A stretch of 46,145 nucleotides of DNA, from positions 2,581,555 to 2,627,699 of the forward strand of contig NZ_LSKU01000001.1 of NCBI RefSeq assembly GCF_001561915.1, read 5' to 3'. The notes under the pieces are model-generated. The model had not been told where the DNA came from and ran no database searches. It worked only from the letters and a program-made list of their open reading frames with translations. This document shows, piece after piece, positions 1 to 46,145 of the stretch. The DNA is from Tepidibacillus decaturensis. GTDB taxonomy: Bacteria > Bacillota > Bacilli > Tepidibacillales > Tepidibacillaceae. The position numbers were made by a program, and so were the translations under genes. Within the stretch, counting starts at the first letter, position 1. Each line of letters opens with the position of its first letter.

Positions 1-73
1 TGGGAGACTTCTTTCGGAGGGAAGTTAAAGCATTTTCACCAATCTTTCTTTCAAGATTAGAGGTGATCATCAT
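1..73 (-). CDS. thiM: Probable hydroxyethylthiazole kinase, N-terminal fragment cut by the window edge
   Basis: An open frame starts at an ATG overlapping the last 17 bases of the radical SAM gene and runs off the window edge. It begins MMITSNLERKIGEN and reaches a segment ALTSLRKKSP. The last stretch resembles the start of ThiM proteins, where a helix ending in (K/R)xxSP leads into the conserved LVHxITN motif. ThiM phosphorylates the thiazole alcohol for thiamine salvage. Only 24 residues are visible, there is no strong Shine-Dalgarno sequence, and the decisive motif lies outside the window, so this is a tentative call. Confidence 0.4.
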   Translation of the reverse strand, partial: MMITSNLERKIGENALTSLRKKSP

Positions 74-1046
74 GGAAGATACAATTTTCTTCAAAATATT
101 TGCCTTGCCATGTATCCCTTCTTGCTAATTCTTTATCAATCCCATTTAAAACTTCCCATTTCTTCAATGTCCATAATGGTTCTACTAAAAGATCTGGTGG
201 GCCATCTCCTGTTAAACGATGAACAACCATCTCAGGAGGCAAAATTTCAATCATATCTACGACCAACTTGGTGTATTCCTCACGATTCATAAAAGTTAAT
301 TTGCCTTCCCGATATAATTTCATCATCGGTGTTTTTCTCAAGAGATGAAGCATATGGATTTTTATACCTTGAACAGGCATCTGGGCTACAGCTTTTGCCG
401 TTTCCATCATTTCTTCTTCACTTTCTCCAGGCAAATTCACAATAATATGAACCACTACATTAATATTCCGTTCTCTTAATTTACGAACGCCATCTAAAAA
501 AACTTCATAACTATGGGCTCTGTTTATCAATTGTTGGGTATGCTCATGAATGGTTTGTAGACCCAATTCGACCCAGAGGTTTGTTTTATGATTCATTTCC
601 TCTAGTAAATCAAGAACATCATCTGGCAAACAATCTGGGCGAGTAGCAATGGATAGGCCAACAACTCCTTCTTCCTCTAAGATTGCTTCATACATCTCTC
701 GTAATTCGTTTACAGGAGCATACGTATTAGAGAAGGCCTGAAAATAGCCAATATATTTTGCCTTCGGCCACTTTTCATGCATCTTATCTCGTACTTCTCT
801 AAATTGCTGTTTTAATTCTATTCTTCTATCTCCAGCAAAATCGCCGGATCCACGAGCACTACAAAAAATACAACCTCCTGTAGCCACTGAACCATCACGG
901 TTTGGACAAGTAAATCCACCATCTAACATCACTTTAAATACTTTTTCTCCAAATTTCTGGCGATAATCATAATTTAATGTATGATAACGTTTGTTCCCCC
1001 ATAAGCGAGGAACCTGCTCTTGAACACTTGTTGTTGATTTGATCAT
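57..1046 (-). CDS. ytqA: TIGR01212-family radical SAM protein (YtqA-like)
   Basis: Radical SAM protein of about 329 residues, close to the size of Bacillus YtqA. Early in the protein a cysteine cluster runs C-P-N-R-D-G, six more residues and then CIFC; this is the family form of the [4Fe-4S]-binding motif. It is followed by SARGSGDFAGD, typical of this family, and by motifs of an Elp3/MiaB-like core (EEEGVVGLSIATRPDCLP, VELGLQTIHE). The substrate is not known with certainty; a tRNA- or cofactor-modifying role is inferred from the fold. A TTG at 1073 and an ATG at 1061 are also in frame. I chose the ATG at 1046 because GGAAG lies eight bases upstream and the remaining protein begins where relatives do. 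It lies about 55 bases downstream of the HAD phosphatase gene, probably in the same transcript. Confidence 0.85.
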   Translation of the reverse strand: MIKSTTSVQEQVPRLWGNKRYHTLNYDYRQKFGEKVFKVMLDGGFTCPNRDGSVATGGCIFCSARGSGDFAGDRRIELKQQFREVRDKMHEKWPKAKYIGYFQAFSNTYAPVNELREMYEAILEEEGVVGLSIATRPDCLPDDVLDLLEEMNHKTNLWVELGLQTIHEHTQQLINRAHSYEVFLDGVRKLRERNINVVVHIIVNLPGESEEEMMETAKAVAQMPVQGIKIHMLHLLRKTPMMKLYREGKLTFMNREEYTKLVVDMIEILPPEMVVHRLTGDGPPDLLVEPLWTLKKWEVLNGIDKELARRDTWQGKYFEENCIFHDDHL

Positions 1047-1101
1047 TACGTAATCTTCCATTCTTGTTTTCAAAATGATATCTACTATTTTAACATACTT
1101 C

Positions 1102-1899
1102 CTATAATAATTTCTGTGCTAACTCAAACAAATCATTTACCACAATTTGTGGCTGAAATGAAGAAAGGTTAAGATCATCTGCTTTGGTTATCCCTGTTAA
1201 TACTAATGCAGTTGATAACCCGGCTTTGATTCCTGCTTGGATATCTGTATGCAGATTATCACCGACCACCCAGATATTTGCCCTAGATAAAGAAGGGGCT
1301 TGACTCATTAGCTTAGTAATGGCGTATTCCATGATGATTGGTGAGGGTTTACCAATCACCACCGGTTCTTTTTTGCTCGCGGCCTGAATCGCTGCTGCAA
1401 TTGAACCCGCTCCTGGTTGAGGCCTTTTGTCAGAAGGAAGAAGATGATCAGGATTTGTTATGATAAACCTTGCCCCTTGGTGGATCAATTGAACAGCTTT
1501 CGTTAATTTTTGATAATTGAACGCTCGATCGATTCCTTGAATAACCGCATCAATCTGTTCCTTTCCCTCATTAATTCCCTCACTAATTTGGATTCCTACC
1601 TCTTCTAGTGCTGCTTCTAATCCAGATTCACCAATCATATATACATTTTTACCTAGTTTGTAGTCAATAATATATTGTGCTGTGGCTTGAGCCGATGTAT
1701 AAATCTCATGCTCATGTGCAGGAATTCCTAGTTTGTTAAGATGATCGGCCACCATCTTAGGTGTCCTTGAAGAGTTGTTGGTTACAAATAGGAATGGAAT
1801 CCCTCTTTCCCTTAAATGTTGAATGAATGATGGGGCATGAGGAATTGCTACTCCACCATGATACATCGTTCCATCTAAATCAATTAAAAATCCTATCAA
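1102..1899 (-). CDS. HAD-superfamily subclass IIA phosphatase (NagD/YutF-like)
   Basis: 265-residue hydrolase of the NagD/AraL/YutF group of HAD phosphatases. Motif I is DLDGTMY at residues 7-13, with the nucleophilic Asp. FVTNNSS follows as motif II, then GKPSP supplying the Lys of motif III, and VVGDNLHTDIQAG as motif IV with the Mg-binding Asp residues. The C2 cap typical of subclass IIA occupies the middle. The natural substrate is unknown; family members dephosphorylate sugar phosphates or p-nitrophenyl phosphate in vitro. The start is TTG at 1899, preceded by AAGGAGG inside the end of the symporter gene, only five bases away. This spacing indicates co-transcription with the symporter. 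Confidence 0.85.
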   Translation of the reverse strand: MIGFLIDLDGTMYHGGVAIPHAPSFIQHLRERGIPFLFVTNNSSRTPKMVADHLNKLGIPAHEHEIYTSAQATAQYIIDYKLGKNVYMIGESGLEAALEEVGIQISEGINEGKEQIDAVIQGIDRAFNYQKLTKAVQLIHQGARFIITNPDHLLPSDKRPQPGAGSIAAAIQAASKKEPVVIGKPSPIIMEYAITKLMSQAPSLSRANIWVVGDNLHTDIQAGIKAGLSTALVLTGITKADDLNLSSFQPQIVVNDLFELAQKLL

Positions 1900-1904
1900 T
1901 CTGA

Positions 1905-3323
1905 TTAAAACCTCCTTGGTTTTGTGAAAAGAACCATCAACAGGATCAAGCCAATCGAAACAATCATCCCAATCGCTTGAGGGGTTAAAATGCCAAACCC
2001 TTTTCCACCCGTAGTATAATTTAGTACCAAAGTAATCCCTATCCCAAGTCCACTTGCCAGAAAAGCAGATAATGTATTGGCCCCCTTTGAATACAGACCG
2101 AATAATAATGGTGCAGTAATCGCAACAGACATTAAAGAATAGAAGATAGACAAACTAGCAATGATATTAGGTAAATATAAGGCTAACACCACACCAGCTA
2201 CGCCACTAACAATAGTAATCATCCGGCTTACTTTCAGCAATTCTTGATTGGAAACCTTTTTATTGATATAGGTTGCATAAATATCCTTTGCTAATGAGGA
2301 TGTAATCATAAATAATACCGCATCAGCAGTGCTTGCCTCGGCAGCAAAAATAGCAGCTAGCGCTAACACGCTGATCCCAACAGGCAGCATTTCTTTCATT
2401 ACCATAGGTAAAGCCATCTCTCGACTTGCTAGTTCAGGGAAAGCGGCAAAAGCCGTCATTCCTATGATGACTGGGATAAAAGCAAAAAATAATTGAATCA
2501 ATCCATTATATGCCGTTCCTTTTTTGACTACCTGCTCATCTTTTGCACCAAAAATCTTCTGAATCAGTCCAGGCGAGATAATAAAAGAAGGTGTTAATAA
2601 AAAGATATAGCCAATAATCGCCTTGATGCCAATTCCGCTAAAAGAGAAATATTGTCGACTTTTCTCTACATCATCTAGATGTTGACTAACTAATTGTACT
2701 AATGAATCCCAACCGCCAATGGAATTGAGAGCAAAAGGCAAAGAGATGATAAAGCCAAACAAAATCATAGATAATTGAAATACATTAACGATCGCTGAGG
2801 ATAAAAGACCGCCGATCACAAAATAAAGACTAACTACAATTGCCCCAATGAGTACACCGACCGTTTTTGAAGTTCCAACAACCACCGTTAAAATCCAAGA
2901 AATCCCAATCAATTGTCCAGCGAATAATGCCAGTGTACCAATGGCCATCATGGCTGCAATCATTAAACGGAAAGAAGTATGATATCGATGTTCAAGATAA
3001 TCACCTAATGTGATAAGATTATATTGTTTTGATAGTCCCCAGATTTTAGGCCCTACTGTATAAGCTAACAGAAAGGAACCAATGGCTGAAGCACCAATCC
3101 ACCACCATGCAGAGACCCCATTGATATAGCCCAAACCCGCTACTCCTACTGTTGACCCAGCCCCAATATTAGCTGAAAGCAAAGTGGTAAATAATAGCCC
3201 AGTGTTTAGTCTACGTCCTCCAACCAAGAAATCTGAGGAATCTTTAATATATCTTTTTGTAAAGATGCCAATGCCAAAAATAATAAGTAGATAAAGAATA
3301 AAACCAAAGACATAAATAGACAT
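1905..3323 (-). CDS. Sodium:solute symporter family transporter (SSS), substrate unknown
   Basis: 472-residue integral membrane protein with about thirteen hydrophobic helices. The amino end (residues 1-45) carries the SSSF signature region with DSSDFLVGGRRL, followed by LLSANIGAGSTVGVAGLGY and KQYNLITLGDYLEHRY, which are typical of sodium:solute symporters related to proline/pantothenate carriers. The family couples uptake of a small organic solute to Na+ entry. Nothing nearby identifies the substrate. The ATG is preceded by AGAGGGATGG. It sits 24 bases downstream of the M50 protease gene and five bases before the HAD phosphatase gene, so the three probably form one operon. Confidence 0.85.
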   Translation of the reverse strand: MSIYVFGFILYLLIIFGIGIFTKRYIKDSSDFLVGGRRLNTGLLFTTLLSANIGAGSTVGVAGLGYINGVSAWWWIGASAIGSFLLAYTVGPKIWGLSKQYNLITLGDYLEHRYHTSFRLMIAAMMAIGTLALFAGQLIGISWILTVVVGTSKTVGVLIGAIVVSLYFVIGGLLSSAIVNVFQLSMILFGFIISLPFALNSIGGWDSLVQLVSQHLDDVEKSRQYFSFSGIGIKAIIGYIFLLTPSFIISPGLIQKIFGAKDEQVVKKGTAYNGLIQLFFAFIPVIIGMTAFAAFPELASREMALPMVMKEMLPVGISVLALAAIFAAEASTADAVLFMITSSLAKDIYATYINKKVSNQELLKVSRMITIVSGVAGVVLALYLPNIIASLSIFYSLMSVAITAPLLFGLYSKGANTLSAFLASGLGIGITLVLNYTTGGKGFGILTPQAIGMIVSIGLILLMVLFTKPRRF

Positions 3324-3347
3324 TACGCCATCCCTCTTATCTATAAA

Positions 3348-4028
3348 TTACAAGCTAAAGATGAAAAGAAATAAATTCTCCAATGAATTAAAGATGATTG
3401 GTTGGATAATATCAAAGATTGAGCCAAACACAAAATCCCCAACAGGTGTGATAAATAAAATGAGGAAAATAAACAAACTATAATGTTCATATTGAATAAG
3501 TTTTGATCTGACTTGACTTGGTGCTAAATCCTCGATCACTCGATAACCATCAAGTGGAGGAAGTGGGATTAAATTAAATATAAATAACACCACATTTAAA
3601 TTGATCAAAATTGTAAATAATGGAATAAGAACATCTATTGCCCTAGCGCTTAATTGAGCAAGTATTCCAATAGCATCAAGTGCAAACCATAATCCCATAG
3701 CGATGGTAGCCACCAATAAGTTACTGATCGGGCCTGCAATGGATACTAAAACACCAGCAAGTCGTTTATTCTTAAAAAAGAAGTAATTCACAGGAACTGG
3801 TTTTGCCCAACCTAATCCAGCAATAAATATTAAAATCGTTCCAATCGGGTCTAAATGAACCGCGGGATTTAATGTCAATCGGCCTTGATTTTTAGCAGTA
3901 GGATCGCCAAATTTATACGCAACAAAGGCATGGCTAAATTCATGTACAGTAAAAGCGACAATTAGTGCAAAAATAACATAAGGTAATTGGTTGATAGGAT
4001 AATATAAAAAACGTTGTAATGTCTCCAT
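3348..4028 (-). CDS. Site-2-protease-like M50 family membrane metalloprotease
   Basis: 226-residue membrane protein of the short, PDZ-less M50 family (like Bacillus YwhC). The zinc-binding HEFSH motif lies at residues 29-33 within the first membrane segment. The conserved GRLTLNPAVHLDPIGT follows, and the second active-site motif region NLIPLPPLDGYRV contains the Asp zinc ligand. Four to six membrane segments are evident. Substrates of these short members are mostly unknown. A longer reading from a TTG at 4046 exists, but AAGGTGGTG lies just upstream of the ATG at 4028 and the protein then starts at the first amphipathic segment. It is the first gene of the minus-strand run, with a sigma-A-like promoter at 4050-4078. 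Confidence 0.85.
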   Translation of the reverse strand: METLQRFLYYPINQLPYVIFALIVAFTVHEFSHAFVAYKFGDPTAKNQGRLTLNPAVHLDPIGTILIFIAGLGWAKPVPVNYFFFKNKRLAGVLVSIAGPISNLLVATIAMGLWFALDAIGILAQLSARAIDVLIPLFTILINLNVVLFIFNLIPLPPLDGYRVIEDLAPSQVRSKLIQYEHYSLFIFLILFITPVGDFVFGSIFDIIQPIIFNSLENLFLFIFSL

Positions 4029-4049
4029 TTTCTTCACCACCTTCAACCT

Positions 4050-4078
4050 ATTATAGCTAAAATGAATTGAGAAGTAAA
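4050..4078 (-). promoter_or_regulatory. Sigma-A-type promoter for the M50 protease operon
   Basis: On the minus strand TTTACT at 4073-4078 is separated by 17 bases from a perfect TATAAT at 4050-4055. The -10 lies about 22 bases before the chosen start codon at 4028. The -35 matches consensus at four of six positions. This is the only candidate promoter seen in the short divergent gap to the carbonic anhydrase gene. Confidence 0.55.
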
Positions 4079-4103
4079 AAACTTTAGCAAAGGAGCAATA
4101 GAA

Positions 4104-4664
4104 ATGGAAAAACTTTATGAAATTTTAGCGTTTAATGAAACGTTTGTCGAAAATACTGAATATGAAAGATATCAGACAAGCAAGTTCCCCAACAAGAAAA
4201 TAGTGGTCTTAACCTGTATGGATACCCGTTTGGTGGAACTACTTCCCCAAGCGATGAACATAAAAAATGGAGATATTAAAATGATAAAAAATGCAGGAGC
4301 GATTGTTTCTCATCCATTTGGAAGTGCGATGAAAAGTATTCTTGTTGCGCTATATGAGCTTCAGGCAGAGGAGGTAATGGTGATCGGCCATTATGACTGT
4401 GGTATGAGCCAAATTGATAGTAAGCAAATGATTAAACATATGAAGGAAAGAAGTATATCTGAAGAAGTGATCAATACACTGGAACATTCAGGTATTCCTC
4501 TTGTTGAATGGTTATCTGGATTTGAAAGTGTGGAGGAGAATGTAAAACATAGTGTTCAAGTCATTAAAAACCATCCCTTATTACCAAAGGGGACCCCTGT
4601 TCATGGACTAATTATCGATCCACATACAGGCAGATTAGATTTGATTGTAGATGGGTATAAATAA
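4104..4664 (+). CDS. Beta-class carbonic anhydrase (YtiB-like)
   Basis: 186-residue enzyme that interconverts CO2 and bicarbonate in the cytoplasm. The zinc ligands and catalytic dyad are in place: Cys38, Asp40 and Arg42 in LTCMDTRL, then His96 and Cys99 in VIGHYDCGM. Length and motif spacing fit the small beta-carbonic anhydrases of Bacillales such as YtiB. The start ATG follows AAAGGAGCAATAGAA. The gene is transcribed divergently from the M50 protease operon and ends in its own terminator. Confidence 0.9.
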   Translation: MEKLYEILAFNETFVENTEYERYQTSKFPNKKIVVLTCMDTRLVELLPQAMNIKNGDIKMIKNAGAIVSHPFGSAMKSILVALYELQAEEVMVIGHYDCGMSQIDSKQMIKHMKERSISEEVINTLEHSGIPLVEWLSGFESVEENVKHSVQVIKNHPLLPKGTPVHGLIIDPHTGRLDLIVDGYK

Positions 4665-4697
4665 GGGGATTAGGCTACACCTAGTCCCCTTTTTTTC
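4663..4697 (+). terminator. Intrinsic terminator after carbonic anhydrase
   Basis: An 11-bp stem (4663-4673 with 4681-4691, one T-G wobble) encloses a seven-base loop and runs into a T tract. It overlaps the stop region of the carbonic anhydrase gene. The opposite strand lacks a good T run, so it mainly serves the plus strand and leaves the converging pheA end without a clear terminator. Confidence 0.85.
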
Positions 4698-4710
4698 TTA
4701 AGTTTATTCC

Positions 4711-5844
4711 CTAATAGTTTCCGATGATTTTTAAATTAATGATATTCTCTTGTAATTCCTCAATTGCTCGTTGTATTTGTTTATCTAATAAATTCCCTTC
4801 AACATCCACATAAAAATGATATTTCCATGGTTGGTTAGGAATTGGCCTTGATTCTAATTTAACAAGGTTAATACCGTGTTTTGTAAAAATTCCTAAACTA
4901 TCATACAGTGATCCAACATTATGTCGTAAAGAATAGATCAAACTTATTTTTTTACTTTCTTCACTCAATTCCACTTTTCTCCCTACGATGATAAAACGAG
5001 TCCAATTTTCTTGATTGGTTTGAATATTGTTCTTTAATACCTTTAAGCCATATAATTCGGCTGCTTCCTTACTTGCAATCGCCGCTTTACTTGTCTCGTT
5101 CAATTCTTTAATGAGTTTTGCACTTGCTGCTGTATTATCATAAGTGATCAATTTCCAATCAGGATGCTGATCTAAAAAGGATTTGCATTGACGGAATCCC
5201 TGGATATGGGAATATACCTCAACAATTGATTCTTCGGTCGCCCCTTCAACACTAAGAAGATGATGTTCAATCGGTAAGATTTCTTCACCTACAATATATA
5301 AATCGTATTTTAGCAGAAGGTCATAAACTTCATGAATACCCCCTGTTGATGAATTTTCAATCGGTAATACCCCATAGTCGGCATTCCCCTCTACTAATGC
5401 CTTAAACACATCCTCAAATTTTTCAAAATGAAGAACGGTTTCTTTATTACCAAAATATTTTTTTAAGGCTTGATGGCCAAATGCACCTGGTTCACCCTGA
5501 AAAGCGATTGTTTTTTTGCTTAATGGTTCCCCAATTGGAAGTAAAATCGATTCTCCTATCAAAAGCAGATCTGACAGATTCCACTTTTTAGCCTGAATCT
5601 GTCTACTTAATTTCATGATAATTCGATATAATTCCTGAATTTCTTGAGTTAGTTCTTTATCTTGTAGATGTCGAACCACTTTATCCAAAACGAGTTGTTC
5701 TCGATCTTGTTGCAGGATAGGAAGCCCAAGCTCTTGTTTGATTTCTAAGGCTTCTAATGCTTTTTTTATTCTTTTTTCAAAGTATTCAACGATTTGTTGA
5801 TCATATTGATCAATTTCAGCTCTTATTTGGTCTAACCGTTCCAT
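4711..5844 (-). CDS. pheA: Bifunctional chorismate mutase / prephenate dehydratase (P-protein)
   Basis: 377-residue two-step enzyme of phenylalanine synthesis: chorismate to prephenate, then prephenate to phenylpyruvate. Residues 1-90 form an AroQ-type chorismate mutase helix bundle (ERLDQIRAEIDQYDQQI at the start). Residues about 110-290 are the prephenate dehydratase domain, with IENSSTGGIHEVYDLL and the catalytic TRF motif at 282-284. Residues about 298-375 are an ACT domain with the Phe-binding ESRP motif at 331-334, so feedback inhibition by phenylalanine is expected. Bacillus subtilis keeps mutase and dehydratase separate, so this fusion is notable. It lies 25 bases downstream of aroF and should share its attenuator-controlled transcript. 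Confidence 0.93.
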   Translation of the reverse strand: MERLDQIRAEIDQYDQQIVEYFEKRIKKALEALEIKQELGLPILQQDREQLVLDKVVRHLQDKELTQEIQELYRIIMKLSRQIQAKKWNLSDLLLIGESILLPIGEPLSKKTIAFQGEPGAFGHQALKKYFGNKETVLHFEKFEDVFKALVEGNADYGVLPIENSSTGGIHEVYDLLLKYDLYIVGEEILPIEHHLLSVEGATEESIVEVYSHIQGFRQCKSFLDQHPDWKLITYDNTAASAKLIKELNETSKAAIASKEAAELYGLKVLKNNIQTNQENWTRFIIVGRKVELSEESKKISLIYSLRHNVGSLYDSLGIFTKHGINLVKLESRPIPNQPWKYHFYVDVEGNLLDKQIQRAIEELQENIINLKIIGNY

Positions 5845-5869
5845 GTTTCGTACCTCTTTTTCAAAGAAA

Positions 5870-6883
5870 TTAGATTTTACGACCCATTACATCTGCCATT
5901 TTCTTCAGATCATTGATTAAGTCATCAAACATCGGTAAGGTTAGTTGCTGGGCTGCATCGCTTAAAGCAATTTCTGGTTGTTGATGGACCTCAACAATAA
6001 TTCCATCGGCTCCTACAGCCATTGCTGCTCTTGCAAGTGGAATCACCCAATCTCTTTTTCCTGCAGCATGACTTGGATCAACAATCACTGGCAAATGACT
6101 TAATTTTTTTACAACCGGGATAGAGCTTAAGTCTAACGTATTTCTGGTATATTTCTCAAAGGTACGAATACCTCTTTCACATAAAATGACGTTCTCGTTT
6201 CCTTCAGACAAAATATATTCAGCCGCTAATAACCACTCTTCAATCGTAGCAGAAGCACCTCTTTTTAACAAAACAGGCTTATTGGTTTTACCGATTTCTT
6301 TTAATAGTTGGAAGTTCTGCATATTCCTTGCACCAACCTGTAAGACGTCAGAATACTCACTCACAACCCCAACTAAATCAGGAGAGATAACCTCTGTTAC
6401 AATGGGTAAAGAAGTATGCTCTTTAGCCATTTTTAATAATTGTAGTCCTTCTTCCTGTAATCCTTGAAAACCATATGGCGAGGTTCTCGGTTTATATGCC
6501 CCACCTCGAAGCATATGGGCACCTGATTCCTTAACACCTTGAGCCACAGTCATTATCTGCTCTTCACTTTCAACAGAACATGGGCCGGCAATGATTGTAA
6601 AAGAGTCGCCACCTACTTGTTGGTTCTCAATCTTTACTGTTGAGTTCTCAGGATGGAATAAACGATTGGCCAATTTAAAAGGTTGTTGTACTCTAATTAC
6701 TTTTTCAACAATATCAATGGATTCTAACTTACTGGTATCTAATCTTTGTGTATCACCAATTAATCCTAGTATTGTTAAATCCTGTCCACGACTCACATGA
6801 ACTAATACACCCATTTTCTCAATCTTTTCACTTACCTTACTTACCTGCTCTTCATTTACTCCGCTTTTTAATACAACGATCAT
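5870..6883 (-). CDS. aroF: 3-deoxy-7-phosphoheptulonate (DAHP) synthase, class I-beta
   Basis: 337-residue enzyme that condenses phosphoenolpyruvate and erythrose 4-phosphate in the first step of the shikimate pathway. Residues 1-70 form the ferredoxin/ACT-like regulatory domain found in Thermotoga-type I-beta enzymes, not an AroQ mutase fusion as in B. subtilis AroA. The catalytic barrel follows with FTIIAGPCSVES, LRGGAYKPRTSPY, LKRGASATIEEW and IVDPSHAAGKR, which hold the substrate-phosphate and metal ligands. The start ATG follows AAAAAGGAGG. The gene sits directly behind a leader peptide and terminator (6911-7089), so its transcription is probably attenuated by aromatic amino acid supply. 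Confidence 0.93.
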   Translation of the reverse strand: MIVVLKSGVNEEQVSKVSEKIEKMGVLVHVSRGQDLTILGLIGDTQRLDTSKLESIDIVEKVIRVQQPFKLANRLFHPENSTVKIENQQVGGDSFTIIAGPCSVESEEQIMTVAQGVKESGAHMLRGGAYKPRTSPYGFQGLQEEGLQLLKMAKEHTSLPIVTEVISPDLVGVVSEYSDVLQVGARNMQNFQLLKEIGKTNKPVLLKRGASATIEEWLLAAEYILSEGNENVILCERGIRTFEKYTRNTLDLSSIPVVKKLSHLPVIVDPSHAAGKRDWVIPLARAAMAVGADGIIVEVHQQPEIALSDAAQQLTLPMFDDLINDLKKMADVMGRKI

Positions 6884-6910
6884 AATGACGCCTCCTTTTT
6901 ATTTTTTGGT

Positions 6911-6938
6911 AAAAAAATAGAGGCTCTAATGAGCCTCT
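6911..6938 (-). terminator. Attenuator terminator upstream of aroF
   Basis: On the minus strand AGAGGCTC (6931-6938), a four-base loop and GAGCCTCT (6919-6926) form a perfect 8-bp stem followed by one A and seven Ts (6911-6917). It lies after the stop codon of the Phe/Tyr-rich leader peptide and before the aroF ribosome binding site. That position is expected for an attenuator rather than an end-of-operon terminator. Confidence 0.85.
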
Positions 6939-6963
6939 TATGAATAAATTCAAGATTAAGCTT

Positions 6964-7089
6964 TTATTCAATACTCATTAAAAAAGGTAGTTTTCGTTTT
7001 TTATAACCCAAAAAACCAGCGCTAAAATAAAAGCCCCAGCTAAAAAAGTAGTTATAAAATCGATTCCCTTTTTTAATATTCGTAAGCAT
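6964..7089 (-). CDS. Aromatic-amino-acid leader peptide controlling aroF-pheA attenuation
   Basis: 41-codon open frame with ATG at 7089 and GGAG seven bases upstream. Twelve of its 41 residues are aromatic: seven Phe, four Tyr and one Trp. Residues 11-22 read FYNYFFSWGFYF. It lies between a consensus promoter (7137-7165) and an intrinsic terminator (6911-6938) just ahead of aroF. In leader-peptide attenuation a ribosome stalled at codons for the scarce amino acid lets an antiterminator fold form. Within the leader RNA, nine bases at the aromatic codon cluster (7026-7034) are fully complementary to nine at the stop codon (6960-6968). This is a candidate for the pairing that stalling would disrupt. 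The role is inferred from composition and layout. Confidence 0.8.
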   Translation of the reverse strand: MLTNIKKGNRFYNYFFSWGFYFSAGFLGYKKRKLPFLMSIE

Positions 7090-7136
7090 GGTTTAACTCC
7101 AACGCCTTTCTTGAACAGTTGTGAAAATTTAAACTA

Positions 7137-7165
7137 ATTTTAACCCTTTAAAGTGTGTGTGTCAA
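7137..7165 (-). promoter_or_regulatory. Sigma-A promoter of the aroF leader
   Basis: TTGACA (7160-7165) and TAAAAT (7137-7142) are separated by exactly 17 bases on the minus strand. The -10 lies about 47 bases before the leader peptide start. The -35 lies just beyond the tyrA stop codon, so aroF has its own promoter but can also receive read-through from tyrA. Confidence 0.8.
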
Positions 7166-7168
7166 CCC

Positions 7169-8251
7169 TTATTTAAAAACAAGATATTCATGTTTTTGTA
7201 AAACTTGATAAGCAGAGACTTGATCTAAACGATTTTCAAGAATAATTTTTAGGCAACCATTTTCAAATTCCCGATTATGAATGATTCCGATATTTTTAAT
7301 ATTGATCTGATGTTCGTAAAGTAAGGTTGAGATCTTGGCAATCATGCCAGGCCGATCTTCGATATCTACAATTAAAGCATATTGCTTGGGGATATCTGTG
7401 TTTACCGTATCTACGATTTGGTCTCTCATCTCTTTTGCCTTTGAAAAATAGGTAAACAGATAATCGTTGTTCTCTTCACGTAATCGTTGTTTATATTCAT
7501 CAATGGTTGTAAGAAGCTGTTTTAATACTAGATCGATTTTTTCTTTATTACTCAAACTAATATGTTGCCATAAATGAGGACTTGATGAAGCAATACGTGT
7601 AATATCTTTAAATCCTCCAGCTGCTAATTTGATTAACACCTCTTTATGATCAAACTCTTTTATCATATGCACCAATGCAGAAGCTATAATATGCGGAACA
7701 TGACTAATAACAGCTGTAAATAAGTCATGCTGTTCTGCATCCATGGTAATTGGCATCGCCCCAATCGCATCGATCATTTCATATAAAAGGGTGATTTTTT
7801 CTTCTTTGGATTGCTCTAATGGTGTGAGAATAAAATAGGCATTTTCAAACAAATGGCCTTTTGAATGGATATAACCGGATTTTTCCGAGCCAACCATTGG
7901 ATGCCCACCTATAAAATCATAGTTTACCTTTGCTGCTAGCTGCATAACTTGCCCTTTGGTACTACCAATATCGATGACAGTAGCCGTATCCTTTACTTTG
8001 CCATCAATTCTTTCCATCCATTGTAAGGTGATTTCAATCGGTGTACAAAAGATAATCAGATCAAAAACTTCCCAAGATAAGGTTTCTAAATGATTTAATC
8101 CATATTGGATTGTTCGTTCGGCCATAGCAGTTTCTATAGTTGTTTGATCTTGGTCCACTCCCGTAATGGTTACATCCCACTTACTTTGTAATGCCTTTGC
8201 TAAAGATCCCCCCATAAGACCTAGACCAATGATTGCAATTTGTTTTCCCAA
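7169..8251 (-). CDS. tyrA: Prephenate dehydrogenase with C-terminal ACT domain
   Basis: 360-residue NAD-dependent enzyme converting prephenate to 4-hydroxyphenylpyruvate for tyrosine synthesis. The Rossmann motif GLGLMGGSL starts at residue 9. The substrate region GGHPMVGSEKSG and the helical domain segment ISHVPHIIASALVH follow. The last 70 residues form an ACT domain (LIVDIEDRPGMIAKISTLL). The frame stays open about 100 codons upstream, but that part is Lys/Asn-rich and unlike any TyrA. The start chosen is TTG at 8251, preceded by GGGAGAAGGAGA, which puts the Rossmann strand at the amino end as in homologues. It stands upstream of the attenuator-controlled aroF-pheA unit, forming an aromatic amino acid cluster. 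Confidence 0.92.
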   Translation of the reverse strand: MGKQIAIIGLGLMGGSLAKALQSKWDVTITGVDQDQTTIETAMAERTIQYGLNHLETLSWEVFDLIIFCTPIEITLQWMERIDGKVKDTATVIDIGSTKGQVMQLAAKVNYDFIGGHPMVGSEKSGYIHSKGHLFENAYFILTPLEQSKEEKITLLYEMIDAIGAMPITMDAEQHDLFTAVISHVPHIIASALVHMIKEFDHKEVLIKLAAGGFKDITRIASSSPHLWQHISLSNKEKIDLVLKQLLTTIDEYKQRLREENNDYLFTYFSKAKEMRDQIVDTVNTDIPKQYALIVDIEDRPGMIAKISTLLYEHQINIKNIGIIHNREFENGCLKIILENRLDQVSAYQVLQKHEYLVFK

Positions 8252-8528
8252 TCTCCTTCTCCCTTTCTCATTTAGTAACATAGTTATATTATAATTTACA
8301 GCTTTTATGTTTAAAAGCATTAAATTACTATTTTTCTTTTTAAATTTTTGATTTTGCTTATTTTTCTGATTATTGCTAAATATATGTAATATCTTTTTTG
8401 AATATTTGTCACACCTTTTTCTTTGTTTTTGATTTATAATGTCAATTGAGGATGTGAAATGATTAACAAATAAATATATCCTTTTAAAGCATGGATAGAA
8501 GAAAATATGATCATCGGGGGAATTCATT
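8252..8528 (+). other. AT-rich divergent intergenic region
   Basis: About 277 bases between tyrA (minus) and the PQ-loop gene (plus). It is strongly AT-rich and presumably holds both promoters. A TATAAT occurs near 8434 on the plus strand and a TTGACA near 8440 on the minus strand, but neither has a convincing partner at 16-18 bases. I see no riboswitch, operator or repeat here. Confidence 0.4.
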
Positions 8529-8828
8529 ATGAGTATTTTTGAGATTGTCATGTTACTTTGTTTTGGTGCAGCATGGCCATTTTCTATTTACAAATCCTAT
8601 GAATCTAGATCTATAGAAGGTAAAAGCTTTTTATTCTTAACTATTTTACTAATAGGTTATATTGCTGGGATTTTAAATAAACTTTTCAATAGCTATGATG
8701 GGGTTATCTATTTATATATCATCAACTTTGCCATGGTTGCAACAGATATGGCATTATATATCCGTAATCGCCGTTTTCAAAACCAACATGTGCAAAAACG
8801 CCCATTACGTTCTTCACACTCGCATTAA
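8529..8828 (+). CDS. Small PQ-loop (SemiSWEET-like) membrane protein
   Basis: 99-residue protein with three hydrophobic helices at roughly residues 4-22, 34-52 and 60-77, the topology of SemiSWEET half-transporters. The segment AAWPFSIYKSYESRSIEGKS, with a proline in helix 1 and a polar loop, fits the PQ-loop family. SemiSWEETs dimerise to move sugars, but many Bacillales members of this size are uncharacterised, so the substrate is open. The ATG follows GGGGG eight bases upstream. The gene converges on the ZIP transporter gene and ends in a shared hairpin. Confidence 0.7.
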   Translation: MSIFEIVMLLCFGAAWPFSIYKSYESRSIEGKSFLFLTILLIGYIAGILNKLFNSYDGVIYLYIINFAMVATDMALYIRNRRFQNQHVQKRPLRSSHSH

Positions 8829-8829
8829 A

Positions 8830-8880
8830 GTGTATCGTATTTTGCATACGCTCCGTCATTCATGTCTTTTCTTGAAATAA
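8830..8880 (+). repeat. Degenerate copy of the dispersed repeat seen at 34246 and 40545
   Basis: This stretch contains CGCTCCGTCATTCATG flanked by GTATTTTGCAT on one side and CTTTTCTTGAAATAAA on the other. It aligns in order with the core of the 40545 element (CGCTCCGTCATCCGTG, GTATATTCCAT, CCTTCTATGAATAAAG). Identity is only partial and the match was made by eye, so relatedness is tentative. Like the other copies it sits just outside a coding region. Confidence 0.4.
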
Positions 8881-8894
8881 AACAATAATAATTT

Positions 8895-8918
8895 AAAACA
8901 CCTCGATTGAGGTGTTTT
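8895..8918. terminator. Bidirectional terminator between convergent genes
   Basis: A perfect 10-bp stem (8895-8904 with 8909-8918) with a GATT loop, T-rich on the plus strand side (the stem's own Ts, then TGTTTT) and less so on the minus strand. It separates the convergent PQ-loop and ZIP genes and can serve both. Confidence 0.8.
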
Positions 8919-8922
8919 TGTT

Positions 8923-9653
8923 TTACATAAACCATTCATTTAAAAAGAACATGACTAATAAGCCATTGACAAAAGCAATCGTTGCTGATACTTCATAACC
9001 ATGGCCATGGCTTTCTGGAATCAGCTCCTTGTATACGATATAAATCATAGCCCCAGCTGCAAAAGCTAAACCATATGGGACAATAAAATCCACAATACTT
9101 ATGGCAAAATACCCAGCAATTGCTGCTACCACCTCAATCATTCCTGTAAAGAGGGCAATGAGAAAGGAACTTCCTTTGCTAATTTTTTGTTGGACTAGGA
9201 AAAGCCCAACCAATAGCCCTTCAGGTGCATTCTGCAAACCGATGGCTATAGCAATAAGTGGCCCCAGTTGACTATGTTCTGAGGCATAGGATACCCCAAC
9301 AGACAAACCCTCTGGAATATTATGTAGAGTAATGGCCACAACAATTAACCATGCTTTATGATCAATTCCTTTTAAATTTTGGTTAAAGTTCTCGATGTCA
9401 ATGTGCGGTATGACTCTTTCCATTAAAAGCAAAATGTTGGTTCCTAAAAACACTCCTATAAAAACAGGAAGAATTCCTCCCTCTTTTGCCTGAGGGATTA
9501 AACTAAATGTACTTGCAGACACCATCACCCCTGCTGTAAAAGCTAAAAGGGTATCTCTCATTCTATGATTTAATTCTTTTAAAAAAACAGGGGTAAAGCC
9601 CCAATGCCGGTGGAAATCCCCGCTAATAGACTACCGATTAACATGCTTATCAT
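8923..9653 (-). pseudogene. ZIP-family metal transporter, frameshifted at a T7 run
   Basis: ZIP transporters import divalent metals such as Zn2+ or Fe2+. The long downstream frame (ATG at 9561, 212 residues) carries the metal-site motifs HNIPEG and QNAPEG but lacks helix 1. The missing start is present in another frame: from the ATG at 9653 it reads MISMLIGSLLAGISTGIGAL and then PLFF before a stop. The switch falls at seven Ts (9581-9587). One more T would join the frames through FFLKELNHRMRDTLLAF into a protein of 243 residues, the usual family length. It may be a real frameshift, a homopolymer sequencing error or, less likely, slippage-dependent expression. If read from 9561 alone, transporter function is doubtful. 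Confidence 0.8.
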
Positions 9654-9823
9654 ACTTTACACCACTCTTTCTAGCAAAGCACCCCTAATATATTAAATTA
9701 ATATCTTCTTATATTTTACGTGAAAAAAAGAAAAGAAAAAAGTTTTACTCCAAAATGCTAATCTCCAAATGTAGAGTCCCTGTCCATGCACTTGTTAAAA
9801 GAAACCAGAAATAATGGTTATCG

Positions 9824-9860
9824 AAAAAGGCACACTTACGTAATGTAAATGTACCTTTTT
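9824..9860 (-). terminator. Terminator of the tatA-fdhABI operon
   Basis: AAAAAGG..CA pairs with TGTGCCTTTTT on the minus strand in an 11-bp stem containing one T-G wobble (9824-9834 with 9850-9860). The T run is built into the distal arm. It lies directly after the cytochrome b subunit stop codon. The 170 bases between it and the ZIP start are AT-rich and show nothing else I can name. Confidence 0.8.
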
Positions 9861-9865
9861 CCTGT

Positions 9866-10591
9866 TTAAGCTTGGAATGTATTGTTTTTATTTTGATCGA
9901 CCTGTTTCATTTTCCTCATTTTTCTCTCACCACAGGTAATCATTTGATCGTACTTCACTTTATCAAACCATAATTTGTGGTGATGTTCTGCATATTCTGC
10001 CTCCATCCATCCTGTTGTCATCGCATTGAAAGATGCTCTTTCTCTGGCATGGAAAACGGTTAAATGCAAATGGATCCCGAAGAAAATCGTGATGATTACC
10101 GCAGAAACATCATGTATGACTAGCATCCATACTCCCAAAGAACCATTAAACCAATCAAACCATAATGCAAAACCTGACATGGCTAGTAGCAAACCAAAGA
10201 CAATGACAACTAGAAAATACAGTTTTTGTCCTGTATTATACTTATCCTGTGGCGGCATCCCTTCACCACCAATAAAATAGTGTTTAGGAGCGGCCTTTAA
10301 CCAACCAAAGTCATATTTGCCCCATTTAAAAGCAACTAAAAACCCCCAACGTTTACTAGAAAAAAGAAAATAAATCAGTGGTGCACCAATGAAGAGAATC
10401 GCCCCAATGCGATGTCCTTGGCGAAAAGCCATACCTGCTTCTGTTGTGAGCAGTGAAGCTGGTCCTTTAAAGAAAATCATAAACCCCGTTACAAGTAAAA
10501 GTATAAAACCAAGGGCAACCATCCAATGCATTATTTGATCGGGAACACAATATCTTTTTACATATTTCGTCCGTTTATAGGCTTTACTCAT
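9866..10591 (-). CDS. fdhI: Formate dehydrogenase cytochrome b556 (gamma) subunit
   Basis: 241-residue membrane subunit that anchors formate dehydrogenase and passes electrons from the iron-sulfur subunit to the menaquinone pool through b hemes. Four membrane segments are visible at about residues 22-42, 60-75, 125-145 and 155-180. Histidines in or near them (HWMVALGFILL, RQGHRIG, VIHDVSAVIITIFFGIHLHL) are candidate heme ligands, as in FdnI/FdoI. The ATG follows GGAGAAGAAAC and overlaps the end of fdhB by eight bases, indicating translational coupling. It is the last gene of the formate dehydrogenase operon. Confidence 0.92.
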   Translation of the reverse strand: MSKAYKRTKYVKRYCVPDQIMHWMVALGFILLLVTGFMIFFKGPASLLTTEAGMAFRQGHRIGAILFIGAPLIYFLFSSKRWGFLVAFKWGKYDFGWLKAAPKHYFIGGEGMPPQDKYNTGQKLYFLVVIVFGLLLAMSGFALWFDWFNGSLGVWMLVIHDVSAVIITIFFGIHLHLTVFHARERASFNAMTTGWMEAEYAEHHHKLWFDKVKYDQMITCGERKMRKMKQVDQNKNNTFQA

Positions 10592-11432
10592 GTTTCTTCT
10601 CCTCCTTCAAAAAATCTTCAGGCTCATCTTTTCCATTAAAGTTAAAGGCGGTGGAAGAAACAATAAAGTTGGCTAGGAATCCAATTCCCGCGACACCCAT
10701 TAATACCTCGGTAACAGGTTTGATTACACCAGAGCGGAATTCAACCAATTCATTTGTTTTTGGATTGGTTGGTAAACCATACTCCTCCGGTTTCTCAGTT
10801 AAAACGTAAATATAGTGGGTTCCACCCATTAATTTGTCACCGTAAACATTCGCATTTGGAAAACGATTTTTAATTTGTTTAACTCGTTTATAGGCTTGTT
10901 TTATTGCCTCATCCCATGACATGAATTCTAATGCTTTGGTCGGACAAGTTTGTACACATGCAGGTGCTTCTCCATTGGTAATCTTATCCTGACAAAAATT
11001 ACATTTATTCATCTTATCCTTACCTGTAAAAGCATCATGCTGGTATCTTGGGATATCAAATGGACAAGCCTTCTCACAGTAGCCACAACCAATACAGCTT
11101 TCCTGATCAAAAGCAACAAAACCTTCCTTATGCTGATATAGCGCCCCTGTTGAACAGATCGCAACACAAGGAGCATCGGAACAATGCATACATTGATCTT
11201 TGCGAATTAACCACTCAAAAGTATTGGTCTTCGGATCATATTTTTCATCAAATCGCATCAAGGTTAAGGTATTAAACGAGCGATCAGCAGGGTTTTGGTA
11301 AGTACCTGGAACCTTATCAAACTCCGTAGCTGGAAGATTATGCCACTCTTTGCAAGCCAATTGACATGCTTTACAACCTGTACAAAGTGAGGTGTCAACT
11401 AATATCGCTTTATCTGTTTTTTGTGCCATCAT
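10584..11432 (-). CDS. fdhB: Formate dehydrogenase iron-sulfur (beta) subunit
   Basis: 282-residue electron-transfer subunit. Four cysteine clusters are visible in order: CTGCKACQLACKEWHN, CMHCSDAPCVAICSTGAL, CIGCGYCEKACPFDIP and CNFCQDKI..CVQTCPTKALEF. These should bind four [4Fe-4S] clusters wiring the molybdopterin site to the cytochrome. A single hydrophobic helix near residues 240-262 anchors it in the membrane, as in FdnH. The start is the ATG at 11432, whose ATGA overlaps the fdhA stop. No signal peptide is seen, consistent with hitch-hiking export with the Tat-targeted alpha subunit. Confidence 0.93.
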   Translation of the reverse strand: MMAQKTDKAILVDTSLCTGCKACQLACKEWHNLPATEFDKVPGTYQNPADRSFNTLTLMRFDEKYDPKTNTFEWLIRKDQCMHCSDAPCVAICSTGALYQHKEGFVAFDQESCIGCGYCEKACPFDIPRYQHDAFTGKDKMNKCNFCQDKITNGEAPACVQTCPTKALEFMSWDEAIKQAYKRVKQIKNRFPNANVYGDKLMGGTHYIYVLTEKPEEYGLPTNPKTNELVEFRSGVIKPVTEVLMGVAGIGFLANFIVSSTAFNFNGKDEPEDFLKEEKKHE

Positions 11433-14400
11433 TCATTATCCCCCTTCGTCACATTGCATAAGCATGCCTTATATTCTGGTGTACCTGTATTTGGATCGGT
11501 TACCGAGTTGGTCACAAGATTAATTGAATCCCCAGTTACAAGACCTTTAAATCCCCAACCCCAAGGAACACCAACGACTTCAATTTGTTTCCCATTAATC
11601 GTTAAGGTTTGGATACGATCAGTTACCATTGCCGAAATTGTTACCTTTCCCCGTGCTGTGGAAATCGTGACTTTATCTCCAGACTGAACACCGATTTTCT
11701 TTGCAAGATTTTTACTCATCTCGACAAAGTTGGAAGGCATTAATTCGTTCAATTGCGGTGTATTCCTAGTAACCCCACCTGATAAAAATTGCTCTGTCAG
11801 CATATAGGTGGTTAGAACATAAGGATAGTCTTTTGCTTCACCCAGTTTTTGAATTTCGGGAACTCTGAACTCACGCAAAATCGGGTTATTTTTTTGTTTT
11901 GGATAAAAAGCATTTTCTACCGGTGACTCTTTCGGCTCATAATGAGCAGGTAATGGTCCATCTGCAATTCCTGCTTCCTTAAGTATTGGAGCCACTTTGA
12001 ATATGTTAGGGTCATACCCTTCTTTCAATTCTACAGATACTTTTTCTGCTTGTGGTTGGGCATAAACCGTTCTAAACAATGCTCCTTTTGCATCAGCGAT
12101 TGGGAAGACTTTTGATCCTTCTGGTGTATTTGGTGCTTTATCTTTGGCAGCAACGTCTAAAATATCTGGACCTGTCCACTTGGTTCCATCCCACCATACA
12201 AGGGCACGATCTTTATCTCTAGGCTTCCCATTAATGTCAGCAGATCCACGGTTATAAAGAATACGAATATTTCCTGGCCATGCAAACGTCCAATTTGGAT
12301 AAAGTCCCAAGCCGCTAGGATCACTATTATCATGACGTAACGTGTGGTTTCCTTCCTCTGTAATCACGCCTGTATAAAGGCCGCCTAAGCCAGAAGAAAC
12401 TGTGCCTGGTTCTGCTTTTTGGATCTGTGCTGCACTATTTAATAGTTTCCCAGTTGTTAAATCATAGCCGTTTATCTCTTTTAAGACTTTCTCAAGATCG
12501 ATTTCTTCTTTGCCTTCTACATGATAATCCCATGTTAAATCGAGAATTGCGCGATCTTTTTCATCAGTGCTATTTTTATATAATTCTTTTAACTTTAATA
12601 GAATCATTGAGATGATATCGGCATCTGGTTTTGCTTCTCCAGGTGGACGAACCGCCGCCGGTTTCCCTTGAATCCACCTTGCAGAGTTGGTCATTGTACC
12701 TGCTTTCTCAAAAGACATCGCTGCAGGTAAAAGAATGACCTCTGTTTTGATCTCTTTTGGATTAGCACCAGGATGTTGCCAGAATGCTGCCGTTTCCGTT
12801 TCAAATACTTCAGAAACGACCAACATTTCTAATTTCGATAAGCCTTTCCAGACTAACTCTAAGTTCGGCGTACTAACCGCAGGGTTTTGTGCAAAAATAA
12901 GTCCTAATTTAAACTTCCCTTTGTTCATATTTTCAAAAATGGAAATATGACCTTGAGATGCTTCTTTTGAATCCCGTTTTGGCAAGTAATGATAACCGAA
13001 CTCATTTTCAGAAGTTGCTTTATCCCCATACCATGCTTTTAATAATGCAATTGTCTGCTTCGTTCTTGTTGTACCAAATGCCATCGCATAATCATTTAAT
13101 GTCGCATGTTTATCGGTTGGCGCTGGCATATAACCAGGTAAAATATGTGGTAAACAAGCCATATCGGTTGATCCTTGAACGTTAGGTTCTCCGCGGTTTG
13201 CATTGATACCGCCACCAGCCATTCCCATATTTCCAAGAAGTAATTGAAGGATTGCATACATGCGAATTCCTTGTACTCCAGTTGTTTTTTGGGTCATTCC
13301 TAAAGCATAAAGAATGGTTCCTGGACGATTTTCTACAAGAGTATCGGCAATTAATTTAATTTTTTCCGCCGGAATTCCCGTAACCTGGGAAGCCTTTTCA
13401 AATGTATAGTCTTTAAAATGTTCTTTTAATTTCATCAAGACGGTATCGGGATCATCAAAAGAATCGGCCACGATCGGTTTTCCATCTGGTCCTAACTGAT
13501 AGGTCCAAGTATCTTTGTTATATGTTTTCTTTGCTTCGTCAAAACCAGAGAATAAACCTTCATGAAAAGAGAACTCTGGGTTTACCTTGTAAAGTGCTGT
13601 GGTGTAATATTTGACATACTCTTGATCATATAATTTATTCTCAATGATATATTTCACAATCGCACCTAGATAAGCGATATCTGTCCCTGGTCGAATTTGG
13701 GCATAGATATCTGCTACTTTCGCGGTCCGATTGAAGCGTGGATCCACGACAATGATCTTGGCACCATTTTTTTGTGCTTTTAGTACCCAGCGCATCGCCA
13801 TTGGATGGTTTTCTGCGGTGTTATTTCCTCCGATTAAAAGAACTTTTGCATTTTTCATATCGGTAAAACTGTTTGTCATCGCTCCGCGACCAAATGAAGG
13901 GGCTAAACTAGCCACCGTTGGCGCATGTCATATCTCGGCTTGGTGTGTGTAATATTGAACACCAAGCGCACGGTTAAACTTTGTGTAGAGGTAAGCTTCT
14001 TCATTATCGATTTCCGCGCTTCCTAAACTAAACATTCCATTCACACGATTCACTTTCACGACTTTACCATCTTTGGTAGTAATTGTTTTTTCAAAGGTGT
14101 TATCACGAACCTCTTTAATCTTATTGGCAATTTTGCTAATCGCATCTTCCCAAGAGATGGGTTCCCATTTGTCACTTCCTGGCTTTCGCACTAATGGATA
14201 AGTAAGACGCAATTTTGAATTGTGCATTTCTTTTAAGGATCGACCTTTTGGGCATAATGCACCTTCATTAATCGGATGATTTTTTAATCCTTCTGTAGAT
14301 ACGATTTCATTTCCCTTTGTTTTAATCTCAATCCCACATCCTACGGAACAGAAGTGGCAGATACCATATGATGTAGCCGCACCTGCTGTCATTAATGGAT

Positions 14401-14512
14401 ATGTTTTATCATTTTCATTGTCTTTAGCAAATGCTTGTTTTTCTGCAAGGTAGGAAGCTGCTACAGATGCTGCAGTAAATTTAAAAAACTGGCGCCTTGT
14501 CAGCTTTGGCAT
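11429..14512 (-). CDS. fdhA: Formate dehydrogenase alpha subunit, selenocysteine-containing (TGA read as Sec195)
   Basis: Catalytic molybdopterin subunit, about 1027 residues, oxidising formate outside the membrane. A conventional reading stops at TGA (13928-13930), but the frame continues unbroken to 11429. The TGA falls where FdnG-type enzymes carry selenocysteine (HQAEI-U-HAPTVASLAPSFGRGAM). Residues 1-30 form a twin-arginine signal peptide (TRRQFFK), and Cys52, Cys55, Cys59 and Cys87 bind the first [4Fe-4S] cluster. MGMAGGGINANRGEPNVQG and the C-terminal molydopterin-dinucleotide domain (LTTYMLTEQF, VGVPWGWGFKG) follow. The SECIS hairpin lies just after the codon. The host must supply SelA, SelB, SelC and SelD, none of which are in this window. 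The ATG follows GAGGGGATAGAA. Confidence 0.95.
13899..13930 (-). promoter_or_regulatory. Bacterial SECIS element directing selenocysteine insertion
   Basis: Counting the U of UGA as 1, bases 18-22 (GGCUA) pair with 26-30 (UAGCC) around a GUU loop at 23-25. G15-G16 pair with C31-C32, leaving U17 bulged. In the E. coli fdhF SECIS the bulged U17 and loop bases G23 and U24 are the SelB contacts, and all three are conserved here at identical positions. The hairpin lies wholly within the fdhA coding sequence. Confidence 0.88.
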
Positions 14513-14588
14513 TTCTATCCCCTCTTCCTGAAAATTGATTTTTCTCTTTTGCTCTAATTTAAGTTCAAAATATTAAAAATATTGGTAA

Positions 14589-14606
14589 ATGTGAAATTAT
14601 TCACAA
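14589..14606 (-). promoter_or_regulatory. Rex- or FNR-type palindromic operator upstream of fdhA
   Basis: The 18 bases on the minus strand read TTGTGAATAATTTCACAT, with centre about 85 bases before the fdhA start. They fit the Rex consensus TTGTGAAWWWWTTCACAA except for the last base, and equally the FNR/CRP-type TGTGA-N6-TCACA. Both proteins tune anaerobic genes in Bacillales, and the sequence alone does not tell them apart. I see no well-placed -10 hexamer between the site and fdhA. Confidence 0.6.
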
Positions 14607-14621
14607 ATAGTGATATTGTTT

Positions 14622-14789
14622 TTACTTAGTGGTCGGTTGATCATCAATGATCTCTTTTGTTACACTTTTAAATTCCTTTAATGTTCGGCCAACAGCCTTT
14701 CCAAGCTCGGGTAAGCGATTCGGTCCAAAGATCACTAATGCAATCACCAAAATTAAAATTAATCCTGGCATACCAATATTAGAAAGCAT
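14622..14789 (-). CDS. tatA: TatA-family twin-arginine translocase subunit
   Basis: 55-residue protein: one N-terminal membrane helix (residues 8-21), then the hallmark [21 protein letters not shown] amphipathic segment with the conserved FGP hinge, and a short charged tail. TatA oligomers form the protein-conducting part of the Tat pathway together with TatC, which is not in this window. It sits about 110 bases upstream of fdhA, whose product carries a twin-arginine signal, so a dedicated substrate-linked TatA is likely. The ATG follows a run of seven Gs eight bases upstream. The Rex/FNR palindrome lies between the two genes. Confidence 0.9.
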
Positions 14790-15069
14790 CTTTTCGTCCC
14801 CCCCTTTTTTTATTTAAGATCTTTACAAATGTTGTCTTAGAACTTAATTGTAACTAAATTGTCACATTATTTATATATCTATTTTAATACTAATTCTTAA
14901 AAAAGAGAATGGTTAATTTTTTTAATTTTCAAATTTATTGTTACTTTTTTTATGGTGTCAATAGATTTTTCTTTTTTTTAAAATTTAATATTCTCATGAA
15001 GGTATTTTATGAAAAATATTGAATATTTAAACTAATATATATAAATCATGATTCATAGGAGGAGAGCGC
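14790..15069. other. AT-rich divergent intergenic region between tatA and aminotransferase
   Basis: 280 bases of very AT-rich DNA. On the minus strand TGTGACAATTTAGTTACA (near 14850-14867) is an imperfect inverted repeat that might be a regulator site for tatA. On the plus strand the same position offers TTGTCA as a possible -35. No riboswitch-like fold, repeat or extra open frame with a ribosome binding site is apparent. Confidence 0.35.
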
Positions 15070-16248
15070 ATGAACCAAGAATTAATTTTACCGAAACGAT
15101 TATTGATGGGTCCAGGACCTAGTGATGTTCATCCGCATGTTTTAAAAGCAATGGCAACCCCATTATTAGGACATTTGGACCCGACCTTTCTTAATATTAT
15201 GAATGAAACCATGGAATTGATTCGCTATGTTTACGAAACAAAAAATCAAGTAACGATTGCGATGTCAGGTACTGGCAGTGCTGGTATGGAAACGGTATTT
15301 GTGAATCTGATTGAACCAGGAGACAAGGTCATTATTGGGGTTAATGGTTTATTTGGTCAGCGGATGGTTGATGTTGCAAAAAGAGCAGGGGCTGAAGTGA
15401 TTCAAGTTCATGCAGAATGGGGAAGAATTATTAATCCAGATGATATAGAAAAAGCATTAAAAAATTATTCCCCTGTAAAAGCAGTAGCGGTGGTACACGC
15501 AGAAACATCTACAGGTGCAAACCAACCATTAGAAGAAATAGCAAAACTAGCGAAAGAATATGATGCTTTAATGATTGTTGACGCTGTTACTTCACTAGGT
15601 GGAACGAAAGTTGGGGTAGATAAGATTGGGATTGATGCGGTCTATAGCGGTACGCAAAAATGTCTTAGTGCTCCCCCAGGACTATCCCCAGTCAGTTTAA
15701 GTGATAAAGCGGTTGAAGTTCTAAAAAGCAGAAAAACAAAAGTACAAAGCTGGTACCTTGATTTGTCAATGATCCAGGCTTATTGGGGACAAGAACGTTT
15801 TTATCATCATACGGCACCGATTTCGATGATTTATGCACTTCATGAGGCATTAAGATTGATTAAAGAAGAAGGCTTAGAAGCTACCTTTAAACGTCATGAA
15901 CAAAACGGACGTGCTTTGCAAGCGGGAATTGAGGCGATGGGATTGGAGTTATTTGCGCAAGAAGGTCATCGCTTACCTATGCTCACCTCAGTCAATATTC
16001 CCGATAGTGCTGATGATGTGAAAGTACGCCATTTATTACTCGAGCGTTATGGGCTTGAAATCGGAGGAGGTTTAGGACCCACAAAGAATAAAATTTGGCG
16101 TGTAGGCCTCATGGGATATTCTTCTCAGAGAAGTAATGTCATTCAGTTCTTAACGGCATTGGAATCGATCTTATCCGAGTTAAAAATTAAGATCAATGAA
16201 GGGGAAGCTGTAAAAGCTGCCGAGAATTACTTAAATAATCATGAATAG
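15070..16248 (+). CDS. Class V PLP-dependent aminotransferase (alanine-glyoxylate / PucG type)
   Basis: 392-residue aminotransferase. Near the start LLMGPGPSDVHPHVLKAM and GHLDPTF are signatures of the alanine-glyoxylate/serine-pyruvate group. SGTGSAGMETVF binds the cofactor phosphate, IVDAVTSLGG holds the Asp for the pyridine nitrogen, and SGTQKCLSAPPGL carries the Schiff-base lysine near residue 197. Relatives in Bacillus include PucG, an ureidoglycine-glyoxylate aminotransferase, but no purine-degradation genes are nearby, so alanine or serine glyoxylate transamination is equally possible. The ATG follows GGAGGAGAGCGC. It stands alone, followed by no obvious terminator. Confidence 0.85.
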   Translation: MNQELILPKRLLMGPGPSDVHPHVLKAMATPLLGHLDPTFLNIMNETMELIRYVYETKNQVTIAMSGTGSAGMETVFVNLIEPGDKVIIGVNGLFGQRMVDVAKRAGAEVIQVHAEWGRIINPDDIEKALKNYSPVKAVAVVHAETSTGANQPLEEIAKLAKEYDALMIVDAVTSLGGTKVGVDKIGIDAVYSGTQKCLSAPPGLSPVSLSDKAVEVLKSRKTKVQSWYLDLSMIQAYWGQERFYHHTAPISMIYALHEALRLIKEEGLEATFKRHEQNGRALQAGIEAMGLELFAQEGHRLPMLTSVNIPDSADDVKVRHLLLERYGLEIGGGLGPTKNKIWRVGLMGYSSQRSNVIQFLTALESILSELKIKINEGEAVKAAENYLNNHE

Positions 16249-16347
16249 TATCGCTTCACCATAGAAGTAAAAAATAGGTTTGAGCCCTAATTTTTGCAAT
16301 GCTTGAATTACAGGTTGAGTAAATCTCAAAACATTGAGGTAGGTCAT
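16231..16347 (-). CDS. Possible 38-residue small protein of unknown function
   Basis: I do not recognise this frame. It starts at an ATG at 16347 preceded by AAGGAGAGG about eight to eleven bases upstream, a good ribosome binding site for an otherwise empty gap. The product begins MTYLNVLRFTQPVIQAL and ends in a hydrophobic tail rich in Phe, Tyr and Ile, so it could be membrane-associated. It overlaps the 3' end of the convergent aminotransferase gene by 18 bases. The rest of the gap to sspH holds nothing else I can identify. It could also be a chance frame. Confidence 0.35.
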   Translation of the reverse strand: MTYLNVLRFTQPVIQALQKLGLKPIFYFYGEAILFMII

Positions 16348-16437
16348 TAGTATTTCCTCTCCTTACACACCTTTACTTCTTTGCATACTTTAAAAATAAA
16401 TTAGAAACGCTATTAAAAAGAAAAGAGGTGAGTAAAA

Positions 16438-16623
16438 ATGAATTTTCATAGAGCAGAGGAAATTCTTCAAGCGAAAGAAACGATAGAGGTCTTTTATGAT
16501 GATCAATCTGTTTGGATCAATAGCCTTGATTCTCAAACAGGAACTGCTGAAGTAACAGATATGGATAATCATCGTTTAAAGGTTCCTGTTGATGAACTTA
16601 CTGAGGGTAAAGTGATATCGTAA
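16438..16623 (+). CDS. sspH: Small acid-soluble spore protein, H type
   Basis: 61-residue protein matching the SspH family: an opening MNFHRAEEI helix, the IEVFYDDQSVWI strand region (family form: INVTYNGxPVWI), and a closing KVPVDEL motif near the carboxyl end. These minor SASPs are made in the forespore late in sporulation and packed in the spore core. The ATG follows AAGAGGTGAGTAAAA. Its presence supports an endospore former. A forespore sigma-G promoter would be expected in the preceding 60 bases, but I could not place one with confidence. Confidence 0.85.
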   Translation: MNFHRAEEILQAKETIEVFYDDQSVWINSLDSQTGTAEVTDMDNHRLKVPVDELTEGKVIS

Positions 16624-16649
16624 GAAACTGAAAAAACCATCAAAGTATC

Positions 16650-16697
16650 AAAAAACCATGAACAAGGGTGAACATTTCCTATCGGTCATGGTTTTTT
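16650..16697. terminator. Hairpin between sspH and metF, probably bidirectional
   Basis: A perfect 12-bp inverted repeat (16650-16661 with 16686-16697) made of AAAAAACCATGA and its complement around a 24-base loop. Because the stem ends in six As on one side and six Ts on the other, each strand sees a T-ended hairpin. It can end both sspH and the convergent metF. Confidence 0.7.
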
Positions 16698-16719
16698 CAT
16701 TCTATGATATATTATCAAA

Positions 16720-17612
16720 TTATTTTTTTATCTGCTTATCAGATACTTGCAAGAGATCAGATACAATCGACAAGTCACCAATTGGATAAATGTGAACACC
16801 TTGAACGATCCCCTTTATCTCCTCAATTAATTGTTGTGCTATCTCTATTCCTGCTTTTCTACCCCCTGTTCTACTTTGGCAATCATCTCCGATGAAATAT
16901 GGATACCTGGTACTTTTTCATTTAGATAATAAGCCATTTTCACACTCTTTATAGGAAGAATGCCAAAAATGACATGAACTGGTAGGCCTCTTATTTTCTC
17001 TAAAAATCGTTCTACTTGGGAAAGTTCATAAACAGGCTGAGTTTGAACAAATTCGACTCCAGACTCAATCTTTCTTTTTAGTTTTTCCACTTCAAGCTCT
17101 AGGTCATCATTTCCAGGGTTTGCAGCACCGCCGATAAAGAAATCAGTTGCGCTGTTTAAAGGATTGCCTGATAAGTCCTTTCCTTGGTTGAGTTGATAGG
17201 CAATGTTGGCTAATCCTGTCGAGTCGACTTCAAAGACTCCTTTTGCTTGTGGGTGATCTCCTCTAGCTGGTGAATCTCCTGTTAAGGTGAGGATGTTTCT
17301 AACACCTAAAGCTGCAGCACCTAATAGTTCTGATTGCAGTCCTATGATATTGCGGTCACGACAAGTTAAATGGAATATCGCCTCTATCCCCATATCCTGT
17401 TGAATCACATGTGCTAAAGCAATGGGACTCATTCGTAGTGTAGCCATGGGGCTATCTGCAATATTTACCGCATCCACAATCCCCCTCAAAAAGGTAGCCT
17501 TCTCTAAAACAGGCATTGGATTTGCTCCTTTGGGCGGTTCTAATTCTACTGTGGTGACAAATTTCCCTAACGTTAATTTTTCTTTTAATCCATGAATTTG
17601 ATAGATACTCAT
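16720..17612 (-). pseudogene. metF: Methylenetetrahydrofolate reductase, frameshifted near the C terminus
   Basis: MetF reduces methylene-THF to methyl-THF for methionine synthesis. From the ATG at 17612 the frame carries VTTVELEPPKG, the FAD-site region ILTLTGDSPARGDHP and ESGVEFVQTQPVY, then stops early at 16845 after 255 residues. The expected C-terminal helix and strand continue in the next frame as GRKAGIEIAQQLIEEIKG through GVHIYPIGDLSIVSDLL to a stop at 16720. The switch falls at five Gs (16862-16866); a sixth G would restore a 297-residue protein of normal length. It is either a real frameshift or a homopolymer error. It shares one base with the hom stop codon and ends the metX-hom-metF operon. 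Confidence 0.85.
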
Positions 17613-18931
17613 TATGATCTTCCCCCTAGCTTTATTCCTTCTTCTTCCACCCTTTCTTCATGATGACAACTTAATGCAGGATAATAGATCATTTTTGTGC
17701 GATGGTTTACGTTTTGTTTCAATGCTAAAATTTGTTCCTCATTCCCCTTTACCAGATGGCCTACCAAAAATCCCTTTTGTACAGAGATGGTTTCTCTTTT
17801 TATCATTTCTAATTCAAATTGGTGTAGCTTTACTTGCCAAAACATTTGATCTGCACTAGTCATTGGATGATGTTGCTCATGAATGATTAACCAAAATGGA
17901 TTTTCTATTGATTCTGTAACCGTGGCCGTTGTTTCTATTTCCTTTTTATGGTGATAGGAATAGGTTGGATGTTGAAGAACGTCTACTAAATCCTCTACAA
18001 TCGCACTAGCTGTAGGAAGAGAGCCTGCTCCTGGACCTTGTAAAAATAGGCGGCCAACAACATCAGTTTCAATAATGATCGCATTATCTACCCCTTCAAC
18101 ACTATACAATGGATTAGACTCTGCTAAACAGGTTGGTTCTACTCGGACATTCCAGCCTGTATCTGACTTATAAAGTGATGCAACTAGTTTCATTCGTAAG
18201 CCTAGTTCTTCAACAAGAGCCAATTGTTCCAGCGTAACCTCCGAGACCCCAATCTTTTTCACTGAAGCCCAGTTTGGTCGTTCAGGAAAGATGATGTCAC
18301 TTAAAACCATTAATTTATAAAAAGCATCCCAGCCTTCAATATCATTTGTAGGATCTGCTTCTGCAAAACCTGCTGCTTGTGCTTCCTTTAACGCCTGTTT
18401 AAAGGAAATTCGTTTTTTCCTCATTTGACTCAGAATATAATTCGAAGTCCCGTTTATAATCCCTTGGATTTTTGTAATTTGATTCACTTGAAGCAATTGT
18501 TTAATCGTCCGAATAATAGGAATTCCACCAGCTACACTAGCTTCAAAGGCTAGCATTACCCCATATTGTTTCGCGATTTCCTTTAATTCAGCTCCATTAA
18601 ATGCCATTAATTCTTTATTTGCTGTAATCACATGACAACCTTTTGAGAGTGCCTGAATGATATATTGATAGGCAGGATCTCTTCCCCCTATCATTTCAAT
18701 GACTACGTCTAATTTAGGTAATTGTAAAATATCCTGATAATTCGTTGTAACGAGAATAGAATCCCTCATCTCCAAAACTCGTTTCTTCTCTATATCCTGA
18801 ATCAAAATCGCAACGACTTCAACAGACTTGCCTAAGATATGTTGTAATTGTTTTTGATGGGAAATGATCGTTTGATATACACCAGTTCCCACCGTACCCA
18901 AACCTAGTAAGGCTACCTTAATCGATTCCAT
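17612..18931 (-). CDS. hom: Homoserine dehydrogenase
   Basis: 439-residue enzyme that reduces aspartate semialdehyde to homoserine. The nucleotide-binding motif GLGTVGTGVYQTI starts at residue 10. VITANKELMA carries the catalytic Lys region. GGIPIIRTI, GIINGTSNYIL and the substrate-binding EAQAAGFAEADPTNDIEGWDA follow. A C-terminal region of about 100 residues occupies the ACT position but is divergent. The ATG lies inside the end of metX (14-base overlap) and the stop shares a base with metF, so the three genes are translationally coupled. The S-box places this copy under methionine/SAM control, suggesting it feeds methionine specifically and that another hom may serve threonine. Confidence 0.93.
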   Translation of the reverse strand: MESIKVALLGLGTVGTGVYQTIISHQKQLQHILGKSVEVVAILIQDIEKKRVLEMRDSILVTTNYQDILQLPKLDVVIEMIGGRDPAYQYIIQALSKGCHVITANKELMAFNGAELKEIAKQYGVMLAFEASVAGGIPIIRTIKQLLQVNQITKIQGIINGTSNYILSQMRKKRISFKQALKEAQAAGFAEADPTNDIEGWDAFYKLMVLSDIIFPERPNWASVKKIGVSEVTLEQLALVEELGLRMKLVASLYKSDTGWNVRVEPTCLAESNPLYSVEGVDNAIIIETDVVGRLFLQGPGAGSLPTASAIVEDLVDVLQHPTYSYHHKKEIETTATVTESIENPFWLIIHEQHHPMTSADQMFWQVKLHQFELEMIKRETISVQKGFLVGHLVKGNEEQILALKQNVNHRTKMIYYPALSCHHEERVEEEGIKLGGRS

Positions 18932-20012
18932 ATAAACCCTCCTTTACAATCGATCCCCATTTATCAAATTCGACTAAAAAACCATCATGGCCATAAATCG
19001 TATCGATCTCATAAAAATTTGCATGACCTCCTAATTGACGATAGGCCTCTGTTAGCTCCTTTAAACTTTCTGGCGGATAAAGCAAATCCCCTTTATAGGC
19101 AATAGCGATCATAGGGGCTTTTAATAATTTCAAGGCTTCTTTCCATCCTCCACGGCCACGACCGATGTCATGACTATCCATCGCCTTAAGTAAATATAGA
19201 TAGCTATTGGCATCAAAACGTTTTGTTAATTTATCTCCTTGATAACTAAGATAAGATTCTATTTCAAACGTAATTTCATCGTGGGAATTCCCCCACTCAT
19301 TACGAAGGCTCCTCTGAAAACGTTGATTATACAACTCTTGTGAACGATAAGTAATCATTCCTAACATACGTGCAAGACTTAATCCATGATCAGGTTTATC
19401 TTCCAATGGATAATTTCCATGATTCCATTTAGGGTCATGAATAATAGCAAAGCGGGACATAGCATTAAAAGCGATGGCATAGTCACTTAAATAAGAAGTC
19501 GCAGCAAGGGGAAATAGCTTATCCATAAAGGTAGGGTAAAGAATTCCCCATTCCAAAACTTGCATTCCACCTAATGACCCTCCAATCACTGCATGCACAT
19601 GATCAATACCCATTTTCCTTAATGCTTTGTATTGAGCATGAACCATATCCCTGATGGTAACAAAGGGAAATGAAGCACGATAAATCTCTTTATTGTCAGG
19701 GTTTATACTTAAAGGACCTGTTGTACCATTACATCCACCAATCACGTTTGTCGTAATCACTTGATACTCATTCGTATCAATCCATTGATAGGGGCCAATC
19801 ATCCCAGACCACCAACCAGATGTCCCATCATTTCCATAAGCAAATTGATTTCCTGTCAAACCATGACACACTAATATAACAGGTGCACCAATGGAGCCTA
19901 CCCTCTCATAAGCTATATGAGCTTGTGGTAAAATCGTTCCAGATTCAAGCATTAAATCTCCAATTTCTATTTTTCCATACTCATAATGAAGATTGATCTC
20001 TGCCACCGCCAT
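18918..20012 (-). CDS. metX: Homoserine O-acetyltransferase (MetX family)
   Basis: 364-residue alpha/beta-hydrolase enzyme that activates homoserine for methionine synthesis. CHGLTGNQFA forms the oxyanion region, GGSLGGMQVLEW holds the nucleophilic Ser, YKGDLLYPPE the Asp and YGHDGFLVE the His. The motifs AYERVGSIGAPVILV and VIGGCNGTTGPLS are standard for the family. MetX sequences are usually acetyl-CoA-dependent; a succinyl-specific variant cannot be excluded by eye. The ATG follows GAGGAGGAGTAAGG. It is the first gene after an S-box leader (20124-20226) with two terminators, so it is expressed when S-adenosylmethionine is low. Confidence 0.93.
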   Translation of the reverse strand: MAVAEINLHYEYGKIEIGDLMLESGTILPQAHIAYERVGSIGAPVILVCHGLTGNQFAYGNDGTSGWWSGMIGPYQWIDTNEYQVITTNVIGGCNGTTGPLSINPDNKEIYRASFPFVTIRDMVHAQYKALRKMGIDHVHAVIGGSLGGMQVLEWGILYPTFMDKLFPLAATSYLSDYAIAFNAMSRFAIIHDPKWNHGNYPLEDKPDHGLSLARMLGMITYRSQELYNQRFQRSLRNEWGNSHDEITFEIESYLSYQGDKLTKRFDANSYLYLLKAMDSHDIGRGRGGWKEALKLLKAPMIAIAYKGDLLYPPESLKELTEAYRQLGGHANFYEIDTIYGHDGFLVEFDKWGSIVKEGLYGID

Positions 20013-20046
20013 CCTTACTCCTCCTCTTCATCCATTCAAATCCCCT

Positions 20047-20081
20047 AAAAAAGTAAAATCCCCTTCCTAAGAAGAGGGATT
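20047..20081 (-). terminator. Second tandem terminator downstream of the S-box
   Basis: On the minus strand a ten-pair stem with one bulged base (20071-20081 with 20057-20066) and a TTAG loop is followed by TTTTACTTTTTT. It comes 5 to 10 bases after the first riboswitch terminator. The metX ribosome binding site lies a further 30 bases on. Confidence 0.65.
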
Positions 20082-20110
20082 AAAAAACCATCTCTTCAAG
20101 AAGAGATGGT
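20082..20110 (-). terminator. S-box expression-platform terminator
   Basis: ACCATCTCTT pairs perfectly with AAGAGATGGT over 10 bp around a CTTG loop, followed by six Ts on the minus strand. It lies 14 bases downstream of the aptamer closing stem, the normal position for the SAM-bound OFF state. Confidence 0.88.
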
Positions 20111-20123
20111 GATCGCCGCTCTT

Positions 20124-20226
20124 CTTATCTATCAGAACATGAATGTTCTGCAGGAATTGGCACCGCGTTTTATTTAAACCGGTTGCCGGGCTTCATAGGG
20201 CCAGTCCCTCCGCCTCTCTGGATAAG
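20124..20226 (-). promoter_or_regulatory. SAM-I riboswitch (S-box) controlling metX-hom-metF
   Basis: The minus strand shows the full S-box order: CTTATCcAGAG at the start, GGCGGAGGGACTGGCCC, GAAGCCCGGCAACC, then GGTGCCAATTCCTGC and AGAACATTC-type hairpins, closing with GATAAG pairing back to CTTATC. S-adenosylmethionine binding stabilises the aptamer and permits the terminator at 20082-20110. Regulation of methionine synthesis genes is the established role of this class. Confidence 0.96.
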
Positions 20227-20258
20227 AATTTCCTTTATTAAATTAAATGATTAATACA

Positions 20259-20288
20259 AGAATACAATGCATTAAAACAGATTGTCAA
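20259..20288 (-). promoter_or_regulatory. Sigma-A promoter of the S-box leader
   Basis: A perfect TTGACA (20283-20288) is followed at 18 bases by TATTCT (20259-20264) on the minus strand. The -10 lies about 33 bases before the first aptamer base, which is compatible with transcription starting just upstream of the riboswitch. Confidence 0.6.
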
Positions 20289-20381
20289 GGGATTTTTTTA
20301 AAATGATTCCTTTGTTTTAATCACCTATTCTGCATAGGTTAAATATATTGTTATGGAAGCCTATATATGCGGGGTGAATCA

Positions 20382-20813
20382 ATGGCTGTAATAAAAGCTA
20401 ATTCAAAAGACGTGAAACTGTTGGCTAGATTAATGAGGGCTGAAGCTTAAGGTGAAGGGAAGCTTGGCATGCTAATGGTCGGTAATGTTGGAGTTAATCG
20501 TGTACGTGCTAGTTGTTTAGACTTTAAAAACATTCGGACAGTTAAGCAGATGGTTTTCCAATCTCCTGGTGGATTTGAAGCGGTTCAAAAATCTTATTTC
20601 TATCAAAGAGCCAGAACACAGGATATCCAACTAGCAAGAAAAGTGATTAGAGGTAATAAATACCATCCAGCCACTCGAGCATTATGGTTTTTTGAACCAC
20701 TAGGTCCGTGCCCAAGAACATGGTATAACCAACCCAATGCGGGGCGCTATAAAGACCATTGTTTTTTTCACCCTACTTACAGTAATTGCCCTTCCGTTTA
20801 CCGAACTTATTAA
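20382..20813 (+). pseudogene. cwlJ: Spore cortex-lytic enzyme CwlJ with an in-frame stop at codon 23
   Basis: CwlJ is a spore-coat-localised hydrolase that degrades cortex peptidoglycan in germination and needs GerQ. From the ATG at 20382 (GGGGTG upstream) the frame reads MAVIKANSKDVKLLARLMRA, then EA, and hits TAA at 20448-20450. It resumes directly in the same frame as GEGKLGMLMVGNVGVNRV. Family members have Glu or another residue at the stop position, within the conserved RAEAEGEG. The rest of the 143-codon gene, including YFYQRA and WYNQP, is intact and of normal length. A re-start at the ATG at 20469 would lose the N-terminal Glu-containing motif. Either cwlJ is inactivated in this strain by one substitution, or the base is a sequencing error. 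Confidence 0.85.
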
Positions 20814-20830
20814 AGAGGAGTTGAATTTCG

Positions 20831-21238
20831 ATGTATCCTTACAATCCATACTATTATGATTCATATTTAATCAATCCCTATGATATGAATATGCCCGATT
20901 ACATGCAACCAATGGTACCACAACAACCAATGGTACCAATTCCACCATCACCTGAAACAGGAATCGATGTGCCTGGTCTTTTACCAGCAGAACAATCTTA
21001 TATTGAAAATATTTTAAGACTTAATTTGGGAAAAATTGCAACGATTTATATGACTTTTGAAAACAATAAAGAATGGAATGCCAAAGTATTTAAAGGTAGT
21101 GTGGAAGCTGCAGGTCGCGATCATATTATTATTAGCGATCCACAAACTGGAAGACGTTATCTTTTATTGATGGTTAATCTTGATTATATCACTTTCGATG
21201 AAGAACTAAACTATGTTCCTCCAACTGTCAGATTATAG
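20831..21238 (+). CDS. gerQ: Spore coat protein GerQ
   Basis: 135-residue spore coat protein needed for CwlJ localisation and cross-linked in the coat by transglutaminase in Bacillus. The amino half is Pro-, Tyr- and Met-rich (MYPYNPYYYDSYLINPYD), and the carboxyl half carries the conserved EQSYIENILRLNLGK, the AAGRDHIIISDPQTG segment and RRYLLLMVNLDYITFDEEL. It follows cwlJ by 17 bases, with a GAGGAG ribosome binding site, in the same order as in B. subtilis. GerQ is intact although its partner CwlJ is interrupted. Confidence 0.93.
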   Translation: MYPYNPYYYDSYLINPYDMNMPDYMQPMVPQQPMVPIPPSPETGIDVPGLLPAEQSYIENILRLNLGKIATIYMTFENNKEWNAKVFKGSVEAAGRDHIIISDPQTGRRYLLLMVNLDYITFDEELNYVPPTVRL

Positions 21239-21251
21239 CCTTTTAAAACAG

Positions 21252-21284
21252 AAGGGACACCTTTAACGTGTTCCTTTTATTTTT
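21252..21284 (+). terminator. Terminator of cwlJ-gerQ
   Basis: AAGGGACAC (21252-21260) pairs with GTGTTCCTT (21268-21276), nine pairs with one G-T wobble and a seven-base loop, followed by a T-rich run. It lies 14 bases after the gerQ stop codon. Confidence 0.8.
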
Positions 21285-21361
21285 GCATCGGCTCTAGTTC
21301 TCTTGCAATTTCTTCTTTCTCTTTTTTAGATAAGGCTAACCATTGAACTTCCATTTATTAT

Positions 21362-21391
21362 AAAAAACAAGCCCCATATCGCTACAGGGCT
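21362..21391 (-). terminator. Terminator of the ptsGHI operon
   Basis: On the minus strand AGCCCTGTA pairs with TATGGGGCT over nine positions (two wobbles) around a GCGA tetraloop, followed by TGTTTTTT. It lies about 20 bases after the ptsI stop codon. Confidence 0.85.
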
Positions 21392-21411
21392 CATGTGCTC
21401 AAAATTTGTTT

Positions 21412-23142
21412 TTACTTTAATTTGGCTAACACTTCTTGCTCTACATATTCCTTAATTTCTTCAGCTGTTTCCATTTGTAATACTTTTTGTGCCACATTTT
21501 TCATTTCAGACACATTCAACTTACGGATCAGGGATCGTGCAGGTAGGACGGAAGAAGCACTCATGCTAAATTCATCTAAGCCCATTCCTAAAAGAATTGG
21601 AATCGCTGTAAGATGCCCTGCCATTTCTCCACACATTCCAGCCCATTTACCTTCTTTATGAGCAGCTTGAATCACCATATGGATCAAACGTAATACAGCA
21701 GGGTTGAATGGTTGATACAAATAGGAGACTTGTTCGTTCATTCGATCCGCTGCCATCGTGTATTGGATCAAATCATTGGTTCCAATACTAAAGAAATCCA
21801 CTTCTTTAGCTAATTGATCTGCGATAATGGCGGCTGCAGGAATCTCAATCATCATTCCTACTTCCATTTCTGGATTAAAAGGAACCTTTTCATTGATTAA
21901 TTCTTGTTTTACTTCTTCTAAAACCTGATTGGCTTGGCGAAGCTCTTGAAGTGAAGCAATCATGGGATACATCAATTTAATATTGCCAAATACACTTGCC
22001 CGAAGAATTGCCCTAAGTTGGGTTTTGAAAATATCGGTTCGGTCCAAGCATAAGCGGATCGCCCGATAACCCAAAAATGGATTCATTTCCTTTGGTAGGT
22101 TAAGATAAGGTAACTCCTTATCCCCGCCAATATCTAAGGATCTGATCACAACAGGGCTTTCTTGACTAAACATTTCAGCTACAGTTTTATAAGCTGCAAA
22201 CTGTTCTTCTTCAGAGGGTAAATCACTTCTACCCATGTAGAGGAATTCGGTACGAAATAAACCAATCCCTTCTGCTCCATTTTCTAAAGCGCCTTTACCA
22301 TCTTGAGGGTTGCCGATATTTGCTACGATTTCAACTTGATGTCCGTCTGCAGTAATCGAAGCCTCATTTTTTAAGGTTTTTAGTTCAGCTAAATGCGCTT
22401 CATACTGTTCTTTTTTTGTTCTGTATTCCATAACCAAATCATTTTCAGGATTGATATAAACGATTCCCTCATTTCCATCAATAATGACATAGTCCTCTTG
22501 ATTGGTCTTTTCAAGAATATCCTTTAATCCTACTACAGCTGGAATCTCCATCGATCTTGCCATAATTGCTGAGTGAGAGGTTCTTCCTCCAATATTCGTA
22601 GCAAAGCCTGCTACCATTTCACGATTTAATTGGGCAGTATCTGATGGTGTTAAGTCATGAGCAATCAAGATGACCGGCTCTGCAAACTCATCTAAAGACA
22701 TTTCTTTAATCCCTAATAACCGTTTTAAGACCCTACTGCTTACATCACGAATATCTGCAGCACGCTCTCTCATATATTCGTTATCCATACTTTCAAAGAT
22801 CATAATAAATTGATCTGTAATCTCTTGTAATGCTGCTTCTGCATTGATTAAATCGGTCTTAATTTTGTCTTTTACAGCACCAATATACTCTGGGTCTTGT
22901 AGTACAAGAATATGCGCTGAAAAAATTTCTGCTTCCTTTTCCCCTAATTTTTGCAGCGCCTTTTTCTTAATTAGTTCCAATTCGTCAATCGCTAGTTTTA
23001 CTTTTTCTTCAAAACGGTTGATTTCTTGCTCCACTTGCTCTGCTTGAAGGGAATGCTTCTTTACTTCAATCTTGTCTTCTTTCAAAAGAAAGGCTGGCCC
23101 CATCGCAATACCTGAGGATGCTGCAATGCCTGTCCAATTCAT
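21412..23142 (-). CDS. ptsI: PTS enzyme I (phosphoenolpyruvate-protein phosphotransferase)
   Basis: 576-residue soluble enzyme that takes phosphate from phosphoenolpyruvate and passes it to HPr. The phosphorylated His lies in GGRTSHSAIMARSMEIPAVVG, near residue 190. The C-terminal barrel has the PEP-binding FLYMGR..LPSEEEQ region, VIRSLDIGGDKELPYL, and SIGTNDLIQYTMAADR with the catalytic-site Cys in AGMCGEMAG. The ATG follows AAGGGGGTTTGTATAA and lies about 40 bases downstream of ptsH. It supplies phosphate for both the glucose and the trehalose systems in this window. Confidence 0.96.
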   Translation of the reverse strand: MNWTGIAASSGIAMGPAFLLKEDKIEVKKHSLQAEQVEQEINRFEEKVKLAIDELELIKKKALQKLGEKEAEIFSAHILVLQDPEYIGAVKDKIKTDLINAEAALQEITDQFIMIFESMDNEYMRERAADIRDVSSRVLKRLLGIKEMSLDEFAEPVILIAHDLTPSDTAQLNREMVAGFATNIGGRTSHSAIMARSMEIPAVVGLKDILEKTNQEDYVIIDGNEGIVYINPENDLVMEYRTKKEQYEAHLAELKTLKNEASITADGHQVEIVANIGNPQDGKGALENGAEGIGLFRTEFLYMGRSDLPSEEEQFAAYKTVAEMFSQESPVVIRSLDIGGDKELPYLNLPKEMNPFLGYRAIRLCLDRTDIFKTQLRAILRASVFGNIKLMYPMIASLQELRQANQVLEEVKQELINEKVPFNPEMEVGMMIEIPAAAIIADQLAKEVDFFSIGTNDLIQYTMAADRMNEQVSYLYQPFNPAVLRLIHMVIQAAHKEGKWAGMCGEMAGHLTAIPILLGMGLDEFSMSASSVLPARSLIRKLNVSEMKNVAQKVLQMETAEEIKEYVEQEVLAKLK

Positions 23143-23182
23143 TTATACAAACCCCCTTATCCCATGATTAAAAGAAAAATGA

Positions 23183-23440
23183 TTACTCAAGGACAGATTC
23201 TAGAATCTCACCAATTGCATTTAGTGCCTCTTCTTCTTTTTCTCCACTGGTTACCACGGTTACTTGGTCTCCTTGTCTAATTCCTAAGGACATCACGCCC
23301 ATAATACTTTTTGCATTTACGGTTTTATCCCCTTTAACTAAGGTGATTTCTCCAGGGAATGAACTTGCTTTTTGTACTAATAATGTAGCTGGTCTTGCAT
23401 GAAGACCAGCTGGGTTTTTGATTGTAAATACTTTTTCCAT
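23183..23440 (-). CDS. ptsH: PTS phosphocarrier protein HPr
   Basis: 85-residue phosphocarrier between enzyme I and the EIIA domains. The active His is His14 in AGLHARPA. The HPr-kinase site is Ser45 in NAKSIMGVMSLGI, so this HPr can act as the CcpA corepressor; this agrees with the cre sites seen near treP and perhaps glcT. The ATG follows AGGGGGAATTTCATT. It lies 41 bases after ptsG in the same operon. Confidence 0.96.
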   Translation of the reverse strand: MEKVFTIKNPAGLHARPATLLVQKASSFPGEITLVKGDKTVNAKSIMGVMSLGIRQGDQVTVVTSGEKEEEALNAIGEILESVLE

Positions 23441-23481
23441 AATGAAATTCCCCCTATTTAATCATCTATCTAAATAAAACT

Positions 23482-25521
23482 TTAATCTTTCTTATCGATG
23501 ATTGCAACCTCTGTTTCCTTGGCAACAGCTTTTCCCTTATTCACCTTTAGTACCTGGTTCTCTTGTAAATTTGTGAAAACAATTGGTGTAATCGTTGAAG
23601 TTGCATGTTTTTCAATATACGGCAGGTCAACCTTTAATAATGACGTACCTACTTCAACTTCATCCCCTTCATTTACTAATAATTCAAATCCTTTTCCCTC
23701 AAGTTTCACGGTATCGATTCCCACATGAATCAAAACTTCTAATCCACTATGAGAGACTAAACCAATCGCATGTTTGGTTGGGAATGCATTTACCACTTTT
23801 CCTTTAATCGGTGAAACGATTTCCCCTTTTTCCGGTTTCATAGCGAAGCCATCCCCCATCATTTTCCCTGCAAAAACTTGATCAGGCACTTCTGTGATGT
23901 CAATCACTTCACCTGTTAGAGGAGCAACGATAAATTCAACACCATCGATTACTGTTTCAATATCACTTGTTGTAGATGGAGTTGCCTTCACATCCTTAAT
24001 CTCCTCAGGACTTTTTCCATTGATGACAGCTTTGATTTGCTCTTTTAATTGATCTGATTTTGGGCCAAAGATGGCTTGAATATTATTTCCTACTTCTAGA
24101 ACACCTGCAGCACCAAGCTGTTTAAGGAGATCTTTATTTACTTTACTGATATCATGAACAGATACCCGTAAGCGTGTAATACATGCATCTAAATTAGCTA
24201 TATTTTCTTTTCCTCCAAGTCCTTTCAAAACACCTACGGCTAAATTACCAGCCTTTTCAGTGCCTTGAACTTGTTCCTCATCTAATTCGCGACCAGGCGT
24301 TCTTAAATTCCAAGTGCGAATCGCAAAGCGGAAGCCGAAGTAGTATATAACAGAAAATACTAAACCAACAGGAATAACTAACCACCAATTTGTTCGGTTA
24401 GGTAATACACCAAATAAAATATAGTCAATCACTCCACCTGAGAAGGTCATCCCAATCTTTACATTTAAAATATGCATAATCATAAATGACAAACCAGCAA
24501 AAACTGCATGAACTGCAAATAATGCAGGAGCCACAAAAAGAAAAGTAAACTCAATCGGCTCTGTAATCCCTGTTAAAAAAGAGGTTAAAGCTGCAGAAGC
24601 TAAAATTCCTCCAACTAATTTGCGTTTTTCAGGACGAGCTTCATGATACATCGCTAACGCAGCAGCAGGGAGTCCAAACATCATAAATGGGAATTTTCCT
24701 GTCATAAAAGTACCTGCCGTTAATGGAACCCCATCCTTTAACTGAGCAAAGAAGATCGATTGGTCACCACGAATCACTTGACCCGCTTTATTCACATATT
24801 CACCAAATTCAAACCAGAAAGGTGAGTAGAAAATGTGATGCAAGCCAAATGGAATGAGCGAACGTTCAATTAAGCCAAAGATAAAGGCAGCTAAGGTTCT
24901 ATTCGTATCAATCATGCTATAAGAAAATGTATTTAATGCATGTTGAATGGGCGGCCAGATAAAAATCATCAGAATCCCTAATAGAAGTGCTGATCCAGCG
25001 GTTACGATCGGTACAAAACGCTTACCAGCAAAGAACCCTAAAAACTGTGGCAACTCGATATTGTAATACTTTTTGTACAGATAGGAAGCTAAAATACCAA
25101 CAATGATCCCCCCAAACACCCCTGTTTGTAAGGTTGGGATTCCCACAACCATGGCATAGGACTTATCTGCAGCAACCATATCTGGCGTTACACCTAAGAT
25201 GACACCCATCGTAATATTCATGATTAAGAAACCAATGATTGCGGCAAGTCCTGCTACCCCTTCACCTCCAGCTAATCCTACGGCAACTCCTACCGCAAAC
25301 AACAACGATAAATTTCCAAAGATGATTCCCCCAGCTTCTTCCATCACTTTTGCAACTAATTGAAATGTCGGATTCGATAAAAAAGTAAGCCTTTGCACTA
25401 ATGCTGGGTTTTGGAATGCATTACCAAAAGCAAGCAATATTCCCGCTGCAGGCAGGATGGCAACTGGAAGCATCAGCGATTTTCCTACTTGTTGTAGGAT
25501 ACCAAATATTTTTTTAAACAT
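23482..25521 (-). CDS. ptsG: PTS glucose transporter, EIICBA
   Basis: 679-residue permease that phosphorylates glucose during uptake. Domain order is EIIC (residues about 1-420, many membrane helices, starting [19 protein letters not shown]), EIIB (about 440-520, phospho-Cys in DACITRLRV) and EIIA (about 545-670, phospho-His in [14 protein letters not shown]). The frame is open about 26 codons further upstream, but GGAGG eight bases before the ATG at 25521 and the universal MFKK start decide for the shorter form. It follows glcT across a GlcT-type antiterminator. Its EIIA domain is a likely phosphate donor for the EIIA-less trehalose permease at 42497. Confidence 0.95.
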
Positions 25522-25551
25522 AAAATCAACCTCCAATAGTAATTTAAACAC

Positions 25552-25620
25552 AAAAAAGACATGAGAAATTACCAACTTATACAACTTAGGATGTCGCATA
25601 AATCGGAAATTTACTCATGC
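25552..25620 (-). terminator. GlcT-controlled terminator in the ptsG leader
   Basis: On the minus strand GCATGAGTAAATT (25608-25620) pairs imperfectly with AATTTCTCATGTC (25558-25570) around a long loop, followed by TTTTTTGTG. The proximal arm overlaps the 3' end of the antiterminator, so the two structures are mutually exclusive. Confidence 0.85.
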
Positions 25621-25640
25621 CTGATCGAATCAGTTACACG
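25614..25640 (-). promoter_or_regulatory. Ribonucleic antiterminator (RAT) for GlcT
   Basis: The minus strand contains GTGTAACTGATTCGATCAGG followed by CATGAG. This is nearly identical to the RAT of B. subtilis ptsG. Active GlcT binds and stabilises the RAT hairpin, preventing the terminator at 25552-25620. Its position just after glcT fits glucose-induced antitermination of ptsGHI. Confidence 0.9.
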
Positions 25641-25645
25641 ATTCT

Positions 25646-26515
25646 TTACTTTGTATTCATTTTCTGATAGATTCGCTCAATATGTAGCGTAAGATAACTT
25701 ACTTCTGCTTCTGGTATCTGTGCCTTTAATTCATTCTGCATGATTTTAACGAGTTGCCAACTAAGATTATAGCATATGGGATATTCTTTCCGCAATAAGG
25801 TAGTTAATGGATGATCTTGGTCAAGAAATTGGTTTCTTTCTGTCCTCTCAATCGCAAAACGAAGATGAGTGATTAATCTTGCATAATCTATGGAATCTCG
25901 ATCAATTTTAATTTCCAATTCGTTTTCTATCACTTGTATCAATTTACCAATAAGGGAAGAAAATTGGTTCATTTTGGAAACGCTTTGCTTTGTTTTTGCA
26001 CTGTGCAAATGGAGGGTAATAAACCCGATCTCATCATCAGGAATTTCCATTTTTAAAAGTTTACTTAACATGTTCACTCCATCTTGAGCCAAAGCATATT
26101 CCTCAGGATAAAGGCTACGAACTTCATGTAAAAATGGATTTTGGATTTGTATCCCTTGTTTTAAACGTTTAATCGCAAACGAAATATGATCAATAAAAGA
26201 GACAAGAAATTGTTCAGTAAGCTTAACTTCTAATCGGTCCTCTATATATTGAATATAATCGTTAATGGCATGGATAATCTCTTCTTCTGTTTCGGTAAAA
26301 ATCCGTAACATCGTTTCTCGATTGTTATCGGAAGAGAGAACAAATATTTTTTCTATTGATGAGTCGTAGGGAATCCATTCTCCCTTTTTTCTATTAAAAC
26401 CAATCCCTTTACCTAGGAGGACAACCTCTTTCTGAGATTCATCTACTGCTAAAACCGTATTATTATTTAATGTTCGTTTAACCAGATAACTTTTTCCTTC
26501 ATTCATGAGATTCAT
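25646..26515 (-). CDS. glcT: BglG-family transcription antiterminator GlcT
   Basis: 289-residue RNA-binding regulator. Residues about 8-62 form the CAT RNA-binding domain (VKRTLNNNTVLAVDESQKE, LGKGIGFNRKKGEWI). Two PTS regulation domains follow at about 70-172 and 178-286, with paired histidines (SFIDHISFAIKRL, ITLHLHS, LITHLRFAIER, YLTLHIERI) for phosphorylation by HPr and EII-Glc. When glucose is present it antiterminates ptsG. It lies immediately upstream of the RAT and ptsG. The ATG at 26515 follows ACAAGG; a second ATG lies three codons in. Confidence 0.93.
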   Translation of the reverse strand: MNLMNEGKSYLVKRTLNNNTVLAVDESQKEVVLLGKGIGFNRKKGEWIPYDSSIEKIFVLSSDNNRETMLRIFTETEEEIIHAINDYIQYIEDRLEVKLTEQFLVSFIDHISFAIKRLKQGIQIQNPFLHEVRSLYPEEYALAQDGVNMLSKLLKMEIPDDEIGFITLHLHSAKTKQSVSKMNQFSSLIGKLIQVIENELEIKIDRDSIDYARLITHLRFAIERTERNQFLDQDHPLTTLLRKEYPICYNLSWQLVKIMQNELKAQIPEAEVSYLTLHIERIYQKMNTK

Positions 26516-26551
26516 CCTTGTCTTCGTGCTATATAATAAATATACATGATA

Positions 26552-26565
26552 TGAAAACGTTTTAC
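26552..26565. promoter_or_regulatory. Possible CcpA cre site upstream of glcT
   Basis: TGAAAACGTTTTAC matches the cre consensus TGWAANCGNTNWCA at 12 of 14 positions, with mismatches only in the last two bases. It lies about 40 bases before the glcT start. A match this loose can occur by chance, so the call is weak. Confidence 0.35.
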
Positions 26566-26572
26566 CAGAAAG

Positions 26573-26603
26573 AAAAAGCTATCCTCATCATTTATCGGAT
26601 AGC
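26573..26603 (-). terminator. Terminator after the FTR1 gene
   Basis: GCTATCC (26597-26603) pairs with GGATAGC (26578-26584) on the minus strand, a 7-bp stem followed by TTTTTCTTT. It lies 18 bases after the ftr1 stop codon and separates it from glcT. Confidence 0.75.
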
Positions 26604-26620
26604 AATGTTCCATATAGCAA

Positions 26621-27556
26621 TTAAACTGCAGTTGGATGGTTTGCTTTGAACGAGTTATTCTCCGTGTTTGCCTCGTTTGCTTTGTTTTCCTCTTTACGTT
26701 GGTTCGTGTATCGAACCCAAAAGATCACTACGATAAAATATCCTAAATACGCTAATAACTCTTCAATCGATGGGTGGTGGGAATAACCAAACATGGCTTT
26801 CATAAAGATTCCTACTTGGCCACTGATTAGTGGTTGTTTTCCTGTGTCTCTAATATACTGTGCGGCATCGATTGGATGTTCAGGCATGAAGCCAATAATA
26901 TTATATACTTCAGGCATTGCACTACCCAAGATTCCTAAATCTTGCATCATGCCAATACCTTGGACTAACAATCCAGCAGCAATCATCATAATCAATATAC
27001 CAGTAATTTTGAAAAAGGTTTTTAATGGGAAACGGACAAGTCCTTTAAACATTAAATAAGCAATGACCGCAGAAAGAATTAAACCAAACAAGGCGCCTTT
27101 ACTTTCAATGGCTCTAGTAATATCTCCCCCTGTTATAGCTGCAAAGAAGAAGACTGTTTCTACTCCCTCACGGAGAACAACTAAATAAGCATGTGTCACC
27201 ATGCCAATGACACTACCAGTTGTGACGATTTGCGAAAGTTTATCTTGTGTCTTAGTATGCACGTCTCTATTGTTTTCATTCATCCAAAAAATCATTTGCG
27301 TTAAAAGAACGCTTGAGACTAACATAATTCCTAACTTCATATAATTTTGACTTCCCATTGATGTAAATCCAGTCAAAACTACCTGAAAGATTAATGCCAT
27401 TAATAAGCTTGAAATAACTGCGCCAAATGCACCAGTCCAAACCCATTTATTATATTTTGCTCGGTCCATTTTTTTTAAATAAGTAATGATGATCCCTATA
27501 ATGAGAAAAGCTTCTAACCCTTCCCTAAAGGTGATTAAAAATGCCTGAAAATCCAT
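26621..27556 (-). CDS. FTR1-family iron permease
   Basis: 311-residue membrane protein of the FTR1/EfeU family, which imports ferric iron. Two REXXE iron-binding motifs are visible: REGLE at residues 11-15 in the first helix and REGVE at 129-133. About seven membrane helices can be counted. The tail (residues 285-311) is hydrophilic. The protein lacks the extra N-terminal extracellular domain of long bacterial FTR1 forms; a separately encoded secreted protein at 29235-29996 may replace it. No EfeO or EfeB gene is nearby. A consensus promoter overlapped by Fur boxes (27652-27709) lies just upstream, so iron-repressed expression is expected. Confidence 0.88.
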   Translation of the reverse strand: MDFQAFLITFREGLEAFLIIGIIITYLKKMDRAKYNKWVWTGAFGAVISSLLMALIFQVVLTGFTSMGSQNYMKLGIMLVSSVLLTQMIFWMNENNRDVHTKTQDKLSQIVTTGSVIGMVTHAYLVVLREGVETVFFFAAITGGDITRAIESKGALFGLILSAVIAYLMFKGLVRFPLKTFFKITGILIMMIAAGLLVQGIGMMQDLGILGSAMPEVYNIIGFMPEHPIDAAQYIRDTGKQPLISGQVGIFMKAMFGYSHHPSIEELLAYLGYFIVVIFWVRYTNQRKEENKANEANTENNSFKANHPTAV

Positions 27557-27651
27557 TCTCCTTTTCCCCCTTAAGACAATCTAATAGATTCGTTCCCATC
27601 ATAAGTATATGGCTATTTTCACTATTATGATATTGTTATCTTTATTATTAC

Positions 27652-27709
27652 GATAATGATAATCATTATCATTTGTAAATATTTTATTGCAAATCATTCT
27701 CATTGTCAA
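27652..27709 (-). promoter_or_regulatory. Fur-controlled promoter of the FTR1 gene
   Basis: TTGACA (27704-27709) and TAAAAT (27681-27686) are spaced by 17 bases on the minus strand. Just downstream, 27652-27670 is GATAATGATAATCATTATC, a perfect 19-base Fur box. The promoter spacer itself contains TGACAATGAGAATGATT, a second, weaker Fur-like repeat. Fur with iron would block this promoter twice. Confidence 0.9.
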
Positions 27710-29238
27710 TGCTTTAATTTTTCATATAACTCTGGCAATGCTTCATATAAGACGATCTGATAGTAAGTAGGATAAAGAAATGAATCTGCTTCGGTTTGAA
27801 AAACAGGTTTTAAATAAGGTGCGTACTTTCCCTTCTGTTCTCCGAAACCATCTAAAACAGCATTCGTCACCAAAATACGCCGATTCTCCCCATAAATAAG
27901 GATTTGATTTTCAAAATCTGCTGGATTCCTTAAACGAATGGTTTGAAAATCAGGATATAAATATTGAATCACCCTTTGCTCTTCCCAGGTAAAAATCGTT
28001 GTTTGTTCAGGATGATAGGATTGGTTGATTTGATTCGCCAGTTGTACCATCGGCGGTTTTTCAACTGCATACTGTTCTACTAATGGAATCGATGTAATCA
28101 TCGTAACGAAAGCTAATCCTAAAAATATCGGTTTAGAAAACCGACCTATTTTCCCTAGACTCCATACAAAACCTATCAATATGAATGGGATCAAGATTGC
28201 AACATGCCGCGGTTTATCTAAGTTTTGTCCAATAAAAGCCCAAAGAATATAAGGGATTGTACTAAGTAAATAGAGTAGGCAACGGTAGGATTTCATCGAT
28301 TGAAAGTGAAAGTATTTTGGAAAAAGCCGAATCTTTTTACTTACTTTTAAAAAGTGATAAACGATCCATAGCAATCCTCCAAATAGAAAAAAGGAAATAA
28401 TCCAACTTTTCCCCCCAAGGCTTACCCAAATCAGTTTGATAAAGCTTTCAACTCGATCTAGATAACGTGGGCTAGTTAATACAGTTCCTCCCCAATCGGT
28501 AAAATGTCCTGAAGTAAAAGCAATTCCTAACCTCAAGTAAGGAAGAAGTCCCCCTTCTGTATAAGCCACTGGAAAAAACCATAATGCTAATCCGAAAAAA
28601 AGTGATAAGGCCATCAATACAGTATGCCTTAATAAAGTTCTCCATTTGATCCTTTGTTGAAGATCAAAGCTAGACATGAGAAGTGGTAGCAAAAGGACTG
28701 CGACAAAAGGAAAATAAGAGATTCTTACGCCCATGGCTAATCCATAAACAAATGAAGCGATGATTCCTGTACGCAGATACTCGGATTGAGTTAAGGATTG
28801 ATTGAAGGTACGGGAGATAATCCACAATACGACCCAAATCATCATCATCCCCAAACTATCTGACATCGGTTGTTCAGCCATTAGCCATAGCAGTGGATTA
28901 ACGGCAGAAAGGATTGTAGTAAAAAGAGCGATCTTTTTCCCTAGCCAATTCTTTATCGTGAAATAGATAAGAGGTATCATGATGATTCCAGCGATAGCAC
29001 TTACCAGACTTAGTGAAATAATGGGTTCACTCACCAACTTGTTCATCCATTTTGTAGGTAAAAGGTATAAAGGGTACCCTGGAAAATGAGGCTGCATGTT
29101 GTAGATATCATATCTAACAACACCTAACGCAAAATCGACCGTATCCCAACTATCAGGATAGCGGCCGATATAAAGCAAACGGGGGATTGCAATAACACCC
29201 AAAGCAAAAAAGATCAACCATTTTTCCCCTTTTATCAT
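27706..29238 (-). CDS. GT39/PMT-like integral membrane glycosyltransferase
   Basis: 510-residue protein with about ten to twelve membrane helices. The first external loop contains the acidic YPDSWDTVDFALGV, comparable to the Asp-containing loop of GT-C enzymes such as PMT and ArnT. Such enzymes use polyprenyl-phosphate sugars to glycosylate surface acceptors. The C-terminal 90 residues form an extracytoplasmic domain. Its start overlaps the stop of the secreted iron-regulated protein gene (29235) by four bases, so the two are translationally coupled and under one Fur-controlled promoter. The donor sugar could be made by the GT2 enzyme at 30072. The family is clear; donor and acceptor are unknown. 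Confidence 0.75.
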   Translation of the reverse strand: MIKGEKWLIFFALGVIAIPRLLYIGRYPDSWDTVDFALGVVRYDIYNMQPHFPGYPLYLLPTKWMNKLVSEPIISLSLVSAIAGIIMIPLIYFTIKNWLGKKIALFTTILSAVNPLLWLMAEQPMSDSLGMMMIWVVLWIISRTFNQSLTQSEYLRTGIIASFVYGLAMGVRISYFPFVAVLLLPLLMSSFDLQQRIKWRTLLRHTVLMALSLFFGLALWFFPVAYTEGGLLPYLRLGIAFTSGHFTDWGGTVLTSPRYLDRVESFIKLIWVSLGGKSWIISFFLFGGLLWIVYHFLKVSKKIRLFPKYFHFQSMKSYRCLLYLLSTIPYILWAFIGQNLDKPRHVAILIPFILIGFVWSLGKIGRFSKPIFLGLAFVTMITSIPLVEQYAVEKPPMVQLANQINQSYHPEQTTIFTWEEQRVIQYLYPDFQTIRLRNPADFENQILIYGENRRILVTNAVLDGFGEQKGKYAPYLKPVFQTEADSFLYPTYYQIVLYEALPELYEKLKH

Positions 29239-29996
29239 TTAGTTCGTTTTTTCCCTTTCCTTGTAAAAAGGAGTAGAGCTCCTACAATCACGAATAAAAT
29301 AATTAACAATGGAACCCAGTTAGCCCATGTTGTCGTGCCACCCTTTACCTCAATATCTGTTTGTCCAGTTCCCTTTGTATGTCCTTGATATCCTGCTTCT
29401 GTTTGGAAAAAATCCTTAATCTCATTTAAAATCAGATCCCGATTGGAATCAAACTTTGCCCGATCTGATGAAACTTTTCCTACTCCAAATAATCCAGGAT
29501 TACCAAGGGAAGCTAAGGCTTCATCAAAAGCATTACGTATCTTTTGGTCTAATTCTGGATCTGCTTTTATAACTTCTGGGGATAAGGCTTCATAGTTAGC
29601 AAACGCTTTAGCTAATAATACCTTTGCTTGAGCATAATCATCAAATATTTCCCCCATATTGGTAAATCGTCTTTCAATGTTACGAACGATCACAACCTTC
29701 ATCTCATAAATCACTAGATTTGCATCCTTGTCATCAATTCCTTTTTGAATCCGATCCACCTGCTCTTGGCCAAACTCTTTTACCATTTCTGGTTTAATTT
29801 CATTCAATTTGTTTTGAACTGCTGCAAAATCCTTCGGCTCTTTACTCAATGCTGCTAACATATCTGTATAAGCTGATGCAATTGCATCTTCATTAGGACT
29901 ACCATAAGAATAGGCATTGACATTTGTAGGAATGAATGTTGCTACTAGCATGAGCATCATGAGTAAAGAAGCAACCATGTTACTAGTTTTCATCAT
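29235..29996 (-). CDS. Secreted, C-terminally membrane-anchored protein, Fur-regulated, probably iron-related
   Basis: 253-residue protein. Residues 1-28 form a signal peptide ending near VNA. Residues 29-222 are an external, mostly helical domain rich in charged residues. Residues about 224-244 form a membrane helix, followed by RKGKKRTK, so the topology is type I. A central stretch VVIVRNIERRF, then DPELDQKIRNAFDEALASLG, resembles in style the external helical domain that long FTR1 iron permeases carry at their amino end. I cannot assign a named family. A Fur box promoter (30036-30065) sits just upstream and the FTR1 permease lies two genes downstream, so an iron-capturing partner for FTR1 is a reasonable inference. 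Confidence 0.6.
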   Translation of the reverse strand: MMKTSNMVASLLMMLMLVATFIPTNVNAYSYGSPNEDAIASAYTDMLAALSKEPKDFAAVQNKLNEIKPEMVKEFGQEQVDRIQKGIDDKDANLVIYEMKVVIVRNIERRFTNMGEIFDDYAQAKVLLAKAFANYEALSPEVIKADPELDQKIRNAFDEALASLGNPGLFGVGKVSSDRAKFDSNRDLILNEIKDFFQTEAGYQGHTKGTGQTDIEVKGGTTTWANWVPLLIILFVIVGALLLFTRKGKKRTK

Positions 29997-30035
29997 TTTT
30001 AACCCCCACTCGAAATGATAAAATCTTCCTTTTCT

Positions 30036-30065
30036 ATTTTAATTGATAATGATTATTATCGTCAA
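30036..30065 (-). promoter_or_regulatory. Fur-controlled promoter of the 29235/27706 gene pair
   Basis: TTGACG (30060-30065) and TAAAAT (30036-30041) are spaced by 18 bases on the minus strand. The spacer is ATAATAATCATTATCAAT, a near-consensus Fur box (about 13 of 15 in the 7-1-7 model). The -10 lies about 40 bases before the start codon at 29996. Confidence 0.82.
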
Positions 30066-30071
30066 AGAAAT

Positions 30072-30818
30072 TTAACTATTTTTTGACCATTGATGCGCAT
30101 CCTTGATAATTTTTACTTTTTGTACAGGTCTACTCATTTCTTTGAAAATAGCTGGAATCACTTTCGTCAAATAAGCTTTAAATTTAATGAATGACTTTCC
30201 TTTTTGTCTTACTTGATATTGAATTGGAATTTCTTTAAGCCTAAAACCCTTTCGAACCAAATTCAAAGTTAGGACTTGAGCATAGTTGTAATCATGAATG
30301 ATTTCCGCATGCTCCATTGCTTGCTTGGAAAAAGCTCTCATCCCTGATTGGCCATCATAAATCCATTTTCTTAATAATAAGGACTGTAAAAAGGTAAAGG
30401 TGTAATTACCTAAACGTCGATGTAGCTTCATGCCCTTAATTTGTCCTAAAAAGCGTGAACCTATGATATAATCTGCCTCCCCTTTAAAAAGAGGTTCTAA
30501 AAGATCAGGGATCTGTTCAGGGGGATATTCATTATCTGAATCAATATAAACGCCGATATCAGCCCCTAAACAGAGAGCTTTTTCTAGCCCTTTTCTTACT
30601 GCTGCTCCTAATCCTTGATTGCTTGAGAACGAAAAAATATAATCAGCACCAGCCCTTTTTGCAACAGAGACGGTTTGGTCTTCTGACCCATCATCAATCA
30701 CTAGTACTTTCACATCTATTCTTGAATCAAAATTTCGAGGAATTCTAGCAATAACTTCGCCAATTGTTTCTTCTTCATTATGTGCCGGTAGAAATACGAT
30801 TACTCTCTGCTTCTTCAT
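30072..30818 (-). CDS. GT2-family glycosyltransferase, polyprenyl-phosphate sugar synthase type
   Basis: 248-residue soluble glycosyltransferase of the dolichyl-phosphate-mannose synthase type. The nucleotide-sugar site VFLPAHNEEETIGEVIARIP, VIDDGSEDQT and the metal-binding IDSDNEYPPEQIP are all present, and the acceptor region DGQSGMRAFS follows. These enzymes move a sugar from a nucleotide donor to undecaprenyl phosphate on the cytoplasmic face. It lacks the C-terminal membrane helices of GtrB-type proteins, and the UPF0104 protein at 32286 could provide translocation. It overlaps the end of the phosphatase-like gene by 41 bases and closes a four-gene coupled operon. Confidence 0.85.
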   Translation of the reverse strand: MKKQRVIVFLPAHNEEETIGEVIARIPRNFDSRIDVKVLVIDDGSEDQTVSVAKRAGADYIFSFSSNQGLGAAVRKGLEKALCLGADIGVYIDSDNEYPPEQIPDLLEPLFKGEADYIIGSRFLGQIKGMKLHRRLGNYTFTFLQSLLLRKWIYDGQSGMRAFSKQAMEHAEIIHDYNYAQVLTLNLVRKGFRLKEIPIQYQVRQKGKSFIKFKAYLTKVIPAIFKEMSRPVQKVKIIKDAHQWSKNS

Positions 30819-32289
30819 TTATGTTCCCCTTTAACTCTTTGATTGCTTCCATTAGAACAGGACCTCTGCTATGTTCTGGGAATGGCGCACCTAATAAATA
30901 GGCGATGGTCGGAGCAACAGAGATTAAAGAATGTCGCTTATCCACTTGTTTCCCTTTTGCAATATTTGGCCCATGCATAAAGAATGGAACAAATCGTTCC
31001 CCTTCATCTAAATGGCCATGACCACCAATCCCATCTGATTGTCCATGGTCAGCAGCAATAATGATCGTAGTATCTTCCATCATGCCTTTATCTTCTAGCC
31101 AATGAACAAACTCTTCAATTAAATGGTCTGCTTCCTCAATTTTTTGCTTATATTCTTCATACAAAGAACCTCGACTATGCCCAGTTTGATCGGTACTAAT
31201 CAGTTGAACTGCTAATAAATCAGGATTTTGCTCGCTCATTATTTTTTTTGCCCGTTCAATAATATTTCGATCTGCTACATCGTTATTCATGACTGCTGTC
31301 ACACTTTCTACATCATCTGCCATTGCATCGATTAAATGAGCAATTCCTAGTAACCTGCCTTTTTTCCCAACCTTTCTGAGAGAATCAAAGACGCTCTCTA
31401 CTTTAATTCCTAATTTCCATACCATATTCGATTTAATTCCATGCTCTTTTGGGTAAGTCCCTGTAAAGATAGAAGAAAAACAGACAACGGTTCTTGCAGG
31501 GTACACGGTTTCCATTTGTGTATATTCTGTTCCATTTAGTCGCAATTGATCGAGAAAAGGAGTATTGGCTTCAGCAAAACGATCTTTTCTTGCCCCATCT
31601 ACAATTATCATGATCACTTTCTTGGTTAAAGCTTGACTTGATTCTGTGAAAAATTGTTTGGTATATCCTTCCCTTTCCTTTGGTTTCCAATCAAACAAAT
31701 AATGGTGTAAGAGCCAGCTAAATAAGAATACAAAACCACCAAAACCTAATAATCTAATCCAATCTAACTCGCCAATGGTATAACCCTGTTGCAATAAGGA
31801 ATATTGGCGATCCCACAAGAATAACAACAATAAAAACTTCGGGATCTGTTCTTGAGCATTACCACTGGTAGAATCGCTATTTTTTAAAACTAACTTCCAA
31901 AAGCGTGTAAAATTTAACCAAGATGTACCGATTCGTAAATGGTAATAAAAAGTTCCCCAAAAAAAGATAGTAAAGAAAAAATAGAGTCCTAAAGCAAATA
32001 AAGAAAGGCCTATATTTAGCTGATTCCATAAAATGAGCGAAACAACAAAGGGAATCCATAAATAATTCCTTAGCATCAATGGGTAGTCATAAACATAGTA
32101 AATTACAAGTAGAGGCAAAATGGTTAACATGCTCAAAGCCATAGTGGACCAGAACGAACTAGTAGACCAATCGGGAATATGAAAGAGCAAAAAAGTCCCT
32201 ACTACAAAAATAGGAGTAAAAGGTTTTCCCTCATTTAATAAATTCCATCCCCTTGCCGCAATAATCTCAAACCAGGATGCTTTTTTCAT
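30778..32289 (-). CDS. Membrane-bound alkaline-phosphatase-superfamily phosphodiesterase
   Basis: 503-residue protein. Residues 1-190 contain about five membrane helices. Residues about 220-480 form an alkaline-phosphatase-superfamily domain of the nucleotide pyrophosphatase/phosphodiesterase type. IIVDGARKDRF provides a metal-binding Asp, YPARTVVCFSSIFTG the nucleophilic Thr, STDQTGHSRG a metal site, and AADHGQSDGIGGHGH the last metal ligands. Substrates could be a lipid-linked phosphate or phosphodiester at the membrane surface. A longer start at 32325 is possible, but the ATG at 32289 overlaps the upstream stop as ATGA and begins MKKASW, so I prefer it. It is coupled to the UPF0104 gene before it and the GT2 gene after it. 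Confidence 0.8.
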   Translation of the reverse strand: MKKASWFEIIAARGWNLLNEGKPFTPIFVVGTFLLFHIPDWSTSSFWSTMALSMLTILPLLVIYYVYDYPLMLRNYLWIPFVVSLILWNQLNIGLSLFALGLYFFFTIFFWGTFYYHLRIGTSWLNFTRFWKLVLKNSDSTSGNAQEQIPKFLLLLFLWDRQYSLLQQGYTIGELDWIRLLGFGGFVFLFSWLLHHYLFDWKPKEREGYTKQFFTESSQALTKKVIMIIVDGARKDRFAEANTPFLDQLRLNGTEYTQMETVYPARTVVCFSSIFTGTYPKEHGIKSNMVWKLGIKVESVFDSLRKVGKKGRLLGIAHLIDAMADDVESVTAVMNNDVADRNIIERAKKIMSEQNPDLLAVQLISTDQTGHSRGSLYEEYKQKIEEADHLIEEFVHWLEDKGMMEDTTIIIAADHGQSDGIGGHGHLDEGERFVPFFMHGPNIAKGKQVDKRHSLISVAPTIAYLLGAPFPEHSRGPVLMEAIKELKGNINEEAESNRISTGT

Positions 32290-33224
32290 TCTGCATTTGC
32301 CCCTTTCTCGTTGATTTTTAGCCACTTCTTTAATTCGCTGATCCGAATCGGGTATTTAAATAAGACGTAAAGACCAACTAAATAAGAAAAAAAGAACTTA
32401 AATCCATGACTAACCAAAGCAATACTATAGGCTTCCTCCCATGATAAACCCACTCTTGAAAGAGCAAAGCTCATCATACTTTCATAATTGCCGATTCCAC
32501 CTGGTGTAAAATGAAAGACCTGAGTAGAGATTGTTAAACTGTTAACCCAAATTGCATCAAGAAAAGATAGAGAAAGCCCCGAGGCCATCGTTACGCCAAA
32601 CACAACGATCGTTTCAAAAAGCCAACTTAGCGTAATAAACAAAATGAGATAGATTCCTTTTGTTCCTGAAAAAGCCTGTTGAATCATCTGCCAATGTTTT
32701 CGCAAAATGTCTGAATTCATTCTTTTTGATAACCAATAAAAGAGAAGGAGTCCTAAGCTTAAACCGGTAAGCACAATCAGAAATAGGCCTATAGAAAGAT
32801 CGAAACCAATAAATAATGCACCAACATTTGCTATTAGACCCAAGATAAGCATATCTAGTAATCTCATTACCACGACTGAATGAAGAGTTTCATCAAACTG
32901 AACCTTTTTCTCTTTTATTAGCAATCCTACTCTTACTGCATCGCCTACTTTAAGTGGCAACAAATGATTGATAAAGAGACTATAGAATAAGGCATAAAGA
33001 TAAACAGATAGAGGAATGGATTGATTCAAATACCATTTCCATGCCAATGCCCGAAGAACAAAAGCCAGTCCATAAACAACAAACATGGCGATTAACCAAG
33101 TTGGATTGGTTATTAGTTGCTTACTAACCCTTCCAATAAGATCGACATCGAAATAACGCAATGTTAAAAAGGTAAAAAAGATTAAAAAGATAAAGCCTAT
33201 GAGTCGAAAAAGTGTTCTTTTCAT
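32286..33224 (-). CDS. UPF0104 / LPG-synthase-TM-like flippase family protein
   Basis: 312-residue membrane protein with about eight helices, matching the membrane part shared by MprF and AglD-type proteins. LLPLKVGDAVRVGLL and FTPGGIGNYESMMSFAL are the two signature loops of the family. In MprF this domain moves a lipid across the membrane; stand-alone members commonly accompany glycosyltransferases and are thought to translocate lipid-linked sugars. The ATG at 33224 overlaps the SDR stop as ATGA. A longer start at 33251 lacks a better ribosome site. The context supports a role in moving a polyprenyl-phosphate sugar for the GT39 enzyme. Confidence 0.8.
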   Translation of the reverse strand: MKRTLFRLIGFIFLIFFTFLTLRYFDVDLIGRVSKQLITNPTWLIAMFVVYGLAFVLRALAWKWYLNQSIPLSVYLYALFYSLFINHLLPLKVGDAVRVGLLIKEKKVQFDETLHSVVVMRLLDMLILGLIANVGALFIGFDLSIGLFLIVLTGLSLGLLLFYWLSKRMNSDILRKHWQMIQQAFSGTKGIYLILFITLSWLFETIVVFGVTMASGLSLSFLDAIWVNSLTISTQVFHFTPGGIGNYESMMSFALSRVGLSWEEAYSIALVSHGFKFFFSYLVGLYVLFKYPIRISELKKWLKINEKGANAE

Positions 33225-34171
33225 AAAATCTCTTGATGTTCCTTTGCCCAAGTAATGGTACGTGACAATCCCTCTACAATCGATGTAGTTGGTTGATAAC
33301 CTAGCTGTTCCTTTGCCTTGCTAATATCTGCCCAAGTCATTTTTACATCCCCTGTACGCCATGGTTTTTTCACGATTCTCATCTGTGGAAAATGCTTTTT
33401 AAATTCTTGTAATAGTTTGTTCATTGAGACTGGTTGGCCAAAACCAAGATTATAAACTTCATTGGTTGCTGGTCTTTCTATTGCTTTTGTGATTCCGGCG
33501 ATAATGTCATCAATATAGGTATAATCTCGGGCAGAATCAAGAGCAAATACCTCAATCTCCTCTCCCTGTAACAGTTTCTTGATAAATTTAGATATCGCCA
33601 TGTCTGGTCGACCAAAAGGTCCATAAACTGTAAAAAAACGTAAGATCGTTAGTTGAAAACCATAAAGTTGTTGATAGACATTACAAAAAGCTTCACCACT
33701 TACTTTACTTGCTGCATAAGGGGAAATTACTTTGCCATTAGCCATTCCTTCAGATAAAGGTGTTCCCTCTTGATCACCGTAGACCGAAGAAGAGGAGGCA
33801 AAAATCACCTGTTTTACCCCTGTTTCACCAGCCCATTTTAAAAGATTTATAGTCGCTTTAATATTTGAATCTATGTATATTCCTGGATGTTCTATGGAAT
33901 AAGCCACACCTGGCATCGCAGCCAGATGAACCACTACATCAAATGCATTCTGCTTAAAAAGCTCCTTAACAAAATTCTCATCTATTAAATTCTCTTGGTA
34001 AAAATCTACCTTACCCATTCGTATGACACGTTCTAGCAGTTTTAATTTTCTCTCTTGAGAATAGTAAGAATTTAGCTCATCAACAATGATGATATGGTGA
34101 TCTTTTTGTAATAGTTGAATCGCTAAATGATGGCCGATAAAACCAGCGCCACCTGTTACTAAAATTTTCAA
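33221..34171 (-). CDS. NAD-dependent sugar-nucleotide epimerase (UDP-glucuronate 4-epimerase-like SDR)
   Basis: 316-residue extended SDR. GGAGFIGHH at residues 7-15 binds NAD. The catalytic Ser and YAASK (Tyr/Lys pair) follow at SSSVYGDQEGTPLSE and ISPYAASKVSGE. FFTVYGPFGRPDMAI, RDYTYIDDIIAGI and NLGFGQPVSM are typical of UDP-glucuronate and UDP-glucose epimerases. With UDP-glucose dehydrogenase encoded at 35629, a UDP-glucose to UDP-glucuronate to UDP-galacturonate route is plausible. The start is TTG at 34171 after AGAGGTGAGATGGG. It begins the overlapping SDR-UPF0104-phosphatase-GT2 operon, but a strong terminator sits only 38 bases upstream and no clear promoter of its own is visible. Confidence 0.82.
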   Translation of the reverse strand: MKILVTGGAGFIGHHLAIQLLQKDHHIIIVDELNSYYSQERKLKLLERVIRMGKVDFYQENLIDENFVKELFKQNAFDVVVHLAAMPGVAYSIEHPGIYIDSNIKATINLLKWAGETGVKQVIFASSSSVYGDQEGTPLSEGMANGKVISPYAASKVSGEAFCNVYQQLYGFQLTILRFFTVYGPFGRPDMAISKFIKKLLQGEEIEVFALDSARDYTYIDDIIAGITKAIERPATNEVYNLGFGQPVSMNKLLQEFKKHFPQMRIVKKPWRTGDVKMTWADISKAKEQLGYQPTTSIVEGLSRTITWAKEHQEIL

Positions 34172-34209
34172 CCCATCTCACCTCTAAAATAAACGTTTGT
34201 TCACATCAA

Positions 34210-34236
34210 TGAAAAAGCCGCAAAAAGCGGCTTTTT
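34210..34236. terminator. Strong bidirectional hairpin after the lipoprotein gene
   Basis: A perfect 11-bp inverted repeat GAAAAAGCCGC / GCGGCTTTTTC with a five-base loop; the stem arms supply Ts on both strands. It follows the Fur-regulated lipoprotein gene and precedes the SDR operon by 38 bases. It should insulate the two or permit limited read-through. Confidence 0.85.
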
Positions 34237-34245
34237 CAAAAAAGA

Positions 34246-34335
34246 GAAGAAAGTATAACTTTCTTCCACTTCTCCTTAATCTTTATTCATAGAAGGGCAC
34301 GGATAACGGAGCGCGATGGAATATACAAACCTTTT
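34246..34335 (-). repeat. Dispersed repeat, short inverted copy (A)
   Basis: Read on the minus strand, about 60 bases from AAAAGGTTTGTATATTCCAT through CGCGCTCCGT and CCGTGCCCTTCTATGAATAA to AAGATTAAGGAGA match the copy at 40545 with only two or three differences. After a gap, both copies share the hairpin GAAGAAAGTTATACTTTCTT (34246-34266 here). Copy A lacks about 120 internal bases present in copy B. It lies in the untranslated gap downstream of the lipoprotein gene. Confidence 0.85.
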
Positions 34336-34384
34336 CTTATTTTTGAGTCATTCAAAGTATATCCTTGTTACAACATTCTAATCA

Positions 34385-35557
34385 TTACTTACTTGCTTTT
34401 TCAATCGCTGTGTTTAAGCTTTTCTCAATTTCGGTTAGAATATTTTTAGCTTCTTCTTGTTTTTGCGCCTTTGTAGCTTCAAGATGCTTTTGGGCTTGTT
34501 CATTTAAAGTATTGTAAGCTTCTTCTCCTAGAATTCGTTGAAGATCAGTATCAATCATATCAATAAACAGTGCTCCTTCAAGAGCTGTAATGACAGCTTT
34601 ATCTTTGCCCCAATTCTCTTGGCTTTCTTCATATTCTTTAAGAGCAACCATCGCAAAACCTTTTACGAAGGCATTGTTTATTGCATTAGGATCTATTGCT
34701 TTCACATCTGTAGCAAGATCAAATTGGCTTTGAATAAATTCTGCTTCTTCCTTGGCGTTTTTCACTAAATATCCGTTTAAAGCTTGATAGAAGGCCCAAC
34801 CCTCTGCTTGTTCTGCTTTTGCTTCTTTTTCATCTTCTTGTGCTGCAATTTTGCTTGCATAACCATTAGGTAAGGCCCCTGTAGCTAAATAGAAAGTCTT
34901 CATCAATGTTTTATCAACAACTTGTTTTCCTAGTTGAAACCCTAATTGATCTCCTGCTTCTATTGCTTTGTCCATTTCAGCAAAGCCTGCATCAATTTTA
35001 GCAACTAATTGAGTTTGGTAAGCTGCATCACGTTTTTCAACCGTAGATTTTAGAATCGCATAAAATTCTTTTGCTTCCTTCATTTCTTCTTTAACCTTAT
35101 CTTTATTATCCCAGTTTTCTGCTACTTCAGTGAATTCATGACGAATGGTAAAGAAGAAATTCTTTTGCATTAATTTGTCAAAGATTTGCTTTACAACAAC
35201 CCCATCCATTGAGTTGTTTTTTCCAGCCTCTAAGGCTGCCATGATCTGTTGATCAGCAGACTCATTAAATTCAGCATCACGTTTTTGAACCAATGGTTGA
35301 AGTTCTTTTGTATAAAGGTCAATCACCTTTTGATAATCTACTGTTTGTCCTTCCTTTGCTTTTGCAAGTTCATCTACTGCTTCTTTATAGATCGTAGATA
35401 CGGACACTTCTTTATTTTCTTCTTTTTGTGTCTCTGTTTGATTCGTTTGTTGTGGTTCTATGTTTTTTTGGCTAGTTTCTGTTGTACTACACCCCGCCAA
35501 AACACCACTTGCTGCAATAATTCCTGTTAGAACTGCGATATGTAGCTTTTTCTTCAT
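34385..35557 (-). CDS. Fur-regulated surface lipoprotein with three internal repeats
   Basis: 390-residue lipoprotein. Residues 1-22 form a type II signal peptide with lipobox LAGC (lipidated Cys23), followed by a Gln/Glu/Thr-rich linker to about residue 50. The remainder is helical and appears to consist of three related units of about 75-110 residues. They end at KEAKEFYAIL (about 160-169), AEGWAFYQAL (251-260) and LEGALFIDMI (326-335). Two of the ends are preceded by W-(N/G)-KDK-x(4,7)-E. I do not recognise the family. A consensus promoter and two Fur boxes lie upstream, so it is probably derepressed by iron starvation and could bind iron, heme or a siderophore at the surface. Confidence 0.6.
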   Translation of the reverse strand: MKKKLHIAVLTGIIAASGVLAGCSTTETSQKNIEPQQTNQTETQKEENKEVSVSTIYKEAVDELAKAKEGQTVDYQKVIDLYTKELQPLVQKRDAEFNESADQQIMAALEAGKNNSMDGVVVKQIFDKLMQKNFFFTIRHEFTEVAENWDNKDKVKEEMKEAKEFYAILKSTVEKRDAAYQTQLVAKIDAGFAEMDKAIEAGDQLGFQLGKQVVDKTLMKTFYLATGALPNGYASKIAAQEDEKEAKAEQAEGWAFYQALNGYLVKNAKEEAEFIQSQFDLATDVKAIDPNAINNAFVKGFAMVALKEYEESQENWGKDKAVITALEGALFIDMIDTDLQRILGEEAYNTLNEQAQKHLEATKAQKQEEAKNILTEIEKSLNTAIEKASK

Positions 35558-35570
35558 GATAACCCCCCTA

Positions 35571-35632
35571 ATTGATAATGATTTTCATTTCTCTCTAACT
35601 GAAATTATAAAGATAATGAGAATCATTGTCAA
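35571..35632 (-). promoter_or_regulatory. Fur-controlled promoter of the lipoprotein gene, two Fur boxes
   Basis: TTGACA (35627-35632) and TATAAT (35604-35609) are both perfect and spaced by 17 bases on the minus strand. A Fur box at 35612-35630 (17 of 19 to consensus) fills the spacer. A second, ATTGATAATGATTTTCATT at 35571-35589, lies between the -10 and the ribosome binding site. The -35 overlaps the end of the ugd gene. Confidence 0.9.
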
Positions 35633-37002
35633 CTATAATTTCTCCCGATGCCGAAATATTGAAACCCAGCTTCTATTAATGGGGCAATATCTAATAGATT
35701 GCGGCCATCAATTATAATTTTATCTTCCATTTTTTTAGCTAATTCGCCATAAGGAAGGGTTTTAAATTGCTTCCATTCTGTAACGAGAATAATAGCATGA
35801 CTATGCTCAAAAATCTCTTCGATCTTTTTAATATATTTAATCTTCCATTTAGGATATGTCTTTCTAAAGTTATCCATGGCTATAGGATCATATACTTTGA
35901 TAGCTGCACCTAATTCCAATAATTTTTCTATGATTTCAATCGAGATCGCCCCTCGAATATCATCGGTATTTGGCTTAAAGGAAAGGCCAAGGATGCCAAT
36001 CTCTTTATTTTTTAAATTCCCTAACGCTTCCTTTAATTTAGAAATGACCCATTCCTTTTGCTTTTGATTGACATCGATTGTTGCTTTGACCAATGACATT
36101 TCGATTCCTTTTTCTTTTCCTTGATTTAAAATGGCCGAGGTATCTTTAGGAAAACATCCCCCTCCCCAGCCAATTCCTGCTTTTAGATAGCTTGTTCCAA
36201 TCCTTTGATCCAATCCAATTCCTTCGGCCACTTCTGTGATATCTGCACCTACTTTTTCAGCCAACCTTGCAATTTCATTGATGAAGGAAATCTTCATTGC
36301 TAAAAAGGCATTAGCCGCATATTTGATCAATTCTGCACTTTTAATTTCTGTTACAAACCATACCGGTTTAGGTTGATGATCTGGCCGTTGAATAGGCAAC
36401 TTTAAGGATAAGGAAAATGTCTGATTTAGTATTGGTGAGTATAGCCTTTTTAATAAGTCTTGCACATGGGAAGAATCTGTGCCAATTACAATACGATCAG
36501 GATATAGACTATCGTATACTGCTAACCCTTCTCGCAAAAATTCTGGGTTAGATGCAACATAGATTTCTTGGTTAATTTCCCGTTTTTTCAGTTCTTCTTC
36601 GATCCATTCTTTAACACGATAAGTCGTGCCAACAGGAACTGTAGATTTAATGATCACAATAGGTTGACTTCCATTGCTCCACTTTTGGCCTATACTTTTT
36701 GCAACTTTTTCAACTGACGTTAAATCAACGTCGCCATTTTCCTTCATTGGTGTTCCAACTGTAATGATAATCAACTCTGTCTTAGAGTTAAACGATCCCC
36801 ATGAAGAAATAAAGGTAAGGTTGGGTCTAGCCACCTCCAGTAGCTCTCCCAACCCTTCTTCAAAAATAGGAACCTCACCTTGTTTCAGTTTCTCTATCTT
36901 ATCCTTATTATAATCTAAGAGGGTAACATCATTTCCCAAAGAAGCGAAAATCGCAGCTGTTGTAAGACCTACATACCCTGCTCCAATCATTGTAATTCTC
37001 AA
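35629..37002 (-). CDS. ugd: UDP-glucose 6-dehydrogenase
   Basis: 457-residue enzyme that oxidises UDP-glucose to UDP-glucuronate with two NAD+. MIGAGYVGLTTAAIFASLG binds NAD. VGTPMKENGDVDLT, KSTVPVGTT and NPEFLREG are standard, the catalytic Cys lies in GWGGGCFPKDT, and a C-terminal UDP-binding domain contains GLSFKPNTDDIR. The start is TTG after GAAGGTGAACAAAAA. It lies 17 bases downstream of glyS, so it may share that transcript, and precedes the Fur-regulated lipoprotein and the SDR operon. It could supply UDP-glucuronate to the neighbouring epimerase. TuaD in Bacillus does the same for teichuronic acid. Confidence 0.93.
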   Translation of the reverse strand: MRITMIGAGYVGLTTAAIFASLGNDVTLLDYNKDKIEKLKQGEVPIFEEGLGELLEVARPNLTFISSWGSFNSKTELIIITVGTPMKENGDVDLTSVEKVAKSIGQKWSNGSQPIVIIKSTVPVGTTYRVKEWIEEELKKREINQEIYVASNPEFLREGLAVYDSLYPDRIVIGTDSSHVQDLLKRLYSPILNQTFSLSLKLPIQRPDHQPKPVWFVTEIKSAELIKYAANAFLAMKISFINEIARLAEKVGADITEVAEGIGLDQRIGTSYLKAGIGWGGGCFPKDTSAILNQGKEKGIEMSLVKATIDVNQKQKEWVISKLKEALGNLKNKEIGILGLSFKPNTDDIRGAISIEIIEKLLELGAAIKVYDPIAMDNFRKTYPKWKIKYIKKIEEIFEHSHAIILVTEWKQFKTLPYGELAKKMEDKIIIDGRNLLDIAPLIEAGFQYFGIGRNYS

Positions 37003-37019
37003 TTTTTGTTCACCTTCTA

Positions 37020-38402
37020 TTAAAACTGAACCTTCTTTTCTAGGTATTCCTTTAATTCAGCAATAGGAATTCGTTGTTGTTCCATGGTATCTCGATCTCG
37101 CACTGTAACCATCTGATCTTGCTTTGAATCAAAGTCGTAAGTAATACAAAACGGTGTACCAATTTCATCGTGGCGACGGTAACGTTTACCGATTGAACCT
37201 GAATCATCAAAATCAACCATGAAATATTTTGAAAGCTCTTCAAAGATACCTCTAGCCTCTTCCGATAGTTTTTTCGATAATGGCAGGATCGCAGCTTTGT
37301 ATGGAGCAAGTGCTGGATGGAAGTGCATCACAGTACGTGTGGTTCCATCTTCAAGTTCTTCCTCATCATAAGCATCGATAAAGAAAGCTAATGCTACACG
37401 ATCCGCTCCAAGAGAAGGTTCAATACAATAAGGAATGTAACGTTCATTGGTTTCTGGATCGATATAGTTGAAGTCTTCACCAGAATATTGCATATGCTGC
37501 TTCAAATCATAATCTGTACGGGAAGCAATACCCCATAATTCGCCCCAACCAAATGGAAACTTATATTCAAAATCGGTGGTTGCATTACTATAATGAGACA
37601 ATTCTTCTTCTGAATGATCGCGCATTCGGATGTTTTCCTTTTTCATTTCTAGGCTGAGTAGCCATTTTTCTGCATATTGCTTCCAATAATCAAACCATTT
37701 TAATTCTTCACCTGGCTTGCAGAAAAACTCAAGCTCCATTTGTTCAAATTCACGTGTACGGAAGGTAAAATTCCCTGGAGTAATCTCGTTACGAAAGCTT
37801 TTACCGATTTGAGCGATACCAAAGGGAAGCTTTTTGCGCATGGTTCGCTGTACATTTTTAAAGTTCACAAAAATTCCTTGTGCTGTTTCTGGACGTAAGT
37901 ATATTTCATTCGTACTTGTTTCTGTAACCCCTTGGTGGGTCTTAAACATTAAATTAAACTGACGGATATTGGTAAAATTATGACTTCCACACTCTGGACA
38001 AGCGATATCATGTTCTTTAATCAATTGTTCCATTCTCTCAAATGGTAATCCATCAACGACCATTTCGATTCCTTTTTCGTCTAAGGCATTTTCGATTAAC
38101 TTATCCGCCCGATGCCTCGCTTTACAGTCCTTACAATCGATCATTGGATCATTAAAATTACCAAGGTGTCCAGAAGCTTCCCAGGTTCTCGGATTCATTA
38201 AAATAGCTGCATCAAGACCGACGTTATAAGGGGATTCTTGCACGTATTTTTTCCACCATGCTCTTTTAATATTGTTTTTCAATTCGGTTCCTAGTGGACC
38301 ATAGTCCCATGTATTCGCTAGTCCACCGTAAATTTCTGATCCTGGAAAAATAAAACCACGATGTTTAGCATGGGCTACAATTTGCTCCATTGTTACATTC
38401 AT
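37020..38402 (-). CDS. glyS: Glycyl-tRNA synthetase, single-chain class II type
   Basis: 460-residue class II synthetase of the homodimeric alpha2 type, unlike the GlyQ/GlyS heterotetramer of B. subtilis. [20 protein letters not shown] at the amino end, a zinc-binding CKDC..CPECGSH insertion, the [13 protein letters not shown] motif 2 region, the [18 protein letters not shown] segment and a C-terminal anticodon-binding domain are visible. The frame is open to 38453, but the ATG at 38402 follows AAGGAGCGAATCAAA and matches the usual start. A T-box leader with a GGC specifier lies just upstream, so uncharged tRNA-Gly induces it. Confidence 0.95.
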
Positions 38403-38457
38403 TTTGATTCGCTCCTTATCTATTACTATTCCAATTACTTTGAGGGACCCCACGAAA

Positions 38458-38663
38458 CGAAAAAACTCTCGCCTCTAGGCCACCAAGCCTAGGGACGAGA
38501 GTTGATATTCCCGCGGTTCCACCCTAGTTGATACACAGATGTGCATCCTCTTTTCAAAAGCAACTCCAGACTGCCGTTTCACTGAATCTTTTTGCCAGGC
38601 TTTCACCCTCCCTAGCTCGCTTTAAAAAAGGATTTCAGTTACTATTGTCCTTTCATCGTTACC
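38458..38663 (-). promoter_or_regulatory. T-box riboswitch upstream of glyS, glycine specifier
   Basis: The minus strand carries the T-box sequence AGGGTGGAACCGCGG (38511-38525). After it comes a 17-pair terminator (38464-38480 with 38487-38503) ending in TTTTTT. Upstream is Stem I with GCTAGGGAGGGTGAAAGCC and, near its 3' side, GGC followed by A at 38573-38575, the likely glycine specifier codon. Uncharged tRNA-Gly pairing with both sites favours the antiterminator. Confidence 0.93.
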
Positions 38664-38669
38664 ATTTAC

Positions 38670-38699
38670 ATTATGCTTATTTTGATGTTAATCATACAA
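38670..38699 (-). promoter_or_regulatory. Probable promoter of the glyS T-box
   Basis: TTGTAT (38694-38699) and CATAAT (38670-38675) are 18 bases apart on the minus strand, just ahead of the T-box Stem I. Match to consensus is four and five of six. Confidence 0.45.
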
Positions 38700-38718
38700 A
38701 ATTTAAATAGAAGAGTCA

Positions 38719-38740
38719 AACCCATTTACGCAAATAGGTT
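38719..38740 (-). terminator. Weak hairpin after glnS
   Basis: AACCTATTT and AAATGGGTT pair over nine positions with one wobble and a GCGT loop, five bases after the glnS stop codon. No T tract follows, so it may be a weak or factor-assisted terminator or only an mRNA-end stabiliser. Confidence 0.4.
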
Positions 38741-38744
38741 CACA

Positions 38745-40409
38745 TTATTTATGCTCTTCAAGTTTAAATGAGCTCTTTAATGATACGATACGATTGAAGA
38801 CTAAGTTCTCGTTTGTTGTATATCTTGGATCGACATTAAAATATCCATGTCTAAAAAATTGGAACTTATCTTGAACTTTTGCTTCCTTCATATTTGGTTC
38901 AACAAATCCATGTACCACTTCTAAAGAATTAGCATTGATATGATCGAGGAAGGTTGTTCCTTCTTCTTGATCTTCTTCTAAAATCAATGGTTCATATAAC
39001 CTAAATTCAGCTGATACCGCATGTTTAGCATCTACCCAGTGAATCGTACCTTTTACTTTCCTTCCCGTAAATCCAGTTCCACTTTTGGTTTCTGGATCAT
39101 AAGTACAATGTAGCTCAATGACGTTGCCATTTTGATCTTTTATAACATCATTACACTTAATAAAGTATGCATGTTTTAGACGAACTTCATTTCCTGGGAA
39201 TAATCGATAATATTTGTTTGGTGGATTTTCCATAAAATCATCTTGTTCAATATAAATCTCCCTAGAAAATGGAATCTGCCGATTACCCATCTCTGGATTT
39301 TCTGGATTATTCTCTGCTTCTAACATCTCTACCTGATCTTCTGGGTAGTTCGTGATAACTACTTTCAATGGTCTTAGCACACCCATTGTTCTTGGCGCTT
39401 TTAATTTTAGATCTTCTCTAACAAAATGTTCTAACATTTGAGCATCTACTTTACTATTTGCCTTAGCGACCCCAATCTCTCTAACAAAATTGCGAATCGA
39501 TTCCGAAGTATATCCTCTTCTTCTAAGTCCAGAAATGGTAGGCATACGTGGATCATCCCAGCCATCCACAATCTTTTCATCAACTAAAAGCTTTAGTTTT
39601 CTTTTACTCATCACCGTATTGGTTAAGTTTAAACGAGCAAATTCAATTTGTTGTGGTTGATGCTCCATTTCTGTTTCTCTCACTACCCAATCGTATAAAG
39701 GACGATGGTCTTCAAACTCTAATGTACACAAAGAATGGGTAACTCCTTCAATCGCATCTTCGATAGGATGAGCATAGTCATACATCGGATAAATACACCA
39801 CTTATCACCCGTATTGTGATGTGTAGCATGTGAAATACGATAAAGAACTGGATCCCTCAGATTTAAATTAGGCGAGGCCATATCAATCTTTGCCCTTAAT
39901 ACCTTTTCTCCATCTTTAAATTCGCCCTTGCGCATCCGTTCAAATAAATCCAAATTTTCATCAATAGAACGATTTCGATATGGACTTTCTTTTCCAGGCT
40001 CAGTTAGTGTTCCACGAGTTTGCCTTATTTCTTCTGCTGATAAATCATCTACATAAGCTAAACCTTTTTTAATCAAGATGATTGCTCGATTATACATTTC
40101 TTCGAAATAATCAGAGGCAAAAAAAAGTCCGTCCCATTCAAAACCAAGCCATTTTACATCTTCTTTAATTGCCTCAACGTATTCAGTATCCTCTTTTAAT
40201 GGGTTTGTATCATCAAACCGTAAGTTGGTTTTACCCTTAAATTCATCTGCTAACTCAAAATTTAATACGATCGATTTGGCATGGCCAATATGTAAATAGC
40301 CGTTAGGCTCTGGTGGAAACCTAGTGATGATTTGATCCCGCTTGCCAGTCTTCAAGTCTTCAACTACGATATTTCTTATGAAATTAGAAGGACTATTCTT
40401 TTCTTCCAT
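38745..40409 (-). CDS. glnS: Glutaminyl-tRNA synthetase
   Basis: 554-residue class I synthetase that charges tRNA-Gln directly. [16 protein letters not shown] carries the HIGH motif and VMSKRKL the KMSKS-type motif. [18 protein letters not shown] and [28 protein letters not shown] are GlnRS-type rather than GluRS-type. The C-terminal beta-barrel anticodon-binding domains are complete ([19 protein letters not shown]). The ATG at 40409 follows AAAGGTTGAGAAGA; a TTG three codons earlier is less likely. Most Bacillales lack GlnRS and use GatCAB transamidation, so this gene is taxonomically unusual and may derive from lateral transfer. No T-box is visible upstream. Confidence 0.93.
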
Positions 40410-40544
40410 TCTTCTCAACCTTTCTTATTCCATTGCATGGCATTCACATGTATATATATCACAAATCGCACAAAAAGCAAATATTTTCTATATATGTTTA
40501 TCTATTATGTTACACTATTTTTTCCGATTTTTTCTTTCTTTATT

Positions 40545-40742
40545 AAAAAGGTTTGTATATTCCATCGCGCTCCGTCATCCGTGCCCTTCTATGAATAAAG
40601 ATTACGGAGAGAAGGGCACTTCTGAAGGCACACAAAGTGTACAAGTCGTGCTACACAGCTAAAGCTGCTAGTCACGCTATGTCGCAGCTTATGGAATATA
40701 CAAAACCTTAAATGACAAATGGAAGAAAGTTATACTTTCTTA
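40545..40742 (+). repeat. Structured repeat element, long copy (B), with terminal inverted repeats
   Basis: About 166 bases bounded by AAGGTTTGTATATTCCAT (40548-40565) and its near complement ATGGAATATACAAAACCTT (40691-40709). Inside are a 10-bp inverted repeat GTGCCCTTCT/AGAAGGGCAC (40581-40590 with 40610-40619) and a dyad around CAGCTAAAGCTG. The hairpin GAAGAAAGTTATACTTTCTT follows at 40722-40741. The left part and the trailing hairpin match copy A at 34246-34335. No protein is encoded. It occupies the gap between treA and the glnS promoter region and looks like a MITE or REP-like element. The AT-rich stretch 40410-40544 should hold the glnS promoter. Confidence 0.75.
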
Positions 40743-40755
40743 ATCTTTGAGAAAG

Positions 40756-40787
40756 GAAATGGGGACTTTATAAAAAGCCCCCATTTC
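40756..40787 (-). terminator. Terminator of the trehalose genes
   Basis: GAAATGGGG pairs with CCCCATTTC over nine positions, and an inner CTTT/AAAG extends the stem (40756-40764 with 40779-40787). It lies eight bases after the treA stop codon. The T run beyond the stem on the minus strand is short. Confidence 0.7.
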
Positions 40788-40794
40788 TTAACGT

Positions 40795-42474
40795 CTATTT
40801 TATATAAAATACTACAGATTCATATGCTCTTAATTTAAGTTGATCAAATCGATTCTCTGTATCTTGGTAGTTCGAGATAAGAATACTAGATTCTCCAGTT
40901 AGCTCTAAACCCTCAGGTAACTCAAAAACGGTTTCTTGCGAATAAAAATTATTTATCACTAAAAGTTTTTTATTATGATATGAACGAATATAGGCAAAAA
41001 TTTGTGGATGATTTTCCAGAATTAATTGAAAATCGCCATAAGCAATGACATCATGCTCTTTTCGTAATTGTATTAACTTTTGGTAATGAAAAAAGATAGA
41101 GTCCTTATCAGTTAAAGCTTGATCCACATTGATCTCTTTGTAATTGGAAGCTACTCCAATCCACGGAATTCCAGAAGTAAACCCAGCATGTTCATTTGTA
41201 TTCCATTGCATTGGTGTACGGGAATTATCACGCGATTTTTGTTTTAATATAGCCATGATTTCTGTATCGGATTTCCCCTGATTTTTTAATGAGTAATAAG
41301 CATTGATCGATTCTACATCGCGATACTGATCAATATCATCAAAATTGGGATTAGTCATTCCGATTTCTTCTCCCTGATAAATATAAGGGGTTCCTTGTAA
41401 TAAATGTAGAGCCGTTGCTAACATCTTGGCTGATTCTTTATGATATTCCCGATCATTCCCAAAACGAGAGACAACTCTAGGTTGGTCATGGTTACACCAA
41501 AATAGCGCATTCCAACCACCCCCCTGACTCATCCCGTATTGCCATTCACTAAGAATTTTCTTTAGTTTGATAAAATCAAAATCAGCTTTTACCCATTTTT
41601 CGCCATTTGGGTAGTCCACTTTTAAATGGTGGAAGCTAAAAGTCATACTCAATTCTTTTTCTTCCGGATTCGTATACCTTACACAATTTTCAATAGAAGT
41701 AGAAGACATTTCCCCTACCGTTAACATCTCAGGATAACGGGAAAAAGTTTTACGATTCATTTCCTTTAGAAACTCATGGATACGTGGTCCATCTGTATAA
41801 TACTTCCGCCCGTCGTCTATTGGGGTTTGATACGTATCATTTGGAAATGATTGATTTTTGGAAATAAGATTGATGACATCTAAACGGAAGCCATCTACCC
41901 CTTTATTTAACCAAAAATTCATCATTTGATAAATTTCTTCCCTGAGTTGAGGATTTTCCCAGTTTAAATCTGCTTGTGTCACATCAAAAAGATGCAAATA
42001 GTATTGCCCTGTCTTCTCATCATACTTCCATGCATTCCCACCAAACTTAGAACTCCAATTATTTGGCGGCTCACCATTTTCCCCATCTTTCCAGATATAA
42101 AAATTTCGATAGGGATTCTCTTTTGCAGAAGAAGCTTCTTTAAACCAGGTATGTTCTGTTGAAGTATGGTTAACTACAATATCCAAAATGATTTTGATGC
42201 CTTTTTCATGGGCTTTTTGTAATAATATCTCAAATGTTTCCATTGTCCCATAATCTGGGTTGATTCGATAATAATCACTAATGTCATATCCATTATCTTT
42301 TTGCGGAGATTCATAGATCGGGGTTAACCAAATCACATCTACTCCTAATTCTTTTAAATAATCTAATTTATCGATAATCCCCTGTAAGTCACCGATTCCA
42401 TTTCCAGTTGTATCTTTAAAACTCTTTGGATAGATCTGATATACAACGGATCTTTTCCACCAAGGTTGTTCCAA
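40795..42474 (-). CDS. treA: Trehalose-6-phosphate hydrolase (GH13)
   Basis: 559-residue GH13 enzyme that cleaves trehalose 6-phosphate to glucose and glucose 6-phosphate in the cytoplasm. GVDVIWLTPIYESPQKDNGYDISDY and IILDIVVNHTS mark the barrel. The catalytic Asp lies in GFRLDVINLIS, the acid/base Glu in LTVGEMSS, and the transition-state Asp in CNHDQPRVVSRFG. GH13 relatives include oligo-1,6-glucosidase, but the position behind a trehalose-type PTS permease with a TreR-like regulator supports TreA. I chose TTG at 42474 because GGTGGTG precedes it and the protein then begins with the family's M-EQPWWK; a GTG at 42486 is also in frame. Confidence 0.9.
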   Translation of the reverse strand: MEQPWWKRSVVYQIYPKSFKDTTGNGIGDLQGIIDKLDYLKELGVDVIWLTPIYESPQKDNGYDISDYYRINPDYGTMETFEILLQKAHEKGIKIILDIVVNHTSTEHTWFKEASSAKENPYRNFYIWKDGENGEPPNNWSSKFGGNAWKYDEKTGQYYLHLFDVTQADLNWENPQLREEIYQMMNFWLNKGVDGFRLDVINLISKNQSFPNDTYQTPIDDGRKYYTDGPRIHEFLKEMNRKTFSRYPEMLTVGEMSSTSIENCVRYTNPEEKELSMTFSFHHLKVDYPNGEKWVKADFDFIKLKKILSEWQYGMSQGGGWNALFWCNHDQPRVVSRFGNDREYHKESAKMLATALHLLQGTPYIYQGEEIGMTNPNFDDIDQYRDVESINAYYSLKNQGKSDTEIMAILKQKSRDNSRTPMQWNTNEHAGFTSGIPWIGVASNYKEINVDQALTDKDSIFFHYQKLIQLRKEHDVIAYGDFQLILENHPQIFAYIRSYHNKKLLVINNFYSQETVFELPEGLELTGESSILISNYQDTENRFDQLKLRAYESVVFYIK

Positions 42475-42496
42475 TATTAACACCACCGATATTCAA

Positions 42497-43903
42497 TTAT
42501 TTCTTAACTTTCCCATAGAGATAAGTGAGTACAAATGGAACGACTAAAGCGATACCCATACCTATAAAGAATGGCCCCCAATTTTGTGGGAAAATAGATA
42601 AGAATCCAGGTAGGCCACCAACCCCAATCGAGGAAGCCCTTACATCATTTATTGTAATTACCACTGCTGCAATGGCTGACCCGATCATCGCTGAAATGAA
42701 TGGGTATTTATAGCGAATATTTACCCCAAACATCGCTGGTTCTGTAATTCCTAAATAAGCAGAAATCGCAGAGGTTAGAGATAAACCTTTTGTTTTTTCA
42801 TCTTTAGAGACTAACATCATCGCCAATGCTGCAGAACCTTGAGAAATGTTAGATAATGCAAGAATTGGCCATAAGAAAGTTCCCCCTAAGTTGGAAATCA
42901 ACTGTAAATCCACTGCTAAGAAAGTGTGATGCATTCCTGTAACTACTAATACGGAATAGAATCCACCATAGATTAATGCACCTAATACAGAAAATTTATC
43001 AAATATTGCTACAAAACCAGAAGTGATCGCATTTCCAATTGCAAAGGTAACAGGCCCAATCACGATAAATGATAAGAAACCAGTGATTAATAATGTGATT
43101 GGTGCAACTAATAATAATTTAAAAGCATCAGGAACACGCTTATTTAGAAATTGCTCTATTTTAGCTAAGATATAGGATGAGAATAATACAGGTAATACTT
43201 GACCTTGGTAACCAATTTTTTCAACATTAAAACCAAAGAGATTCCAATATGGTACAGCACCTTTTGCTACAGCCTCACCATAACCCCATGCATTTAATAG
43301 TGCTGGGTGCACAAGCATCAGACCAAGAACGATACCTAATAATTCACTACCACCAAACTTTTTAACCGCTGACCAGCCAATCAAACCTGGTAGAAAAACG
43401 AAAGCAGTATTTGCAATTAAATTAATCATATCTGCTAAGTCTTTCCATTGGGTATATACATCAACAAATGCTTGATCTGCAAAGAAAATCCCTTTTCCTG
43501 TCAACACATTATTGATTCCCATTAATAAACCGGCAGTTACAATCGCTGGCAAAATAGGAATGAAAATATCTGCTAAGATTTTAACTGCTCGTTGAAACGG
43601 ATTTAGATTCTTTTCTGCCACATCTTTAATCTCTTGTTTTGTCGCACGTTCAATTCCAGCCACCTCAACAAATTGATCATATACTTTATTGACCAACCCT
43701 TGTCCTATTACTACTTGAAATTGTCCATTCGCTGAAAATGAACCTTTAACAAGATCAATATTTTCTAACATCGATTTATCTACTTTATTTTCATCTTTTA
43801 AAGCAAGTCTTAATCTCGTCACACAATGAGTAGCAGCGATAATATTGTCCTTACCACCAATGGCTTGAATAATTTGTTCAACAGACTCTTTTTTTATGTC
43901 CAT
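42497..43903 (-). CDS. treP: PTS trehalose transporter, EIIBC
   Basis: 468-residue permease that takes up trehalose as trehalose 6-phosphate. Residues 1-85 form the EIIB domain with the phospho-Cys27 in HCVTRLRL. Residues about 110-465 form EIIC with about ten membrane helices (FIPILPAIVTAGLLMG, GVNIRYKYPF, GVGGLPGFLSI). There is no EIIA domain and no EIIA gene nearby, so phosphate probably comes from the EIIA of PtsG, as in B. subtilis. The ATG follows AGGAGGATGAAATT, which is itself partly covered by a cre site. It is the first gene of treP-treA, under the operators at 43942-43982. Confidence 0.93.
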   Translation of the reverse strand: MDIKKESVEQIIQAIGGKDNIIAATHCVTRLRLALKDENKVDKSMLENIDLVKGSFSANGQFQVVIGQGLVNKVYDQFVEVAGIERATKQEIKDVAEKNLNPFQRAVKILADIFIPILPAIVTAGLLMGINNVLTGKGIFFADQAFVDVYTQWKDLADMINLIANTAFVFLPGLIGWSAVKKFGGSELLGIVLGLMLVHPALLNAWGYGEAVAKGAVPYWNLFGFNVEKIGYQGQVLPVLFSSYILAKIEQFLNKRVPDAFKLLLVAPITLLITGFLSFIVIGPVTFAIGNAITSGFVAIFDKFSVLGALIYGGFYSVLVVTGMHHTFLAVDLQLISNLGGTFLWPILALSNISQGSAALAMMLVSKDEKTKGLSLTSAISAYLGITEPAMFGVNIRYKYPFISAMIGSAIAAVVITINDVRASSIGVGGLPGFLSIFPQNWGPFFIGMGIALVVPFVLTYLYGKVKK

Positions 43904-43916
43904 AATTTCATCCTCC

Positions 43917-43930
43917 TGTAATCGTTTTCG
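43917..43930 (-). promoter_or_regulatory. CcpA cre site at treP
   Basis: CGAAAACGATTACA on the minus strand matches the cre consensus TGWAANCGNTNWCA at 13 of 14 positions. It lies between the -10 and the treP ribosome binding site, where CcpA binding would block transcription when glucose is present. Confidence 0.75.
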
Positions 43931-43936
43931 TTATCC

Positions 43937-43982
43937 ATCATAACTTGTGTAAACAAGTTAGTCAATACTTGTATATACAAGT
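43937..43982 (-). promoter_or_regulatory. treP promoter with two TreR operators
   Basis: TTGACT (43960-43965) and TATGAT (43937-43942) are 17 bases apart on the minus strand. A near-palindrome with arms AACTTGT/ACAAGTT (43942-43959) fills the spacer. A perfect palindrome ACTTGTATATACAAGT (43967-43982) lies directly upstream of the -35. The core matches the TreR operator of B. subtilis (TTGTATATACAA). Two operators bracketing the -35 imply cooperative repression relieved by trehalose 6-phosphate. Confidence 0.88.
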
Positions 43983-44041
43983 TTAAATATGTAATTTATG
44001 TCATTTTATTATTTTAATAAAGTTCAACTTTTATGTGGGAC

Positions 44042-44065
44042 AAAAAAAGTCGCCCTAACGGCGAC
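44042..44065 (-). terminator. Terminator overlapping the end of treR
   Basis: GTCGCC and GGCGAC form a 6-bp GC-rich stem (44060-44065 with 44049-44054) followed by seven Ts on the minus strand. The stem includes the final Arg codons and the stop codon of treR, so the terminator is embedded in the coding end. Confidence 0.8.
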
Positions 44066-44765
44066 GAGCAAAATCAGAGAATACAAATCGATCTGGGCGA
44101 TGATGTGACTCTGTATATTCAAATTGGGTTCCATCATTTAGATGAGCGAAGTTTTTAACAACTACCACGAAAGGGTAGCCTTTTATATCAAGGTTTTGCT
44201 TGTCTCTCATAGTTGCTGGTTCTACTTGAATCACTCTCCTTGCAAAACCAATTTTTAGTTTTAATATTTCTTCAATATATTGATAAATTGACTGTTCTGC
44301 AATTTCTTTTGTTAAATCTATAATCAAATCTTTTAGAAAGTAGTTTATGTCAAAAATAATTCGTTCTCCATCTAAATGACGGATTCGATAGATATAGTAG
44401 GCTTCTTTACCAATAGGGAGATTCGTCTTTTGATGAAGTGATTCATCAATAATTACTTCTTCAAACTTAGGGACTGTAGTGACAAATTTTTCCCCATTTC
44501 CTACACTTGCTTCTTTAAAGCTAACTAATCCCCCAAAGGAAAATGTGATTGTATCGTGGTCTAATACAAAGACACCTTTCCCATGTAAGCTGTGAACTAA
44601 ACCCTCTTCCGCTAGTAGGTCTAACGCCCTCCTGATCGTACCGCGACTCGTGTTATATTTTTTACATAAATCATGCTCAGAGGGAAGTTTTTCCCCTGGA
44701 CTATACTGTCTTTCCACAATGGCGTTTCTTATCTCCTCATAGATTTCGATGTATCGTTTATTCAT
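44055..44765 (-). CDS. treR: GntR-family trehalose operon repressor
   Basis: 236-residue regulator. Residues 1-70 form a GntR winged helix (EEIRNAIVERQYSPGEKLPSEHDL, NTSRGTIRRALDLLAEEGLV, GKGVFV), and residues about 80-235 a UTRA effector domain of the HutC subfamily. TreR of B. subtilis has the same architecture and senses trehalose 6-phosphate. It lies upstream of treP with its own terminator, so it is transcribed separately. The ATG follows GGTAGGAGGATTT, and a TATAAT at 44801-44806 is its likely -10, with no good -35. The UTRA specificity is assigned from context and the matching operators. Confidence 0.9.
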   Translation of the reverse strand: MNKRYIEIYEEIRNAIVERQYSPGEKLPSEHDLCKKYNTSRGTIRRALDLLAEEGLVHSLHGKGVFVLDHDTITFSFGGLVSFKEASVGNGEKFVTTVPKFEEVIIDESLHQKTNLPIGKEAYYIYRIRHLDGERIIFDINYFLKDLIIDLTKEIAEQSIYQYIEEILKLKIGFARRVIQVEPATMRDKQNLDIKGYPFVVVVKNFAHLNDGTQFEYTESHHRPDRFVFSDFARRR

Positions 44766-44883
44766 AAATCCTCCTACCTATCGTACCCGTGTTTACTCAT
44801 ATTATAGCAGACTTTACTAGGAAACAAAGAAGGGATAAATGGAGTAGTTTCTAAAGAAAATTGGGCATTCTAACCACAGTGTC

Positions 44884-44911
44884 AACCCTTCTATTTTGTC
44901 ACAGAAGGGTT
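44884..44911 (-). other. Hairpin at the end of the RNA helicase gene
   Basis: AACCCTTCT and AGAAGGGTT form a perfect 9-bp stem around a ten-base loop that contains the helicase stop codon. It is followed by GACACTG rather than Ts, so it does not look like an intrinsic terminator. It may protect the mRNA end or affect translation termination. The 100 bases on to the treR start hold only the treR promoter region. Confidence 0.4.
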
Positions 44912-46062
44912 TCTTGATCGCTTATTTTTCCATGATAAATAACCTTCTTTTGAATTAGAATTCCCGACGCACGGCTCAGTTTCTTAAGAAAGCTTTCTTC
45001 TCGCTTTGTCACGATAGAGATCACTGTACCTAATGCATTCATTCTTCCTGTTCTACCTGAACGATGAATATATTGTTTGGTATCATGGGGAAAGTCAAAA
45101 TGGATGACATGATTCAATCCTTCTATGTCCAAGCCTCTTGCTGCTACATCTGTCGCCAAAAGTAGTGCTACCTTTCCCTCCCGAAAATGACGCAAGGCTT
45201 GTTGCCTCTCTCCTTTACTAGACTCTCCATTTAAAACTTCCGATGCAATTCCTTTATATTTTAATTTTGCTTGAACCTCAAACATTTTTTCCATGTCGTT
45301 GATAAATGCTAAAGCCTTTATTCCATCTATTCTCATGATTCGACGAAGGACATCAATCTTATCTCTAAGTTCACTTACAAAGTAGATGTGTTCTACATTA
45401 GATTCGCTATCTTTCTTCTTTTCAATTCGAATGACTTGAGGATCTTTCATCCATCTTTTTGCTAATTGTTCATTTTCTTTAGACAAGGTGGCTGAAAAGA
45501 ATAAGAGTTGTCGTTCTTTTTGTGTTGCCTTTATGATACTTTGTACATTTTCAATATGATCTTGTACAATTAACATATCAAATTCATCTACCACGATCAT
45601 TTTGACGTTATGCATTTTTAATTTTTTCATCTTGATCAGTTCTAGTAAACGCCCTGTGGTTCCCACTACAATCTGTGGATGCTTTTTTATTTTTTCAAGC
45701 TGGAGCTTTATATTAGCTCCACCTATAAAAGAGGCACTAGTGATTTCACTTCCTTGCGCCCACCTTTGAATTTCTTCATAAATCTGCATAACCAATTCTC
45801 TTGATGGTGCGATGATTATAGCCTGAGTTACCTTTTTCTCTAAATCAATCCTTTCTAACAAGGGTAAAAGATAAGTTATCGTTTTCCCGGTTCCTGTAGG
45901 AGATTCAGAGATTACATCCTTTCCTTCTAAAATCAATGGAACTGCCTTCTCTTGAATCATCGTTGGCTTTTGAAAACCTTTATGTTTCCAAGCTTCCTGT
46001 AAAAACGGTTTCAACCTTTGTAACACAGACCAATCGCCTATTCCTTTTGTGTTATTTTCCAT
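44899..46062 (-). CDS. DEAD-box-type RNA helicase with a DEFD motif II (YfmL-like)
   Basis: 387-residue helicase core without the long basic C-terminal RNA-binding tail of CshA-type proteins. The Q motif region GFQKPTMIQEKAVP is at residues 29-42, motif I SPTGTGKT at 54-61, motif Ia APSRELV, GG and TTGR (motif Ib variant), motif II VDEFD near 155-160, motif III SAT, and motifs IV-VI ending in HRSGRTGR. The usual DEAD is DEFD here, as in YfmL-type Bacillales helicases as I recall them; these act in ribosome assembly and cold growth. The ATG follows AAAGGGAATTATCG. The 83 bases upstream to the window edge contain TATAAT near 46111 but no complete promoter. Confidence 0.85.
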   Translation of the reverse strand: MENNTKGIGDWSVLQRLKPFLQEAWKHKGFQKPTMIQEKAVPLILEGKDVISESPTGTGKTITYLLPLLERIDLEKKVTQAIIIAPSRELVMQIYEEIQRWAQGSEITSASFIGGANIKLQLEKIKKHPQIVVGTTGRLLELIKMKKLKMHNVKMIVVDEFDMLIVQDHIENVQSIIKATQKERQLLFFSATLSKENEQLAKRWMKDPQVIRIEKKKDSESNVEHIYFVSELRDKIDVLRRIMRIDGIKALAFINDMEKMFEVQAKLKYKGIASEVLNGESSKGERQQALRHFREGKVALLLATDVAARGLDIEGLNHVIHFDFPHDTKQYIHRSGRTGRMNALGTVISIVTKREESFLKKLSRASGILIQKKVIYHGKISDQETLL

Positions 46063-46145
46063 TCGATAATTCCCTTTCTATTCGAAGTATTCACTTCACA
46101 GTATTTACAAATTATAATCGATTCAATCGGGTAGGAGGCTGGCCA

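Follow-up and report, generated by a model that had tools for sequence, protein, structure and literature searches.

The aroF-pheA locus of Tepidibacillus decaturensis raises the question of whether a bacterium of the class Bacilli may control a DAHP synthase gene by means of a translated leader peptide. In textbook accounts, classical attenuation by leader peptides belongs mainly to the Proteobacteria, while the Firmicutes are associated with T-boxes and TRAP. A first-pass annotation of the DNA stretch analyzed here (46,145 nucleotides, referred to as the window) had nevertheless proposed a Phe/Tyr leader-peptide attenuator ahead of these two genes. This proposal is upheld by comparison with relatives, in which the frame, the start codon, and the terminator are kept while the sequence changes, and the element is very probably a ribosome-mediated transcription attenuator for the supply of Phe and Tyr. 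The comparative support, which is based on sequences throughout, extends to the reading frame, the aromatic codons, the two alternative pairings of the strand termed R2 (with strand R1 and with the terminator), the hairpin P2, the terminator itself, and the association with shikimate genes.

The components named in the annotation, i.e., the promoter, the ribosome-bound frame of 41 codons with 12 aromatic residues, and the 8-bp terminator before aroF, were all found on the minus strand (Table 1), and the gene names aroF and pheA are right by domain content. Scanning of 4 kb yielded 13 promoter candidates, of which this one scores best; it adjoins the stop codon of tyrA, and any read-through transcript from tyrA would cross the attenuator as well. 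The annotated start of tyrA is probably too early, because the domain match begins only at about residue 100. The leader frame translates to MLTNIKKGNRFYNYFFSWGFYFSAGFLGYKKRKLPFLMSIE, whose aromatic residues comprise 7 F, 4 Y, and 1 W, with 9 of the 12 located within codons 11-22. Nine aromatic residues in 12 codons represent the top value among about 775 short frames of the whole window, and 200 dinucleotide shuffles of the upstream region never attained the aromatic density of the leader (p = 0.005); the leader RNA is also more stable than its shuffled versions (z -3.2). Terminators alone (2 found, 2.2 expected) and promoter-like sites alone (13 found, 16.5 expected) occur at chance level, and the significance of these two elements derives from their retention in relatives.

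Table 1. Coordinates of the predicted attenuator components and adjacent genes in the window.
Feature	Position	Strand	Sequence and remarks
Promoter, sigma-70-type	7165-7137 (TTGACA 7165-7160; TAAAAT 7142-7137)	minus	17-nt spacer; 11/12 consensus matches
Ribosome binding site	7100-7097	minus	GGAG; 7 nt upstream of the ATG at 7089
Leader peptide frame	7089-6967; stop codon 6966-6964	minus	41 codons plus stop
Strand R1	7077-7067	minus	AUUAAAAAAGG; codons 5-8; putative anti-antiterminator, partner R2; covariation
Hairpin P2, 5' strand	7041-7032	minus	AGCUGGGGCU; S17 to F20; inside the aromatic codons
Hairpin P2, 3' strand	7023-7014	minus	AGCGCUGGUU; S23 to F26; inside the aromatic codons
Strand R2	6987-6977	minus	CCUUUUUUAAU; codons 35-38; partner R1; covariation
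Antiterminator strand	6983-6973	minus	UUUUAAUGAGU; overlaps R2; partner 6934-6924 in the terminator
Antiterminator partner	6934-6924	minus	GCUCAUUAGAG; end of 5' arm, loop, and start of 3' arm
Intrinsic terminator	6938-6919 (hairpin); 6938-6911 (with tail)	minus	8 bp, AGAGGCTC-ATTA-GAGCCTCT plus T-rich tail ATTTTTTT; covarying stem
aroF	6883-5870	minus	DAHP synthase, 337 aa, N-terminal ferredoxin-like regulatory domain; first gene under control
pheA	5844-4711	minus	377 aa, chorismate mutase, prephenate dehydratase, and ACT domain; second gene
tyrA	7169-8551	minus	Prephenate dehydrogenase; upstream of the leader

Two sets of leaders were compared, namely 19 leaders aligned with MAFFT (alignment A1) and a larger set of 93 leaders collected with a model designated R1. 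The aligned aroF upstream regions retain the runs of aromatic codons despite sequence change, a check proposed in the annotation. In alignment A1, the ATG is preceded by GGAGG or GGAG in nearly all relatives and is followed by strand R1, the core of aromatic codons, the AAUGAG motif, and a GCUCAUUA terminator. The gaps between the ATG and P2 are mostly multiples of three, and the core is common to the window and to Clostridium and relatives (e.g., MENIIRKGISQKFYFYFFSWSFYYFSAGYFWFKK...ISNEF). The switch itself turned out to differ from the one initially suspected, a 9-base complementarity between positions 7034-7026 and 6968-6960: this pairing is complete in the window (9/9), but it drops to 7/9 in the nearest relative, genome G003, and to 3-6/9 in the remaining 17 leaders, and was rejected as an apparent AU-rich coincidence.

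As judged from the alignments, the conserved switch consists of an R1:R2 pairing competing with an R2:terminator pairing, plus the P2 hairpin within the aromatic codons. The R1:R2 partners are AUUAAAAAAGG and CCUUUUUUAAU in the window and CAUUAGAAAGGGAAUA and UAUUCCUAUUUCUAAUG in Clostridium. Double-sided changes occur in 8 of the 15 R1:R2 pairs in the MAFFT alignment, with a covariation score of 0.262 versus 0.206 ± 0.018 in shuffles (0/500 reaching it) and at most 0.115 for slid strands. For R1:R2 and P2 together in the 93 leaders (alignment A3), 15 of 18 pairs show double-sided changes and the score amounts to 0.265 versus 0.178 ± 0.006 (slid strands at most 0.115), in agreement with the MAFFT alignment; note that kinship among the sequences inflates these shuffle tests and that A3, unlike the MAFFT alignment, was fitted to the model. 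The competing antiterminator joins UAAUGAG of R2 with CUCAUUA, which forms the end of the 5' arm and the loop of the terminator: 95% of the cells are paired, versus at most 49% for slid strands, and the pairing beats shuffled R2 at p ≤ 0.05 in 76 of 82 distinct leaders in a run-based test. Compensated antiterminator pairs are represented by UGAUGAG:CUCAUCA, CAAAUGAG:CUCAUUUG, CUAAGAA:UUCUUAG, and GUUCCAA:UUGGAAC; leaders with such compensation include L161, L168, L199, and L114, and by eye L205. The terminator stem also covaries among relatives. The leaders thus combine terminator, antiterminator, and anti-antiterminator pairings that exclude one another and covary, and a conserved intrinsic terminator separates the leader from the first structural gene. 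Swapping leaders and terminators between species gave 11 of 46 cases at p ≤ 0.05 by total duplex energy, a measure by which long segments pair by chance. Four leaders outside the family with quite different peptides (L039, L062, L084, and L088) still have a stretch that can pair with the loop of their own terminator, and the strength of this pairing in such unrelated aromatic leaders of other classes reaches z -6.2 in L084 and z -3.9 in L039.

The first part of the leader is kept as protein-coding sequence, as concluded from the stop-free frame, the in-frame aromatic codons, and the phase of P2. No in-frame stop precedes R2 in 92 of 93 leaders, as compared with means of 2.3 and 4.0 stops in the two alternative frames. 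Aromatic residues make up a fraction of 0.33 in frame versus 0.13 and 0.18 out of frame, and in 92-93 of 93 leaders P2 stays in phase with the start codon, insertions notwithstanding. AUGAG, on the other hand, is found in all three leader frames (56/24/4), so that R2 is kept as RNA. The leaders contain a translatable frame with a ribosome binding site, in which the codons for the end products are enriched and conserved, with means of 7.5 F and 5.5 Y and at least 10 aromatic residues in each of the 93 leaders. The joint presence of Phe and Tyr codons pointed out in the annotation recurs in 93/93 leaders, and in 78/93 both are already represented within the first three aromatic codons that follow R1. 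Because both codons occur in every leader and mostly early, joint sensing of Phe and Tyr is likely.

The conservation of the core F-S-W-G-F/Y-Y-F-S-A-G-Y in Clostridia, in the family of the window, and partly in Negativicutes might alternatively point to a TnaC-like arrest peptide, whose own sequence would stall the ribosome on free Phe or Tyr and not upon a shortage of charged tRNA. This appears very unlikely, since the conserved core is largely accounted for by hairpin P2, F and Y swap freely at the first positions, and leaders of other classes retain the aromatic density and the terminator pairing without this peptide. Even less probable is an RNA that binds a protein or a ligand (TRAP-like, T-box, or unknown riboswitch) and is translatable by accident. 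Such an element would agree with the strong conserved RNA structure and with the T-boxes governing homologous aroF genes in some leaderless Bacilli, as observed directly upstream of aroF in L003, L008, and L009, but it would need neither the frame nor the start codon, the phase, or the aromatic codons, all of which are kept. Furthermore, no Rfam 15 family reached its gathering score in the leader region of the window or in 20 leader-bearing loci, the T-box model RF00230 gave no match at the window locus or in the 20 leader-bearing loci scanned, and the Phe_leader model RF01859 scored 14.6 bits at the window locus, on the wrong strand and below its gathering score of 55. A small functional protein, with the terminator as a constitutive damper without sensing, would agree with the conservation of the frame and its ribosome binding site by sequence, but is equally improbable: the C-terminal end of the peptide is variable both in length and in reading frame while AUGAG persists as RNA, a shikimate gene always lies downstream where callable, and R2 covaries with the terminator.

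For the ribosome-mediated attenuator favored here, we infer the direction of control and stalling as its signal as follows. RNA polymerase would initiate at the promoter, and a ribosome would translate the leader. With ample Phe and Tyr, the ribosome would reach the stop codon beside R2 and thereby occupy R2, and without a ribosome R1 would pair again with R2; in both states the terminator would be out of the reach of R2 and would form, leaving aroF-pheA switched off. If Phe-tRNA or Tyr-tRNA were short, the ribosome would stall at the first aromatic codons (F11/Y12), just past R1, and would mask R1, so that the free R2 (UUUUAAUGAG) could pair with CUCAUUAGAG of the terminator and allow read-through into aroF-pheA. 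Pause hairpins are known from proteobacterial attenuators, and P2 would probably act in the same way by keeping polymerase and ribosome in step. In 48 of the 93 leaders, 17 nt separate R1 from the first aromatic codon, and a ribosome waiting at this codon should therefore mask or abut R1.

Folding of partial transcripts, which represent the state just before the 3' arm of the terminator is made, gave almost no antiterminator without a ribosome and none with a ribosome over R2. With a ribosome placed at the first aromatic codon, the predicted antiterminator rose (p 7e-11 in a paired test), in the window from 0.00 to 0.27. Among these folds with a stalled ribosome, which the annotation had proposed, values above 0.2 were obtained in only 32-43 of 86 leaders with an upstream footprint of 17 or 20 nt, and in 24/86 with a 14-nt footprint; no antiterminator formed in G004, and rarely any for stalls deep in the aromatic core, which accounts only in part for the large number of aromatic codons retained. 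In full-length equilibrium folds with ribosome blocks, the terminator wins nearly always, and the switch must therefore be kinetic. The direction seen in the folds agrees with classical attenuation, the size of the effect not being proven by folding.

With regard to distribution, aroF homologues were retrieved from a wide range of Firmicutes. Where enough upstream DNA was available, roughly half of these homologues or more are preceded by a short frame rich in aromatic codons, in most cases with a terminator behind it. A single aroF relative turned up in a scan of viral sequences. The model matches 148 of 226 genomes of the order of Clostridium magnum, where the control can hardly be called uncommon as initially assumed, but it is indeed rare in the class of the window, with matches in 4 of 399 genomes (the window genome, G003, G004, and weakly G015). 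Homologous leaders thus occur in three genomes of the family of the window and weakly in one other Bacilli genome. Of 24 loci read from Negativicutes-type genomes, 18 have leader-like aromatic frames, whose cores are of the kind FSFYFSTGFFA. The first gene after the 93 leaders is aroF in 76 cases, aroB in 6, an aroK-like gene in 4, an AroG-type DAHP synthase gene in 3, and aroE in 1, with no call in 3, i.e., a shikimate gene wherever callable (aroB, aroK, aroG, and aroE were named by sequence inspection). The leaders ahead of aroB are L141, L154, L156, L158, L164, and L173, and the operon following L141 reads aroB-aroA-aroC-pheA by sequence. C. magnum (L136, L137, L138) and C. thailandense (L139, L140) contain four leaders per genome, which precede aroF and the aroK-like, AroG-type DAHP synthase, and aroE genes and represent a predicted shikimate regulon made up of dispersed attenuators. 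In the aroF tree, the genes of the window, G003, and G015 form one clade with the leader-bearing clostridial aroF genes (support 100/97), while aroF of G004 joins that of a Peptococcaceae MAG and the leaderless Bacilli aroF genes fall outside the clostridial leader-bearing clade. Because of this grouping, leader and aroF appear to have moved together by horizontal transfer. It is probable that all these leaders belong to one homologous Phe/Tyr attenuator family without an Rfam 15 match, which spans Clostridiales, Negativicutes, and a few Bacilli, has been transferred together with aroF and copied before aroB, aroK, aroG, and aroE, and constitutes a dispersed regulon of up to four leaders per genome with joint sensing of Phe and Tyr.

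Other leaders were noted before aroF as well. A second type in clostridial MAGs, some labeled Ruminococcaceae (L052, L065, L067, L071, and L076), has the core G-W-x-R-F-x-G-x-G-x-F-A-W-E-K, a hairpin of 12 bp inside it (AGCUGGAAUCGA/UCGGUUUCGGCU in L065, for example), and a terminator of the GCUCAUUG type. Short Tyr/Phe-rich leaders such as FFYRYYYFFHLKK and FYYSAYYYYSYYATGK, unlike the modeled core, occur in other clostridial MAGs and one Treponema MAG (L061, L085, L088, L096, and L101).

The pheL/pheA attenuator of Enterobacteria combines a Phe-rich leader peptide, mutually exclusive hairpins, and an intrinsic terminator in front of an aromatic operon. The leader of the window resembles it in its aromatic-rich peptide, its exclusive hairpins and terminator, and the aromatic biosynthesis operon behind it, but differs by containing both Phe and Tyr codons, by having DAHP synthase as the first gene, and by a separate R1:R2 helix around the hairpin in the aromatic codons. 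The T-box found before homologous aroF genes shares with the leader the gene, the tRNA-charging signal, and the choice between terminator and antiterminator; unlike the leader, it senses tRNA directly, without a ribosome. T-boxes gave 16 matches in the window genome. In the window, a T-box (38488-38665, minus strand; 92.4 bits, slightly below the gathering score of 93) lies directly upstream of a probable glycyl-tRNA synthetase gene (37020-38453, minus strand), and a SAM riboswitch (20122-20228, minus strand) was recognized upstream of homoserine O-acetyltransferase-like (18918-20012) and homoserine dehydrogenase-like (17612-18931) genes.

The annotation had further considered the control possibly undescribed, which does not hold in two respects. 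Leader-peptide attenuation for other amino acids and operons is already known in Bacillales from the Leu-rich attenuator peptide of the S. aureus ilv-leu operon, which has experimental support (PMC5794164), and from the His leader before hisZ/hisS* in bacilli (PMC2965389); a survey from 2005 cites attenuators for Phe in other bacteria, but none of the classical type for synthetase genes of Firmicutes (PMC1262725). A peptide leader for DAHP synthase was likewise already predicted in Acholeplasma: the uORFC-13-1 motif combines a predicted uORF containing Phe codons, located before aroF, with an intrinsic terminator, and attenuation was proposed for it. Its 24 examples come from Acholeplasma and environmental sequences only, and the presence of one or more Phe codons was noted (Brewer et al., 2021; PMC8632094). 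As compared by description, the motif and the leader of the window share the position before aroF and the terminator. A MAG labeled Acholeplasmataceae (L050) was rejected as a link between them, because its aroF falls with Acidaminococcaceae in the tree and because Pelosinus and Sporomusa (G414, G415) belong to the class that was searched on the basis of its genome. This label is probably wrong, the kin being Acidaminococcaceae/Negativicutes; the MAG carries two tandem aroF copies. A study whose five analyzed genomes include Clostridium novyi presents, in its Fig. 6b, two uORF candidates that are linked to shikimate genes and contain F and Y codons (Stav et al., 2019; PMC6429828). They share the shikimate linkage and the Phe and Tyr codons with the leader of the window and may be the same element, the text giving neither their sequence nor the source genome. 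A literature search with few subscription papers in reach yielded no paper describing the leader family mapped here. The kind of mechanism is thus already known in Firmicutes, while its extent as a widespread, transferable Phe/Tyr family without an Rfam 15 model looks new.

The family is notable for its breadth, mobility, and regulon-like use, and the covariance model is ready for use in annotation. The occurrence of either the leader or a T-box before homologous aroF genes represents a clear swap of one sensor of charged tRNA for another. A homologous, covarying leader is the common arrangement before DAHP synthase in the order of Clostridium magnum, and Phe/Tyr control of the shikimate flux is predicted for industrially used clostridia such as C. 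tyrobutyricum.

Follow-up and report, generated by a model that had tools for sequence, protein, structure and literature searches.

The window, a stretch of 46,145 nucleotides from Tepidibacillus decaturensis, carries a formate dehydrogenase operon that very probably encodes a selenocysteine (Sec)-containing, Tat-exported, quinone-linked enzyme of the FDH-N type, and that was probably acquired laterally and later subject to allele exchange. Judged from its sequence, FdhA is a genuine Sec formate dehydrogenase of a well-known enzyme type. Only the recombination mosaic around its gene departs from what would be expected, and this departure is mildly surprising.

The formate dehydrogenase operon and its selenocysteine codon

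On the minus strand, the genes are arranged in the order tatA-like, fdhA, fdhB, fdhC. The fdhA gene (11429..14512, minus strand) encodes an FDH-N alpha subunit of 1,027 amino acids with one Sec codon. Its frame runs from the ATG at 14512 to the final TGA ending at 11429 and contains exactly one internal TGA, at codon 195 (13928..13930, minus strand); mechanical ORF calling breaks the gene into parts of 194 and 828 amino acids. FdhA scores 1018.1 bits against TIGR01553 (cut-off 814.2), matching positions 2-1009 of the 1009 in the model, and matches E. coli FdnG (PDB 1kqf_A) with an E-value of 1.3e-224. The codon following 'QAEI' aligns with the X (Sec) of 1kqf_A, corresponding to Sec196 of E. 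coli FdnG. The Sec formate dehydrogenase claimed in an earlier note on this DNA is thus borne out by a single frame with TGA on the Sec position of FdnG. The N-terminus of FdhA is of the RR type (LTRRQFFKFTA).

A rival reading is a pseudogene, with the TGA acting as a normal stop codon or arising from a sequencing error in a Cys gene, and broken formate dehydrogenase genes do occur in the genome, where a Cys-type paralogue carries an in-frame TAG. We nevertheless regard this explanation as extremely improbable, as the TGA falls exactly on the Sec position and is followed by 832 further residues without a stop. TGA is also found in a genome of another genus of the same family (G002), and in 12 of 12 loci from a genome-contig search. 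The SECIS covariation and the full set of sel genes described below likewise speak against a pseudogene.

The fdhB gene (10584..11432, minus strand) encodes an Fe-S subunit that has a hydrophobic stretch at its C-terminal end and matches Pfam Fer4_11, while fdhC (9866..10591, minus strand) encodes a cytochrome b subunit (Ni_hydr_CYTB, E 1.8e-22). Both products score under the NCBIfam cut-offs (FdhB, 255.8 vs. 334.7 bits for TIGR01582; FdhC, 95.7 vs. 115.85 bits for TIGR01583), yet their best NCBIfam matches are FDH-beta and FDH-gamma, respectively. We therefore hold the fdhB product at FDH-N-like. The tatA-like gene (14622..14789, minus strand; 55 amino acids) was recognized by eye from its sequence.

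The operon shares with E. coli FDH-N (FdnGHI) a Sec residue at the matching place, an identical SECIS register and the alpha-beta-gamma gene order, with identities of 40% for FdhA, 41% for FdhB (to FdnH) and 25% for FdhC (to FdnI). It differs from the E. coli system by having the tatA-like gene directly upstream, and by the below-cut-off scores of FdhB and FdhC. Closer relatives of FdhA are found in Virgibacillus sp. MSJ-26 (71% identity) and Cerasibacillus quisquiliarum (70%). Their operons have the TGA codon, the order fdhA-fdhB-fdhC and a tatA-like gene in common with the window, and SelA is present in both genomes; the tatA-like gene follows fdhC in these two operons, whereas it precedes fdhA in the window. 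The alpha subunit also resembles those of the Sec formate dehydrogenases of PDB 9qm0, 8cm4 and 1h0h (E down to 2.3e-223), which we take to have been solved as enzymes lacking a cytochrome b subunit.

By analogy with FDH-N, a working scheme can be outlined for the enzyme. SelB carrying Sec-tRNA-Sec would bind the hairpin downstream of the UGA, so that this codon is decoded as Sec195, and folded FdhA-FdhB would leave the cytoplasm via the Tat system. Sec195 would ligate Mo or W in a bis-MGD site where formate is oxidized, and the electrons would pass through the Fe-S clusters of FdhB to FdhC, the cytochrome b subunit, and from there to menaquinone.

The SECIS hairpin

The predicted bacterial SECIS hairpin (13899..13916, minus strand) lies at the low end of the interval 13899-14512 considered in the earlier note. 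Numbered with the U of UGA as 1, it consists of G15 and G16, a bulged U17, a stem of 18-22 and 26-30, and a loop with G23 and U24. U at position 17 and GU at 23-24 occur in identical register in E. coli fdhF and fdnG, in agreement with the spacing that had been claimed for fdhF, and the dot-bracket shape equals that of fdnG.

The single-sequence fold was not significant (-8.4 kcal/mol, z -0.52, with 60 of 200 shuffles equally good), and folding energy was accordingly dropped as proof of a SECIS element. Because the fold by itself is unremarkable, the hairpin was compared across relatives. Rfam at the gathering threshold gave no SECIS family match in the window, the sole match being a SAM riboswitch, and the hairpin claim thus rests on register and covariation.

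The covariation set comprised 31 loci plus the window, giving 28 TGA rows (26 distinct) and four Cys rows (L047, L082, L083 and L084), after leaving out six near-duplicates of L037 (L038-L041, L044 and L045). Pairs 18-30 and 21-27 fall on third codon positions on both sides and are formed by several pair types. Each is standard in 25 of the 26 distinct TGA sequences, a level reached by none of 10,000 shuffles, although the shuffles overstate significance because the rows are related and one of them (L046) is a paralogue. The Cys rows keep these two wobble-wobble pairs in only two of four (18-30) and one of four (21-27) cases. When all 66 wobble-wobble column pairs were scanned, the excess over shuffles was largest for 18-30 and third largest for 21-27. 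Pair 19-29 switches between G-C and C-G alongside a protein change from Ala..Ala to Pro..Gly. U17 is kept in all 26 distinct TGA rows; positions 23-24 read GU in 24 of them and GG in the other two. For each of the two pairs below the bulge, 15-32 and 16-31, just 15 of 26 rows have a standard pair, and other rows have pairing of U17 as an alternative. Taken at the synonymous positions, the covariation supports the predicted hairpin.

The two exceptions at the loop, L088 and L089 (in G148 and G169), are both second FdhA copies with the loop GGGCU in place of GGUCU (G24).

Selenocysteine machinery and further predicted selenoproteins

The earlier note had proposed a check for selA, selB, selC and selD, and all four were found in the genome. 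A tRNA-Sec gene, selC (C1:768699-768791), was detected with 67.8 bits, over the cut-off, and with a tca anticodon. SelB (640 amino acids) scored 370.6 bits including neighbors in frame, SelA (C1:780856-782214) 611.8 bits and SelD (C1:792930-793859) 387.5 bits, the last with one in-frame TGA in the context 'SGUGCK'. The same genome also encodes the selenouridine synthase MnmH (L023:11757-12833). At the level of gene content, this complete sel set settles that the lineage has every gene needed for selenoproteins.

At least three selenoproteins are predicted, as fdhA, selD and a second formate dehydrogenase gene each carry an in-frame TGA. In the second formate dehydrogenase (L046:6053-11053; C1:1116052-1121052 of the window genome, G000) the TGA falls in 'ARTUHAPTV'. 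This protein has extra N-terminal cysteine-rich stretches, its gene lies beside nuoE- and nuoF-like genes, and it is probably a soluble NAD-linked enzyme.

The Cys-type paralogue (L047) has TGT at the Sec/Cys site, which is preceded in the gene by an in-frame TAG (L047:6543-6545; C1:1426542-1426544 of G000, minus strand). Recoding of a stop codon other than UGA was considered for this gene; since the TAG lies off the Sec/Cys site, recoding was rejected and a broken gene preferred. The Cys-type paralogue thus looks broken while both Sec formate dehydrogenase genes appear intact.

Distribution in the class and order

The earlier statement that selenoproteins are rare in Bacillales proved overstated. 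In a sample of 398 genomes from 145 genera, drawn evenly from the class, SelA was present in 85 of the genomes and in 60 of the genera. A draw centered on Cerasibacillus gave SelA in 85 of 397 genomes, largely with the same matches, which places the window in one class with Cerasibacillus. A survey of 2006, in the part drawn on here, listed three selenoproteins for Bacillales (PMC1794560). Formate dehydrogenase alpha was described ten years later, again in the portion of the source consulted, as the most widespread bacterial selenoprotein family, found in 822 organisms (PMC5029168).

A class search for FDH-N-like FdhA (E 1e-120), in which the best two candidates per genome were scored, gave matches in 19 of 398 genomes. 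TGA was present in 21 of these 24 matches (16 genomes), and the remaining three, from three genomes, have TGC, TGT and TGC at the site. SelA was found in 16 of 16 genomes with a TGA-type FdhA and in none of the three with a Cys-type FdhA, a clean correlate within the class sample: TGA occurs only where SelA is, and Cys only where SelA is absent. In the order to which the window belongs, all five genomes examined have SelA and selC. FdhA at E 1e-200 was found in three of the five, with TGA in all three; none was detected at this threshold in the other two (G001 and G004).

Literature searches on Sec in Virgibacillus, formate dehydrogenase in Tepidibacillus, selA in Paenibacillus and newer work on Bacilli, conducted mostly at the level of listings and including part of PMC5330540, returned no paper on this operon.

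A near-identical block shared with another genus

Positions 9775..16282 of the window, covering fdhCBA, tatA and an aminotransferase gene, are 95.7% identical to G002 over 6,516 columns, while the remaining parts of the window that match G002 show 66-79% identity. At the block edges, identity drops within about 100 bp on both sides. By gene, identity amounts to 90.4% for fdhC, 92.2% for fdhB, 97.9% for fdhA, 94.1% for the spacer with tatA and 97.3% for the aminotransferase gene. The block is a mosaic, mostly of 83-100% identity in 100-bp steps, and contains a run of 1,760 bp without a mismatch inside fdhA (11886..13645); the next two runs, split by single mismatches, extend the tract to 13981, over the Sec codon and the SECIS hairpin. 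The GC content is 38.5% and 38.9% in the block and 36.5% and 37.3% in the genome samples.

As background, 20 stretches of 20 kb per genome and eight further stretches of G002 were compared, counting pieces of at least 300 columns after removal of overlapping weaker pieces. The resulting 30 pieces (61.8 kb) had a mean identity of 73.7% between G000 and G002; one of the 30 reached 90% (90.7%) and none reached 95%. Within this sample, one segment (L123:2763-8694; C1:1692763-1698694 of G000) showed mostly raised identity to G002, of 82-91%.

Vertical inheritance under strong selection could keep such a block alike, and the two genomes do share its chromosomal location, as expected from descent; an assembly or contamination artefact might also be suspected, since G002 is a draft of 40 contigs. 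Both are improbable in our judgment. Between the window and G002, identity is 95.1% at the third codon positions of fdhA and 94.1% in the tatA spacer separating fdhA from the aminotransferase gene, against a background of about 74%. Moreover, the block lies within contigs, has diverged flanks on both sides and is itself mosaic, a pattern that contamination does not give. We infer instead a lateral acquisition of the operon followed by recent allele exchange.

A second block, reaching from selA to a mobile-looking segment (C1:780810-792583), is 98.9% identical to G002 and contains, as recognized by eye, transporter, ThiF-like and transposase-like genes. The pab-type genes beside it are 95.6% identical, selB 71.9% and the selC stretch 86%. 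As selA is located at the edge of this block, it may have ridden along with the mobile-looking segment.

Next to selA, about 10 kb (L024:8811-20000; C1:780810-791999 of G000) are nearly 100% identical to another genus. By eye, this segment holds genes for an MFS transporter, a 771-amino-acid ThiF-like protein and transposase-like proteins, and it looks like a recently moved element.

Origin of the operon

A tree of 31 FdhA rows places the window and G002, with full support, as sister to Virgibacillus sp. MSJ-26 plus Cerasibacillus; G003, which represents a third genus of the window's own family, falls elsewhere in the tree. Taken together with the identities, this topology suggests that the operon would have entered the lineage laterally from, or together with, Bacillaceae stock, and that homologous recombination at an unchanged chromosomal position would later have swapped its allele with that of another genus in the window's own family.

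The position of G003 could also be read as that of a genome which merely carries a different, paralogous formate dehydrogenase, with the operon being native to the family. In several genomes of the class, such as G034 and G041, the two FDH-N copies fall on separate branches, so that paralogy with differential loss is conceivable. We consider this reading unlikely, though less so than descent or artefact as a source of the block, because, of the 31 rows, the clade takes in only those of the window, G002, Virgibacillus sp. MSJ-26 and Cerasibacillus, and G001 and G004 gave no FdhA in the search of the order described above. Lateral entry is the reading we prefer.

In the portion of the study by Zhang et al. 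(2006; PMC1794560) consulted, the Sec trait is said to be transferred as a cluster in which selA, selB and selC are accompanied by a selenoprotein gene. The present data lean somewhat towards a Sec operon that moves by itself between Sec-decoding genera. On this view, homologous recombination between two genera that share about 74% identity elsewhere would have swapped the fdh block, and also selA beside the mobile-looking segment; the identical 1.76-kb tract in the Sec gene would be left from this exchange, and selB and selC would have remained native. It seems that the operon of one selenoprotein, and selA separately from selB and selC, travel from one host to another where both already bear the trait. 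Such travel does not conflict with the rule of Zhang et al., as far as the consulted part of that paper states it, and would add a second mode.

Other genes and elements in the window

The class V aminotransferase gene (15070..16248, plus strand) is divergently oriented and its product scores below all equivalog cut-offs; although the gene lies inside the exchanged block, we found no evidence linking it functionally to the formate dehydrogenase. The ORF at 18918-20012 has the SAM riboswitch (RF00162, 101.3 bits; 20122-20228, minus strand) upstream of it.

Follow-up and report, generated by a model that had tools for sequence, protein, structure and literature searches.

Co-inherited iron-capture and acidic-sugar genes of Tepidibacillus decaturensis and other Bacilli: probably one previously undescribed iron-scavenging system

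Introduction

EfeUOB importers combine an FTR1-type permease with extracytoplasmic partners under the control of Fur, and the likeness of this arrangement to the locus described here is one of general pattern. Ferric importers of the FutABC/FbpABC type are, to our knowledge, not known alongside FEA proteins or a glycan pathway. In Chlamydomonas, FEA1 is described as a protein secreted under iron starvation; it belongs to the FEA1 family, is found with FTR1 and has been proposed to enrich iron in the vicinity of the transporter (PMC8098128, PMC7676907). Transfer of sugars across the membrane is described for CsbB/GtcA/YfhO and GtlA/GtcA/GtlB, where a GT-A enzyme, a flippase and a GT-C enzyme act via a C55-P-sugar (PMC8035078). 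In the Pgf system of Streptococcus mutans, a GT2 (PgfS), a PMT_2 protein (PgfM1) and an epimerase (PgfE) modify surface proteins (PMC5856776).

The cluster studied here shares with FEA1/FEA2 plus FOX1-FTR1 of Chlamydomonas, and with phytotransferrin-related proteins, the occurrence of an FEA1-family protein with an FTR1 permease. It differs from the algal system in being bacterial, in having two distinct FEA-type proteins that are lipid- or membrane-anchored in Bacilli, in adding dedicated glycan genes and an exchangeable transporter, and in encoding no multicopper oxidase. Unlike EfeUOB it is without EfeO and EfeB and has an added glycan pathway. By family, it follows the same GT-A, flippase and GT-C scheme as the multi-component transmembrane glycosylation systems, but it has a UPF0104 protein rather than a GtrA/Wzx flippase and a GT2 in whose sequence no membrane segment was found, and it adds a phosphodiesterase (PDE), a probable uronate epimerase and a tie to iron genes. 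PgfE, in contrast, is a UDP-glucose 4-epimerase, and Pgf as described is without PDE and UPF0104 and is not an iron system. In the clusters of a second bacterial class, outside Bacilli, a transporter with a FutA/FbpA-type binding protein occupies the place of FTR1. We found no description of this gene set in the open-access papers searched, a set with few subscription titles. Overall, the iron-capture and import genes and the acidic-sugar genes, which are co-inherited, probably form one previously undescribed iron-scavenging system.

Results

The window, meaning the whole stretch of DNA analysed, comprises 46,145 nucleotides of Tepidibacillus decaturensis (GTDB lineage Bacteria; Bacillota; Bacilli; Tepidibacillales; Tepidibacillaceae) from assembly GCF_001561915.1, NZ_LSKU01000001.1 positions 2,581,555-2,627,699, forward strand, and the cluster occupies window positions 26,621-37,002 (Table 1). 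The gene calls and strands of a preliminary description of this DNA were borne out. SDR, UPF0104, PDE and GT2 had been read there as an overlapping operon, and their frames do overlap; SecP had been read as coupled to GT39, and the end of its gene does overlap the GT39 start.

Table 1. Features of the cluster, in window coordinates
Feature	Position	Strand	Evidence
FTR1 iron permease, 311 aa	26621..27556	-	Pfam FTR1 E 1.1e-40; REGxE motifs R11, R129
FTR1 promoter 27709-27681 with perfect Fur box 27652-27670	27652..27709	-	
GT39, GT-C membrane glycosyltransferase, PMT_2 type, 510 aa	27706..29238	-	Pfam PMT_2 1.3e-8, TMEM260-like 3.3e-6
SecP, secreted helical protein, C-terminal membrane anchor	29235..29996	-	hhalign to FEA 96%
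SecP promoter with Fur box 30045-30063	30036..30065	-	
GT2, polyprenyl-phosphate sugar synthase type	30072..30818	-	Pfam GT2 5.8e-24
PDE, membrane-bound alkaline-phosphatase-superfamily phosphodiesterase	30778..32325	-	Pfam Phosphodiest 8.2e-32
UPF0104 (LPG_synthase_TM) flippase-like protein	32286..33251	-	Pfam 4.6e-33; TIGR00374 above cut-off
SDR, probable UDP-glucuronate 4-epimerase	33221..34171	-	Closest PDB relatives and conserved residues
Terminator-like hairpin, lipoprotein/SDR operon gap	34245..34267	-	
FEA, FEA1-related lipoprotein, 390 aa, internal repeat	34385..35557	-	NCBIfam NF038033 7.6e-8, below cut-off
FEA promoter 35632-35604 with Fur boxes 35612-35630, 35573-35587	35571..35632	-	
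UDP-glucose 6-dehydrogenase (ugd, TuaD-like), optional member	35629..37002	-	TIGR03026 above cut-off

Conservation of the neighbours in relatives, which the preliminary description had set as its own key test, is clearly positive across Bacilli. Among the best 80 of 192 relatives, all of them named SecP loci, FTR1 and GT39 each occur in 78, PDE and GT2 each in 75, FEA in 74, SDR in 70 and UPF0104 in 68; the cluster genes lie on a single strand in all 80, and 59 have the fixed order FEA-SDR-UPF0104-PDE-GT2-SecP-FTR1-GT39. Carriers include Geobacillus, Anoxybacillus and Bacillus methanolicus. The ugd gene is in the cluster at 19 of these best 80 loci; it is optional, located mostly elsewhere, and not a core part. 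Across 398 Bacilli genomes, orthologous copies of PDE occur with SecP in 54/54 cases and SecP occurs with PDE in 54/55. These strict counts omit G233, whose SecP match is weak (E 5e-4), and the PDE of G073, G109, G141 and G142, all four of which are divergent (34-40% identity, 315-368 bits); with every match retained, 54 genomes have both, 2 SecP only and 4 PDE only. Counting against full co-inheritance, 3 of 55 genomes (G052, G107, G371) have FEA but neither SecP nor PDE, and 3 of 55 have SecP but no FEA. PDE and SecP are unlinked in five of the 54 genomes, where SDR/UPF0104/PDE/GT2 (or GT39/PDE/GT2/Ugd) are at another locus.

These counts bear on the simplest explanation of the locus, that an operon for FTR1 uptake and a glycan operon with no relation to it are ordinary neighbours linked by chance. 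Consistent with that explanation, the SDR operon of Bacilli lacks a dedicated Fur box, and ugd is in the cluster at the minority of loci given above. It is, however, already contradicted by the strict co-occurrence, which holds even when the genes are unlinked and extends to the second class with its other transporter. We therefore reject chance linkage on the co-occurrence of PDE and SecP among Bacilli genomes and regard it as very improbable.

The cluster copy of FTR1 is the sole FTR1 gene of the genome. It has the FTR1 domain and REXXE in two helices, and both REGxE motifs are kept in 79/79 cluster FTR1 sequences. Outside Bacilli, the set is kept in three genomes with a ferric ABC transporter in FTR1's place, an account that omits G703 (E 3e-4). 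In this second class, 3 of 59 genomes have SecP and these are also the 3 with PDE; the ABC binding protein belongs to the ferric FutA/FbpA family (6g7n, 3.4e-99; 2pt1, 7.4e-94). This exchange is relevant to the idea that the cluster is a variant of EfeUOB, with FEA and SecP standing in for EfeO and EfeB and the glycan genes aiding the folding or stability of secreted proteins. An FTR1/EfeU permease with two small extracytoplasmic partners would suit such a variant, as would a genome without DyP peroxidase: EfeB (PF04261) had no match in the genome, with controls positive in E. coli and B. subtilis. As for EfeO (M75/cupredoxin), no cluster protein exceeds the Pfam M75 cut-off of 23.5 bits, SecP scoring 14.6. 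The second class, however, swaps FTR1 for a ferric ABC transporter and keeps SecP, FEA and the glycan genes, and an EfeUOB variant appears distinctly improbable to us.

Judged by sequence, FEA is a divergent relative of the FEA1-related family and lies outside the NF038033 equivalog. The window protein scores 31.5 bits against a cut-off of 250, which counts against membership, and 49 of 53 aligned FEA members match NF038033 at 1e-3 (best E 2.5e-14). The lipobox cysteine, C23, is found in at least 95% of sequences. An internal repeat had been claimed for the lipoprotein, and hhalign recovers it between residues 53-165 and 166-265 (94%; reversed control 0.1%); the comparison of 166-265 with 241-390 is void because columns are shared. 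SecP is conserved at its mature start, YSYG, and at GNPGLFG, and by profile comparison it is a distant homologue of FEA (Table 1; controls at most 1.0%). The FEA1 kinship of the lipoprotein, the SecP-FEA homology and the ferric ABC variant had all been overlooked in the preliminary description.

AF2 models of FEA and SecP (pLDDT 90.3 and 82.9) gave no confident fold match in Foldseek (best E 0.11 and 0.29), a result that counts against the reading favoured below, and VIA-align Z scores (at most 11.6 and 8.1) fall in a range that is, according to the tool, common among helical bundles. Searches of PDB sequences with the SecP and FEA profiles returned nothing relevant and no chain named FEA1. 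EfeM and EfeO head the Foldseek rows for SecP, with Algp7 at rank 6, weak matches that are a lead only. Together with the described binding of alginate by Algp7 (PMC3143127), an EfeO-like protein, they fit a reading in which SecP and FEA bind an acidic glycan or its iron and are themselves unglycosylated. We consider this improbable given an E of 0.29, TM of at most 0.31 and VIA-align rankings topped by unrelated bundles. In the comparison of SecP with the imelysin (M75)/EfeO fold, VIA-align gives Z 7.1 for 3n8u, among unrelated bundles.

SDR is probably a UDP-glucuronate 4-epimerase. Its closest PDB relatives are 5u4q, 4zrm, 6zl6 (BcUGAepi) and MoeE5, residues S126-S128, Y152, K156, T181 and R188 are present in 71/71 sequences and P87 in 67/71, and R188 aligns with Arg185 of BcUGAepi, described as anchoring the carboxylate of GalA (PMC12338863); both the catalytic residues and the carboxylate Arg are thus in place. 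The best PDB match of GT2 is dolichyl-P-mannose synthase (5mlz, 3.2e-19), with ArnC next, and its score against the PgfS equivalog is 65.8 bits, below the cut-off of 500. GT39 conserves D32..D35 and PHFPGYP, and a profile search of PDB sequences with it returned nothing relevant. In PDE, D243, T279, D379, H383, D426, H427, H436 and H438 are conserved in 97% or more of the 76 sequences, and the hydrophobicity profile has four clear peaks only. Judged by family, the core of a transmembrane glycosylation system, a GT-A polyprenyl-P-sugar synthase with a GT-C transferase, is present. The gene set fits the route suggested earlier, from UDP-uronate to an Und-P-sugar, flipping and GT-C transfer. The earlier interpretation is partly supported: the epimerase signature agrees with its UDP-glucuronate/galacturonate supply, and ugd is outside the core (19 of the best 80 of 192 loci).

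The linker of SecP is Ser/Thr-rich (S+T 24% against 8% in the core) and is lacking in the second class, so it cannot be a general sugar acceptor; general glycosylation of the linker is weakened as a candidate by this absence outside Bacilli. The missing linker also favours a reading in which the uronate goes onto a wall or membrane polymer of the teichoic acid type, giving a general acidic surface by the permease and leaving the capture proteins unglycosylated. GtlB, a known PMT_2-type GT-C enzyme, is described as decorating LTA (PMC8035078), which points the same way. Such systems have no need of a fixed partner among iron proteins, whereas orthologous PDE is restricted to SecP genomes (54/54), and transfer to a polymer is in our estimate rather unlikely.

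Three promoters with overlapping Fur boxes, before FTR1, SecP and the lipoprotein gene, had been proposed, and they stand far above chance. The Fur 19-mer GATAATGATAATCATTATC has 5 matches in the window at up to 3 mismatches, compared with 0.04 expected in shuffles; three are at these promoters, the one before FTR1 being perfect, and the box at 35573-35587 is an extra one of 7-1-7 type with 1 mismatch. Throughout the 2.96-Mb genome, which encodes three FUR-family proteins, 19-mer sites with 0-2 mismatches are confined to this cluster. The best sigma-A-like promoters in the stretch coincide with the Fur boxes, scoring 12/12 for FEA, 11/12 for FTR1 and 10/12 for SecP; promoter-like sites in total do not exceed the chance expectation (26 against 32.2). 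Among the best 80 of 192 relatives, a Fur box is kept before SecP in 67/80 loci and before FEA in 66/74, compared with 3/459 control ORFs. Genes with less than 150 bases of upstream sequence were left out of this scoring, and upstream windows may be off by some codons because ORF starts were mechanical.

Discussion

With modest confidence, we favour a transporter-independent ferric-capture module consisting of two FEA1-type proteins with their own uronate transmembrane glycosylation pathway. What the sequence supplies for this is gene families, Fur boxes, gene order, co-inheritance, transporter exchange, SecP-FEA homology and the epimerase signature. The system would serve ferric capture at the cell surface and would be turned on by iron starvation via the Fur boxes. 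Lipid-anchored FEA and membrane-anchored SecP, of the FEA1 superfamily, would bind Fe(III) on the outer side of the membrane and pass it on to the permease, FTR1 in Bacilli and probably the FutA/FbpA-type ABC importer in the other class. Function of the capture proteins would depend on the dedicated glycosylation pathway, in which Ugd and SDR would yield UDP-GlcA and UDP-GalA, GT2 would put the uronate onto undecaprenyl phosphate, UPF0104 would flip the loaded carrier and the PMT_2-type GT39 would transfer the uronate outside. The acceptor would most likely be the capture proteins, SecP before FEA, or an adjoining surface polymer, and the uronate carboxylates may help to retain iron close to the permease. 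PDE, whose frame is coupled to that of GT2, probably acts on the lipid-linked intermediate by recycling or trimming it, or else adds a phospho-substituent.

More tentative, and in our judgement somewhat short of an even chance, is the proposal of glycosylation-dependent iron uptake, in which SecP, with or without FEA, would be a uronate glycoprotein under iron regulation, made via the dedicated lipid-linked pathway, and the sugar-bearing capture module would be a portable front end for FTR1 or a ferric ABC importer. If true, and as far as our searches show, bacteria would have had no FEA1-type capture system on record before this one, and no earlier iron importer would be known to require a glycosyltransferase pathway. 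Geobacillus, Anoxybacillus, Bacillus methanolicus and others would take up iron with surface sugar chemistry as part of capture, and the algal FEA1/phytotransferrin proteins would be linked to a tractable bacterial system. The cluster is also a candidate context in which UPF0104 and membrane-PDE proteins may act, and the question of how FTR1 is supplied with ferric iron without EfeO/EfeB or an oxidase partner would become directly testable by gene deletion.

Regulation of the sugar genes is less uniform. A Fur box directly upstream is absent from both the SDR operon and ugd in the window and, counting against iron control, from SDR in 70/70 Bacilli loci (at up to 2 mismatches, from the best 80 of 192). 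By a cruder detector, 42 of 63 related gaps between FEA and SDR (gaps outside -200..600 excluded) contain a terminator-like site. With no Fur box of its own before SDR and with these hairpins, the glycan operon may be constitutive in Bacilli. Co-transcription despite an intervening terminator is described for cnm and pgfS of Streptococcus mutans (PMC5856776). In one genome (G569), a Fur box does precede SDR, there the lead gene of SDR-UPF0104-PDE-GT2-SecP-FEA, and the SDR operon of this window may likewise be under iron control. The start of ugd is 17 bp downstream of glyS, and ugd is possibly transcribed by read-through from that gene.

Gene content and order of the cluster

Conserved co-occurrence of the cluster genes was the check named in the preliminary description; we ran it, and the same genes are found together across relatives. 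In the window the cluster (Table) comprises ugd (UDP-glucose 6-dehydrogenase), FEA (an FEA1-related lipoprotein), an operon of overlapping genes for a probable UDP-glucuronate 4-epimerase (SDR), a flippase-like protein (UPF0104), a phosphodiesterase (PDE) and a glycosyltransferase (GT2), the secreted protein SecP, the glycosyltransferase GT39 and the iron permease FTR1, which has one copy in the genome. Three FUR-family proteins are also encoded, and no DyP peroxidase was found in the genome. Among this genome and 60 relatives, FEA occurs in 12 of 61 and SecP in 11, all within the 12, and the relatives' neighbourhoods contain these genes in several orders.

Features of the cluster and its surroundings, in the window unless a relative's locus is named
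Feature	Position	Strand
ugd, FEA, SDR-UPF0104-PDE-GT2, SecP, GT39, FTR1, in that order	37002 down to 26621	minus
FEA, lipoprotein, 390 aa	34385-35557	minus
SecP, secreted protein, 253 aa	29235-29996	minus
Fur box 19-mer, perfect match	27652-27670	
ugd and glyS together, ugd 17 bp downstream of glyS	35629-38453	minus
SAM riboswitch (Rfam RF00162, 101 bits)	20122-20228	minus
Genes apparently preceded by the riboswitch	16845-20012	
Longer ORFs in a relative (L035)	7809-10512	
Tandem pair of FEA-like genes in a relative (L178)	10629-12968	

A SecP profile scan of 84,980 species genomes gave 192 confirmed relatives, the best 80 of which, from Bacilli genera and a few MAGs of Bacillota or Bacillaceae, were fetched and counted. 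These 80 loci contain GT39 (78), FTR1 (78), PDE (75), GT2 (75), FEA (74), SDR (70), UPF0104 (68) and Ugd (19), and the counts are lower bounds because contig ends cut some loci. The cluster genes lie on one strand in 80/80, and 59 have the exact order FEA-SDR-UPF0104-PDE-GT2-SecP-FTR1-GT39. The window departs from this commonest order in that GT39 sits between SecP and FTR1.

Co-inheritance of SecP and the glycan enzymes

Among 398 genomes of class Bacilli, 56 have SecP, one of them by a weak match; a PDE cut-off of E 1e-60 selected 58, including four with a divergent PDE. By strict count SecP is present in all 54 genomes with orthologous PDE, and PDE in 54 of the 55 SecP genomes; in the sole exception, G081, SecP lies on a contig of 4.7 kb with GT39 at its end. 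SecP and PDE are unlinked in five genomes. Three of these (G059, G293 and G098) have UPF0104-PDE-GT2 at a separate locus, which we take to be of the recR-tmk type, with SDR included in two, and SecP, FTR1 and GT39 elsewhere; in G137 and G169, GT39 accompanies PDE and GT2. The glycan enzymes thus track SecP even when non-adjacent, which argues against hitch-hiking. FEA and SecP overlap in 52/55 genomes of each, and three of the 55 FEA genomes are without SecP or PDE. SecP, unlike FEA, is not separable from the module. A divergent PDE (34-40% identity) occurs in four genomes in which no strong match to SecP was found (L150, L151, L152 and L153), at three of these loci in the same kind of place, presumably recR/tmk, as unlinked PDE-GT2 genes elsewhere.

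GT2 has dolichyl-phosphate-mannose synthase and ArnC as its nearest relatives, and GT39 is a PMT_2-type GT-C enzyme, as are PgfM1 and GtlB. In PDE, residues resembling the catalytic set of alkaline-phosphatase-superfamily enzymes are retained; their roles are presumed.

SecP is related to FEA

Window FEA, which carries an internal repeat, matches the NCBIfam FEA1-related lipoprotein weakly (31.5 bits), and 49 of 53 aligned FEA members match this family. SecP received no family assignment. Profile comparison nevertheless aligned SecP with FEA at 96-97% probability over about 145 columns, versus 1.0% or less for reversed, shuffled and unrelated profiles, and in G569, a genome outside Bacilli, the SecP profile matches FEA genes directly (5.8e-8 and 1.9e-5). 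Chlamydomonas FEA1 is thought to enrich iron close to transporters (PMC8098128), and Ot-Fea1 binds iron (PMC7676907). In mirror-tree comparisons, SecP, GT39 and FTR1 correlate best with one another (0.83-0.89), and FEA has the lowest values (0.33-0.48).

Two FEA sequence types occupy one cluster position (L079, L080, L088 and L094 versus L078, L089 and L093), and in the best 80 of 192 loci 21 score below and 53 above 200 bits to window FEA; it looks as if the capture protein had been swapped and the remainder of the cluster kept. Some genomes (L035, L160, L161) have longer ORFs, with FEA of about 500 to 580 aa and SecP of 336 to 372 aa; the L035 SecP extension is a Ser/Thr/Ala/Pro-rich linker ahead of the anchor.

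Fur boxes and transcription

The three promoters claimed previously are present, each overlapping Fur boxes, and agree with the sigma-A consensus at 12/12 (FEA), 11/12 (FTR1) and 10/12 (SecP) positions; promoter-like sites overall show no excess in the window. Across the 2.96-Mb genome, all Fur 19-mer sites with 0 to 2 mismatches fall within the cluster; with up to 3 mismatches allowed, the window has 5 matches against 0.04 expected. In the best 80 of 192 SecP loci, boxes with at most two mismatches precede SecP in 67/80 (61 perfect) and FEA in 66/74, compared with 3/459 control ORFs. They precede FTR1 in 2/78, GT39 in 1/78 and Ugd in 3/19, and none was found before SDR (0/70), GT2 (0/75), PDE (0/75) or UPF0104 (0/68). 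The window has an additional box before FTR1 compared with relatives' clusters. Its ugd may be co-transcribed with glyS instead of iron-controlled.

Genes of the SDR operon are closely packed (median gaps -26, -4 and -4), and the operon begins a median of 98 bases downstream of FEA; 42 of 63 FEA-SDR gaps contain a terminator-like hairpin. The operon may be transcribed from the FEA promoter via a leaky terminator, or else be constitutive. Read-through past a terminator is reported for cnm-pgfS by RT-PCR (PMC5856776).

Proposed mechanism

From the computed gene families, gene order, Fur boxes, co-inheritance and SecP-FEA homology, we propose that iron starvation would release Fur from FEA, SecP and FTR1, that FEA and SecP, both FEA-type, would retain Fe(III) outside the membrane, that the uronate pathway would modify them or their immediate surface, and that the permease would import the iron. 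Within this scheme we infer the Fe(III) binding, the sugar identity, the glycan acceptor and the PDE step. The iron half of the cluster resembles FTR1/FEA1 uptake in operation and the glycan half multi-component transmembrane glycosylation. The cluster fits no known family: it departs from EfeUOB, from the FEA1 equivalog and from Pgf in a tested feature of each, and there is a fair chance that the principle of coupling iron capture to a glycan pathway is new.

A second class with another transporter

Outside Bacilli, SecP was found with good scores in three genomes of a 398-genome phylum sample (G435, G765 and G569), and among 59 genomes of their class SecP and orthologous PDE are confined to these three. 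Their clusters contain UPF0104, PDE, GT2, SecP, FEA and GT39, and two of the three stretches retrieved also include SDR; no FTR1 was found in these clusters, and instead an ABC transporter is encoded within the cluster or next to it. SecP here is without linker or membrane anchor, and no lipobox was seen in the FEA starts read. The second gene of the tandem FEA-like pair in L178 has no NCBIfam family match. The ABC binding protein of the same cluster has ferric FutA/FbpA proteins as its nearest PDB relatives. In G569, SDR heads a run of genes extending through FEA and has a Fur box with one mismatch in front of it; a perfect box precedes the ABC binding-protein gene.
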